From assembly GCA_944990035.1 (NCBI GenBank), contig CALYLX010000093.1:62001-126000 (forward strand): a stretch of 64,000 bases of DNA. Reading direction: 5' to 3'. The notes under the pieces are model-generated. The model was not told the origin of the DNA. It was given only the letters and a program-made list of their open reading frames with translations, and did no database searches. The translations under genes and the position numbers were made by a program. This document shows, piece by piece, positions 1 to 64,000 of the stretch. The stretch comes from Clitopilus passeckerianus (lineage: Eukaryota > Basidiomycota > Agaricomycetes > Agaricales > Entolomataceae). Position 1 is the stretch's first letter, and each line of letters starts with the position of its first letter.

Positions 1-601
1 ACCGCGTCGGCTTCTTCCCCAGGCACATACCCTTCGTCTTTTCTCCACTGATTTCCATCCCATTCGCGTCGCACCACTCCTTCACCATATCCAGTTTCCT
101 TTGCAGCTCTCCCTTTGAGGTGGACATAAGTAGCAGGTCATCGGCTTGCTCGAGATGTGACACGCTCTTTCCGGCCACCTCCACGCCACCAGGCATGTTG
201 GGTATGTCTAGGTCCGAGAAGTACACGTTCCAGAACCCAGGCGACGTATTATCTCCTGTCAGCAGGCCCCCCTAGGACTTGAACGCTTGTGACGTACTGC
301 CCGCCTGTGTCACCACATATTCAACCATCTCCGCATACAGCCTCCTTATCCTGTTGAACACCTTCCCTCTGGTCTTCCGTTCATACAGCTTCACCCACAG
401 CATCGGCCAACTCGTCGTCGGGAACGCATTTCGCAGGTCGACAAACGCTACCCACAAGTTCTTCTGACCCTGCTCCTTGGCATTCTGAGGTGTTGCTTTG
501 TACATACACGGGGCACACCGGGCCGATCTCTTATTACCGTCACGTTCATGCCATCGACCTCCCTCAAACGACCTGATTCGCCTGACTCGTACGCTGTGCA
601 T
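1..601 (-). pseudogene. LINE-type (non-LTR) reverse transcriptase fragment
   Basis: On the minus strand this encodes part of a non-LTR retrotransposon reverse transcriptase. The segment NLWVAFVDLRNAFPTTSW is the RT palm region carrying the first catalytic Asp (motif A). Further on come LLTGDNTSPGFWNVYFSDLD (motif B-like) and the HLEQADDLLLMS block, the QADD form of the YxDD catalytic box. The protein is cut by the window edge on its C-terminal side. One in-frame TAG at 272-274 sits between FKS and GGLLTGD, and the frame is otherwise open on both sides, so this looks like a point nonsense mutation. Upstream of about 540 the sequence no longer resembles the family, suggesting 5' truncation. No endonuclease domain or poly-A tail is visible here. 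The copy is dead unless the TAG is a sequencing error. Confidence 0.8.
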
Positions 602-1925
602 CAGCTGGCCTTGCTCCTATAACGATACGAACTACAAGTTGCATTTTTTGCAATACCGAGTACTGGATGCAATCGAACGCTTGGAACACTGCTTGACGAC
701 ACTTGGCTAACGCTTGGCCACCGATCGGATGGGTTAACAGGCCTCATTTGGGACGAGATGGAGGACTTGAAGGACGACATAAAGGAAAAAATGGGTGAAG
801 GCGCGCATATAGTCGTTATTATGACCTTCTCACCGAAGTTCGTGCTGGAAATGTTATAGATCCCCTTCACCACCAAGCTATCAAACGCCAGCGAACTACT
901 AGCAATGCAAGCGGCTCTCACTCTTAGTCCCAACGAACACGCCGCTGTGGATATTCCGGCACAGTCAAGAACCTGAAGGGCTCCCGCTTATTATTCAGCA
1001 GCTCAGAGTCATCGGAAGGTACGGTTCGTTACTGGCGAACCTCTCGTTCCCTCCAACAGATGACTGTATCACGCTGCCCTCCACCTTGGACACGGAAGCC
1101 AAGCCCCGGATGCCAGTGTCTGCCTCTCACAGCGGCTCTGCCACGGAACTCGAGTCTGATGAATCTGATCATTTAAAGATGCCTTGCTATCGTCGTTGTA
1201 CAATACATACTCGGCTCAACTGACACTGGAATGTCCCATGTTATTTTACTAGGGACAGTCGGATACGGTGTAATGCATATGTGTTGTAATAAACTCCTCG
1301 GTCCCAAAATACTTACGCGCAAGCATTCACGGAAAGAGCCAAATCCAACCGGAGCCTCGTCTCTATCGGGTTCATCCTCGAGTTCGGGGTCAAATTCTGC
1401 ATCACCCTTTCCCTCATCATAATTCCTATCCTCCTCTTCATCCTCTGGCGGGTTCTCGTGTCCTCCAGAGGTACCTTCTGAACTTCTTCCTCGCTTGTGG
1501 AATCATCAGTGGACGGAGCTACGTCTGATCTCCTACCTCCTCCGCTGGATCAAGAATTATAGTGCCAAATCATGGCATGTGTTAGGTACACGATTCCTGA
1601 TGAGACCTTGACACAGACAATAATGTGGAAGGCCAGGGGCAGATGAGTTGTATCAAAGGTACAGGAGGTGGGCGCAGGTGATGCCAGTCACAACTTGAAG
1701 CGAGGCGGCATTACGACTTTGACACACCCACTTCTTACAATTCTTGGGACGTATTATAATTCCGGTACATTGACTGTAGTGTACAAATCATTTCATGGCA
1801 CTCACAGTGTCTTCCATGTTCAAGATACGAAGTGTACCCAAAAGAGATTGTCAAGAGATATGAAGTAGTTAGCTATTCGAACACGTGTTTGGTGGCAAAA
1901 TGTGGGTTGAGAGAATAAATGGAGT
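602..1925. other. Intergenic, no gene recognised
   Basis: Between the LINE fragment and the 3' end of the NLR gene I see only short open frames on both strands without recognisable motifs, signal peptides or splice-supported continuity. The stretch may include further decayed transposon sequence, but nothing in it can be named. Confidence 0.5.
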
Positions 1926-4900
1926 TCAAGATTTTGGTTGGTAACAACGATGCCATTCAGGGCCAATCTGCGTATTGGTGAAATCAACAGAGGAAGCATT
2001 GCCGTGGGGTATAGTAAGGATGTTGGAAGAGTCAGGTAGCAGAGCGTCAGGAGGCACAAACATGAGGTACTGGTAGTCACAGTCGTCATAGTCAGAGTCC
2101 TTGTACTTGCAGTCCTCTTTGTGTGGGGAAAGAATCCACCCTGTGTACATTGGAGGGGAAGGGGGACACTTTGTCTGCTCTCGAAGGTAGTAGCCAGGTC
2201 GCGTATCCCACACCCGCACCGAATTGTCGTATGAGCCAGAGACAATGCGTGTACCATCAGTCGAGAATGCAACCGAGGAGACCCCGCTTGTGTGGCCCAC
2301 CAGCTCATTGACCTCCTTGCCCGTTGATACATCCCACACCCGCACCGAATTGTCGTATGAGCCAGAGACAATGCGTGTACCGTCAGTCGAGAATGCAACC
2401 GAGGAGACCTGGGCTGTGTGGCCCACCAGCTCATTGACCTCCTTGCCCGTTGATACATCCCACACCCGCACCGAATTGTCCCATGAGCCAGAGACAATGC
2501 GTGTACCATCAGTCGAGAATGCGACCGAGGAGACCCCGCCTGTGTGGCCCACCAGCTCATTGAGCTCCTTGCCCGTTGATACATCCCACACCCGCACCGA
2601 ATTGTCCCATGAGCCAGAGACAATGCGTGTACCATCAGTCGAGAATGCGACCGAGTGGACCCTGTCTGTGTGGCCCACCAGCTCATTGACCTCCTTGCCC
2701 GTTGATACATCCCACACCCGCACCGATTTGTCGTATGAGCCAGAGACAATGCGTGTACCATCAGTCGAGAATGCGACCGAGTGGACCTTGTCTGTGTGGC
2801 CCACCAGCTCATTGAGCTCCTTGCCCGTTGATACATCCCACACCCGCACCGAATTGTCGTATGAGCCAGAGACAATGCGTGTACCATCAGTCGAGAATGC
2901 GACCGAGGAGACCCCGCTTGTGTGGCCCACCAGCTCATTGAGCTCCTTGCCCGTTGATACATCCCACACCCGCACCGATTTGTCGTATGAGCCAGAGACA
3001 ATGCGTGTACCATCAGTCGAGAATGCGACCGAGGAGACATAGCCTGTGTGGCCCACCAGCTCATTGAGCTTCTTGCCCGTTGATACATCCCACACCCGCA
3101 CCGATTTGTCCCATGAGCCAGAGACAATGCGTGTACCATCAGTCGAGAATGCGACCGAGGAGACCTCGGCTTCCACCCTAATGGTTACCAATGATAACCC
3201 ACCGCCTCGTCTGGCATTTTTAAATGCTGGGATTCCGGGGAAATGGCCCCTCCACGTGCTACAGGGTTCCAAATCTCGTGGCCATGTTGACAGGGCAGAG
3301 ATGTAGAGGTGTGGGGTTGATGATGCAGCGAGACTTCCACTGAAGTAAACTGCAAAACTAGTGGCCTCGGCAAGTTGTGCACCTAACGCGGAGTCGGTCT
3401 ATGCAATTGTGTCAGGTCATCATGACATTTTCAGATAAAATGCGACTCACGCTTGTAACCCATTTGGCCGCGTTTCTAAGCATTCGATCACATAGACCAC
3501 TCAGTCCCAGGAGGTTCATAGCCTCTATCCAGAATAGTGCGCGATCTTCAAGAAATTCTGACAAGGTTTTATGTAGGGGACTCAAAGTTGCGGGCGGCGC
3601 GGCGGAGGAGAGCCTCAGGTGGAAGTCCCAGTTTCGGCATGAATAACTTAGTGTTGGAGTGATGTTGTCCCTGACGGCATCTGGAAGCGTATCGTTCTTG
3701 CAATCGAAAATGAATGAAGACTTGATGTTTGCAATATTGAAACGCAGCCCCTTCTCCATGACCCGGAAAGTAGAGTTCACAAGACGTTGATGATGCTCCT
3801 CCCAGTCGCACCAAAACTCTTTTGACCGATTCTGATCGAAGAGGAAGTCGGGGAAAGATTTATGGTACCATAAAACTTTGTTGTCGTCGTCGATATAGAG
3901 GACAGCATAAAGGCTTGTGGCAACCTGATTAGCAGCTTCGATGTCGGGCTCAGGTTGATCGGCATCGAGAAGATTAGCGACAACTGATGTGGTTGTACGC
4001 TCTGGGGTGCAGAGAAAGGTGTAGAGGATTCGGCGTCGGTGTATAAAAATGTCGCCTTCATGGCCATTAAAAGTGTCTGAAAGTATTTGGCGATAAAGAC
4101 GGTCAAGCAAGGCTGTCGCACCCGGTGATGTTTGTGAGGTAGCTGATGGCGTGTCGGAACTAGGGAGCAGCCTTTTCAAAAGCTTTGTCTGCTCGACCCT
4201 TGTGCACCTCTCCAAATGCTTTACGACAGTAGCGGCGTAGATGAATAAGCCGGCCGCCAACTCGACAAGTCTGTCCATGTCTGTGCTTTGTGCGAGGGAG
4301 GGAAGGCTATCAGTCAGGTACGTCCTGATGTCATCTTCGGCTTCCTTTAAAGGCACGTCCTGGAGACGGTATAATTCCTTGTGTGCAAAGGAACGCACAT
4401 AGGCTTCGAGATTGGGATCCGGCCGGCTAGTAGCGAAGAACTTGAGACCATCTAGGCGGTTTGCATCGATGGCACTGAAAAGGTCTCTCAAAAAATCGGA
4501 CCCTCCCGTTCCCTCAATCTCGTCGAGAGCGTCAATGACAATGAGGTATTGTGCTGGAAGTGTTGACGAATCTGCGAGCCTATCTGTTTCTGATGCTTGC
4601 CAAGGTCCAATAAGCAGTCCATCGAGCTGAGCACGGACGTTCTGGTTGACAGTGTCAAACTTCCCGCAACGCAGCAGAGCGTCAGCAAAAGCCTTGCATT
4701 TAAGGGCGAGATGGTAGACAATCGTACGAATGATACGGGTGGCAAATCTGGTCTCCTCAAATTGCCGTGAGGAAAAGAAATTACCTCCCAAGACGATAGT
4801 GTCCTCGGGTCTGGCCAACTCAAAGCGGCGAGCAATGGTATACGCGATGGTGGTCTTTCCCGAACCAGCAGGACCGAATAGCCAGTAGACGGTTGCTGGA

Positions 4901-6037
4901 GGCGGCTCCGACGGCTCCGTCGCCCAACTAACGATGTTGTCCAGCAGGCGTTTACGCGTACCCCTTGTGCAGACTGTACGTCGCAGCACCTCCCTCTTTT
5001 CACCTTCTAAATGATATTTGTAGTCGGCGAGATTGGAGGGTTGAAGGTAATTTAGGAGGGACCTCTTCGCAATAATTAGTGGTAGATAAAAGTTCACAGG
5101 TGACGGTTACGCACCCCTTCAAGCTCCTGTATTACGTGGCTGGTTTTGAAGATTTGGATATTGGTTTCAAGCTAAACAGAGAGGTCGATTGGAATACGGC
5201 ATACAAATAAATGTAGTACTCACCTCGAACTGTATCCTCGCGTTATTGACACGCTCGAAGATCTCTGCGATCCGTGATTTCTCATCTTCATAGTCAACGA
5301 TCTTCCTTCCGATACACTCCTTGCTGAGGTCGCCTAATTTTGCCAATTCTTTTTGTAGGGCCCTGATCGATCATATACCTCACATTTTCTTTCGCCGAGA
5401 AAGAAGGAACGTACGTTTCCAACCGCTCGATGCATTGTCTTTCTTTCACACTGTTCACCTGCCAATTCTCCAGCTCTTTCGCCAGAGTAGCCAACAGTTC
5501 TCCCGTTGATGCTATCTTTCGGTCGACCGCGTCCATATTGTCTCCCACAGCCTGGGATAATGGTCAATTAGCCTTCAATAATATAGAGAACGACGACGAA
5601 CCTTCTTGATCTCGATGATGACCTTGGCAAGACCAGCTGCCATCTTGACAGGATTCCCATCTACGATCTCCGGCAGCTTCTTCAATAGCGTCTCGATGAA
5701 CCTTCCTGTGATCTTCAGAACAGCGATCGATGGATCTAAGAAGCGGTTATCCATTGAGGTCATACCTAGGTGACGATAGTTTACGTACTCATAGGGCTTT
5801 CTGAGGTTGGATTATGGACTGAAGCTGGTGGGAGTGGCGAACTTGGCCGAGTAGGTGCATTCCCGGATTTTCTGACGCTGTTCGTTCTGGAAGAACCTTG
5901 CTGATCCTTTTCTGATGACGCATTAGGAGGGAAGGCAGACCCGATGGTCTATGAGGCTTACTCGAGAAACGGGGAAAAACCTTCTGGAACCAAACTTTCT
6001 TCTTCTTATCAGACGGGTGTTCGTTATCCATGTTCAT
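1926..6037 (-). CDS. NACHT-WD40 NLR (STAND NTPase) with near-identical WD repeats
   Basis: This is a fungal NOD-like receptor of the HET-E/NWD architecture, a family acting in non-self recognition and regulated cell death. Coding starts near 6037 (MNMDNEHPSDKK) and ends at TGA 1926-1928. A Ser/Pro-rich N-terminus leads into a helical segment (about 5700-5115), then the NACHT domain with Walker A GPAGSGKTTIAYT and Walker B LIVIDALDEIEG, a linker containing STPHLYISALSTWPRDLEP, and about eight 42-residue WD40 repeats (about 3170-2190). Deduced introns include 5321-5400 region (52 bp), two flanking a short exon at about 5105-5165, and 3399-3450 (52 bp, branch site CTGAC), which joins the NACHT part to the WD part in frame. 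The first one or two exon joins (5760-6000) are less certain. The repeat block is so conserved that the opposite strand is also open; that is a shadow. The gene looks intact. Confidence 0.88.
2190..3170 (-). repeat. Eight tandem 126-bp WD40-repeat units
   Basis: The WD40 part of the NLR consists of tandem 126-bp units (42 aa each) that are almost identical in DNA, each reading SVAFSTDGTRIVSGS then a short variable stretch, SVRVWDVSTGK and NELVGHT. Variation is confined to a few positions: W or Y and K or N just after GSxD, K/E and L/V before NELVG, and the two residues after VGHT (GY, SG, DK, DR, GG, AQ, SG). The last unit is degenerate (SVRVWDTRPGYY). Such high internal conservation implies recent unit exchange. 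Confidence 0.93.
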
Positions 6038-7721
6038 GGGAGGGAAAGAGCGAGGGTCGTGTATGACATTGGCTAGTTCTCTCACGGATTCCCTGGGGTC
6101 TGTTGACCTGGTGGCCCGCATCCCAGCCTCGGCACAGCGTTACATAAGCGCGGCAGCGTCCAAACCTATCTCGATTGGCCATTCTCCTCTACGTTCTGCA
6201 GCTCCGTCGTTTCATTCTGAGCTCGAAAACTCACACGGTCACAACTACTTTGGCTGGCGGCGGTCACAGCTTTTGGCTCGGCTCCCCAGGGCTCCCCGCC
6301 CTTTCCCTGTGTGTGCCGCACATTGCTGGTCGATGTTTAAATCATGATACCTGCAGTTCATCGTTAAAGGTTTCTTCAACGGTGTATGTCATGCATGTTT
6401 AGCTCCTCAATGTTATCTTATTGCTTCCTAACATGTATAACGCCAAGGATAATACGTATATACACGTAGAAAGTTTCCCTGACACAATTTCCCCATCCTC
6501 ACGTTTCAAACCCCGCTCGATGTGGGCGAAGTAGGGCTCAATTTTCGAACATTTTACGCGTCCACGAAGCGTGTTAAATGCATTGATTTGGGCTTATCAA
6601 TAAATAAACTTTAAGTGTGCCCCAACGAACTGACTTAATCTTGGTTTATTCGTTATCAATGTTTCGAAGTCCGCTTACATCGCCTTGCCGCTGAATGACC
6701 AACCCTGGATTTCGATTGCGTTTCCATGCATTTCAGGCCGGGAAGTTAGATTGTATATAAGATCTTTTCAGTCAGTTTCCTTGCATATAAATGTAGGAGA
6801 GTCAATAATGGTAGTCATTTAGAGCGCTTTTATCATATTTCCATCCAAAAGCTCACGAGGAGAATACGATATTCTATGTATTGAAGCATGTATCTATGCA
6901 GCGGTCAATAAAAGACGAGGATTTGCGCTTGGATGTAGTCAAAATTGATATTGCCGCAGCGAGCAATACTCTACATTGAATCCAATAGAATATGACTCAG
7001 AACGTACGTGACATTGACCGCTTTGACAACGTATGGTACACTGGAGATGGTGATTGTCCTATTCACTGGTAATCTGGGGAGGGTATATCTATGCTTACCC
7101 TGGCTTTACCTTATCGATTGGGAAGGCTGTCTGTAGATGACCAATTGCGGGGTCGACATTCGTAACGGGAATGGACTTTAAATTGAACCGATCCTCGTGC
7201 CCATGAGGAAGAATGTGAAACTCGGATAATCGCTAGGCGCCGTAATCTAGCTTATCGTGGTTGGCTGGCCAATGACTAGACTTGAAAGTACGTTGACCTT
7301 AAGGGCTCATGCAAGGGCAGGGGCGGCTAAACGAAGACTTTGTGGGTCGGTCAACTTGGATTTCTTGAACTTCTGGATGAGATAAACTACGTACGATGAA
7401 ACGCGCATTTCCCCAAGAGTTCGCTTGAGAAAGACTCCATTCAGTCAGCCATCTATACCCCAGTTTTTCCGAAGTTTACTGACCCCTCAATTTCAGAAGA
7501 ATAGCGCTTCCGCAAACAAACGAAGTGGCCCGGGTGTCAAGCTTTCAAGACCTGAGTTGATTGATCAAGAACTTGCCTCCATAGAACTGATTGGTAGCTC
7601 CGATGAAGACAACACCCTAAGCCTAACTAACAGCGATGACAGATACTACTGTAGTAGATGATAGGCAAACCTTCGCAAAACATTTACTAGTACTCATCCC
7701 TGGCAGCACAACTACATTCCT
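6038..7721. other. Intergenic region, nothing recognised
   Basis: This 1.7 kb stretch holds the 5' flank of the NLR gene and AT-richer sequence with many stops in all frames. A 78-codon open frame at 7425-7661 (plus) has no recognisable feature. No repeats or RNA genes were seen. Confidence 0.5.
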
Positions 7722-8890
7722 TCAATCAAACCAAACTCCACCATTGGCCGATATCGTTTGACCTGGACATTGCATGTTGAAGTTAAGAGCTGGCTTTAAT
7801 TCGGAAGAGCGAAGAAAAATACCAGTAATAAACTCGCTATCGGGGGAGGCTAGGAACGATACTAGCTTTGCAATATCTTCTGGCTGACCGATGGGAGCAT
7901 CAGGTAACTGAAGGGCTCGTAACGTAGCCGCGCAACGTCCTCCAAGCTCCGCATCGAGTGGGTTTGTAGCTATTAGGAGTATTGTTAGTTTCTAACGCAT
8001 ATTTCTGTAAGCTGAGTAAAGGAAAACTCGCTCATGGGTGTTTCAATCATGCCCGGAGCGTAAGCATTCACAGTGATCTTATGTTTTGCCAGTTCAAGAG
8101 CTGTTTGGAATATCAAAATGGATGTTAAAAGCAAAAAGGTCCAAGATCTGCATACCTGCGGTCTGTGTCATAGATCGTACTGCTGCCTTTGACATGCAGT
8201 AAGGTCCCAAACCGGCAAAGCCTGCATGGATATTGAATACGTATGAGAGAGAGAGTTAACAGGCTTCAAACCTCGCTTTCCGCAAACCGAAGATGCCCCT
8301 GCATTGCAGCGAGTGATTAGCTTCCTCACCTAGAGAAAATTCTGCGTTAGGTTCTTACCGATAATGCGCCCTCCGGTGCCTTGCTCGATCATTTGTTGTG
8401 CAGCATATTTGTAACAGAGTATCACTCCAACCACGTTCACGTTGTAGACAGTTTCCCAAAGGAACAACTCAGCTAATTAATGGCTGGCGTCAGCACCAAA
8501 GCTGTGGTTAAACAGTTAAGCTACGAACTCTCGGCAAAAGGTTTGGAACTCCCGGAGATCCCAGCATTGGCTACCATCTGTAGAGAGGCTTTTATGAACT
8601 TGTTCGACGTGATTCGGCGAGACACAGAGACCTACAACGTCAAGTCCTCCTAGTTCATCCACTGTCCGCTCCACCAATGACTCGACTTCGTCCTCTTTTG
8701 TCACGTCGCAAGCGATAGAAAGCCCTCTCCGGCCAAGTTTCTTGACCTCCTCGACCACTTCGTCGAGCCCGTCGGTTTTAGCGACAAGATCCGCGACCGT
8801 AATATCAAACCCGTCAGCAGCCAACTTCAACGCGATGGCACGGCCGATGCCTTGTGCTCCCCCGGTTATGATAGCAACTGGAGTGGACAT
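7722..8890 (-). CDS. Short-chain dehydrogenase/reductase (acetoin/diacetyl reductase-like)
   Basis: NAD(P)-dependent oxidoreductase of the classical SDR family. The N-terminal Rossmann glycine motif is TGGAQGIG, followed by the VADL region that sets cofactor choice, the CDVT motif, the NAG motif (VMVANAGISGSS), the catalytic YxxxK as GPYCMSKAAVRS, and the YAPGMIETPM loop. The C-terminus is GQTISANGGVWFD, ending in TGA 7722-7724. Frame continuity needs about six short introns, with donors such as GTAGGT, GTAAGA and GTATGC; all motifs survive splicing, so the gene appears functional. The length (about 255-265 aa) is normal for the family. Resemblance to (S)-acetoin-forming diacetyl reductases rests on the GFAGLGPYCMSKAAVRS stretch; the substrate cannot be fixed from sequence. 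It lies just downstream of CFT1 on the same strand. Confidence 0.85.
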
Positions 8891-9462
8891 AGGGGAAAAG
8901 TGTTCAATTCAAGTTCTTGACTGCGATACGCCCCTTTGGGGTATATATAGTCAAGCTGATCTTCAATCCTGGTTATCCTTCGGGGATTGCGCCTGGAGCT
9001 ATCGCTGTTCACGTGTAGGTTCTTCTCTTGAATCAATCAGATTTACCCAAGAACGGCTTCGAGAGGAGTCAATCAGGCTGACAATTGTGGCCACCAGACC
9101 TGGCCTCATGCCGCAGCAGTATGGGTGGTGTATGATTTTAGCCGCATCAAAGAGAAGAAGGCTGGCCAACTGTCTAACAAATCGGAACGATGAACTACTT
9201 CAGCCTAGCACGTACCCATGTAGATTTGAAAGAGTGGAGCTCGCAGAGGCAAACTGAGTTCTGTACTGTACAGGAGGTTTGAGCCACTGAGGTCATCAAG
9301 GTGGTGAAGAATACGGCATTTGTGTTCTAAAGATAAACCATACCATCTGAGAACGCTGCCGAGCTCGCATCAGTCAAGAACCTAAACTAGAGTATTATTA
9401 GAGTGGCACCTAGCAAATACAATACATCAGAGCGTAGTCGTAGCATTGCCATACTGTAAATT
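8891..9462. other. Intergenic: CFT1 3' flank and SDR promoter
   Basis: This holds the downstream flank of CFT1 and the upstream region of the SDR gene, both on the minus strand. Apart from the TATA box listed separately, and a CCCCTTTGGGG palindrome next to it, I see no feature. Confidence 0.6.
8942..8949 (-). promoter_or_regulatory. TATA box of the SDR gene
   Basis: TATATATA lies about 50 bp upstream of the SDR start codon, with a CCCCTTTGGGG palindrome directly upstream of it. The palindrome contains CCCCT, the core of fungal stress-response elements, so stress regulation is possible but is only an inference. Confidence 0.5.
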
Positions 9463-12400
9463 CTACCACGCGCCACCCAAGGCTATCCAGTCCTTGAGTA
9501 TCATGGATCTGTCAGTTCCGATTTGTCTAGTGAATTCATCCTGGCGAGGAATCGGGAGTGACTCGAAATGTGACAACAGGTTCCCATCGAGAATTCCTTT
9601 TGATAACGGCTTCGAAACCAGGTCGTTGCGTACAATGCTGGAAGACGGTGTGTAAGACGGTGTGTAAGGTTCGGTCTACTGCAATATTAAGCAGTACTTA
9701 CCGGAATGCCCTCGGATTAAGCCCAGCTACGTGCTGGATATTCCGAATGAGCTGGCCCTGAAGTAGCTGCAAGCGCTTGAAGGGACTCTCTTCCATTGGT
9801 GCAAGAGTTGCAAGTGAACCATCAGTTGAGCCTAGAGAGGTCTGAGCAATCTAGAGAACAATTGAAAGGGAGGCCAACCTACCAGTCAAAAGCTTGGCTT
9901 GAGGTATCATCGAATCATCTGATCCACGGTGAGCAATTGTAACGGACGAGGTGTACGGCGATTGAGTCTGGAACTCTGTACGGAGCAACAAGTGACGACC
10001 ATCTCGGGAGTCAGGATCTGGCAAGGAAATGAGCAAATGAACGGGTACAAGAAATTGCTATCGTACCGTGAGGGCTGTACTCATAGAGCCGAATAATTCC
10101 TTCCTCGTCACCGCTCGCTATAGCCAGCTGCCCATTGGTGAAGAAAAAGTCGGCTGAGGTGACGCAAACGTGATTGATGTCCTTTGCAAGGAGCACCATT
10201 TTATATGGATCTTCCTGGAAGTGTGTCAGTGAGGAACCTGGATAAAGTCCAGCGCAACTCACCTGGAATGCAACAAACATGACACTCTTCACGGCGTCTC
10301 CCACTAACAGCAAGTTCTTCAAGGTTTTGAGTGAAGTCACGTAAACGCCGACGTCAATGAACGCAACACCAACGAGGCGTTCATCAGAATCAAACGCCCG
10401 GACAAAGACCTGGTGCTTAAACTTAGCTCAGGAAGCAGATAAAAAGAAAAAGGGGCAAACCTTCTGCCCCATGGACGACACAAGGTAACCGTCGAATCCG
10501 CAGACAGCTGTGACGGGTCCTTTGGCTTCATCTCGGCAGCGCAAGCGAAGTTTGTACCACCGGTTCACGGGGGCGGTAAGGTCAGGAACGACCTCGACAA
10601 TCTCAAATATATAGGCCTGGAGAAGGGGGTTAAATTACAACTGCCTAAGTTTGGCGAAAGAGACCGACATACCGCGCCTTTGACTGCCAGGTCTTCACCT
10701 CGATCGATTGAAGTACCGACGGCAATGAAATCCTTGCTGCCTGACTCGGTGCTCGAGGTTTCGAGAGTGACAATGGCGATATCATTCACATATTCGTTTG
10801 TTGCAAACTCAAACCTTGAAGAGAAGAAAGTCAATATCGACGTTCCATAATAAAGGATCCCACTTACCCATCCATTGTGATCCACGTGTCGGGAGCAATA
10901 AGCTCAAGTGTAGAGCAGTCGCAGAGAGGGTCACCAACATTGGCCGCTTCAGAACTAGGGGTCAAACGACGAAGAGCCATCATGCTTCTAAAGACTCACC
11001 ATCGGGCTCCCACACACGATTCCCATCCTCGTCGTAGGACGCAAAACGAGCTTGCAGCGATGAAGCTGCCACGACAAGCATAGTTGACGGGTCGAAGATC
11101 ACATTGGAATACGATCTCCCCCGGGGTACAGATCGCAGAGGCAGCGGGCCACCAAGTGTCAGGTCAGGGATCCATTCCAGAAGACTCGGCCCCTATATCA
11201 TAATTAACATTGACATGTAAATGACTGAAACTGCGGGCATACCTCATCAGAATTGACCAAGAAGTCCCCTTTACAGTCCCACAAGGAACACGATGTAAAC
11301 GCGTGCACGACATTATGCCCAGAGGGATAAAGTCGAGCTCCTCCTTTGTCGGTACCTATGATCCAGCTCGGGCGATCACCGGTAAAGAACACTCCATTAT
11401 ATGTTACCCCAACAGCTGGAGAGGTGGTAAATGGAATGAACATGCGTAAAACACGTTTTTGCTCCGCAATGATGCTCTTCTCGGTTTCCTCCGAGCGTTG
11501 GATTTCAAAGGCCTTGGATAGTATCTTCACAAATTTAATATCCAGTGTGGACGCGCGAGGTGTCGCTGGAGGACCGTCACTTCCTTGGCCGCCGGCAAGC
11601 ATTTGGTAAACAGCCAATTGCCCTGATCGAAGGAAAACCTGCAGTTAGTTAGTTTGAGGCACATGAAATAGAATTAAGTCGAATTAAACATACAAATAAG
11701 TGGGGTTGAGGAGATGATTCGCCGAGGGGTGCAAGTAGCACCTGCTCTGCGTCCAGGTTCTGAGGGCTTCTCGGAGGGTCTTGAGGCAACGACAATGCAG
11801 GAGGATCTTGGGAGTCGACCAGAACATTTTGAAGCTCAGGAAGCATGGAACTCGAGAATGCCAATGCCAATTTCGGCAAGTTCCAGATCTAAGGCTCCTA
11901 TTCAGCATGCGCACCGGGAGATAACAAAGGATACCAACCTCCATAACTCCCTGGGGACGGACGAGTAAGAGAACTTGCATGTTATTGCCAGAAGCAATGG
12001 ATTGGATAGTGGATGTGGCACCGCCACCGAGAGCAACTGCGGAATGAAGATTCTCTTGCAATATACCAGTTGAATCATGGTAGAAGCATCCGGTAAGGTA
12101 TCGTGAAGTCTGCAGAACGTCATCAGGAACTAGAAGTAGGTTGCACCAAGCATCACGGGGCATACCTTGTCGCCCATGGGAGACATGTCCTTGCGCCGAA
12201 TCTTCCCTCCTCGCTCGGTCTGTCCAATGAACAGACCGATGGTATCATCTTCTCGGAATATCAGGACGTATGGATCAGAGATACTACAGGCCCTAATCTT
12301 CGGTCGTGGAAGGTTCCCGTCCATATCTTTGATAATCTGACGTTCGGTGCCATCTAGCAAGGATTTTTAGCCAGTGCTCCCGCTTGGAAAGACAAACAAA

Positions 12401-14949
12401 ATTGTGTACCAGGTTCCAGGACCCGCAAGGCATTCGTCATGACCTGTAAAATTGCCGTTCGCTGGAAGAAAGCAGCAGCTCCAATGGTCGTGCCAGGGAT
12501 ACGCGTAGTAACATTGATATCCGACCTGGGAGTTTTGGTGGCAATCTGTACAAGTTCAATAAATTTTAGAATTCATGTGGGCGGAAGGATTGAATTACCC
12601 TTGAAAGCCCAGGTGAGGGATTGAAATCCGTGCTCAGAATGAGCGTGTCGTTTTCCATCTGGACTGGCCTTTCGTATGCAACGCCTCCTGACTTGGCTGG
12701 TTGGCGGATCGGTAATGACCACATCCCGCGTGCACCTCCTATCAGGTGCAGCTTGCGTTTTGTACGAATTGGCAGGTCCCGCTGATTTGATAATGTGCCT
12801 CAGTTATGGAGTCCGGAGAAAGCCACAGAAACCTTTACCTGGAACAGTGTGAATCCTCCTAAGGATCCCGCACCTGTCGCTGCAACCAGTTCGGAAGTAG
12901 GTTTATCCTAGATAGACGATTAACCAACTTATCCATGATGGAGATACAAAGCGTACGCCATTATGCGCCAGAGAGAACGTCATGTCGGTAATGGGGCCAT
13001 GAGCAGGCAGAGCGTCACATATGGAAAGTTTGATGACTGTTCTTGTCTTTTTCTTCGCTTCTTGTACGACACCATTCGTCGCAGGTTCGCTTTTCTTCGA
13101 AGGGCCATAAAGATCTATTGTCCAATCGTTTAGCAACAGACAGTGAAGGAAGAACAAAAATCCGACCTTCATCTTCGTCCAAATCCATCTCATCATTCGT
13201 CTGAACAACAGCAGCCGGCGAGGTATCCATCTCATCATCCACCTCTTCCTCCACATGTGCCGCTTTCAGTAGCACCGACGCCCCAACAGTGCTCCCAACA
13301 AACAAATGCGCCTCCGACACCCTTTTGATAGTAGTGGGTATCGTAGTCTGCGCAAGAGCAGCTCCCATACTGAGTTTCGAAATATTCTTCCCATCCGCAA
13401 TGAATTCCACAGGGTATATCGCGCCGTCCCTAAGGATGACGAACATAGTCTTATCGTCGACGAAAACGGCTCGTGAGCCTTCCAGTTCGAGATTGCGGGC
13501 TTGGTGCTCTGGAGGAATGGCGGGGAAGGAGATGTCGCTGACGCGGCTGGCCCATCCGTTTAGGGGGAGGGTGACTTTTCGGGAGATTTGGTCGACGTAG
13601 ACGATGGAGTTACTTGTGATGATGGAGACGCCGCCGATTGAGGTAGAGCATGCGAGGAGAGAGAGCGAGTCATGAGGAAGGCCTTGGACTGAGGTGATGA
13701 TTGGGTAGTTTTGCCCCACAATGTCGAGGGTAAAGATGATCAGGCGGACGGTGTCCTTGAACTCTTTTAGGCGGCTAATATCAAGATTATGAGTGGATGT
13801 AGCATGGGAGCAACTCAGACAACCTACCCAGTCCATGTTTGCTGAGTTTGGAAAAGAACGGCAATAGTTGGCTTATTGAAGCCGGGTAAGAACACAAAGT
13901 CGATAATATGACGAATGTTGGGGTCAATCACTGCTGGTAGATCCAGGAGGAAGCTAGAAGCGTATGGAACATCTCTGTATACTAGTTAACCTCAAGCGGT
14001 GTAAGTAGGTTGTTGGTTACGAACCTAGTCTGCATTTGTTGAGTTTCCTGATCCACGACGTCCATTGTGGTTTGGAAAAAGGGCAAAATGGCAAACGTTT
14101 CTTTGGGCAGAGAAAGAGCAGCACATCGCGAGAGATCGTCCACGCGAAGTGAAAAACGGAATAGTGACGAGTCCAAGGACATCTTATTGAATGATTAGGC
14201 ACAAGAAATAGTTAAGCACCCGAAATGAACATACCAACTGAGGCGCACGCTCGTAGGTATGGATTGAGACCGTGATGAGATCGTGAACAGCAGTCGACCA
14301 CTCCAGCAGAGCAATCTAACGGGCTTCAGGTTAGCCTTTCTTTGAAAGTCAACTTACTGGTTAACCTTCGTACCTTTGCATCTCTGAACGATACCAGCAG
14401 CCTATCAAGCTTGTCATCCAGCGTGCTTACAGTCTTGATAGCTTCTACGCCTGTCACGACGCCATGCAAACGATGTTCTCGCACAAGGTAGAACTTCGTG
14501 ACGGTCGGTGCACTGGCTTGCGATTGACCGGTCGACTGTAAACAATAGTGTCAGCTCAGCTCACTCGACATACTCCATTCAAATAAAATCGCATTTTTTG
14601 CAGAGAAAATACATTTGGCTGGACTAATCACCTTCGCTATATTCACAAAGCCTTCCCCCTCCCGATCCATTTCAACCTCTCCCTCGACTGCCTCTGTCCC
14701 TTTTCTAACCGATGACCTCCGGTCGCGTTCCTCATCCAGCTGGGGCACTATCGGTGCCAGCTCCTCCCTCACTTCAAAGATGCGAAGGAGATTTGATCTA
14801 GCAACAACAACATTGCACAGAGTTCTTGCAGTAAATTCTTGTCGAAGCGTAGGGTTTTCCAATTTATCAACCGCTGAGGGTATAAGCCTCAAACTTGCTG
14901 CAAATTCGACTCCGCTCGGTGGCAGAACTTCTTGACGAATAGACTGCAT
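9463..14949 (-). CDS. CFT1: CFT1/CPSF160, mRNA cleavage and polyadenylation factor subunit
   Basis: The large beta-propeller subunit of the cleavage and polyadenylation factor, which helps recognise the AAUAAA region of pre-mRNA 3' ends in the nucleus. The N-terminus MQSIRQEVLPPSGVEF and the VVARSNLLRIFEVREE stretch match the family start. The middle has NYPIITSVQGLPHDSLSLLAC and an acidic insert. The C-terminal half has EYVNDIAIVTLETSSTESG with IAVGTSIDRGEDLAVKGA, then LLLVGDAVKSV, QEDPYKMVLLAKDINHVCVT and DPDSRDGRHLLLRTEF. The tail KGILDGNLLSHF ends at TAG 9463-9465. Many introns of about 50-65 bp interrupt the gene; the last coding join reads NPRAFR then IVRNDLVSKPL across a 64-bp intron (about 9633-9697). 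No break was seen. It is divergent from the Ser/Pro-rich gene to the right. Confidence 0.93.
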
Positions 14950-15894
14950 TGCTCAAGCCCAAAACACGCGCGTTGGGCAGGGATTCCGAGTAATTTCGTA
15001 GTCTAGCAATTTCGGGCCCTATTATGCCTGTTGGTCGGGCAAAAATCAGATCAAACTGGATCTTCCTGGAACATGGAGACATACCTAGACGTTTCCACAC
15101 CTTTCTCTGTGTAAAATGCCACGAAACCCGAGAATTCTAGCGCCTGTATGTCTGGAAACCAACAGCCTTTGCGTGCAGGCCAGCGTCAAGACCGTCAGAA
15201 CCTCCGGCTAAGCTGTGGCTTACGTACACAACAACACGTGGGAAACGCCTACACTGTGCCAAGGTCCGCTGTGCCTGTGGCCTTCTGAAGGACCTCCATG
15301 TCGAAATGGCTCCAATTGCAAAACTGCCCTATGCGTCTTAGCTCAGTCAGAACAACTTCTAGTATCATGCTACACTATCAGCCGCATGTTATCAGCCGCC
15401 AATGATTTTTTCCCGGCTACCTTTGAGGCTGTTTGCTGCCTCGGAACCCAAGCCAGGGATCCGATCGTCGTTTCATGAGGCTGCTGAAAGCTTGAGGCCA
15501 CCTGCTTGAGATACGGCTTTATGTCTGCTTGCTAGCGAGACCTCTCAGGCTCGCCAATCACCGAAGCTTGCACCGTGATCCTACGTCAGGTCTCCAGAAT
15601 AATTTACCCTTCTGCACATTGGGTATTGAGACTGAAGCCAAATACCCCAATCTCGAAAATGAAAAGCAGGCTCTCCGCAGAATCTGTAACGCTCACTTCA
15701 AGTATCACAGAACACTCGATCATTGCTTGTTCACGTCAACAGGATCCAATTGCCGTTCCGCACCTCCACCAGCCGCGTGTATCAAAAAGCGCGTTACATT
15801 TGTGTCATGTGCAGGACATGCGTCTGCCTGCTACTTATACGCTCCAATATCTCTTCGTATTAGCCACCAATGCTCCCTTAGCTCGTTGGCTAAG
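14950..15894. other. Intergenic between CFT1 and the Ser/Pro-rich gene
   Basis: Shared upstream region of two divergently transcribed genes. Open frames on the plus strand (for example 15575-15994) overlap the start of the next gene in other frames and have no recognisable content. A 5' UTR exon could lie here; I cannot show it. Confidence 0.5.
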
Positions 15895-18165
15895 ATGCTT
15901 GCCACTCTTCCCGCTGTCGATAACGCCCGGATGCGTCTGCCGTCGACTTCCAAGGCAAGATTTATGTTCTCAACGCAAGAATCACCGAAACTGACATTTC
16001 TCTTATCATCAGAATTATATCCCAAGAGGCTTTTCGGTTCGTGTCTTCAAGGGACCCACCGCTGGTCAACCCTCCGCCACAGCAACCTTCAACGTTGGTT
16101 ATCGTGGCTTCAACTCTGCAGAGCAGAATCAATCGACTCAAAACTGGTATACACCCCGTACCGCCAACGACTCTCGGACATCGCCACAGTCGAATCAAAA
16201 CCCCTCCTCCCACGACCACAACGCTAATTTACGACAAGCACGATCACGTTTCTCGATTTATAAAGACGCAAACGAGACTTATATTTACGAACCATCGCTT
16301 TCCACCAACAACGATGTATATTCAAACTCTGATTTCGACTCATCCACAACGAGTTTAACGACCTCGTCTCCTATCTCACCCACGGTCTCGACGGATAGTC
16401 TGGTGGCAATTAAAAGCCCACCGACAACTCACGCATCCCTCCCCCACGACCCTCGTTCCACAACACCCGTCTTAAGGGGCCAAAATAGCCTCGACGCTCC
16501 AGGTCGGTCATCGAGTGACCGATCCCTCCAGAGCTATCCAACAACTTCAGGAAGTACCATCCCCAACCACCTCTATCTAAGGACTGACCAGAACTCGCTC
16601 TCAGCCCCATCTCATCTCTTACCTACCATTGACGACCCGGATAGCCCATTATACCCACCCAGTACAGCGTCCGAATTCGAACGCAGGGAACGTGAAGAAG
16701 TAGCCAAGGCGAATGCAGAATATAACGCTAGCTCCTCCTCGGGAAGCTCTACGTCGAGCTATCAGGCAACACCCGTACTCACCGTACCCGTTCCTCCCTC
16801 TCAGCGAGATAATTCCAGCAATCAACGTTTCTTCCCCTCCCTTCCTCTTCGTAGCAGCCCCGAGCAGGAACCCGCCACCATTCCACGACCGTACAATGGT
16901 GGTGAGGTCAGAGGCGGAAGCCTACCCACCCTTTCGCCATATCGGCCCGCCTCTGAAACCATGAGGCGCAACTCTGCCGATCATGCACCGGTGTCGTTCA
17001 ACTCACACCGCTCGAGCGTGGTTTTCCAGCCTCAAGGTGCCAATGAGGGATCGTCCGCCAGTCGATATGTGCCCATCGCTCAGACGATGGTGTCCCAACC
17101 CAGATCAGGCCAGCACGGAGCCTCGTACGATGGTACAGTCAGTGTCGTCCCGCATTATACGCCCGTTCGTGGTATCTACAGCGACCCGCACCAGCAGCCG
17201 GTTTCAGCATACGGTCTGAATCGGACACCGTCGAGAGGTTCTCCTCGTCAAGATATAGCGGCGCCTGTACCTTCAACAACCCATATCTCCGCAGGTTCTC
17301 CTCCAAGGACCTCCCCGAACGGGTCTCCTCATAGCCTCAATCGAGCTCCCAGTCAAAGAGGATCTCCGCAGGCAGAGCAGGCCAACAGGGCATCCCCAAC
17401 ACGAGACCGACTCTCACCCAACAACCATTCCTTACCAAGACCATCCCCGCCTCAGATCTACCGCCCAGCCGACGGCGGCGTTAACGGCCCTAATAGCCTC
17501 CCGGGAGCGATGCCGGGCCCACAAAGTGCATTTGCAACCTCGAATACCTCCCGCGGCAGTAATGGCCCCAACATGGTCACGTCGGCAAACCCGACCCCAC
17601 TTTCCCAGATTGCGCCTCCATTACATCATCCCGCTCCTCCTGGCCCTGGCCATGGTCTACCTCAAAGGCGGCATTCGGATAGCGATACTTACGTATCTCA
17701 TTCTTCGACCGCCCCAGGCTCCCTAGCTCTTGTTCCTGTCGACCCTCAGAACTCAAGGCCAGATAGTACGCAACGACGGTTTTCGGACCCTGAGCAGAGT
17801 ATGGTTTCGAGTGTGAATCAGAGGCATTTCGAGGTGATGCATGGTGGTCGTTCGGTTCGCTGGAACGACAATTTGATCTGCCCATCCCCTATTCTTGCAT
17901 GTCAACGCCGAAAGGGATGGTATAATCGACGAGGGTACGTGCTTTGCTGCTCATTTGAGGCCTGTTAACTCATGACTTTGTTAGTGACCAACTATGGACT
18001 AACGGCGGAGCGTACAAGCCCGCTCTTCCTGGAGAGGAATATCCCCGAGATTTGTGCGAATACCCAGACCTTGGAATGGGCTGGATGAATGAGGATGGTG
18101 TACGCATTGATATGAAGCACCGCCTCATTCCAAAGGTGCCCAAGAAGTCGGCCTTGAAAAAGTGA
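15895..18165 (+). CDS. Conserved Ser/Pro-rich protein of unknown function
   Basis: A long, low-complexity, probably disordered protein of about 700 residues. The likely start is ATG 15895 (MLATLPAVDNARMRLPSTSK), joined through a possible GC-AG intron (about 15957-16014) to NYIPRGFSVRVFKGPTAGQP. The frame then stays open through a Ser/Pro/Asn-rich body (SRGSPRQ, SPPRTSPNGSPHSLNRAPSQ) to a compact C-terminus. That C-terminus, SVRWNDNLICPSPIL with RRKGWYNRRG, is spliced across an intron at about 17935-17980 to DQLWTNGGAYKPALPGEEYP and GMGWMNEDGVRIDMKHRL, ending in a basic tail PKVPKKSALKK and TGA 18163-18165. The conserved tail suggests a short folded or binding motif on a disordered scaffold. 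No catalytic motif is visible. The 5' exon is less certain than the rest. Confidence 0.75.
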
Positions 18166-18402
18166 GATGATTCTGGACCTCATGAACTTTTACGACGATA
18201 CGGTAGCCGGCTTCCAGAATATTGCTGTATTTATATCTTTTCTACCTTTGTGAGGTTAATGGAACATTAGTTCTCTGTAGTGACCCGATAGTATCTATTG
18301 TATCCGTAGCTAGTTTACAATTTGTTTTGGTGTATCAAATAAATAGTCCCAATGCGAAGATGAGTACAATGAATTCATGCGTGGTTCCAAAGTAGAAGTG
18401 AA

Positions 18403-22150
<3,748 letters not shown>

Positions 22151-22443
22151 TCGCTTTCTTTGTTGAGAAACACGCGTTTTATCGCGTCCAGTGTCAACAG
22201 AAGGTCATCTGCCTCGACGCGAACTTGAATCTAATAAACTGAGGTGATCGCGTGGTCGAGTCACGGTCAAGGTCACGATGGGATATTTATATTTGTTTGA
22301 ATCAGAAGCTACATCTTGGCCTTAGATTTAGGCTGAGCTGGTCTGGCTCGTCTTAGCAAGCTCCTTTGTCAACGTGAAAGCCATCGAGTTCGCTGTTTGG
22401 CCACTGCCTCTGCTAGTTACTCTGACCACAGCCATTGAATCCT

Positions 22444-23639
22444 ATGCCTTTCGGAGAGATCGTCTGTGGTGCCCCAGGCTCAGGCAAATCCACATACTGC
22501 TACGGCAAGCACCAACTTTTCACGGCCCTCAACCGACCAATTTCTGTCGTCAACCTCGACCCCGCAAACGACAACATTTCATATCCATGTGCTGTTGACA
22601 TATCCTCCCTGATAACTCTAAAAGATGTCATGGAGGAGCACGGACTAGGACCAAATGGCGGCCTCATCTATTGTATGGAATATCTAGAAGTCAACTTTGA
22701 TTGGTTGGAGGACCGGCTGAAGGAGCTTGGGCACGATGCCTATGTGCTCTTTGATCTCCCTGGTCAAGTGGAGCTGAGTACGAATCACGATAGTGTGAAG
22801 AGGATTGCGGAGAGGTTGACCAAGCTTGGATTTCGGGTGAGTGGCTCCAACTTTGATGGTGTGGATGGTGATAGATGGTAATGAAGCTTGCTGCAGTGCA
22901 TTTGTGCGATGCGCACTACGTGACGGATGCTTCGAAGTATATCTCGGTTTTGTTGCTTTCGTTAAGGACGATGCTGCATCTGGAGTTGCCGCATGTTAAT
23001 GTCCTGTCGAAAGTGGACCTGATACAGCAGTATGGGGAGCTAGGTTCGTAATATTATCAGACACATCTGTACAATATCTCACCATTCCTTACGATAGACT
23101 TCAACCTGGATTTCTATACCGAAGTCCAAGATCTATCATACCTCGAGAACTCCTTATCTGCGTCCCTCCCACCAAAATACGCCTCCCTAAACATGGCCAT
23201 GATCTCGCTCGTAGAGGACTACAATCTCGTGGGGTTCGAAACCCTAGCAGTTGAGGTACTTTCCTTCCACATTCCTCCCTTATCCCTAGTAATCATCCAT
23301 TAACAGGACAAAGACTCCATGCTCAACCTAACCCGCGCCATCGACCGAGCAACAGGCTACGTCTTCGTCCCTCCCCCTTCCTCCTCCCTACCACCAGGAG
23401 CTGTGGACACACCAGATCAAGCCGCACCATCTCACAGGCCGAACGAATACGCACTATTTTCGACGGCTGCTGGGGCGCTGAAGGGAGAGAAGAGCGATAT
23501 AAGGGATGTGCAGGAGAGATGGGTCGATGCGAGGGAGGAGTGGGATGCGTTCGAGAAGAGGAAGTGGAGGAAGGAGGGGGAGTTGGTTAGGGATGCTGTG
23601 GCGAGGGAGAAGGCGGGGAGGGAAGAGGGGAAGACGTAG
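22444..23639 (+). CDS. GPN2: GPN-loop GTPase 2
   Basis: GPN-loop GTPases act in assembly and nuclear import of RNA polymerases. The start [20 protein letters not shown] carries the P-loop; the invariant Gly-Pro-Asn loop is in [14 protein letters not shown], and the G3 motif in FDLPGQVEL. After a 50-bp intron (about 22836-22886) the protein continues [20 protein letters not shown] and the base-recognition motif LSKVDL. Further introns lie near 23045-23098 and 23258-23306. The C-terminus ([20 protein letters not shown] and a basic tail) ends at TAG 23637-23639. Start and length (about 360 aa) fit the family. Degenerate copies of this gene's last 200 or so bases occur at 34.87-35.03 and 36.93-37.17 kb; this is the complete and presumably only functional copy. 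Confidence 0.92.
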
Positions 23640-23907
23640 GTGAGGATTGGAAATGTTAGCTGTTAGAAGATAATGTCCTGGTTCGATCTTCGCTTTCAAT
23701 GAGGCCCTCCAAGCAACCCAGGCCCATATCCCATAGCATAGGCTATTCCGAATAGTCGTTTGTGGCCTTCACAATAGTACAACAGTTGGGCAACCAGGAT
23801 GGTGAATACTGTAGAGCGAAAGCAGAATGTGTTCATGTATCCTTATGATAAGGAATACAAGTATTTATAGTGCCACGCGTAGCCTTCTTTTTTCTCTTGT
23901 ACCACGA

Positions 23908-24470
23908 CCATGGGCGACAAGCCAAGCCCCTATCAGTGGTTCACATCTTCAGCTCTATTGTAGGTCGAGGGTGCTTTGTCCACTTACTTACCTGGTTATG
24001 CAGCGCCTGAGGGCGACATTCTAGAGAATCAGATCAAGGTTTTCGACGATGGGTTTATCAAGAAGACTATTCATAGAGAATAGTCTTATCAAGTATGGCA
24101 AGACCTCTACAACCGTAATTAAGCACTCATTGAGTCGACTTGCCTTTATGTCGATGATTCCTAACAGTGAAGTGCTGGCATCCCCAACAGAACTTGGCCA
24201 ATCAAGGAGTTTCCTAGATACTACGTCGCTCAACTCAATCTGTTCCATTAGCCGTGACCATTACGACCAAGTCATCGAGAACCTCGACGAGGAGTTTTCG
24301 CCGGTCGCCTTGCTCTTCATATCGACTCGATCAGGCAATATATAACCTAAATGTAAATATAGTGTTAGCGATTTGTTTCCTCGAATCAGGTGCCACTCCG
24401 ATCCAGCCATCGTTTCTGGAAAGTATTATCTTCATCGATCTCTCCAGGCCCAACATCTTCGCTAGAGCGG
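23908..24470 (+). pseudogene. Decayed UstYa-like (DUF3328) gene copy
   Basis: A broken relative of the two intact UstYa-like genes at 27.2 and 33.7 kb. The promoter-proximal sequence and start (accacgaccatgggcgac, ATG 23910) match, but the region coding for the N-terminal cytosolic part and the membrane helix is deleted, so the start codon runs almost directly into the GSHLQLY segment. Exon 2 (DILENQIKVFDDGFIKK) meets an in-frame TAG after TIHRE. Exon 3 (SPTELGQSRSF region) and the exon that should carry the first HxxHC motif are shifted or lost, while scattered matches continue to the CHSDPS-coding segment near 24390-24423. No functional product is expected. Confidence 0.85.
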
Positions 24471-25094
24471 TTAAGAGACGACTTAGTTGTTAGACCATAA
24501 TGGGTCTGCAAAGGAGAGGACAAACAGTAATGGAAAGTACGCCGCTCACCCTCATGTTCCATCGATTCGGGAGTAAGGAGATGCCGAGTAAACTATTTAG
24601 ATGGATTTTACCCTTTGCAGATAATCGACGTAGCGACTCCCTGAAGGAACCCTCGCTGGCTAATTAACCTTTTCTTCGAAACTCAACAATTCATGCTGGG
24701 TGGTCGGAGCGGTAAAGTAAGCGCCTATCAATCTAGTTCACGTCAGCGTCGCCGCTTAGCAGACCTAGCCTGGGTCGACTGCTGTAGAACGATGCTGCCA
24801 TTTTCTGATTTTACGGTACGGTTCACCTTTTACTTCATTATACATCATATCGAAGCGTTTCCTCGCAAGCCAGTTCCGCACCCTGCGGTTTGAGAGATGT
24901 CAGGCTGTCATTCATGAAATCCATGTGGCGGCAGGTTACAAACGGTTACTAAGGGTCGTAAATGGTGAAAAGAGACTTTGTATCGAGTTATTCATATCAA
25001 GTAGCAACGTGTATTTGGAAGTTCGAAAGGAGAAATCTGGATAAAGAAGATTAGATAATAAAATCATGGTCACAAATTCTACGAGTGCTTACCA
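24471..25094. other. Intergenic, 3' flank of precursor P1
   Basis: No gene seen. The sequence near 25025-25065 (atctggataaagaagatta) recurs downstream of precursor P3 near 31890-31910, and in weaker form near 37460, so the duplicated unit includes 3' flanks of the precursors. Confidence 0.6.
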
Positions 25095-25148
25095 TTCTAA
25101 GGTGCCCCATCCACCAACCCACTGGGATGGGAATACAATGTCCTCTTA
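25095..25148 (-). repeat. Decayed ninth core repeat beyond the P1 stop codon
   Basis: Directly after the TAA of P1 the same frame reads EDIVFPSQWVGGWGT and stops again at TAA. It aligns with the core repeat (DIVFLPQSVGGWAPG), so the stop probably arose within a formerly longer array. Confidence 0.75.
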
Positions 25149-25925
25149 GGCTTTGGCAGCCTCTTCGCGCTTGCCAGGAGCCCATCCGCCAACAGACTGG
25201 GGAAGGAAAACGATGTCGTCATCGGCTTTGGTAGCCTCCTCACGCTTGCCAGGAGCCCATCCGCCAACAGACTGGGGAAGGAAAACGATGTCGTCGTCGG
25301 CTTTGGTAGCCTCCTCACGCTTGCCAGGAGCCCATCCGCCAACAGACTGGGGAAGGAAAACGATGTCGTCATCGGCTTTGGTAGCCTCCTCACGCTTGCC
25401 AGGAGCCCATCCGCCAACAGACTGGGGAAGGAAAACGATGTCGTCGTCGGCTTTGGTAGCCTCCTCACGCTTGCCAGGAGCCCATCCGCCAACAGACTGG
25501 GGAAGGAAAACGATGTCGTCGTCAGCTTTGGTAGCCTCCTCACGCTTGCCAGGAGCCCATCCGCCAATAGACTGGGGGAGGAAAACGATGTCGTCGTCGG
25601 CTTTGGTAGCCTCCTCACGCTTGCCAGGAGCCCATCCGCCAACAGACTGGGGAAGGAAAACGATGTCGTCGTCGGCTTTGGTAGCCTCCTCACGCTTGCC
25701 AGGAGCCCATCCGCCAACAGACTGGGGAAGGAAGACAATGTCGTCGTCGGCTTTGGTGGCCTCTCCACGACGTTCTAGGTCATAAAGCACAGCTCAGAAT
25801 CTGATAACAACGGATATGAACGAAGACTAACCAGTCGCAAAGGTATGAGTCCCTGCGTCAATGGGTGCAGCTAAGGCTCCGAAGGCAAGTAGGGTGAGTT
25901 GAAGAAGAGCAACCGAGAGCTTCAT
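25146..25925 (-). CDS. Precursor P1: secreted Kex2-processed repeat peptide (putative RiPP precursor, 8 cores)
   Basis: A 240-residue secreted precursor. Exon 1 (25832-25925) encodes signal peptide MKLSVALLQLTLLAFGALA and a short pro-region APIDAGTHTFAT. A 57-bp intron (25775-25831) follows in phase 1. Exon 2 (25146-25774) opens with ERR and carries eight 25-residue repeats, each a KREEATKADDD spacer followed by IVFLPQSVGGWAPG; one repeat has SIGG in place of SVGG. The KR pairs are Kex2 sites, and the EEA after them recalls the EA trimming signal of the yeast alpha-factor precursor. The stop is TAA 25146-25148; in-frame sequence beyond it resembles a decayed ninth repeat. The layout matches precursors of UstYa-dependent fungal RiPPs (dikaritins), and intact UstYa-like genes lie nearby; the head-to-head neighbour is at 27189. 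The product has not been shown. Confidence 0.9.
25149..25770 (-). repeat. Eight 75-bp tandem repeats of P1
   Basis: Direct repeats of period 75 bp, nearly identical in DNA; most differences are silent (for example GAT/GAC in the Asp run) and one changes Val to Ile near 25566. Because the period is a multiple of three and stop codons are absent, other frames are open too; only the frame joined to the signal peptide is taken as coding. Confidence 0.95.
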
Positions 25926-27188
25926 CGTTGCGGGAGTGCTGAGGGAAGAGAGGCTTGTTCTCGAAATACCACTGCAGGGCGGTGTTGTCTACCGAAAGCT
26001 GGCACCTGTATTTATATCGTCGAAGAACTCTGCAAGTCAGCTCAGAGATTACTCGCGTCATCTGAAATCACAATGAGCTCAGAGTCATTAGCCTTAGTGG
26101 TTCAGGGTATTTCCAAAACCAACATGCCGTCTATCAATCTTGACACGAAGGGGGTGCATTCCAGGATCCACCGAATAAACGCTAGCGAATAGGATTCGGA
26201 ACAATAGAAGTCGCCTGATATCATTTCCTCCGACTCGAAAGTTGAGTAATGATCTCTGTGTGAGTGTCATTATACCGAGATGAAGATAAGAACCGTGAAG
26301 CCCCCACTGGCAAGAATTCGGTTCGTATGAATAAGGTCGGACTCGGAGCGGTATGGGGTATCTAGAGCGTCCAACCAGTCATTGAACAGTTTGAGCAGTT
26401 CCCAACCAACAGAGCCAGGGAGAAAACAGTAAGCGAGAAAAATGAAGCCCCGGAAAACCCATCCGAAAGGCAGTCGTTCCAGTGATGAAGCTATCAGACA
26501 CGACCAATCTAGCTGTCGAAATTCTGCCCCACACTTCGTCAAAAATAGCTGAAATGCACCGGAGCACAAGAATAAAAGCCTTGTGTTTCTCATTTAACAA
26601 ACCGCCACCTCGTTTTGTTCGAGCTAGAAGCCCATTTCAATCGCTTTAGCAGACGTCCTGGCGTTCATGTAGATTAAAGGTCATAGCTGAGTTGCACGTA
26701 CTAACTGGCATATTGGAGCCACGGGAAGAAGAATATCTGCCGCAGCAAACAATCGGTGCACCAATAAGAGTTCGCGCAGTGAAGTACTTTTGACCTCTGG
26801 AACCTGAACAAGTCGAGAGAGTCGTGGGCGCCGGAGAAGAGAACGGCCGGTCTAACCTGCCAAGTGCTGATCAAATAGTTAGATAGGGCATCCTTATTTA
26901 GCCAGGCCATCATTACATAATCGCTCCCTCCACCAATGACCTGTCGCCTGGTTCGCTCTATCCTTTCTCTCTGGCTGGTGTTCCCGAGGAGTAGAAAGGC
27001 TTTTAATATTGTATCTTCTTTTCGCATCGGCTACATGCATAATTTTCGCTGTCATTGAAGAGCAACCGAATTAGGATGATCACCATCTGCTTGAGGCCCA
27101 CCGTTCGGACTTGGAGCTCGCTGCTCAACTATCCTTGTAATAGGGTATTGGTTGTCACGAGTAGCCTTCTTTCCCTCGTACCACGACC
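25926..27188. promoter_or_regulatory. Divergent intergenic region between P1 and UstYa-A
   Basis: This 1.26 kb separates P1 (minus) from UstYa-A (plus). The P1-proximal part is conserved with the regions upstream of P3 and P4. The UstYa-proximal part carries a block at 27015-27085 (from cttttcgcatc to ccgaattaggatgatcacc) that recurs at 33302-33387, 33541-33626 and 36843-36938. Short open frames in the middle (26270-26600, 26701-27027 minus) have no recognisable content. Co-regulation of the pair is likely but inferred. Confidence 0.65.
26009..26016 (-). promoter_or_regulatory. TATA box of precursor P1
   Basis: TATAAATA on the minus strand, about 85 bp upstream of the P1 start codon. The same element sits at matching distance before P2, P3 and P4, inside a conserved stretch with GGTGCCAGCTTTCG-like sequence upstream of P1 and P3. 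Confidence 0.75.
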
Positions 27189-28266
27189 ATGGGCGACAAG
27201 TCTGAAGCCTATCTGCCTCTTATGACTGCCGACCCCGAGTCGCCAACAGGGGAGGCCAATAGAGAATGCAATTGCGGACGACATATCGGTGACGGTTATG
27301 ACACTTCCTCGAGAAAGACACGACGCTTTGCTATCAGGAAAGAAATACTATTGCTAGGTGTTGTCTTCGTTCAGGCGGTGGCCTTCATCCTACTACTACT
27401 CGCTTTCCGGAGGTCGACTTCTGCCTACGATCGGTTGGTTGTCACTTGCCGAGAGACTGGCAGTGGTTCCCATCTTCAGCTCTATTGTACGTTGATGGCA
27501 TACTCTTTCTTGTTCAGTCCACTTATTTGACTCTGCAGCGCCCGCCAATGACATTCTAGAGGATCAGATCAAGGTTTTCGACGACGGCTTTATCAAGAAG
27601 ACCATCTATCAAGAGTACTCGGATGAGTCTGATCAAGCGTGGCAAGACTTGTACAATCGTCAGTTTAGTTGAAGATTCAGCTACTGAGGATCGCTCATCT
27701 AACAACCATTCTACTTAGGCACGATGATGAAGATCCCCAAGAGTGAGGCCGTTCTGCTACCCAACAGAACTTGGCCGATCAAAGAATTCCCCGGCTACTA
27801 CGTCGCGCAACTCGACGTATTCCATCAGCTTCACTGCGTGGTACGCACATATGCCGTCGCCAACGTACAACTACTGAGTACTCCTTTAGAACAAAGTCAG
27901 GCAAGCCCTTCGCCGAGACCGTTACGACCAGCTCCTCAAGAACCCCGAGGATGAATTTGCCCCCGAACACCTCGCTCACTGTGTGGACTCGATTAGGCAA
28001 TACGTGATGTAGGCTTCGTCTCTTCTCTCTCAAGAGTCAATGTTAACAACTTCTTTCCTTGCGCCAGGTGCCACTCCGACCCATCTATCGTCTTCTGGCA
28101 ATGGGATCCTAAAGATCTCGTGGTCCGACCTCGCCTCGAGTACCCTCACATGTGCAAGAACTTCGATAAAGTCCGAGCATGGGCTGGCGAAAGGCATATT
28201 GATAACTATATTGATCCTAAGGTTTTCGTTGAAGATGACATTCCTCCACCTGCTATTATCTATTAG
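27189..28266 (+). CDS. UstYa-like (DUF3328) membrane oxidase A
   Basis: A member of the UstYa/DUF3328 family, copper-type oxidases that cross-link or cyclise core peptides in fungal RiPP pathways. Exon 1 (27189-27486) encodes a cytosolic head MGDKSEAYLPLM, a basic stretch RKTRRFAIRKE and one membrane helix LLLGVVFVQAVAFILLLLAF. After a 52-bp intron come SPANDILEDQIKVFDDGF, then TMMKIPKSEAVLLPNRTWP, GYYVAQLDVFHQLHC and, across another intron, VNKVRQALRRDRYDQ. HQLHC is the first HxxHC motif and HLAHCVDSIRQYVM carries the second. The last exon runs from CHSDPSIVFWQW to DDIPPPAIIY and TAG 28264-28266. All five exons join in frame, so the gene looks functional (about 250 aa). It faces P1 head to head and is very similar to the copy at 33716. 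Confidence 0.92.
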
Positions 28267-28855
28267 ATGCTGTTGACTTTATGGACTCTTTAGAGCTTCG
28301 GCAGACTAGTTAATGTATGGTTCTTGCAACAAGTCGCCCTCGACTAATCGAAGCTTAGAGACGGAATGCCTTCATACAACAGGCCGGTTGGCTCTGCCTG
28401 GTTAAGTAGAAAGGGCTATGCGTACGCCGTTCGTTGGTTTCCTCAGTCTGCTAGTTTCGGGGTAGACACGGTGGTATTATCATGGGACAATATGAGATGG
28501 GATACAATAGTACCAATAACTAATGACCATCGTATGGGATGCGACAAGACCGGCGCCCTCAAGAACAACTCCATCGGATGCGTTGGGCGGCTTCAAGTAC
28601 AGCAGGCAGAACCTCCTTGCCAGACGCCGATGGTGGGGCTGTTTAAGGGGCTTACGGCTCACGAAGACGCTACACTAGAAGCTGCTGTTCGCCCAGCCGG
28701 AGAGACATTCGGCAAGGGAGAAGACAGAAGCGCCTATCGAGTGAATCATCTCAGGGAGACATATTATTGTGGAGGTGCAAAACAAAGGGGACAAAATCTG
28801 CTCAAAGGGACCTAGTAGATTAAGTGATACATGCATTCTGTTAGTTCGGAAAACT
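28267..28855. other. Intergenic between UstYa-A and P2 relic
   Basis: An open frame at 28366-28815 (plus) has no recognisable motif and overlaps the 3' flank of the decayed precursor, so I do not call it a gene. Confidence 0.5.
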
Positions 28856-29303
28856 TCAGAGCCACGGGAGAAGATATAAATGGAACTCAGTGTCAGCCTT
28901 GACGTAGGCAGCCTCCTCGCAGATGGGCTGCTGGGTAATATCGAAGGCGCGGTCAGTGTCCGCTTCGCCAGTCTCTTCACGGCTCTCTATTTTGGGAGGG
29001 CCACGGTATGGAAATGGGTGGTAGGTGTTGTTGGTGTCAGCGTTGGCATTACTTAGCCGTGGTGGCCTCCTCGCGCCTGTACCATTGATCCGCAATACCG
29101 TCAGAACCAAGGTTCCTGTCGGCCTTGGTAGCCTGTTCACGACGTTCTGAATCATGGATGCCATGTCAAAACCAGGTGATTACTAGTACGGTGTGGAGTG
29201 AGGACTCACTCGCCGGCCAGAACGGTGCTACCTGCATCAATCGGTGTGGCCTGAGCAGCGAAGGCAAATGGGCAAATTGAAGGAGCGGTACGGAGAGTTT
29301 TAT
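28856..29303 (-). pseudogene. Precursor P2: decayed member of the P1/P3/P4 precursor family
   Basis: This matches the precursor family in layout: a signal-peptide-like stretch, the TPIDAGS pro-region, an intron at about 29145-29202, and an exon opening with ERREQATKAD. Several lesions are visible. The position of the start codon reads ATA (29301-29303). A one-base shift lies within the signal-peptide coding stretch. After REEATTAK the frame meets TAA, and further repeat-like sequence (REETGEADTDRAF, EEAAYVKADTEF) continues in another frame. The core segments are diverged, for example NLGSDGIADQWY. A TATA box remains at 29390-29397. It is probably dead. Confidence 0.75.
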
Positions 29304-30222
29304 TATATATCTTAGGAAGTTGTGAGAGAAGAGGGACTCGTTCTCGAAGTAGCACTGTCCTGCGATGTCGCCCTCGACAGCCGCCTCCTTATTTATAACG
29401 TCCAGAACCTCTCTAATTGAGGCCAACGCTGCTTTCGTTATCAAGCATGGCTATGGGCTCAGAGCAGGCCACTCTTGACCTTGAAACATGGTCTGTTCGA
29501 AAGGTTTGCAAGAGTCACATACGCTCCATCCATAGTAGAGGGGTCCGCTACATAATACAAGGGCTAGTCGGAGACGAATAGGAGAGTTCCCTGATATCAA
29601 GTTGGTTCGGTAATGGAGGAAGACTCTGGAAATACAAGCCATTGCAAGGCCTCCTGGGATGAATGACTTGGAGGCGATCCAGTCACAGGAAAATTGATTC
29701 ATACGGTGACTTCGGAGTATTACTTGTGTCAAATATAGTTTCCAGGCCAGAAATTGCGGTCTAGGTCACCGCGACGCATTAGCAGTATGGAGATCGTGTT
29801 CATGAAGAAGAATTTATCTGAACTTTGCACAAGTGGCAAACATAATGGCCCGACTTCAAGATTGCACAAGATATGATCACATAAGAAAAGTTCCCAGGCT
29901 CCGGCATTTCCCCTGTACGCCATTTTCTCTGAATCTGACGTTCAAGAGCAGCCGGCAATTGAGTTTCCCATCTACTTCATGGTCGAATAATATCTCGGCT
30001 CAGGATGGCGCTAAAGCTTGCCTGAGGGTATCTAAGATTGCTACTGGGAGCCGTCTTCTTTCGCCCCGAACACGATCACGACCAGAAAGACTGAAGTCTA
30101 CCTGCCTCTGCGAACGTCGACGTCATGAGTAGTACTTGGTATCCAAATCCAGGCCGTAGGAGTCAGTCCGAGTCAGCCTTGTCAAGATTTATATCAAGAA
30201 GACCCTCTTAAGCAAGATCTAA
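29304..30222. other. Intergenic with UstYa-like relics
   Basis: This region stands where a UstYa gene divergent from P2 would be expected. Near 30040-30125 the sequence resembles the start of UstYa-A (gactgaagtctacctgcctc against gtctgaagcctatctgcctc), and near 30185-30212 a fragment resembles the FIKKT-coding stretch of exon 2. The remainder shows no gene. Confidence 0.45.
29390..29397 (-). promoter_or_regulatory. Retained TATA box of the P2 relic
   Basis: TATAAATA on the minus strand about 87 bp upstream of the lost start codon, the same spacing as in P1, P3 and P4. Its retention suggests decay of P2 is recent. Confidence 0.55.
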
Positions 30223-31063
30223 ATGTCTCGTCAACTTGACCAGACGCTCATTGGCACAATATTGGCAATACGTGGTGCGATGGACAAAGACATCCGAGTC
30301 TCTGAAACTCAGCGGGCAGCCTTTCCTCCGAGTCATGGGCAACATGTTACAGCAGGTCACATCCGAGTCACCCCTTCAACAGTAGCGCCCAATCCACTCG
30401 ATCAATTCCGTGCTTGGTTCAAGGAAGCGGTCGAAGGCGGAACAGTCCATGAACCCGAAGCCATGTCGCTATCTACGGCTTCAAAATCTGGGATTCCGTC
30501 CTCCCGTATGGTCGCCTTTAGGCAGCTTGACACCCGGGGTTTCGTGTTCTACACGAACTATACCTCCCGCAAGTCCCAGGAGCTAGGCGAAAACCCTTAC
30601 GCTTCCCTCGTCTTCTACTGGCGAGAGATCCAGCGTTCCATCCGAATCGTCGGGAAAGCGGAGAAACTCAGCAGAGAGGAGGCCGAAGAGTACTGGAACT
30701 TGTATCCGATCAGCAGCAAACTCAGAACCTGGGCTAGCAGGCAGAGTGCAGTTGTTCGGGAGGGCCAAGTACAAGATCGTATGCGCAAGCTGGAAGAACG
30801 GTTTTGGGTCCATAACGCTTCTTCGGCCGTCGTTCCAGTCCCGGATTTCTGGGGCGGTTGGAGAGTTATCCCTCAGTGAGTCCCTAAAACCGGTCGCCAA
30901 ACAGGTTCAGATGCTTCAACCGTATTCTGACTGCACTACCTGTAGCGAGATTCAATTTTGGTCCGGTAAACCTTCACCAGTACATGATCGTATTCGCTAT
31001 CTTCGTGAAGAAGGTTGTAAAGATGGTAATATCAAGTGGAAGATTGACCGACTCTCCCCATGA
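30223..31063 (+). CDS. Pyridoxamine 5'-phosphate oxidase paralog with altered active-site motif
   Basis: PNPOx-fold flavoprotein. The family oxidises pyridoxamine or pyridoxine phosphate to PLP using FMN. Recognisable segments are NPLDQFRAWFKEAVEGG, EPEAMSLSTASKSGIPSSRM, FVFYTNYTSRKSQELGENPY, ASLVFYWREIQRSIRIVGK and DFWGGWRVIP. A 70-bp intron (about 30877-30945) then leads to EIQFWSGKPSPVHDRIRYLR and the WKIDRLSP terminus (TGA 31061-31063). The usual C-terminal active-site motif is RLHDR; here it reads PVHDR, so the substrate-phosphate/PLP-contacting Arg is replaced by Pro. The segment NLYPISSKLRTWASRQS also departs from the family. Start 30223 has an extended N-terminus; ATG 30280 is an alternative. 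It sits inside the RiPP-like locus between two precursors and may be a diverged paralog or an accessory gene. Confidence 0.85.
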
Positions 31064-31993
31064 TGGATCATCTGATGCTAGTACGCCAGTAGTCTCCATC
31101 TCTTAGAATCCGACTGCTCAGCCTGGCTGCCGATAAATCAGGATCTTTCATAACCACCACTGATACCCAGTCAAAGTCTGTTAAATTGAACTTCTAAGAT
31201 CAACCGGTCTCGCGGGGTAACCGTGCTCCGATCTGTTGCTGCGTAAGGAGAGGGGAAGATAGCGAGTCCTCAGACTACTATGGCCGAGTTTCCAACTGTA
31301 ACGAGAGATATATAATGTATGCTTCAAGATGAATCGATTGTAGGCTACGGTTGGTCACTATGCTGAAGCTCCTCCCAAATGATCTGAGTCAGTAACTATA
31401 TGAGGGATGGGTGAACCTGAATCGAAGGGAAAGGCCTGGGACGGTCGGGATTCACTACACCACCGTGACCGGTTCAACTTGGATCTACGGGTGAGAAATG
31501 GATCGTTTGCTGACATGAGTTACCCTTTGAAGACTCTGATACTGTATGTTGCCTCTCACCCTTCCTTGCTCTACCCATCTCAAAAACTGTTCTTAACACC
31601 GGTGTTGTTAGGATACCTACCGCCGGAACACTGGTCGAATGTTATAAGCCGCCAACGTATCTAAGTACCTTGACAGCATTATACTCCACATTACGATGCT
31701 CAGCTGCAAATCTGGCAGTGTCACGGAGGCTGGGAGATAGCATACGCCGGTACAATCATTCGTCAATGCATTCGTCAGACTGTTACAACTAGGATGATAA
31801 AATGGCGGGAATGTAAAAGGTGTTTGCAAGCTACCGCACAGTGTTCCTACTAGGGGGAGATGCAATTCCTGGAATCTAAAGTAGGGAAACAATCTGGATA
31901 AAGAAGATTAGTCTCGGAAATTGTGAATTGTGATCGGAGCAATGCTAACCACAAGAAGCTACCTAACAACGGCGATAGAATGTAGATTAGATC
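31064..31993. other. Intergenic, 3' flank of P3
   Basis: No gene seen; a few unsupported open frames. The part near 31880-31910 matches the 3' flank of P1. Confidence 0.5.
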
Positions 31994-32359
31994 CTAGTCG
32001 GAGGTGGCAGCCTCTCCACTCTTCAAGCCCCAGTGGTAAAGGAAGGTGGCGTCAGCATCGGCTTTGGCGGCCTCTTCACGCTTCGTGCTCCAGTTGGTGT
32101 AAAGGAGGGCAGTGGCGTCGGAATCGGCTTTGACAGCCTCTTCACGCTTCGCGCCCCAGTTGTAAAGGAAGGTGGCATCGGCATCTGCTTTGGCAGCCTC
32201 TCCACGACGTTCTAGGTCATAACGAACATGTCAGGACCCGATAAGCACAGGCATGAGCGAAGGCTAACCAGTATCAAAGGTATGCCCTGCGTCGATAGGT
32301 GCAGCTAGAGCACCGAAGGCAAGAAAGCCGAGTTGAAGAAGTGTAACCGAGAGCTTCAT
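31994..32359 (-). CDS. Precursor P3: secreted Kex2-processed peptide with three different cores
   Basis: A 102-residue relative of P1. Exon 1 (32269-32359) encodes signal peptide MKLSVTLLQLGFLAFGALA and pro-region APIDAGHTFDT. A 57-bp intron (32212-32268), same length and phase as in P1, is followed by exon 2 (31994-32211) opening ERRGEAAKAD. Three repeats follow, with KREEA(A/V)KAD(A/S)D spacers and cores ATFLYNWGA, ATALLYTNWST and ATFLYHWGL. Each core has a Tyr and a Trp, residues of the kind cross-linked by UstYa-type oxidases. The last unit ends with KSGEAATSD and TAG 31994-31996, lacking a final KR. Unlike P1 the cores differ, so one gene could yield up to three peptides. It pairs head to head with UstYa-B at 33716. 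Confidence 0.9.
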
Positions 32360-33715
32360 CGTTGAAGGAGTGCTGACGGAAAAGAGAAGGGGTTCGTCTC
32401 GGAGTACCACTGTAGTGCGGTCCCGTTCATCGAAAGTTGGCACCTGTATTTATATCGTCGGGAGACTCTGCAACTCAGCCCAGAGATTACTTGTGTCATC
32501 TGAAATTAGTACAATGAGCTCAGAGCGGTACGGAGCATCTGCAAAAACCACATGCCGTCTATCAATTTTGACACGAAAGAGGTATATTCCAGGATCCACG
32601 GAATAAGAGCTAGCGCGTGGAAGCATTAGAAGGCTCCTCGACGGGGTCAGTTCACCGTGGACGATAAGAAACGTGGCATTTCCCAGAATTCGGTGTGTAG
32701 AGATACTCCAAAGGTATATGTTGAGTTCAAAGTCCAGTCAGCCATTGAACAGCTTGAGCAGAGCCCGACTAACGGACATATGATGAGAAGAGTACCATGA
32801 GCGAAATAAAACCCTGGAAGGCCAGTGGTGGAGCTATCAGACGTGGTTCAGACGAATCCATTTGTCAAAATGTGCCCCACACTTCGTCAAAAGCTGAGAT
32901 ACATCAGAGCACAAGAACAAAAGCCTGGTGCCTCTCATTTGAGCCACAACCTCGTTCTGTCAAGCTCGAATGCTAGAACTCCATCTCAATGGCTTTCGAT
33001 TTTACATTGGTGGACGCGCCAGCGTTCTAGACCATAGCTTAGTTCCATGTATAATACACAATGTTCCAGCGTATTCGGCCGCATAGAGAAAATACATGTC
33101 TCAGAAAAGGGTCAGAGAATGGTCAGAGTAATAAGAGTTGGCACCTCAGAAGTACTTTCGACCTCGTGGTGCTAGTGAAAGAAACAGCCTAGTGCCGATC
33201 AAATAGTTGGATCCTCTATAGTAGGCAAGCCATCCCGGGCCATTGCCCCTGTCCTTTCTCTCAGTAAGCTAATTTTTCTTCTCTGAGGCGAAGTGGAGAG
33301 GTTTTAATATTTTACCATCTTTTCGCATCTCCTGCATCCATAATTCTCGTTGTGACATCCAAGAGCAGCCGCATTAGGATGATGGCACCAGGACCTCTGA
33401 TGAAATCTTGAAACCCAAGTACATATTGATGATCCCGGTCTGAATCTTTTGTTCTAAAAATATCGGACAAGTCGCTTTCAACTTTCCAGTTGGGTGGAAA
33501 CTTCCTCCTCGAGACAGGTGCCAAGTTCAACGTGGGGAGGATTTTCATTATTGAACATTCTTTTCGCATCTGCTACCTGCGCAATTTTCGCTGTCGCTGT
33601 AGAGTAGCCGAATTAGGATGATCCCCGACGGGCACCTGGTGACATCTTGGGCCCAAGTACCCTCGTAATAGCGTATTGATCGCCACGCGGGCACTCTTTC
33701 CCTCTTACCATTACC
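32360..33715. promoter_or_regulatory. Divergent intergenic region between P3 and UstYa-B
   Basis: Same layout as the P1/UstYa-A intergenic region: a P1-like promoter next to P3, a middle with no gene, and the UstYa upstream block present twice in tandem (33302-33387 and 33541-33626, about 235 bp apart). Confidence 0.65.
32447..32454 (-). promoter_or_regulatory. TATA box of precursor P3
   Basis: TATAAATA on the minus strand, 88 bp upstream of the P3 start, within a stretch strongly conserved with the P1 upstream region. Confidence 0.75.
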
Positions 33716-34786
33716 ATGAACGACAAGTCTGAGGCATATCTACCTCTAATGGGTGGGGACCCTGAGTCGCCAACTGGGGAGTCCAATCAAGAATTCCACT
33801 GCAGGCATGCCAGTGACTCTACGAGAAAGAAACGTCGCTTCGCTATCAGGAAAGATGTTCTATTGCTTGGTGTTATCTTCGTTCAGGCTGTGGCCTTCAT
33901 TCTACTACTACTGGCCTTCCGGCGGTCCAGTTCTGCCTACGATCAGCTCGTTGAAACTTGCGGAGCCACTGATAGCGGTTCACATCTCAAGCTCTATTGT
34001 AGGTTGATGGCACATTCTTTCCCCTTCATCCTGCTCACTTGGCTCTGTAGCGCCCGCCAATGGCATTCTAGAGGATCAAATCAAGGTTTTTGACGACGGA
34101 TTTATCAAGAAGACTATCTATCAAGAGTACTCGGACGAGTCTGACCAGGCATGGCAGGACCTGTACAACCGTCAGTTTGGTGACACCTACAACCATATTT
34201 TGGCCAGCTAACATTCCTTTGGATTAGGCACGATGATGAAGATCCCCAAGAGTGAGGCCGCCTTGTTACCCAACAGAACATGGCCAATCAAAGAGTTCCC
34301 CGGGTACTACATCGCGCAACTCGACGTATTCCATCAGCTTCACTGCGTGGTACGTACATAGCCCTCGTCATCAATTCCAGCTACTGAGTTTCCCTTTACC
34401 TTCAGAATAAAGTCAGGCAAGCCCTTCGTCGAGACCGCTACGACCAGCTCCTCGAGAACCCCGAGGAGGAATTTGCCCCCGAACACCTCGCTCACTGTGT
34501 CGACTCCATCAGGCAATACGTGATGTAGGCTTCTTCTCTTCTGTCTCCCCCTAAAGTGAATATTAACAACTTCTTTTCTCGCATTAGGTGCCACTCTGAC
34601 CCTTCCATTGTCTTTTGGCAATGGGATGCCAAGGACCTCGTGGTTCGACCTCGCCTCGAGTACCCTCACATGTGCAAGAACTTCGATAAAGTCCGAGAAT
34701 GGGCGGGCGAGAGGCATATCGACTACTACATTGATCCTAAGGTTTACGTTGAAGACGACATTCCTCCACCTGCTATTATCTACTAG
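33716..34786 (+). CDS. UstYa-like (DUF3328) membrane oxidase B
   Basis: Close paralog of UstYa-A with the same exon layout. Exon 1 encodes MNDKSEAYLPLM, the basic KKRRFAIRKD stretch and a membrane helix LLLGVIFVQAVAFILLLLAF. Later exons give SPANGILEDQIKVFDDGF, TMMKIPKSEAALLPNRTWP, GYYIAQLDVFHQLHC, VNKVRQALRRDRYDQLLENP, the second motif HLAHCVDSIRQYVM, and CHSDPSIVFWQW through DDIPPPAIIY with TAG 34784-34786. Both HxxHC motifs are present and no stop interrupts the spliced frame. Differences from copy A are concentrated in the N-terminal head, while the lumenal catalytic part is almost unchanged. It is the head-to-head partner of P3. Confidence 0.92.
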
Positions 34787-35607
34787 GATGCCCTTGATTC
34801 CATAGATTCACCAGAACTCCTGTACAAGCTGTGAAAATTAGGTTATCACGATCTGTTTTGTTTTGACCAACTGGCAGGAGCCGTTGCTGGGCGCGCTGAA
34901 TATGAGGGATGTACAGGAGTCGGAGGCGTGGGATACCTCTGAGATGCGGCGAAGCGTGGCAGAGAGGGAGAGTTGATTAGGGAGGCTGCGGCAATGGGGA
35001 AGGCGAGGAATGAGGAGGGGAGGGCATAGGGTATATTGATTGCTATTCGCCTCCCGGTGTAACTTTTGCTGCTTTGAGTTTCCTGTGGCTCTCCAAGTGA
35101 AAATATATCAATTCCTCGTACTGCTACAACGATTGGATATGGCGGTCTCGAACAGCGAAAGATTTGGAAAGAAGAGAACTTGAAGCACAAATAAAAGTCA
35201 TTCTAAACATTCGCTTATCGAAGCTGAGAATGATGCATCCAATTCAAGATACAAAGTGTATATATGGAAGGAAGGAGAAAGAGCCTGGTACGAGGGCATT
35301 CTGGACTGATTTTTGGGTTTGAATGACGATTTAGGAAATGATCCATTGGCTCATACGGGGTACGTTCGAGAGAGTCTGATACGCTAGATCTACGCATGCG
35401 GCCTTTCAGTCTTCTGCTCACTTTTCTCGGAAATGCATAACTAGTCACTACGAACGCGCAAATAACGGCGATTTCAAGGCACCTGGTCGGGAAACGACCC
35501 CGAATAAATCACAATTAATCAACAGCATCATAAACAATGATACGCAATCTGCGAATGCTTACCCGTCGAAATAATTCATCTACCAGCGAGAGGCAATTCA
35601 GACAAGG
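34787..35607. other. Intergenic, contains a GPN2 fragment
   Basis: No intact gene. The first part holds the GPN2 fragment listed separately. The remainder, including a short open frame at 35215-35448 (minus), shows nothing recognisable. Confidence 0.55.
34870..35032 (+). pseudogene. Degenerate 3'-end fragment of GPN2
   Basis: Sequence such as gggatgtacaggag, gagttgattagggaggctg and gaggaggggagggcatagg aligns in order with the last about 190 bp of GPN2 (23.46-23.64 kb), including the region of its stop codon. It has deletions and no open frame. It marks a duplication boundary inside the RiPP-like locus. Confidence 0.8.
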
Positions 35608-35941
35608 TCAGTGGGCCTTAGTAGTCTCCTCACGAAATTCTAGGTTATAAAGAAGATGTTAGAGCCTGATAAGCGCCAAAATAAACGAAGAACCGTCGCG
35701 CTTCTTGGGGTTGGCCCAGCCGTGAGGGAGATAAACGAAGACGTTATCGGTGTCGGCCTTGGCCGCGGCAGCATCTCCACTGACACGACGTTCTGGATGG
35801 TTGTTGCCTGTCAACAAACCCAACGATTAGACAGAAAAGTGATGACTAACCAATGGAAAAGGTATTCCCTGCGTCAATGGGTGCAGCTAGGGCGCCAAAG
35901 GCAAGGGGGGTGAGTTGAAGAAGGGCAACCGAGAGCTTCAT
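35608..35941 (-). CDS. Precursor P4: secreted Kex2-type precursor with a single core
   Basis: Third apparently intact precursor. Exon 1 (35851-35941) encodes MKLSVALLQLTPLAFGALA and APIDAGNTFSI. The intron 35794-35850 again is 57 bp and in phase 1. Exon 2 opens ERRVSGDAAAAKAD and gives one core TDNVFVYLPHGWANP followed by KKR. Two endings are possible: read through to TAA 35659-35661, or splice a 54-bp intron (35640-35693, branch site CTAAC) to a third exon FREETTKAH ending at TGA 35608-35610. The second reading restores the family's REExTKA spacer and is preferred. The apparent intron and its flank resemble the family's first intron, as if an intron-exon unit had been duplicated. It lacks an intact UstYa neighbour of its own. 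Confidence 0.8.
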
Positions 35942-36933
35942 TGTTGTAGGAGCGCTGAGAGAAGACAGGCTTGGTTCCGAAATACCGTTGTAGTGTGGGC
36001 CTGTTCTTCGAAAGTCACCCCTCTATTTATATCATCGAGACACTCTACAAGTTGGCTCGGGTATTACTTGCGTCGGCACAAGGGTCTTTGAGCCACGAGC
36101 CCTTGGTCGGTTCCGTCCATTTGCACACACATCGATCTTGACACGAAGTGGGCGCATTTCGCAATCCATCAAATAAGCGCTAGCAGATAGAAACAATAGA
36201 AACTGTCTGATATCAGTCCTTCGAACTAAAAGTTGAGTAGTGATCTCTGTTCGAGTGCCGCTATACCAAGAGGACAATAAGATGTGTGAGGCTCACAAGA
36301 AGCCGGGTCGTATGGGAAAAGTCAGAGCGGTATGTGGAACCAGTTTAGAGTGTTCAGCCAGCCATTGAACGGGTTGAGCAGTGCCAGAACAACGCAGTCC
36401 AAGAATGACATAACACTCGAGAAATGAAGCCCCGGAGAATATATCCAAGAGGCAGTCGTTTCAGTGATGAAGCTGTCGGATACGATCAATCCAGATGGCG
36501 AAAATCAGCGCCACACTTCGTTGAAACGAACTCAGATAACGAGGACAATAGCAAGTACCTTGTATTTCTTGTGTAACAAGCCGCCGCCCCGGTCTGTTTG
36601 GGCTAGTACCTTTAGCAGATGAGCGGGCATTTACGGTAATCCATATACGAGTAGCTGGGTTGTATAGAGTAGCGTTCCCGGCGTGAGGGCTTGGTGTTGA
36701 AGCTATTTGAAGGGCTAGGACTCTTTTTATGGGACAGTAGGTTTTAGACACAATATGAGGTCATACAGGCTGTTGACCTCTTGAGCTTGGATGAGTCAAA
36801 TAACTGTCCGTTCGCTCACTGTGTTCCTGGTCGAGAGGGTTTCTAGTATATTTTGTCTTCTCTTCGCGCCTACATGCGTAGTCGACGTCTTCGCTGTCAT
36901 CGAAAAGCAGCCGGATTAGTATGGTCACTATCT
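35942..36933. other. Upstream region of P4 with an orphan UstYa promoter block
   Basis: Promoter of P4 and a copy of the UstYa upstream block at 36843-36938 (tcttcgcgcctacatgcg through ccggattagtatggtcac). Instead of a UstYa gene, the block runs directly into a GPN2 fragment, so the oxidase of this unit has been deleted. No other gene seen. Confidence 0.65.
36024..36031 (-). promoter_or_regulatory. TATA box of precursor P4
   Basis: TATAAATA on the minus strand, 83 bp upstream of the P4 start codon, in a stretch resembling the P1 and P3 promoters. Confidence 0.7.
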
Positions 36934-37168
36934 GCCACCAGGAGCCGTTGACACTTCATTGCCAAGGCAGAACAAATACCCATTGTTCTCGACGGCTGCC
37001 GAAGCCCTAAAGGGGGAGAGGAGAGCGGTATTAGGACTGTACAGGAGAAGTGAGTTGATGCAAGAAAGGAGTATGACGCTTTTGAGAAGAGGAAGTGAAG
37101 AACGGTGTTTTTGTTAGCTAGGATGTGGCGAGGGAGAAGGTAAGAGATGAGGCAGGGAAGACGTAGGC
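36934..37168 (+). pseudogene. Second degenerate 3'-end fragment of GPN2
   Basis: From ccaccaggagccgttgacac to gcagggaagacgtagg this aligns with about 240 bp at the 3' end of GPN2 (23.39-23.64 kb): ttctcgacggctgc, gggagagaagagcg-like, cttttgagaagaggaagtg and tggcgagggagaagg occur in the same order. Stops and small deletions break it. Confidence 0.88.
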
Positions 37169-37523
37169 AGCCCAGAGGTTGTGGTTTTTGTCAAGTCACT
37201 GAATACTGTGTGAGACGGAGGCCTGGTTTGATAACAGGCGCTCCGACGCAAGCCAACTATGTATCAGCATAAAAGATTTCAACCGACACATCATTGCCGC
37301 AAGTCAAGGAAGGTCACGCGGTTTGACATAATGTAAAACCATTCATAAATGTATTCGTCAGTATGGTAGAATCATCGGACAATTTGGATAGTAGACAGCG
37401 AAAAGGGATGGAAAGCTACAAAGGGGCAATTCATATCAAGCGGCACATGAAAGTGGGGAGACAATCTGGACAGAAACATTCAGCCATGAGAATCGTGACC
37501 ACACAATCTGTGGATACTGACCA

Positions 37524-37665
37524 TCAAAAGGATCCATTCATAAGCGGGCATAATGTAGACAAGGCCTCGTTGGCTGTGGCCGTCTCCTCTCGCGTTCCAA
37601 TCCAACTCCTGAAGGCGATGTTGCTGTCGGCTTCGGCGGCCTCCTCGCGCTTCTTAGCCTAACCA
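37524..37665 (-). pseudogene. Precursor P5: orphan repeat fragment of the precursor family
   Basis: On the minus strand KKREEAAEADSNIAFRSW then TREETATANEAL and a short tail to TGA 37524-37526. This is the spacer-core-spacer pattern of the P1/P3/P4 family with a core SNIAFRSWIG. No signal-peptide exon was found upstream; the sequence there belongs to the unrecognised gene. Either the exon is truncated or it has been captured as a 3' exon of that gene. Its 3' flank also resembles that of P1. Confidence 0.6.
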
Positions 37666-38830
37666 AAGAAGGTGAGGTCGGTCGGAAGAAAACGCAGCGA
37701 GGATACTCTTTGTCTTGGTCCATATCGCAGCAAAGTGTGCGTTGAGGCCGCCCTGAGTAACAGAGGTGGCTTGATAGTAGCCTTGAAGAGAAGTCTCTTT
37801 AATGAACAACTCCCAAAGCGGAGACCAATCGACGGTGAAGTCGGGACCACCTGGGCAATAGGGTTCAGTGGTAATCTGGTCGTATCGTGGGACAGCCACA
37901 CGGATCTGGCTTGCCTCCAGATATAGGGCCTGTTTCCGTATGGCTCGGTAGATGGCTGCATGGTCACAGATGATGATGAACGACAGGTCAGCCGCATGGG
38001 CAATCAGATGGACCTTTGCCCATGCTGGAATTACGGGCTGGGAAATCGGGATAGTGTTAGGGATGGCCGAACGAAGATGAGCTCGACGTAGTCGCGGAGG
38101 ATGGGATCCTTGAAAATTAGCTAGGCAATTGTCCGGCACTGCACAGGGGAAAGAACACAGGTCTGGAGCAATGCGAGGACCATGAGATCTATCCAGGAGA
38201 ATGCGACCGTCGTGGGAGGTGACGTAGAAGATGACTGCTACCTCCCAGTTGCTGAACTCGGAGTCAAGCGCCCTGTAGACAAGTTAGAACTAAAGGTACA
38301 CAATCTGTGATAGGAACGTACTCGGGCTTTTCTTGTTCGCTATGGAACAAGCGAATCCTACTCTTGACATACAGGACTACCTCTTTCTCGCAGAGAGCCT
38401 CGACCCGAAGTGAGTTTGACTTGTAGTCATGTTGGCCACAGTTGGCCGTCCGACCAGGACCAAGTTGTTCGGTATTGAGCAAGATACGTCTCTCGCACGT
38501 CTGAAGAGGTGCTTGTGAGGATATCACCGTAGTTGGCTGCGGAGAGCCAATTATGGCCAAGAACCCCGCTGACCTCCTGTCGTGTACCTGAGAAGACAAT
38601 GTCAGGGTGAGCGCCAATCCGTCTGTCAACTCGACATCGTCAAAGAGCTTCAGCCCTTCTATAGAATTCGTCAGAGGAATCTCAACTTTAAGAAGGCTTA
38701 ACTCACTCCATGAGTTTCCAGGCCATTTATTTGCGTCTCCTCCTCTTGCCAGTGGTGGAATTGCAAAACACGAGAAAACCGGACACGGTTTCACGACATC
38801 GAATTGAGGTTGATCCTCTGTAGTTTCAGA
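37666..38830 (-). CDS. Unrecognised spliced gene, boundaries uncertain
   Basis: Several stretches join in frame through good introns, which argues for a real gene. QFDVVKPCPVFSCFAIPPLA with NKWPGNSW can be joined over an intron near 38650-38700 to KGLKLFDDVELTDGLALTL; then NSLRVEALCEKEVVLYVKSR with LFHSEQEKPE is joined across a 49-bp intron (38273-38321) to ALDSEFSNWEVAVIFYVTSH and DGRILLDRSHGPRIAPDLCS. Downstream, IPAWAKVHLIAHAADLSF and RVAVPRYDQITTEPYCPGG continue to about 37666. I do not recognise the family. The 5' end may extend beyond 38830 (segments at 38917-39126 and 39255-39638 could be exons), and the join near 38060-38140 is unclear. No signal peptide or catalytic motif was seen. 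Confidence 0.4.
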
Positions 38831-39254
38831 AGATGTTCTAGCATCTTTCAGCCAGATACATTAGCCGAACTGTACTGAGAGGTGCTTGAATTTAAACGCA
38901 AGGAACATTTAGACGATTATTGACGACGAGTGGATGAAGGATCAACGTTCAACCTCAACAAGTAGAGGGGTACAAACGCCGAAGTCTCCGCCAGAAAATG
39001 ATTGAGTATATGGCCAGGGGTCGATGCCGAAATTGTCTCCACTCCAAAGCCAATCTCAGCTGCCGCATCTCCCATGAAGTTCGTCAAAGTGGACAAAGCA
39101 AAGACAAAGTGGCAATCTTGGCACAACGTCCGACCAAAGGTTTACAGTTATGGCTATTGGATCTTGCGTCTAAATATCACTCCCATCCGAAGGGCTCCGC
39201 TGATACTGTGAAGGGTTCGTGCAGCCTTTACTTGGACAGTTGGACCACAATTCA

Positions 39255-39638
39255 GCTAGTCAAAGGGTCTTGCAAGGGATGAACGAGCAGGGAACAGGTA
39301 CAGGAGAGTGATTGCACAGTAAAGTAAAGCCGTGTGTACCTTGAGGAGACTATATATAGAGCGCCGTCCGAGAACACAGGGATCCAATGATACCGGACGC
39401 CGAAATGACCTTTGTATGTTTTGAGGATCTTCGGTCGGCCTGAAGTGCAGCAGTACTAACCTATTGCTTGGGTCAGACTACTTGAAGCCACCGAAAGCTT
39501 ACCGTCGCCTCGAATTCTTCTTAGCAAGTGTATAGTAGTTTCGGATACACCTTTGACGAATGTATGTTCAGATGAAAGGAGCGGATTCACTGGTCCAAAA
39601 GTTGATGATTTGGGTACTAACTTGAAGTCGGATGGCAC
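39255..39638 (-). CDS. Possible small gene or 5' exons of the neighbouring gene
   Basis: An open frame MPSDFKLVPKSSTFGPVN through LLRRIRGDG can be spliced (donor GTAAGC, acceptor TTCAG) to RPKILKTYKGHFGVRYHW and IPVFSDGALYIVSS. The splice signals are decent but the product is short and unrecognised. It may instead belong to the gene on its left. Confidence 0.25.
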
Positions 39639-41732
39639 GACGAGTTTAGACCTGACATCGTCCCAAGACGGGGATGATTACCAAAGTTTTTCAGCATATT
39701 CCCGCTACCTTAGGTAGTGGGTTATAGGGGCCAATGGATTCACGTTTTGGTGCGCGATCAAAAATTTTGAATGCGGGCCGAACTCGTATGTAATCCAATT
39801 ACAGACTCCGCATTTATGTCCGACAGCTTTCCATCGAACATCATTCAAACAGTACTCCTGAAAGAACAGTCATGTTCCTGCTCAATAATCAGCCAGCTCC
39901 CTTGAATACGATTTTTGGTCAAGTGCAGTTTCCTATTTCGGAATATTCTCTCCAGGATCTACTTTTTCTTTTGCCCAATGTCGACTTCTAGTCTCTGCGC
40001 AATCCCTGTACCTTGTTCTTCAGGACTATTCAAATCCGAGCTTTTGTGTTTCTATTGTTTATTACTGGGTGCAAATTTATGTACTTGTGTTTCAATGCAT
40101 GCATTAGATTCAAACGGTAGCGGGCAATGCCGTGCGCAGCGCGGCCCTTAGTATTGAGTTAACTGAGCACCTAGCAAATGGATCATCGCGGCTCAGGTGC
40201 GACTCGACCGTGAGATCTTTATTGACCATCGGTCTGACACAGCTTGTTCTCGACCTTGGCGGTGTATTTCAGTACATACAACATCCAATCCTCCTCAGAT
40301 CCTGACCCCATCTCCCTGACAAATGTCCCTTGTCCCCAACCATCTTAGAATGACTATCCAATCTCAGAGATCGATTGGTCCATCACATGAACCAAGGCTT
40401 GTGAAATTGGGCATGGACGGAAAGACCACCTGGTCTACGTGGCCAGACAAACTGGTTGCCTCGTTCCGGTCGCGCTCGAGTCAAAAATGTGGTATCAAGA
40501 TCTGTTTCTCAGCCTCGGAATATGGTGGGAGGACAGGAGCATGTATAGTGGGTTAGCACGCTCGGACAGATGACCCTTGTTGCACGGCTGCATGCTCATT
40601 GATACTTCGCCGTGCCGGTGAAAAGTGCTGGGTACTTGATCAAGTATGTAGCCTACATGGTGCGGCTCTTGCATGGTGCTCACGCTCTTGAAAATCACCG
40701 CGCGGCCATCCACTCAGAACATCACCACTTTGACCAAAATTGTCATGATACTTGTTCCCTGGGCCCGAACTCCGAACTCCCCCGTCAATGTCTTCATCCT
40801 ATTTGTCTTTCGTGCTTCTATCTCAGGCAACTTAGGCTCACTGACGATAAAAACTTACCTCCCTACGCACTACAGAGTCTGCGTACATCGGAAAATACAC
40901 CAAGTTTTTTACAACCCTTTTCACATCTTTCGTTCTCTTCCGCGGCATTCACGGTTCGAAGTCAACGACATCGTCAGCACATCAGTTTCCTAATGTTCCC
41001 ACTGTCGCCACCACATCCTTGCCAAGATCGTCAAAAGATAAAACAGAGACTTGATTAGGTCGGAAAATCTTCATGATATCGTAGCCTAGGCTGCCTTTTC
41101 ATAGATAGCCCTAATGTGGGTTACTGTCACTAGAGCTTGCGTCTAGGTACAAAACCCCTTTGAGCGGCGTTGGACGGGCCGCTGGGGTCCGGGATCGAGC
41201 CGCCCCAAACGGTGCAAGAAAGCTTGATTAGTAGTACCGAGAACTGACTGTCAGCCTGGTGGAAGACTCAAAACTCCTCGATTCAGGATCTTGAAATTTT
41301 CTGCGTTCTGTGGTAAACCGGTCTCGCCGTCCTTCTAGTGCTTGGTTTTATCAGTGAAATGGCTACCGACTTCCGAGGAAAAACATGGTGTCGCAATATA
41401 TCCTCCTCCTCTTCGTCTCCGTGTTCCGTTATGTTTTCTGACGACTCTGCCAGTCTGCCACTTTTTAGCAGAGGTCACAATGTCGCCAACCACGAGGTTG
41501 TGTTTCCTACTAGCTGTATCATTTGACTATCTAAGGTCTTGTCGCTCGCATGGACAGCAGCATCACCGAAGAGATCTCTGGAATCCTCCACGTCGACTCA
41601 GCCTGCGGAGCTTTTACAGCAAAACATATAAAAGTGGATGAATGGACATACCAGATCCTCACCAACCCTCGACGAAGGTACTCACATCCTATCCACGCTT
41701 CGGCCTACATTTCTATTCCTTCTACGCTCGAA
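39639..41732. other. Intergenic, no gene recognised
   Basis: About 2.1 kb with scattered short open frames and no motifs. The last 100 bp contain the TATA box and leader of the polysaccharide lyase gene. Confidence 0.5.
41627..41634 (+). promoter_or_regulatory. TATA box of the polysaccharide lyase gene
   Basis: TATAAAAG about 100 bp upstream of ATG 41733. It lies downstream of a possible in-frame start at 41550, which supports choosing 41733. Confidence 0.6.
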
Positions 41733-42844
41733 ATGGCTTTCTCACTCCGCCTCATCGGCCTGTTATATGTTCTCGCATCCATAGTCTCAATCTATTGCGC
41801 CACTGTGCCATACGATGGACTTGCAGAAAAACGTGCGAGTCACCTAGACCCCAAAAACGCACCGAGTCCCCACCGTAACGCTACAACCAACGCTGCCCCC
41901 GATCTTTCCTGGCTCTTCCCCGCGGGTCAAGGCGTAGCGAAGTGGACGACTGCTCAAGTATCTGGTGCCCTCCCCTTGAACGACGCTACCTTCCGAATCA
42001 CCAACAGAGGCCAACCGCCTTGGACTTACGTCTCTTTCGAAGGGAAGAGCGCTCTCAAAGCTCATTTCCCTAAGGGCAGCTATAGGCCTGGTGCTACAGA
42101 TGCGCCGAAGGGAGGCATCTCGTTTTATGCGAAGGGTGCAAGTGCTGCAGAGCTTACGACTGCGAAGGAGGCGACGTTTGCGTACTCCATTTACTTCCCC
42201 AGTGGATTTGCCTGGGTGAAAGGTGGCAAGGTTCCTGGATTCTGTACGTCATTCTATCGTAATGCCGAGAGGTCAGCACTCAAATATGTTTGTAGACGGT
42301 GGCGACGATGATTCAATCGCTGTCGGCTGCTCTGGGGGCCGTCGGGACACGCGTTGCTTCTCTTCTCGGTTTATGTGGCGTACAGGAGGTGCAGGGGAGT
42401 TGTACACCTATCTGCCACCCTACGATGTCCCTGGGTTCGAGGCCAACCAGAAGTTATGCAGCATCCCGAACTCCGAATGCAACCCCCAATACGGAACATC
42501 GGTAGCTCGTGGTGGCTTCTACTTCAGGGCTGGGGCATGGTCGACCATCGCTGAACGCGTTAAACTCAATACTGCCGGAAAGGCAGACGGTGAACTCGAG
42601 CTTTATTTCGAGGGAAGGAGTATCGTTAAGGCAACTGGCCTCATCATTCGGGATAGTGATGCAGGGAGGATCAGGGGTCTTTTCATGCAGTCGTTCTTCG
42701 GAGGTAAGTTGCCTAGGCTCGGACTCGTACGAGCAAACGCGCTGACAATTCCTCGTGGCAGGTTCCGATAACAGCTGGGCCACCCCGAAGGACCAGGATG
42801 TCTACTTCGCTGATTTCTCGGTTGCTATCACTCAAAGGCTTTAA
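41733..42844 (+). CDS. Secreted polysaccharide lyase, family 14-like
   Basis: Secreted beta-eliminating lyase of the PL14 type, a family that acts on alginate or glucuronan. The start ATG 41733 gives a signal peptide MAFSLRLIGLLYVLASIVSI. The mature part shows GISFYAKGASAAELTTAKEA, FAYSIYFPSGFAWVKGGKVP and GF; an intron (about 42245-42293) joins this to YGGDDDSIAVGCSGG. Then come FSSRFMWRTGGAGELYTYLP, GGFYFRAGAWSTIAERVKLN, GELELYFEGRSIV and GLFMQSFFGG. A second intron (about 42703-42761) precedes SDNSWATPKDQDVYFADFSV and TAA 42842-42844. The conserved KGGKLPG-like strand, the MWR strand and the terminal DVYFADFSV strand are typical of the beta-jelly roll. Likely role: degrading uronic-acid polymers outside the cell. 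Confidence 0.85.
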
Positions 42845-43833
42845 GCTATAGAACGTAGAATTAACTTAAGTGTACTGATAGTTCGTATAGCTATTGACTG
42901 GTTATCATTTGGAATTTTAACTTCTTATTTATTCTCTTCTGTCATATCTTTGAGTTGGCCTTGTCCGATGTAACTCCCTGAACGAGCTATACGAACTGAA
43001 AAGGCCGAAACTGAACAACGGAAGGTCCCGGCCAGCCCAGAATTCGCCGGTTTTATGTCGCTCAGCTAGACATATTTCATCAACTCTACTGCCTGGCCTG
43101 ATATACTCCTAAGTACTCCCAGAAGATGACAGTGTATCAGATATGTAAGAATCCTGTGTTTTCACCAAGTGATCGAAGTGGGTGACACTTCCGACGTCCA
43201 TTCAATTTCGTCGGATATCACCCCGGCCAATTGCAGTGATAATCAATTCTCGAGCTCGTACACATGCGTGTTCATATCTCGGCGGACATGTATACTCACC
43301 GCACGGATTTACACAGTCGTGTTTACTCGAGAAGCACCACGGTAATCTGCCATGCATGTCATGGATGAATACGTTGCTCAAGGAAAGCGGGGTGGCATCA
43401 ACTGCCGAAGGCCGTACTATCACAGATCCTTGGCACGGTTGACAGATCCAAGCAGATCACAAATATCTGTGCAACGATAAGATATCGTCGTCCTTTCAAT
43501 CATTCCACAGCCGCATGGGCGGGCGGCCTTCATTGGCATACATGTTTTTCGATGAGTGAAATCGCAGCCAATGTTCGGATCTTGTGTTCTTCATCGCTAA
43601 TTTCTATATGTTGTTGGTTATGTCAGTTAGCAGTCAGTGAACGCTGTGGAGAGGAAGTGGAGTCGAACATCTTGGCGGTGACCTCTCATAGTCCCTCAAA
43701 GCCATTCTATCGGCTTGTATTCTACCAATATCTCAAGGTATAAAAGGCCTAGCAGATGTGTGACGAGCTATCAACAGCGAACGATCTCCAGCCTCTCACT
43801 AGCCACTCGACAATCCCCTCTCCTCCATCAATC
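42845..43833. other. Intergenic, leads into the repeat-peptide promoter
   Basis: No gene seen. At 43066-43094 a fragment gtcgctcagctagacatatttcatcaactctactgc resembles the UstYa segment coding VAQLDVFHQLHC, possibly a scrap of an old UstYa copy. Confidence 0.45.
43739..43746 (+). promoter_or_regulatory. TATA box of the His-rich repeat-peptide gene
   Basis: TATAAAAG 88 bp upstream of ATG 43834, the same spacing as at the P1-P4 precursors although the genes are not alike in sequence. Confidence 0.7.
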
Positions 43834-44136
43834 ATGAAGTTATTCGCTATCTCCCTCGTTGCAGCTCTTATTTCCGTCGTAGCTGCTGCTCCGTCGCCCA
43901 ATCACGTTGCTGGTCATGTTCAAGAAGCAGACACGGTCGATAAAAGAACACCTCATCATGTTGCTGGTCATGTTCAAGAAGCAGACACAGTCGAGAAAAG
44001 AGCACCCCATCACGTTACCGGCCACGTTCAGGAAGCAGACACGGTCTATAAAAGAACACCCAATCACGTTGCTGGCCATGTCCAGGAAGCAGACACGGTC
44101 GACAAAAGAACATTTGTTAGTTATAACTACATATGA
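43834..44136 (+). CDS. Second Kex2-processed repeat peptide precursor (His-rich)
   Basis: A 100-residue secreted precursor in one exon. ATG 43834 begins the signal peptide MKLFAISLVAALISVVAA. Four 18-residue repeats follow, of form P(N/H)HVAGHVQEADTV then (D, E or Y)KR and T or A; one repeat has HVTGHV. Each ends in KR, a Kex2 site, and the protein ends TFVSYNYI with TGA 44134-44136. An upstream in-frame ATG at 43756 would place 26 residues before the signal peptide and is unlikely, given the TATA box at 43739. Processing should release near-identical His-rich 16-18-residue peptides. No UstYa gene is intact next to it. It could be a RiPP precursor, a peptide signal or a metal-binding peptide; I cannot decide. 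Confidence 0.85.
   Translation: MKLFAISLVAALISVVAAAPSPNHVAGHVQEADTVDKRTPHHVAGHVQEADTVEKRAPHHVTGHVQEADTVYKRTPNHVAGHVQEADTVDKRTFVSYNYI
43895..44112 (+). repeat. Four 54-bp tandem repeats
   Basis: Direct repeats of 54 bp (18 codons) in the His-rich precursor, with most differences in the third codon position and at the residue before KR. Confidence 0.9.
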
Positions 44137-44749
44137 CACAAGACCAGTAACGTGAGTTTTGCATCCAACTGATCATACGTATCCCAAAATGATCCTTGTA
44201 TTTTTTTTTCCTCTAACAGTTGCAATTGTGTCGATGGGTTTGTATCGGCATACGGCCAGACATAACTTGAACATGCCGGCCAATATCCATCAGCACCAAG
44301 TTGCATTTCTGCATTGGGGGCAATAGTCATCTTCATTACTAGACCGTCTTGCAGTAGTCTAAGAAACACTTGCACACTTTTGGAATAAATTTATAGAGGA
44401 TTATCACATCACACTCTGCGTTGAGTTGCAATTACAAAAAACTTGCAAAATACATCGCTCGATTTTCGTGATAATCCAACAGGCTGAGATCACGGTTCTT
44501 ATAAATGCCGTTGGAATTTGGTCACTCTGTTTCCAATGATACTTTCATGAATGGACGACACTCAGAGGGAGTCAATTTTGAACGCGTCCATGCCTTTGAC
44601 GCGTAGACACCGCGTCAGCTCACGTGAGGTTTAGGGCCGGTCTACGCCACTGGGCTCGACGTGTCACCGTAGTGATCAGTGCGGCACGCAACTGCAAGCA
44701 CACCAAATTCTTCGAGAAAAGTTCTCGTACTGCTTTTCCTTCCGCCGCT
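44137..44749. other. Intergenic, SEC31 promoter
   Basis: Upstream region of SEC31. AT-rich for the first half, then a CT-rich leader before ATG 44750. No other feature recognised. Confidence 0.55.
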
Positions 44750-47700
44750 ATGAAACTGAAGGAAATTCACCGCACATCCACCTTTGCGTGGTCTCCTACG
44801 GCATCTCTGCCTTTATTGGCGACAGGAACCGTCGCAGGAGCGTTGGACGAGAGTTTTAGCAATGAAAGTCAATTGGAGATTTGGGCCCCAAATTTCTTGG
44901 ATAGGGACGAGTTTGAACTCGGTACTGAGGTTGGACCAAAAGGAGTCATAAAGGATACGCAAAGGTCAGGATGATTGGGGTTCGTTGGTCAACACAAAAG
45001 CTGACGATCGCCCAGATTTAATCGTTTGGCCTGGGGCGCAGTTTACGATAATCGGCCTCAAGGAGTCATTGCAGCTGGCTTGGAGAATGGAGAGCTCGCG
45101 CTCTGGGATCCTGCAAAGATTGTTGCTGGCTTCGAGTATGTATGTGTCTTGTCGGTCCGATTACGCGCTGACGCGTGCGGTTCAATAGAGCCTCCGATTC
45201 ACTCATCATGAGGCATTCCGCCCATAAGGGACCTGTTCGTGGTCTTGACTTCAACCCTATCCAGACCAACCTCCTTGCTTCTGGCGGTGTTGCTGGCGAG
45301 GTGTTTATTTGGGATGTCAAGGATCCGTCAAAACCCTACGCCCCAACCACTCAAAAATCCGGCAAACTCGATGAAATAACATCCGTTGCCTGGAACCAGC
45401 AAGTGCAGTATGTTCTTGCAGGTGCAAGCAGTACTGGATATACTGTGGTCTGGGACTTAAGAGGGAAGAGGGAGGTCGTGAGTTTGGCATATGGTGGAGG
45501 TGCTGGAACCCAGGCCGGTCAAATGAATTTGAGTAATAGCATGGCCGTCGGCGGGAGGAGAGGAATGAGCGATATAGCCTGGCATCCTGATAATGTAAGT
45601 GTCTTATTACCCTACTTCGGCGGGCATTGACGAATTTTGTTCAACAGGCCACAAGGCTAGTTACCGCCTCCGAAGATGATTCCTCCCCAGTCATTATGGT
45701 TTGGGATCTGAGAAACGCCCGTGCCCCTGAGAAGGTTCGTTGAGATATGATTATTTTCTGCCTTTATTGTTCTAATGTTTGCCGCAGATTCTGAACGGTC
45801 ACGACAAGGGTGTCCTGTCCCTCTCGTGGTGTAAGCAAGATGCCGATCTTCTCCTGTCTTGTGGCAAGGATAACCGTGCTCTTTGCTGGAACCCCCAAAC
45901 ATCCGAGATCATTGGCGAGGTCAGTTTTGTAAAAAATCAAATTCTTCTGATTTTGCGCTTACACTCACTTGTAGTTGCCTTCTGCTGAAAATTGGGCCTT
46001 CCAAGTCGACTGGTGCCCGCGCAATCCCGATTTGTTCGCCACTGCATTCTTCGACGGAACCATTGGCATCCACTCTGTCCAATCTACGAACGAACCTGCT
46101 ACATCTGCTCCTCAACCGCGGACCGCCCGTGCTGACGGGTCAGACGTCTTCGACGTTGGTTCCACCTCCCGTACCGTTTCAAGCGCTACTCTCTCCCTCA
46201 ACCAACCGCCGAAATGGCTCCGTCGCCCTACCAGCGCCCAATTCGGTTTCGGTGGGAAGTTGGTCAGCGTCAGCAACCTGCCCAATGCCCAGGGAAAGAA
46301 TCAGAGCAGCGTCGTGCATATCCGAAAGATCGTCACGGAGCAGGAATTCGCTGATCGTGCGAGCAAGTTGCAGCAGGCGATTGAAGGAGGGGCAGAGAGT
46401 TTGCGTGCCTTTGCTGAGGAGTTGACGGGGCAAGAACAGGGGGAAGTGCAGAAGAAAGCTGGGTGGAAGGCTCTGTTGAGTCTTTTCAAGGCGGACTCAA
46501 GGGAAGAGCTAGTCACTCTCCTTGGTTTCTCGAAAGAGGAGGTTGCTGCAAAGGTCGCGGAGGCTGTCAAGAACTTGCAACAAACGCAGGTCACGGACAC
46601 GAAGGTCAAGGAAGAGGAAGAGACCGAGGAAGGCACTCCACATGAACCTGCCGCTTCTCTCCAGGACCCTGAGAACGACAACGCTTCGGTTGGAAGTGAC
46701 GATAGGGACGATAAGACCCCTTCTGAAGTTAGCGTCAGCACCAGCGCTCAGATGGCTGAGACCGAGTCGAACACCACCGGTCCTAGCTTGTTCGGCGACG
46801 ATGATCCCGCCACACCACACCATGCTGGTATCGATTTCTTCAACACATTCTCGGGCCAAAACCAGAACGAGCCCTTGGTCCCGCATACCAACTATGGTAT
46901 CGACTCTTCGGTTGCTGCCACGATTGGATCTCGACCAGCATCTATCACATCAGATGCTGTGAAGAGTGGTATTTTCAAGATATACCCCACCGACGAGTCT
47001 GAGACGGACCGCCTTGTCACCAAGGCTCTCGTCTTGGGTGACTTTGAGTCGGCGGTTGCACTCTGCATCTCTTCCGACAGATTTGCGGACGCTATCCTCA
47101 TTGCTGTTCGTGGTGGTCCCGAATTGCTCGAGAAGACGCAGAAGGCCTACTTCGAGCGTCGCACAACTTCCCTCCCCTACCTTCGCCTCTTCCAATCGAT
47201 CGTCACCAATGACCTTGCAGACATCGTCCAGAACGCGGACTTGCAGGAGTGGCAAGAGATCTTCGTTGTCTTGTGCACATTTGCAAGCAAGGAGGAGTTC
47301 CCCGGACTCGCGGAGCAGCTTGGGAGGAGGTTGGAGTTCCAGTTCACCGTCTCTGCATCATCGCAGAACGAGCAATTGAAGGAGAACGCTAGGGACTACA
47401 GGGAGAATGCTACCCTCACCTACCTTGCTGCTGCGCGATTGGAGAGGCTGGTCAACATCTGGATTGATGAGCTCGCCGAGGAAGAGAAGAAGTTGGTCGC
47501 AGACGAGGAACATCCTGTCTCCAGCAGATATTCCGCCCACACTCAAGCTCTACAATCCTTCGTGGAGAAGGTCACCGTATTCAGATCCGCCACTGCTTAC
47601 AAGGATTCGGACCTCGCTGCTCCCCTCGGCGATGCCGACGTCAAAGAATTCAAGCTTTCCGTGTTGTACGATCGATATCTGGAATATGCAGATTTGTTGA

Positions 47701-49469
47701 CGACCCAAGGTCTCCTCAAGGAAGCCATCACCTTCCTGAACTTGACTCCAGCCGACTACAAGGGCACGAATGGTGCAGATTTCAGCGCAGAGAGGGCCAG
47801 GCTGCTCACTGCTACTGGAGCTTCCACCAAGCCTGCACCTGCCCCTGCTCCTGCTGTCGCAAAGGCGCCTGCTCCCAACGTCTATGGCGGTGGCTACACA
47901 GGCTACACCCCTGCTCAGCCTGCAGCCCCACTCCAACAGGCTGCAGCACCTGGCCCGTATCAAACCTACAATACCGGCCATACAGCAGCAGCACCTGGAC
48001 CCTTCGTCCCTGCCAATCCCGCAGCCTCGACATATGCGCCAACAGCACCTTCGTACACGCAGCCTGGACCTTACCAGAACAACCTTACGCAGCCACCTCA
48101 CCTGCGAGCTCAAGCTCCTCCTGCAGGCATCCAAGCTGTTCCACCACCTCCTCGCATTGGCACAAGCGCATCTGGCAGTGCTCTGCCTCCTCCACCTAAG
48201 CGTCAAGAAAATGGTGGCTGGAACGATGCACCGAACATCCCGAGTAGGACAGCCAGCGCTGCTGCAGGTGGCAAACCTGCTGCCATCACCGCTCCGTTCC
48301 CCAATTCTGCACCATCCCCGGCTTTCTCTCCTGGAGCACCTTACACTAGCCCAGCGACTCAATCAGGCTTCCATCCTCCCCCGCGGCCTGGTAGCGTAGG
48401 TGGCGCTCCGCCGCCTCGTGGACTTGCTGGACCTCCTCGTCCTGCGTCAAGAACTATGGCGGGGTCTGTTCCTCCTCCCCCACGAATGATGTCACCTCCT
48501 CAAGGACCACCACCACCACGTCAACCCACTCCTGGACAATATGCCGTTCCTCCCCAACGCGGTCCTATCCCTGGTCAAACTCCCCCGCCACAATCCGGAC
48601 CTTATGGTAGGCCACCCGTTCCCGGTCAAGGTCCTGGCCAAGGAGGAATAGGTCAAGCAGCAACTCCTCAACCGCCCCAGGGTCCATATGCTCCCCCACC
48701 TCAACAGCAAGGTCCTTACTCACATCCCGCTGGACGGTCTCCACAACCTCCCCAGCAGCAACAGTTGCCTCCTTCGGGTCCTTACGGTCCTCCTCCAGGT
48801 GCCCAAAGGCAGCCTCCTCCCGGCCCACCATCGATGGCAGGTGCAGGTCCTGGACCAATGGCCGGCCCACCAATGGGTCAAGCTCCTCCACCAGGACCAG
48901 GTGCGCCTCCAACTGGACCTGCTAGGGCTCCTGCGAAGGCAGCGGCTAAAGGTCCCCCGCCACCAAAATATCGTGAGGGTATATCTGCTATAAGAACTGG
49001 ACTGCTTGACTGAAATTGCCTTTTCCAGCCCCGGGTGATCGGTCCCATATACCTGACGCACATCGACCAGCTTTCGAGGTCCTCACTGGCCACCTAAATC
49101 GCATGAAACAGCAAACACCGGTGCGTAGCTTATCGGAGAGAATTGACCTTCCACAACTGACGTCGTACTCAGCCGCAGCAAAGACGTGTCGTTGAAGATC
49201 TCGAACGCAGGCTTAATAACTTGTTTGATGCTCTCAATTGCGAGACACTGTCACCTGGCATCGTCGATCAGCTTCTGGTGCTCACAAAAGGTTCGTAATT
49301 CCACTGATGCTGAGCTCTGCTCTTTTCTGACTCGTTATACGTAGCAATGGAAAATCACGATCGTCCTGCTGCCTTGGCCATTCACGTCGACCTTTTGACC
49401 AGAGGCTCTGCAACAGACGACATTGGCATCTGGATGTCGGGAGTAAAACAATTGATCATGCGGATGTAG
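44750..49469 (+). CDS. SEC31: SEC31, outer COPII coat subunit
   Basis: Builds, with Sec13, the outer cage of COPII vesicles at ER exit sites. ATG 44750 opens [20 protein letters not shown], the family N-terminus. Several small exons encode the WD40 propeller: [18 protein letters not shown], the [16 protein letters not shown] blade, [40 protein letters not shown] and [21 protein letters not shown] long exon (45975-49013) carries the last blade ([18 protein letters not shown]), the alpha-solenoid ([20 protein letters not shown]) and a Pro/Gly/Gln-rich linker of over 350 residues. Two small exons after 49013 encode the C-terminal helical domain ([36 protein letters not shown]), ending at TAG 49467-49469. 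The gene looks intact. Confidence 0.94.
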
Positions 49470-52458
49470 GGTAGAAGCTAGACGTTATCATTTCCAAGTT
49501 TTTTTTCAAGATGTTCTCATGATTTCAGAATTCAATTCCATTTCGTCTACGGAACTCAGTACTTGAGATGTTGAACGACAATTCCTCTGATGATCATCTG
49601 GCGACAAAGTCGTGTGTGAATCGATTGCCTTCTTTAGATAGCGCGAAGTTATCTCTTACTCCGTCGGAGTCCGGACAAACCTGCTTCCTCCCCACATTCA
49701 GAGCCAGAAAGACATATTGTGTTTCGTTATTACCACTATTCTGCTCGGGAACAGCTCCGCATTATATTCGAACAGACCGTTGCTACTCGTGGTGCTCTGG
49801 AATCGCTGGGATGGTCTTCAGGCTCGCCTCGTCGTTTAAGCTCTCCAAATTGCTTGTCCAATTCATCAAATCGTTACCATATCCTATTCCTCAGTTCTAC
49901 CAGATTCAACTAGATTCTAACAAGCATGTTCATCTGCGGATCTCCGTCATACTTTCCTGGTGTTATTGCTGGAAATGTCCTGATTGATACTAGCATGTGT
50001 TTGTCCCGGTCTCATCAACGAACTCAAATTCATCGAAAAGGTGGAAAAGATCAAGGCTTCTTCCTGCTAAATGCCTAAGGAGCTGAAGATTTACGAGATA
50101 TACACATTTGGCTAGCCATAATACACCGAACACCCGGTGGTTATCCATCTAAGGACAAAGTTACACATGCACACATTGCGCTTATATGGCTCCCCGCGCC
50201 CCACTCTTTTTATCTTAGTCCGAGAGGGCTTTCACGGGGTCACAGTCGGGCTGTCCAAGATTTCCTGTGTTGTTGACACCCTTTATATATGTGAGATAAG
50301 CGTTGGGAGGACATATTTTTGTTATCTCGGCAACGCGACGGAACCTTATGACCTTATCTACAACCTTTGCGGATGCGGTCACTAGGATTTCAATCCCTTT
50401 AAAGGCCTTTTACCCTTCACTTTTATCTACTACGTTCCCATCTTTCCCCCAGGTCCTCAATGATGTTGTTTCCTCGCCGATTCATCTATCTCCTCTACCC
50501 AACCGACCCTAATACCTCGTCTAGCAAAGAAAGCAAACTGTTCACTCACTTTACTTCGACAGGTCACTATTGATAAGACCATAGAGCACAAATCCACGCA
50601 GCGGCCGCGGCTTGGCCTTGGGTTTTGGGTCGCCAAAACCACCATTTTCGGTCTTTACAATTCAGACCTCAACGTTCTGCTCATCCAGGCCTCTTTCTGG
50701 TGTGTATCTACTTTACCTGGTTTCCATTCTTTGAACGATGTTATTTGATACGGGGTTTGGTGTACGACAGCACGCAGATAAGAAAATAACCCCTCCCCCC
50801 ACGAGGAATTCAAGCTCAACACATGCTATTGGAGATCGACTCTGTTCGTAACGCTTACGCTCGCTCAAATGCCTAATGTCGAGCCGCATTTCGAAGGCTT
50901 CACGAGCTGAAATATGCTTCATTCCGCGTTCAACCTTGCGGCTTATATCTCCCTTTCACGCCCACATGGCAGACGCTCATTGGGCCTTCACTTCGACACC
51001 ATTCACGACGCCGAACGGCCCCAAGTCATTCATCCACTATACATTCCACCACTCTATTGAATTCTCGCAGCCATCGTTGTATTGGGGCACACTGAACGCC
51101 GAGGTCCTCAGCACAGACGGCTCCCCGCATCACCCGTGGCGAAATGAAGTTATGAATATATGGCGCTGAGCCTATCGCTGACGACGGTGACCTATGTGGA
51201 TGCTCTCCACGGACGACCGTGTCCCCGTTCTGCTCGGGCGCTGTATCCAGATGCTTCAGTGGCAACTACAAGGTCTTCTGACCTCGTCCTTATCTCTACA
51301 TGCTCCGCCTTATCTCTTGCTTGCCAGAGTTTCTCGTTCATCAGACCTTCTGATCGGTTCGAGCCGCAAATCCTGGTCACTACCCACTCCGCCTCGACGT
51401 TCATCTGGTCCAAGCCACAGCAGCCACAAGTGGTGTCGAAGTCCGACCTTGATCTAGGAACATACCGGCGCAAATCACCCGGAGCCGAGGATGATGCCGA
51501 CAGGATTTGAGCGGACTCCTCTCTCTCATTGGCGCTGAGATCAAAGCTGCCGGAAGCGCCTGCATTCCATCCCGTTGCAAATTTGCAAAGCGAGAGGCCG
51601 GGCTGATGCTGCCCGACCTTTACCGTTCACTCATGCGCTACGCGCCCTAGCGAGGGGAATCCACTTGGCACGTCCAGATTGCCTCCTCGGTTGGATGAGA
51701 ATCTGGCTCCTGATGGAATGCAACGATGACATTCCATCTAATTGTACCATGGTAAATCTTGGGTTCCCGGTCCGATATTCAGAAATACCACACCATCTCT
51801 GCCTACCGTGCCTTGGGCTACTCGCAGACCCGCGTCAAGATTCAATTCCAATTAGAAGACAAGCTATCGTTGATTCCTGGCCTGCTCACGCGACACGCCA
51901 TCTTTAGTTAGATGCAGACGTGTTCCTTGTGGTGGCGCGCTATCTTACCTCACGGATGGCTTAACCTTCGGGAAAAATAGGCGAGAAACTGAGTCACAGG
52001 ATGGGTACCTGCGCAATCTGCCAGATCGCAACCTCCAGAAATCCATTCTACCAGGCGTTGAATAGGCTCAAGAAAGTCGATGAGGTGCGTATAGATATCT
52101 ATATTTCATGTCGTTCTACGCTCATTCAACATGGTTTACGGCAGGTAGCACTCAGATGACCTCGACGATTGTTCGTGAGATGGTCGGAGTCAATGGTGGG
52201 GGCACCTTTCATCCGTCTCGGCCGATCGGATGGGAAGGAAGGAGTTGGAATGATCTCCCATACAGTGTCCAGCCGCCGCCATACATACTCCGCTCTGATC
52301 TAAAAAAGTTTCAATTGCGATAAGGACATGCAAAACATGTCAAAATTCGAGGAGCTAGAGATAAGGAAAATGTAGAAAAGGCCATCCTCAAGGGCGAGGA
52401 CGTTCCTCACTCCTCCGCCTCTCCACAACTCTCCAATACATACTACCTCATATCAATC
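49470..52458. other. Long region without a recognisable gene
   Basis: About 3 kb. Around 50967-51520 (plus) there are GC-richer open stretches such as MADAHWAFTSTPFTTPNG and a following frame, but they cannot be joined convincingly and match nothing I know. TATA-like and pyrimidine-rich stretches occur near 50280 and 52380-52450; the latter is the leader of the GDH gene. Confidence 0.5.
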
Positions 52459-54169
<1,711 letters not shown>

Positions 54170-54489
54170 AGGGTTACCCGGTTATTATTACTACGACACA
54201 TTTTCTGCTATGGATACCCTTCGATGCGAGGAGTTCCATATACCTAGGGCATCTGTATAACACACTTATTAGGCTTATAATTTATGCATGTATACTAGAT
54301 CATGAAATCTATGTTGGATTCAAACAGATGATATACCAAGAGTTGTCCTTCTGAGTTTGGAGATTTCGGGCCAGGGTATACCGCAGCACTGAGCTTTGGT
54401 CAGAGGGTTGTGGACCGCACGAGATAAATGTCAACGATATGGGTGATCGAGTGTATATTCGCAGCGGTACTCTAAAGATGGCTAGGGTA
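54170..54489. other. Convergent intergenic region
   Basis: 320 bp between the 3' ends of the GDH and GNAT genes; AT-rich, presumably both 3' UTRs and polyadenylation sites. Confidence 0.6.
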
Positions 54490-55116
54490 TTACACAGCTA
54501 GTCGTAGGACTAACCTTTGATGAGGTTGACCGCAATCGTCAAAGTGATCACCTTCAGGGACATAGCCAAATCTGTACACAAGTTTGGTCATTGTTTCTCA
54601 ATCCAAAGCACGGAGAACACGCACCTAGCGTAAAACTTGATAGCAGGTAGCTGCGAGTTCGCCACCACCTTCACCGTTCCTTCAAAGCCTCGCTTCTTCG
54701 CGTCCTCTCTAATCCACCCATGCAAGAAATCCACCAACTTCTTCCCGAACCCGTACTTGCGGTATTCCTTCAGAAGTGCTAGGCATGTAAGCTTGTAGAA
54801 CTGCTCTCCATCAGCATCTAGAGTAGGATACAAGAATCCACGAATAGTGCCAATGGGCTCCAAGGACGGAGTGAGTCGAAGAAGGAAGTGCGTTGCTAGC
54901 TCTTCGTAAGAATCTATCTCTGTTTGAAATGGGAAGCCTTGTTCAAGGTGGAAGACGATGATTCTCTACTCAGGAGAGTCGGCTTTAGCTTGGGCTACCC
55001 TACGAAAACGCGTGTGTTCGACTCCTCACCGTTGCAAAACATTGTTGTTTCTCCTTCTCTGTCTGAACGACGATGATCTCATTAGACGGGACTTCTAAAG
55101 GGGAACTTGCTACCAT
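54490..55116 (-). CDS. GNAT-family N-acetyltransferase
   Basis: Acetyl-CoA-dependent acyltransferase with the GNAT fold. Start ATG 55116 gives MVASSPLEVPSNEIIVVQTE and KEKQQCFAT; an intron of about 70 bp joins this to RIIVFHLEQGFPFQTEIDSY, then EELATHFLLRL, SLEPIGTIRGFLYP and the acetyl-CoA loop CLALLKEYRKYGFGKKLVDF. The segment VKVVANSQLPAIKFYAR is spliced to FGYVPEGDHFDDCGQPHQRL and ends VLRLAV with TAA 54490-54492. The VFHLEQGFP strand and the terminal GYVPEGDHFDDCG match a fungal GNAT group of unknown substrate. It shares a 295-bp divergent promoter with the DEAD-box gene. Confidence 0.82.
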
Positions 55117-55411
55117 TTCTGCAGCTTTCTTCGTGACAGGAGATGCCAAAGAATTTGATCTAATCTTCGAAATCTAATCAAAGGCGCGAAAAATGAGAGT
55201 GGCGGTGTCGCGTTGTTTTGTCAAAAATTCCTTTCGGGGAAACGTTACAAAACAGTTTTCGGCAAGAAAGTTCCGCTGGCGAAGCTCTCCTCCTCACCGT
55301 CAGCTCAGTCTTACGAGCTCCTCGCACTTTACGGGCTCTTTCCAGACGAGCTCTTGTTCTTAAAGCTCACGACTACAGAGCTCATATCTTAAGGCTTTCT
55401 CTAATAAAATA

Positions 55412-57829
55412 ATGGCATTCTACCTTGCCCAGGCTGCGAAAGCCTGCAAAAATCCAGCAGCGCGAAGCGTTTACTCAGCTTCTGCCTTCTTACGGTTGTC
55501 TGCCAGTTCGAACAGGATACCCAATGTTTTCTCAAAACTTACTGGTAAGTCTTCCTTTCTTGGTTTCCTGAATCACCCTGACTTTTTGCCCGTTACAGCA
55601 CCTTATAATTATGCACCTAGCCTAAGCTCAAGCCTCCACTTTGCACGATATAATTCATCCGCTGCATTCGCAATGAAACCCCAATCATTACCTCAAGATA
55701 CCTCTACAGCCGTTACAGACAATAGTGCCCAAGAAAGCATCTCGTTTGACTCCCTTCGTGGCGTCATCTCAGACCCCGTCCTCAGGGCCATAACTGGTCC
55801 AATGGGAATCTCCCAACTTTCCCCCGTTCAAAAAGAAGTCCTTCCACTACTCCCCGAGCTGGCTCGCCCTTACTCTGAGGATGAACCTGCCGGTTCCCCA
55901 CCCCGCGACCTTCTCGTCAAGGCCAAAACTGGTACTGGAAAGACCCTGGCATTCCTCGTTCCCGCCATCGAACAGCGGCTCCAAGCAATTGAGCAGCACG
56001 TAGAACAGGCGGCTGGCGATGTCAGCAAGGCCAGTGATGCCAAATTCAAGAGGGATATCCGTTACCAGTATACCAAGGAAACAGTTGGCACACTCATCCT
56101 ATCCCCCACTCGCGAACTCGCCAATCAAATTGCAAAGGAGGCCATGAAGCTCACCTCGGATGTGGACCGGGGGGCATTCGGTGTGCGCACCTTTATTGGT
56201 GGCGAGGACAAGCGGAACCAGCTGCGTCAGTGGCGCAACGGCCGACGCGATATTGTTGTTGGAACGCCTGGCAGAATCAAGGATATGCTCGAGAGCGAGC
56301 CTGAAGTTCGCCGGGGCCTTGAGTCTGCACAGGTGTTCATCCTAGACGAAGCTGATACTCTCCTCGAATTCGGCTTCCGCGCCGACATCGAGTCTATCGC
56401 TTCCCATTTACCCCCTCCACCTCAGCGACAGACGTTCCTCTTCTCTGCTACTGTTTCTCCCCAGATCCGGGACATTGCCCGTGCCACTCTCGACAAGAAG
56501 CACAAATTCATCAACTGCGTCCCCGTTGACGAGGCTCCCGTACATTCCCACATCCCTCAATACCACACCGTCTGCCCTTCTCCAGCAGACCAGCTCCCCC
56601 ACGTTCTCCGACTCATCGCTCACGACCAGCTCTCAAACCCCGGAAAGAGCAAAATCATGGTTTTCCTCCCCACTACAAAGATGACCCAGCTGTTTTCCAC
56701 AATGCTGCAAGAGCTGAAGGCGGATACTCTTCCCGCCGGCCGTTCCACCACGATCCATGAAATACACTCGAAGAGGAACATGGACCAACGTACCCGCACC
56801 AGTGATAGATTCCGAGCGGACAACTCTGGAGCTAGCATCCTCGTCTCCTCAGATGTGTCTGCCCGAGGAGTCGACTACCCCGGCGTCACTCGTGTCATCC
56901 AAGTTGGTATCTCATCCACTGGAGATCAGTACGTTCATCGTGTTGGACGTACTGGACGTGGGTCTAGCCAGGTTAAGGGGCGAGGTGACCTCGTCCTGTT
57001 GGACTGGGAAGCAGGGTTCGTCAAGCCGGGAGGATGTCTTGCTTCTATGGGTGTTCCTCTTAAGGGGCTTACTGTGTCGAAGTTGAGGGATGAGATTGAT
57101 GGGTTGGCGAAGAAGTTTGATGAGAGCCCGGAGGAATTCTTCGAGGAGGCGCCTGTGGCTGAATCAACTGGTCCTGTCAAGAAGTTGGGCCTTGGCTTCC
57201 GCCGCGAGCGGGAGATCAGACAGTCATCCTCCAGAGGCCCAGTTGGGTTGAAGCAGTTCCAGAGCTCGATGGAGAAAGCTGTCGGTGGCACCGCCATTGA
57301 CGAGTCTGTGAACCAGCTGAAGCGCACTTTGGACGAAGAAGCCATCCGAGAGGTCTTCATGAGCCAGCTTGGGTACTACCTCGGCAAGGCGGAGGAGCTT
57401 TCCCTGGAACATCGGGGTGGGAAGAACGAGATTGTGGAGGGGCTAAAGAAGTGGACGATGGAGGGGTGTGGGTTGGACGTTCCGCCGTATGTCAGCCAGG
57501 CGTTTTTGGAGAAGCTTGGGTTGGGCAGGGATAGGGGGCCGATGAGGAGTTCGAGTAGGAATATGAGGGATTCGAGGGGCCCGAGGCAGGAGAGGAGGGG
57601 TGGGTTTGGGATGAGCAGTGGGAGGAGGTCGGATGATCATGGTGAACGGTCGGGTGGGAGTAGCAGCTGGGGTGGCCAGGGGTGGCAGGGAAGGGGGAAC
57701 ACGCAGGCGAGATCGAGTTTCAGCGATAGGAAACCTAGGGACAGTTATGGTGGTAGCGCACGGCGAGAGGGTGGAGACGGTGGATATCGAAGTGGTGGGT
57801 CAAGACGGCCAAGGGAGAATAGTTGGTAG
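55412..57829 (+). CDS. DEAD-box RNA helicase, probably mitochondrial (MSS116-like)
   Basis: ATP-dependent RNA helicase. Motifs in order: Q-motif region ISQLSPVQKEVLPLL, motif I AKTGTGKT, Ia SPTRELANQ, Ib VGTPGRI, II FILDEADTLLEFGF, III FLFSATVS, V SARGVDYPGVTRVIQ and VI YVHRVGRTGRG. The C-terminal tail is rich in Arg, Gly and Ser, as in MSS116-like helicases. The N-terminus is rich in Ala, Ser and basic residues without acids (MAFYLAQAAKACKNPAARSV), fitting a mitochondrial targeting peptide. A 54-bp intron (55545-55598) with GTAAGT, CTGAC and ACAG signals is a multiple of three and stop-free, so retention would only add 18 residues. Up to about 805 aa; 787 if spliced. Stop TAG 57827-57829. 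Confidence 0.9.
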   Translation: MAFYLAQAAKACKNPAARSVYSASAFLRLSASSNRIPNVFSKLTGKSSFLGFLNHPDFLPVTAPYNYAPSLSSSLHFARYNSSAAFAMKPQSLPQDTSTAVTDNSAQESISFDSLRGVISDPVLRAITGPMGISQLSPVQKEVLPLLPELARPYSEDEPAGSPPRDLLVKAKTGTGKTLAFLVPAIEQRLQAIEQHVEQAAGDVSKASDAKFKRDIRYQYTKETVGTLILSPTRELANQIAKEAMKLTSDVDRGAFGVRTFIGGEDKRNQLRQWRNGRRDIVVGTPGRIKDMLESEPEVRRGLESAQVFILDEADTLLEFGFRADIESIASHLPPPPQRQTFLFSATVSPQIRDIARATLDKKHKFINCVPVDEAPVHSHIPQYHTVCPSPADQLPHVLRLIAHDQLSNPGKSKIMVFLPTTKMTQLFSTMLQELKADTLPAGRSTTIHEIHSKRNMDQRTRTSDRFRADNSGASILVSSDVSARGVDYPGVTRVIQVGISSTGDQYVHRVGRTGRGSSQVKGRGDLVLLDWEAGFVKPGGCLASMGVPLKGLTVSKLRDEIDGLAKKFDESPEEFFEEAPVAESTGPVKKLGLGFRREREIRQSSSRGPVGLKQFQSSMEKAVGGTAIDESVNQLKRTLDEEAIREVFMSQLGYYLGKAEELSLEHRGGKNEIVEGLKKWTMEGCGLDVPPYVSQAFLEKLGLGRDRGPMRSSSRNMRDSRGPRQERRGGFGMSSGRRSDDHGERSGGSSSWGGQGWQGRGNTQARSSFSDRKPRDSYGGSARREGGDGGYRSGGSRRPRENSW

Positions 57830-58087
57830 ATTTGACGGTGCTGGTGATTGATATGCATACTTTACATCCTTGTATTCGGTTTCAATTATTTAATATAGAT
57901 TTACTTCTCTACTCTTCATATCGGTCTTCTGCAGGTCTTACGCACATTGTAGCACCTGTTCGTTCGTACGGGTAGGTTTAAATGGTGGCAACTGTGGTGA
58001 CGCTTGGATGTCGGAGTCTAAGTGATTGTGGGCGCCATGTCTATTTTCCCAAACATGGCCCACTAGCCTGCTCTGAAGTCGTCCGTC

Positions 58088-59698
58088 ATGACTGAAGTTG
58101 CTCAGTGTGTTGCTCCTCTCTTCCGTCACCAGTTCAAGGTAAGCCTTCCATCTTATATACTGGCTGACCTGACCTCTTTCTTCCAGAATTTCGAAGAGGC
58201 CTTGGAGACGTTTATTGAACTAGGAAAATCCGCGCCAGCTTCAATCGAGCACGTCTTCGTTTGGGACTCTCAGACCTTTCGCGAATGGTTTTTCCAGAGG
58301 GGTTACAATCTTTATGTCTTGAAGCCCACTGATATGTCAGAGTATGAGGCGTATGACCTCTGTTATCCCGCGTCGGCGCTGGGATTTGAGCTCCAAGAGA
58401 AACTATCCACGCTTTCAAACATCGAGAAGGGCCCTTATCCGTACGGGTATTATACGGACTTCAGGATTGGTGATGAGCCGCTTCTAAGTGCGCTTCTGGA
58501 TTCAAGGGTACGTCATTTCGCCACCACCCCAGAGTCATCTAAACTGACATTTGACTCTTGTACCAGGCTGTTGTATTTTACGCCGAAGATCAGAACGGAA
58601 ACCATGTTGCCATCAAACTTGTTGAGCACGGTACAGAAGCACGCAGGATACTTCAGGCCCTTCATTTGGAAGATTCCAACGCAACGAGTACCAGCTTTCA
58701 CCATGTGGTACCGATCTTGGGCATGCTTCCAGAAGGCAAGTATTGGTTCACAGTGATGCCCAGGTCTGTGCTTACCCTTCTGCTGTCCTCATTGCGGGAG
58801 TCTGATTCGGTACAGGTGGGGGGCCTTCTCATCACCCTCCGCGTTTCAGACCATCGAAGAACTATTCCAGTTCATCCAGAACACCCTAGAGGTTAGGAAA
58901 AAAGGTTCGATTATGAGCATAAATCTAAACCCTATCAGGGTCTAGGCTACCTTCACCAGAAACGAATATTTCACGGTGTAAGCTTGTTCATTCCACACTT
59001 TGGACCTGCATTGACTCTCACTAGGATATCAAGGCACAAAGCATACTCCTCAGTCATTTCGGCACTGAGTTCTGCCTCGATGATCCTGCTCGCGAAAATT
59101 TGCGCAGTGAAGGTCGCATCTTGTATGCACTCTTTGATTTCAGCTCCTCAATTATGTTCTCTGAGGGTACTGATCTGTCTGATTGTCGCCTATCGTATAA
59201 GGAATCGTGGAGAGGGACATGGGGCTGGATACCAAAGGACACTGCCTAGGGAGAACTAGACTTCAACCCCTTCGCCTGGGATGTTTGCGCTATGGGTCTG
59301 ACCTTGTCCAATTTTGCGAAGTGAGTCTCAACAGGTATAAGATGTTGATTTGATTCTAATAATCTCAGCCTATCATCCCAGCCATCCCAATGCTTGCCCC
59401 CATTCTGGATCGGATGATGGCTCGGGATATCTCTCGACGATTTACGGCCATCGAAGCCCTACAATTCTTCGAAGACGTCTGCCAAAGAACTTATCAGGAT
59501 CAGCTAGCCGCACCGTATCCACAGGAAGACGGCAGAAATGCTGTCGATGCAGATGAGGATCGCTGGCGAAATTTGGACCCAGCTTTTGTCGAGGAGTGGA
59601 TCAAATTTCGGCAGCCAAAGCTACCCAAGAGGACCAGGGTTCTTCGATACCTTTGCAAATTCCCGTGGGCTGCACGTGTTGTACGACTCCTACGATAA
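58088..59698 (+). pseudogene. Kinase-like protein, copy 1, with nonsense codon
   Basis: A protein-kinase-like gene of a family expanded in agaricomycetes. Exon 1 MTEVAQCVAPLFRHQFK splices to NFEEALETFIELGKS, VWDSQTFREWFFQRGYNLYV and DLCYPASALGFEL. Then AVVFYAEDQNGNHVAIKLVE carries the Lys of the VAIK motif, GLGYLHQKRIFHGDIKAQSI has an HGD catalytic loop, and LYALFDFSSSIMFSEG lies where DFG is expected. After RGTWGWIPKDTA the frame meets TAG at 59247-59249, where the paralog has Gln (DTCQGEYEF); the downstream GELDFNPFAWDVCAMGLTL and the remainder to TAA 59698 are otherwise intact. The single C-to-T change suggests a recent loss, unless the truncated form is used. Confidence 0.75.
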
Positions 59699-61910
59699 TT
59701 TGTTTGATGCCTCTGCTCTAATATCTGGCCCCCATAGCTACCTTATGACTTCTGTGGTCTGTGTTTACAAGTCCACATCGGACTGAATCTCTCCATGTTT
59801 CCCGTTATGTCACAGGTGCCATACTTTATGTCGTCTTCACGATGAGATCTATTATGCCGGGCATTGGGCACCAGTCTACGATATGTCTTGTACAAGTCTT
59901 GTAGGGATGCCTCAATTGATTCAGAACTACCTATTATTCTCAATTATTTGTCTCCGATGACATTCTCGTAATCCCGATGGCGGGAAATCTAAGGAGATCC
60001 AGAAACAGCTTTGACATCCAGCAGGCCGTTTGTACGTGGTGTTGACTCGGGGAATGCCACGCGCAATAGCGTGTGCGAGTGAACAATGCAATCAACTAGC
60101 AGCTGCTATTCCAGATATGGCTCTATGGCCCCAACATCCGAGTCATGCTCCGTGCTTCTCATAACCACAATACGCTTCCATCAAGCTAGTGGCATGTTTA
60201 TTCACAGTGGCTGTTAGTTCTAGACGAATTCGTTCATCTCTTAGATCTCATCGTTGACTCGGGAACCTGACTTCATGTTGCTATTGAGTTACCGTGAGCA
60301 GATGTCATATTTCGCCACAGTATCTATCAGCTAACAATCAGAAGATGCCATATTTTTCCACTCTCGGCATAGTTGAATAGGGGCAGTCGTCGAGCTGCCT
60401 TATCCACTCAGTGTGCAAGTTATCCGTAGCTAGTAATTGCTTCCATAGAAGGCATATCCTTTGTATTCAAGTTCTATGGTACTTGTGAACAATCATATAC
60501 TACGTATCGTTAGCGAACTCATGGATAAGGTGGCGCCGAGTTGGGGGGCAAGAATGCGCCACACCAACTGATCGTGGAATACTCACGGCTCGGAATGCCG
60601 AACACTCAGATATTTAGACTTCTAAATAGTTCACGTGTTACATTGAACTTGGGATATCCGTCCTTCAGCAGCCATAGCTTCCCAGAAACACAGGTCCCCT
60701 CCAATCCCCTCGCGTTTGCTTTGCACTGCACGTGGTGTACGCGGCCTCCTGCCACGTTGGCGAGGTGAAGCTCTATGCTTCATATAATATATCTGCATAT
60801 TTCAGACTCGAATATGGTACCCAACTGCACTTAGCACACGGAGGTAGTGGGGACAGGCTTCCCACCAAATATGACTCCATTAGTGTCATCCTACATGCCG
60901 CGCATATGCAGGGTCAGGGACTGTGTCCGAGACTCAGGTAAACTACAAGCGTGGAGAGTTCCGAGGCTATTATACTAGGATTCGTTGAGGATTCGAGTCA
61001 ATTATGGACTATGGGTAGAATACCTTGCGTCGTCTTCGAGCATTTCGGAACTCGCTCTTCAGATCTCATCCTTGACTCGGGAACCGAAAACGTATGCTGG
61101 AACAATAATGGTGATATCAATTACAGAAAGGATTTCCTCACTGCTCAGATGATCCAAAGCTGAATGTTAGCTGTTAAAATCCCTGGCCCATTCAGGCCGA
61201 AAACAACCATTAGAGCGGTCAGAGGAATGAACGGCGGAACATTATCAGTAGCTCTATGGCCCGCGATGAACGAACGATGCGCCACACTGGATTTGTGGAA
61301 GGACCTACCTGTCAGTGCAAGGAGCGAGATACTTCTGCGAACGTGGTCACATGTAAAGCAAGATAATTACATAGGCTAAATGTGTAGACGATTGGTCGAT
61401 AAACACAGTGTCAAACCTTCAATATCCGACTTGATTGCTAAATCGCTTATGAATAAAGCGAGGGCAAAACGAGCTGGTTGTTAGAAATCAGTTCCTTGTT
61501 CTCTCTCCGGATAGATCCCAGCTCTGACTTGGGAACCTACCATGGAAAGGGTGACGGTGCTCATCGTCCTAGGGTGGCCAGATAAATCCCAAAGCACCAT
61601 AGAAGTCCGGGGCCGATCATCACGCAAACGAAGTCTCGTGGAAAGTAAAATCGTGGGCAAGAGCCATCCATATGCAGTAGATATAGCAGATCAGGGGGTT
61701 CAGGAATTGTTTATGTGAACCAATGGAGATAGGGAAACCCGTTTTATGATGAGATGTTTGTGCTGAAAGTTGAAACTCCAATTGCAAAGGACAAAAATAT
61801 TCGGTAAGAAGCCAATTTACGATCACGTGACCGTCGGCCACTTCATGTGTGGGCGCCATGACCGCGACGATGAAGAATGAGCTTGTATTTGAACATTGTG
61901 TATCCACCTA
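59699..61910. other. Intergenic with degenerate repeated segments
   Basis: No gene recognised. Short similar passages recur, for example cttgactcgggaacc-type sequence at about 60245-60265, 61070-61085 and 61520-61540, and gctctatggccc at about 60121 and 61250. They look like decayed copies of one element of unknown class. Confidence 0.45.
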
Positions 61911-63553
61911 ATGACGGACATGGAACAATCGACATCCACGTCAACTCTTCAAGACTTTCAGGTACTGCTGCACGTCTTACACGATACTTCCTACAATCCA
62001 CACTCACCCTCCTTCAGACTCTTGAGCTCGCCATGGACAAGTTCGTTGAACTTGGCAAATCCTCCTCGTCCGAAGTCGAACTTGTTCGTACATGGGACTC
62101 TAACGTGGTCCGGACGTGGTTTCTTGCGCGTGGCTATCACCTGTATAACTTTCTGCCGCTCGAAAGTGGTGCCTATGACTTCTGCTACCCCGCTTCATCG
62201 TCTGGCTACCAAGGCCCCGGGAACATCAAGGAGGATGAATATCCATACGCCTACTACTCCTACAGTGACGAAACGAAGCACCCTCTAGGAATCAGACTTG
62301 ACCCCAAGGTGATATATCTGTGACATTTGACTTGTGTAAAGCTGATACAGAGACGAAAGGCCGTGGTCATGTTTGCGGAAAATGAAGATGGGAAGCATGT
62401 TGCCATCAAATTTATGAAGGAGGAGACTCACGAATGCGAGGTCATCCGTACTTTGCATGAACAGGACTTGAGCGATAAGTGGAGGAAGCAGAGGCATGTT
62501 CTACCTATACTTGACGTGCTCACTGCCGGCAAATACTCGTTCTGTGTTATGCCAAGGTGAGTGGGCGATTAGACATATCCTAATACTGGTTCATAACTGT
62601 GTCTGTTGTAGATGGGGCATTTTTACCACAGTTTACCCCTTCATTTCAGTTCGGGAAGCTTTCCATTTTATACGCTGTATGTTACAGGTTCGTCCAATCA
62701 CAAAGCGCGTGACGTCAACCTCATATCTCTTTAAGGGACTTACTTACCTGCATGGGAAACGTATATTTCACGGGGTGCGTCTGGCATTTTTTCAATCTCG
62801 AGAGAGACCTCCGGCCTTATTTGCAGGATATCAAATGTCCAAGCATTCTCGTCAATCACTTCGACTGTTCTTATATAGGCTCAGATTCTGATGGTGTTGA
62901 CCGTCGACAGCTAAGGTCTAATGGCCGGCTTGACTACGCTCTCTTTGACTTCAATATCTCGGTAAAATTCCCTCCTGAGACAGTCCTAGCAGACTGTCGC
63001 CTTCCAAGTAAGGAGGCTTGGCGAGGAACATGGGGCTACACTCCGGACGATACGTGTCAAGGAGAGTATGAATTTAACCCATTTGCTTGGGATGTCTGTG
63101 CCATGGGTCTAACCATTGGTGCAGTATGCACAGTAAGTACTCGAACTCCCTAGGGGTAGGGTCTTTTCACTGCTAAAATGCCCCTAGCCCATTATTCAGA
63201 AAGCGCCTATGCTTGCGCCTCTACTTGACCGAATGATGACCCGCAACACGAAAAGGCGATTTACAGCTGCAGAAGCTCTATTCTTCTTTGAAAATGAAGT
63301 CTGTCACCACACAACCCAACTTCAGCTTCAGCAACGCTATCCAGACATTCCTCACCCCAACTTGTGCAAGGCTGATGAAGATCGATGGGTTGGATTGACC
63401 GAAGATTTTGTTGCCAAATGGGGAGGTTTTCGCGAGCCTAGGTCATCCTGGGGTACTCGAATCCTTCGATATCTTTGCGATATCCGACCTCTACATTTAC
63501 TCATCCCCTTTTTGCGACGTTTGTGGTCTAAATTTATAAATGTAATTGCCTGA
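61911..63553 (+). CDS. Kinase-like protein, copy 2
   Basis: Paralog of the gene at 58088. ATG 61911 (MTDMEQSTSTSTLQDFQ) splices over 61962-62017 to TLELAMDKFVELGKS and TWFLARGYHLYNFLP. A further intron near 62309-62350 leads to RRKAVVMFAENEDGKHVAIK (VAIK Lys), EVIRTLHEQ and GKYSFCVMPR. Then WGIFTTVYPFISVREAFHFI, GLTYLHGKRIFHG, DIKCPSILVNHF, LDYALFDFNISV (DFN in place of DFG), RGTWGYTPDDTCQGEYEFNP, FAWDVCAMG and a C-terminal lobe with PMLAPLLDRMMTRNTKRRFT. The stop is at 63551-63553. No glycine-rich loop is visible, so it may be an atypical kinase or pseudokinase, although the catalytic Asp of HGD is present. About eight introns; the frame looks intact. Confidence 0.78.
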
Positions 63554-63802
63554 GTCTGGTTGACAAATAGTTAATATATCCTTCATTTCTCCAAATGCCA
63601 CGAGGGGTGATTGATGAAGGTCTTCTCAGGGATCTAGAGGATAGCGAACAGAAAAACTTTTTGTCTATTTGTGGGCGTCCCACCTGCTTTGTCGGCACTC
63701 ATCCTCAACTCCGCTGTAATTGACCTTGATATTAAAACGGTCCTAAAAATATGAAGTGCTCAACACACGCACTCCCTCTTTACTACGTCTCCCTCCTCCT
63801 CA

Positions 63803-64000
63803 ATGCCGACTATGCCGACTAGGAAAACACCAGAGATCCCGAAGTATGAGGTATATCTTGGCTGTACCACTTGTGATCGCAGATTGCTAACCTGTTGCAC
63901 AGAAGGGTAAAAAATACCGCCTCGCCAAGGATGTCAAAATGTTGGCTGAAATCAAGTCTCGCAACATAAAGCTAGACGTGTCTTGCAAAGACCCGCAATT
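63803..64000 (+). CDS. 5' end of an unidentified gene, cut by window edge
   Basis: ATG 63803 opens MPTMPTRKTPEIPKYE (exon 1 to 63850). A 52-bp intron (63851-63902) leads to KGKKYRLAKDVKMLAEIKSR and NIKLDVSCKDPQ at the window end. The two exons join in frame and the CT-rich leader before the ATG is typical of genes here. Too little is present to name it. Confidence 0.5.

Follow-up and report, generated by a model that had tools for sequence, protein, structure and literature searches.

Divergent UstYa-family and Kex2-repeat precursor genes form a duplicated array in the basidiomycete Clitopilus passeckerianus

Genes and relics of the locus

The analysed stretch of Clitopilus passeckerianus DNA (64,000 nucleotides; hereafter the window) contains an array of whole and decayed copies of one two-gene module. 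Each module consists of a precursor gene and a UstYa-family gene in divergent orientation, separated by a spacer of 1.1-1.4 kb with a conserved TATA box. The features of the array are as follows.

23871-24422, + strand: U1, decayed UstYa copy, with blocks of 72-86% nucleotide identity to U2/U3
25146-25925, - strand: P1 precursor; exon 25925-25832, 57-nt intron, exon 25774-25146; 8 units
25926-27188: divergent P1/U2 spacer, 1263 bp; TATAAA 91 bp upstream of the P1 start codon
27189-28266, + strand: U2, full-length UstYa-family gene; five-exon open model, 285 aa; hydrophobic N-terminal helix; HQLHC...HLAHC
about 28860-29303, - strand: P2, decayed precursor; leader position lacks an ATG; repeats spread over two reading frames
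30055-30109, + strand: relic of a UstYa start, divergent from P2; 55 nt, 73% to U2, E 3e-4
30223 on: PNPOx gene, in the middle of the array
31994-32359, - strand: P3 precursor; exon 32359-32269, 57-nt intron, exon 32211-31994; 3 units
32360-33715: divergent P3/U3 spacer, 1356 bp; TATAAA 95 bp upstream of the P3 start codon
33716-34786, + strand: U3, full-length UstYa-family gene; five-exon open model, 280 aa
34900-35030, + strand: relic of the GPN2 3' end, 68% to 23497-23640
35659-35941, - strand: P4 precursor; open frame, one core unit TDNVFVYLPHGWANP
36965-37167, + strand: second relic of the GPN2 3' end, 74% to 23436-23640
about 37560-37652, - strand: P5 precursor fragment, KREEAAEADSNIAFRSWIGT; tblastn match at E 2.7e-7 in a subject of 401 bp

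U2 and U3 matched the Pfam profile PF11807 with E values of 2.9e-43 and 1.7e-43 and bit scores of 148.7 and 149.5, above the curated cut-off of 25. Both proteins carry HQLHC...HLAHC, and the general pattern HxxHC...HxxHC, reported to make up the binuclear copper centre in CctR (PMC12435403), was kept in 21 of the 22 UstYa models compared. Their N-terminal hydrophobic stretch (LLLGVxFVQAVAFILLLLAF) was judged by eye to be a membrane helix. In U1, most of exon 1 is gone between the aligned blocks, and the matched stretch 23988-24266 contains six stops, introns being included in this count. Together with the 55-bp relic, these results bear out the first-pass annotation, which had listed two intact UstYa genes, one decayed copy and one relic. 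The NCBIfam search with U3 found no family, the search of the PDB by sequence and profile returned no meaningful solved relative, and the AlphaFold model of a Cyathus relative (P0004) was poor (pLDDT 57). The UstYa genes are under purifying selection, with dN/dS values of 0.06-0.16 in the best models: 0.11 between U2 and U3, 0.107 (U2) and 0.059 (U3) against their C142 alleles, and 0.155, 0.121 and 0.106 in three further pairs of alleles whose models are full. Where the models were unsure (four allele pairs), values of 0.24-0.42 were obtained, and a frame skip was needed or a stop was present in 8 of 23 spliced UstYa alignments.

The five precursor-family members proposed earlier were recovered, with open frames in P1, P3 and P4. 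In P1, a signal-like leader and APIDAG are followed by eight units of (G/E)EATKAD-DDIVFLPQS(V/I)GGWAPG-KR; its C142 allele has five. The units of P3, which also has an allele on C142, are ADATFLYNWGA, SDATALLYTNWST and ADATFLYHWGL. In each of the two haplotypes the reading frames of P1 and P3 are open, and the C142 allele of P2 is broken like P2 itself. P1 and P3 have the makeup of a KEP (Kex2-processed repeat protein), namely a signal peptide, judged here by eye, and repeats between KR, RR or KK (eight and three units, respectively). The signal, APIDAG region and phase-1 57-nt intron ascribed to the family are exact in P1 and P3; the intron length did not hold for P4, whose modelled intron is 58 nt. 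Splicing to an alternative acceptor, also present in this sequence, would remove the P4 core, and no UstYa partner was found beside this gene. Tandem Repeats Finder independently detected both arrays, with a score of 1162 for P1 (75-bp period, 8.8 copies) and 245 for P3 (60-bp period, 3.3 copies); chance repeats were rejected on these scores and on the recurrence of the same family at UstYa loci. The family had not been recognised at first sight, and the search of a 5.8-billion protein set gave no relative at E<=0.1 among the 7987 candidates sharing most words. The single NCBIfam match of P3 was due to chance. Small Pfam matches of P1 (TMEM131_like_N, SH3_9 and GspH) were set aside, as no stretch passes alone and they look like repeat artefacts.

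Sequence blocks are common to the P1/U2 and P3/U3 spacers. TATAAA lies at -90 in P4, and at -90 to -95 in all 8 window-clade precursor copies. Both relics of the 3' end of GPN2, the neighbouring gene, lie inside the array, and the one at 34900-35030 reads as the mark of a segmental duplication. The absence of methyltransferase and peptidase genes, noted previously, was upheld in the 20 of 22 window ORFs of at least 160 aa that were scanned with Pfam, a scan that genes with short exons could escape.

Core variation and recurrence across the genome

Across ten paralogue pairs, mean identity was 0.65 for leaders, 0.69 for spacers and 0.31 for cores, with 0.17 for shuffled cores; all segments were entered by hand. 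Trp was present in 17/17 distinct cores, Phe in 14/17 and Tyr in 9/17, in a hand-picked set with some units omitted. Phe precedes Trp in the picked cores, and the P1 core lacks Tyr. Leaders and spacers are conserved, whereas the cores diversify around a nearly constant Trp. Units in the window family and in C26/C123 begin with EEATKAD, DEAAVAD or SEAAEAD. None of these places a Ste13 dipeptide (XA/XP) right after KR, the mark of alpha-pheromone-like KEPs, and a strict alpha-pheromone reading of the window family was rejected on this register.

The fungus falls within the Agaricales, with Lyophyllum, Tephrocybe and Tricholoma nearest to it. In the whole genome, 11 distinct UstYa-clade genes were found at 10 loci (the decayed copy excluded), nine of which were present in both haplotypes. 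A canonical repeat precursor accompanied the UstYa gene at six of the 10 loci (five of these six in both haplotypes), and repeat-bearing candidates were found at two more. No precursor was found at the other two, save a short core-like remnant at one. The order was divergent at 7/8 of the loci bearing a precursor or candidate. When the genome was searched with P3, 11 of the 12 places at E<0.02 lay within 4 kb of a UstYa-clade gene. Since the pair recurs in this way, a working link between precursor and UstYa gene is likely. At L041 and L042, the UstYa genes are sisters in the tree and the leaders of the precursor candidates are related (E 1e-4). The precursors at L033 and L039 have units that begin with AP, some of them without Trp. 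Orphan precursors (C59/C139, C82/C83 and C141/C79) had no UstYa match within 100 kb. No KEP was found in 22 distant-UstYa stretches among L001-L030 (2.5-3.6 kb each), a comparison of little power, as flanks this short revealed a KEP in just 1 of the 8 own-clade stretches of that set. Outside the array, the genome also has P-domain (PF01483, kexin-type) gene matches, on C125, and DPPIV_N genes of the DPPIV family.

Predicted peptide modification and competing explanations

We favour, with a probability of about 0.6, a reading in which these loci are two-gene modules whose UstYa enzyme oxidises the precursor cores, probably by a cross-link at the Trp side chain, before Kex2 releases them for secretion. 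The precursor would enter the secretory route, and the membrane-anchored UstYa protein would act on its luminal side using two copper ions, as has been reported for CctR. Recognition could rest with the constant leader and the xEAxxAD spacers, leaving the core free to change. UstYa is predicted to oxidise the repeated cores, with a side-chain cross-link at the near-constant Trp as the likely outcome. Kex2 and Kex1 would then cut at KR and free the cores. The product would be a modified, possibly cyclic, secreted peptide, varying in sequence by duplication and by allele. A bolder version is put forward tentatively, and we consider it rather doubtful: that this mushroom family of UstYa copper enzymes, each with its own precursor, cross-links Trp instead of Tyr and yields a library of Trp-bridged cyclic peptides, with cores that change as modules duplicate and that are not the same in the two haplotypes.

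The main rival, which we regard as unlikely, is that the precursors give rise to plain linear peptides released by Kex2, of a pheromone-like or signalling kind, and that the adjacent UstYa has a different substrate. The agaricomycete KEP peptides reported as detected in PMC9769878 are linear or minimally modified, several of them ending in Trp, so that Trp alone is no mark of a UstYa substrate; alpha-pheromone-like KEPs are described from basidiomycetes (PMC6339444). The orphan precursors of this genome also suit such a role, and the AP that opens the L033/L039 units would be a fitting Ste13 dipeptide. However, the divergent pairing at 7/8 precursor-bearing UstYa loci extends to clades with unlike leaders, the residues after KR in the window family (EE-AT-KA-D) are out of the Ste13 dipeptide register as given in PMC6339444, and UstYa is under purifying selection.

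Just as improbable, in our estimate, is that UstYa modifies the cores without forming a ring, by hydroxylation, halogenation or desaturation. The activities reported for DUF3328 members span hydroxylation, halogenation and cyclisation (PMC12435403), and one or two UstYa genes per module would be compatible with several reactions. Against this, ring formation on the routes to ustiloxin, phomopsin and asperipin is described as requiring DUF3328 proteins (PMC7329392), and the frequency of Phe and Trp in the picked cores, with Phe placed ahead of Trp, would agree with a link joining two residues. That the array is a decaying remnant, with most copies dead and no peptide made, is the least probable account. 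In its favour are the decay of U1, P2 and the 55-bp relic, the lack of a partner for P4, the fragmentary state of P5, and the UstYa copy on C74, which lacks an ATG where the alignment begins and contains a frame skip. Against it, U2 and U3 have open frames, as do the alleles of both, with dN/dS of 0.06-0.11; P1 and P3 likewise have open frames in either haplotype, and their TATA box is conserved.

Significance and comparison with known systems

UstYa ribosomal peptides with known products are, in the literature consulted, from ascomycetes, and basidiomycete KEP/DUF3328 pairs appear there as genome-mining counts. A literature search covering few subscription journals found no UstYa-Trp link and no basidiomycete UstYa product. 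The present genome supplies matched precursor-enzyme pairs ready for study, and these come with varied cores, alleles, orphans and decayed copies. It is therefore directly testable, pair by pair, whether mushroom UstYa modifies KEP cores, and at which residue; whether mushrooms use peptide chemistry known from moulds becomes testable too. If Trp is the site, this would be a new type of cross-link for a copper enzyme family useful in making cyclic peptides.

The dikaritins (ustiloxins, phomopsins, asperipin-2a and victorin; PMC9233826) likewise combine a UstYa-family enzyme with a multi-core Kex2 precursor, and the locus has both in one cluster, as a dikaritin locus does. The likeness drawn in the first-pass annotation thus stands for the gene parts. 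The chemistry is doubtful in detail, because dikaritin rings are described at Tyr, or at Phe in victorin (PMC9233826), whereas the P1 core lacks Tyr and Trp is near-universal here. Dikaritins are also presented as ascomycete products, and their clusters include peptidase genes together with, in many cases, genes for tyrosinase or further tailoring enzymes (PMC9233826); none of these was seen among the 20 ORFs scanned. The agaricomycete KEP peptides of PMC9769878 resemble the present ones in their Kex2 repeats and in Trp in several cores; several carry XA/XP Ste13 dipeptides, unlike the xEAxxAD spacers found here, and the main text of that paper does not contain the terms UstY or DUF3328. Plant burpitide cyclases (BURP) are comparable in working only: they are described as two-copper enzymes, the lyciumin type linking the Trp indole N to carbon, and belong to a different protein family from UstYa (PMC12186524).

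The closest precedent is Umemura 2020 (PMC7329392), whose KEPs share the signal peptide, the Kex2-flanked repeats and a nearby DUF3328 gene. Of 1680 basidiomycete KEPs, 103 were reported with a DUF3328 gene within 15 genes, so the earlier designation of the locus as a candidate new RiPP system, although correct in placing UstYa and a Kex2-repeat precursor together in a basidiomycete, overstated its novelty. Trp content beside DUF3328 was reported as not higher (20.5% vs 24.5%), and the DUF3328-linked type P-3 is described as having W with P. In comparison with the text of that study, the loci here stand out by divergent pairs, multiplication, presence in two haplotypes and a Trp-centred core. 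The kind is already known in basidiomycetes; what appears to be new is a Trp-centred, paired and multiplied family.

UstYa and precursor genes of the window

The locus of UstYa-family (DUF3328, PF11807) genes and Kex2-repeat precursors (KEPs) proposed in the first-pass annotation was borne out by the PF11807 matches of U2 and U3, by the gene models of the precursors P1, P3 and P4, and by the decayed members of both families (the UstYa copy U1, the precursor P2, the precursor fragment P5 and a UstYa relic of 55 nt). Features placed in the window were:

27189-28266, U2, full-length UstYa gene; five exons, reads through, 285 aa; PF11807 match far over the cut-off
33716-34786, U3, full-length UstYa gene; five exons, reads through, 280 aa; PF11807 match far over the cut-off
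30223-31063 (+), pyridoxamine-phosphate-oxidase (PNPOx) gene
34900-35030 and 36965-37167, 3'-end relics of GPN2, a neighbouring gene
43834-44112 (+), separate KEP-like gene
1929-5106 (-), NACHT domain ORF adjoining a WD40 ORF

P1, P3 and P4 are located on the strand opposite to U2 and U3. Their first exon encodes a signal-like stretch and APIDAG, the single phase-1 intron measures 57, 57 and 58 nt, respectively, and the second exon consists of ERR-opened units separated by KR or KKR (eight units in P1, three in P3 and one in P4). The P4 core would be lost by splicing if an alternative acceptor were used.

Precursor and UstYa genes faced apart in three pairs, namely P1-U2, P3-U3 and P2-relic, with ATG-to-ATG distances of 1263 bp (P1-U2) and 1356 bp (P3-U3). 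The presence of GPN2 3'-end relics within the array indicates that longer segments were copied. Among the best 120 of 5238 matches (7997 candidates scored), the joined GPN2 protein was 84% identical to one entry; identity was 83% for the proteins of Tephrocybe, Lyophyllum atratum and Tricholoma furcatifolium, and 82% for the Crucibulum protein, which places the fungus in the Agaricales. The assembly (64.8 Mb), in which the window occupies positions 62001-126000 of contig C93, contains two haplotypes, and stretches of C93 aligned with their counterparts on C142 mostly at 85-93%. The region of about 34.8-39.5 kb (34789-39499), which includes P4, P5 and the GPN2 relics, was absent from the syntenic place on C142. 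The PNPOx gene, situated mid-array immediately after the UstYa relic, lies in a stretch that also aligned to C142. Near-identical stretches at the C141 end and C93 start (99.9%), and at the C79 start and C142 (99.3%), probably reflect redundant assembly.

The KEP-like gene encodes MKLFAISLVAALISVVAAAPSPNHVAGHVQEADTVDKR, with four His-bearing repeats lacking a Trp or Tyr core, and has shorter relatives in four of the compared genome stretches (L032, L036, L038 and L046). The WD40 ORF carries a 126-bp unit repeated 7.6 times at 95% match; together with the NACHT ORF, this corresponds to the arrangement of fungal NLR genes whose repeats are renewed.

Distribution of UstYa-clade genes and their precursors

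A genome search with U3 returned 101 exon matches, seven of them weak and to distant UstYa genes; the others represented 24 gene-like places of the U3 clade and two fragments. Models were built for 23 of these places (U1 left out). Once alleles had been merged, together with contig ends of almost identical sequence (C141=C93, C79=C142), 11 distinct UstYa-clade genes were counted at 10 loci (U1 left out), nine present in both haplotypes and the one on C74 found once. A canonical repeat precursor was identified at six of the 10 loci:

U2
U3
C93:35.6k/C142:44k, nine units SDATFHRSSNGGWYYG
C74, GFRLGSPAGWSIGPP
C93:173-176k/C142:185-188k, two UstYa genes, DIFFYNWGEEVNA
C26/C123, LQRGGYWPT

At C142:761k/C94:146k and C142:816k/C94:75k, the candidate genes combine signal-like starts with repeated SLFPKFVWS or PRPLWNGEWLH units without clean KR sites. 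No precursor was found at C93:59k/C142:67k and C93:188k/C142:201k; the former carries a short remnant resembling a core (SDIIFEWG and SDIIYNW). The eight loci bearing a precursor or a candidate were divergent in seven cases and head-to-tail at C26/C123. In one candidate precursor (L041, 6807-7356 and 9874-9996), each exon seems to hold a single one of the repeated SLFPKFVWSRK cores, and a second copy lies nearby; this arrangement is unusual for a multi-core precursor.

The search with P3 gave 12 places at E<0.02, 11 of which were no more than 4 kb from a UstYa-clade gene, although these do not count independent events because the copies are related by duplication. Orphan precursors akin to the C93:176k and C26 types, with no UstYa match within 100 kb, occurred at C59:374k/C139:262k, C82/C83 and C141:286k/C79:305k. 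Hence the pairing, although strong, has exceptions.

Conservation of enzymes, promoters and cores

The dN/dS ratio was 0.11 between U2 and U3, and 0.107 (U2) and 0.059 (U3) against their C142 alleles. Three further allele pairs with full UstYa models gave 0.155, 0.121 and 0.106, a partial-model pair 0.035, and four pairs with less certain models 0.235-0.419; synonymous sites were saturated in two distant pairs. The HxxHC...HxxHC motif was present in 21 of 22 UstYa models, the exception being the allele at C142:201k (200911-201638), which reads HQLHG while the C93 allele keeps the Cys (HQLHC). All eight window-clade precursor copies had TATAAA 90-95 bp upstream of the ATG. In the other precursor types compared, it stood at -90 (L039), -68 (L041) and -70 (L042). 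The C26/C123 precursor showed no such element.

Among five paralogous precursors (ten pairs), mean identity was 0.65 for leaders, 0.69 for spacers and 0.31 for cores, versus 0.17 for shuffled cores. The P1 alleles differ in unit number (eight versus five) and have V or I before GGW, and two of three cores differ between the P3 alleles. Trp occurred in all 17 distinct hand-picked cores, Phe in 14 and Tyr in nine; this count left out the decayed P2 units, P5, the C93:59k/C142:67k remnant, near-identical variants and two Trp-less units of the C93:176k/C142:188k type. Trp was also read in P5, in the remnant and, by frame reading, in two of the four P2 units. One of the Trp-less units reads NYAHLGDEVQE or NYAHFGDEVQE, depending on the haplotype; the other is the last unit of this type on C142, where R replaces Trp. 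Trp is thus nearly, but not fully, constant.

Predicted modification and relation to known systems

Beyond the gene models, every step of the following mechanism is inference. The precursor would pass through secretion, membrane-anchored UstYa would act within the ER/Golgi lumen, and the likely reaction would be a side-chain link at Trp. The genome contains kexin-type (P-domain) and DPPIV-type genes. CctR, a member of the UstYa family, is described as an O2-dependent, two-copper homodimer centred on HxxHC motifs (PMC12435403), and one type of the likewise two-copper plant BURP cyclases forms a Trp-N to carbon bond (PMC12186524). Trp also occurs in KEP peptides that were detected in linear form in agaricomycetes (PMC9769878).

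The U3 protein had 17 matches, three of them short pieces; the other 14 (34-50% identity over at least 57% of U3) came from Cyathus, Coprinopsis, Flagelloscypha, Mycena, Sistotremastrum, Gymnopus and three JGI entries. In Pleurotus, 16 UstYa-like genes are reported, six of them developmentally expressed (PMC8893723). The locus had initially been put forward as a candidate new RiPP system; however, it shares its pairing of KEP and DUF3328 with basidiomycete KEPs already counted, 103 of 1680 being accompanied by DUF3328 as reported in PMC7329392, and it therefore belongs to a known rather than a new class.
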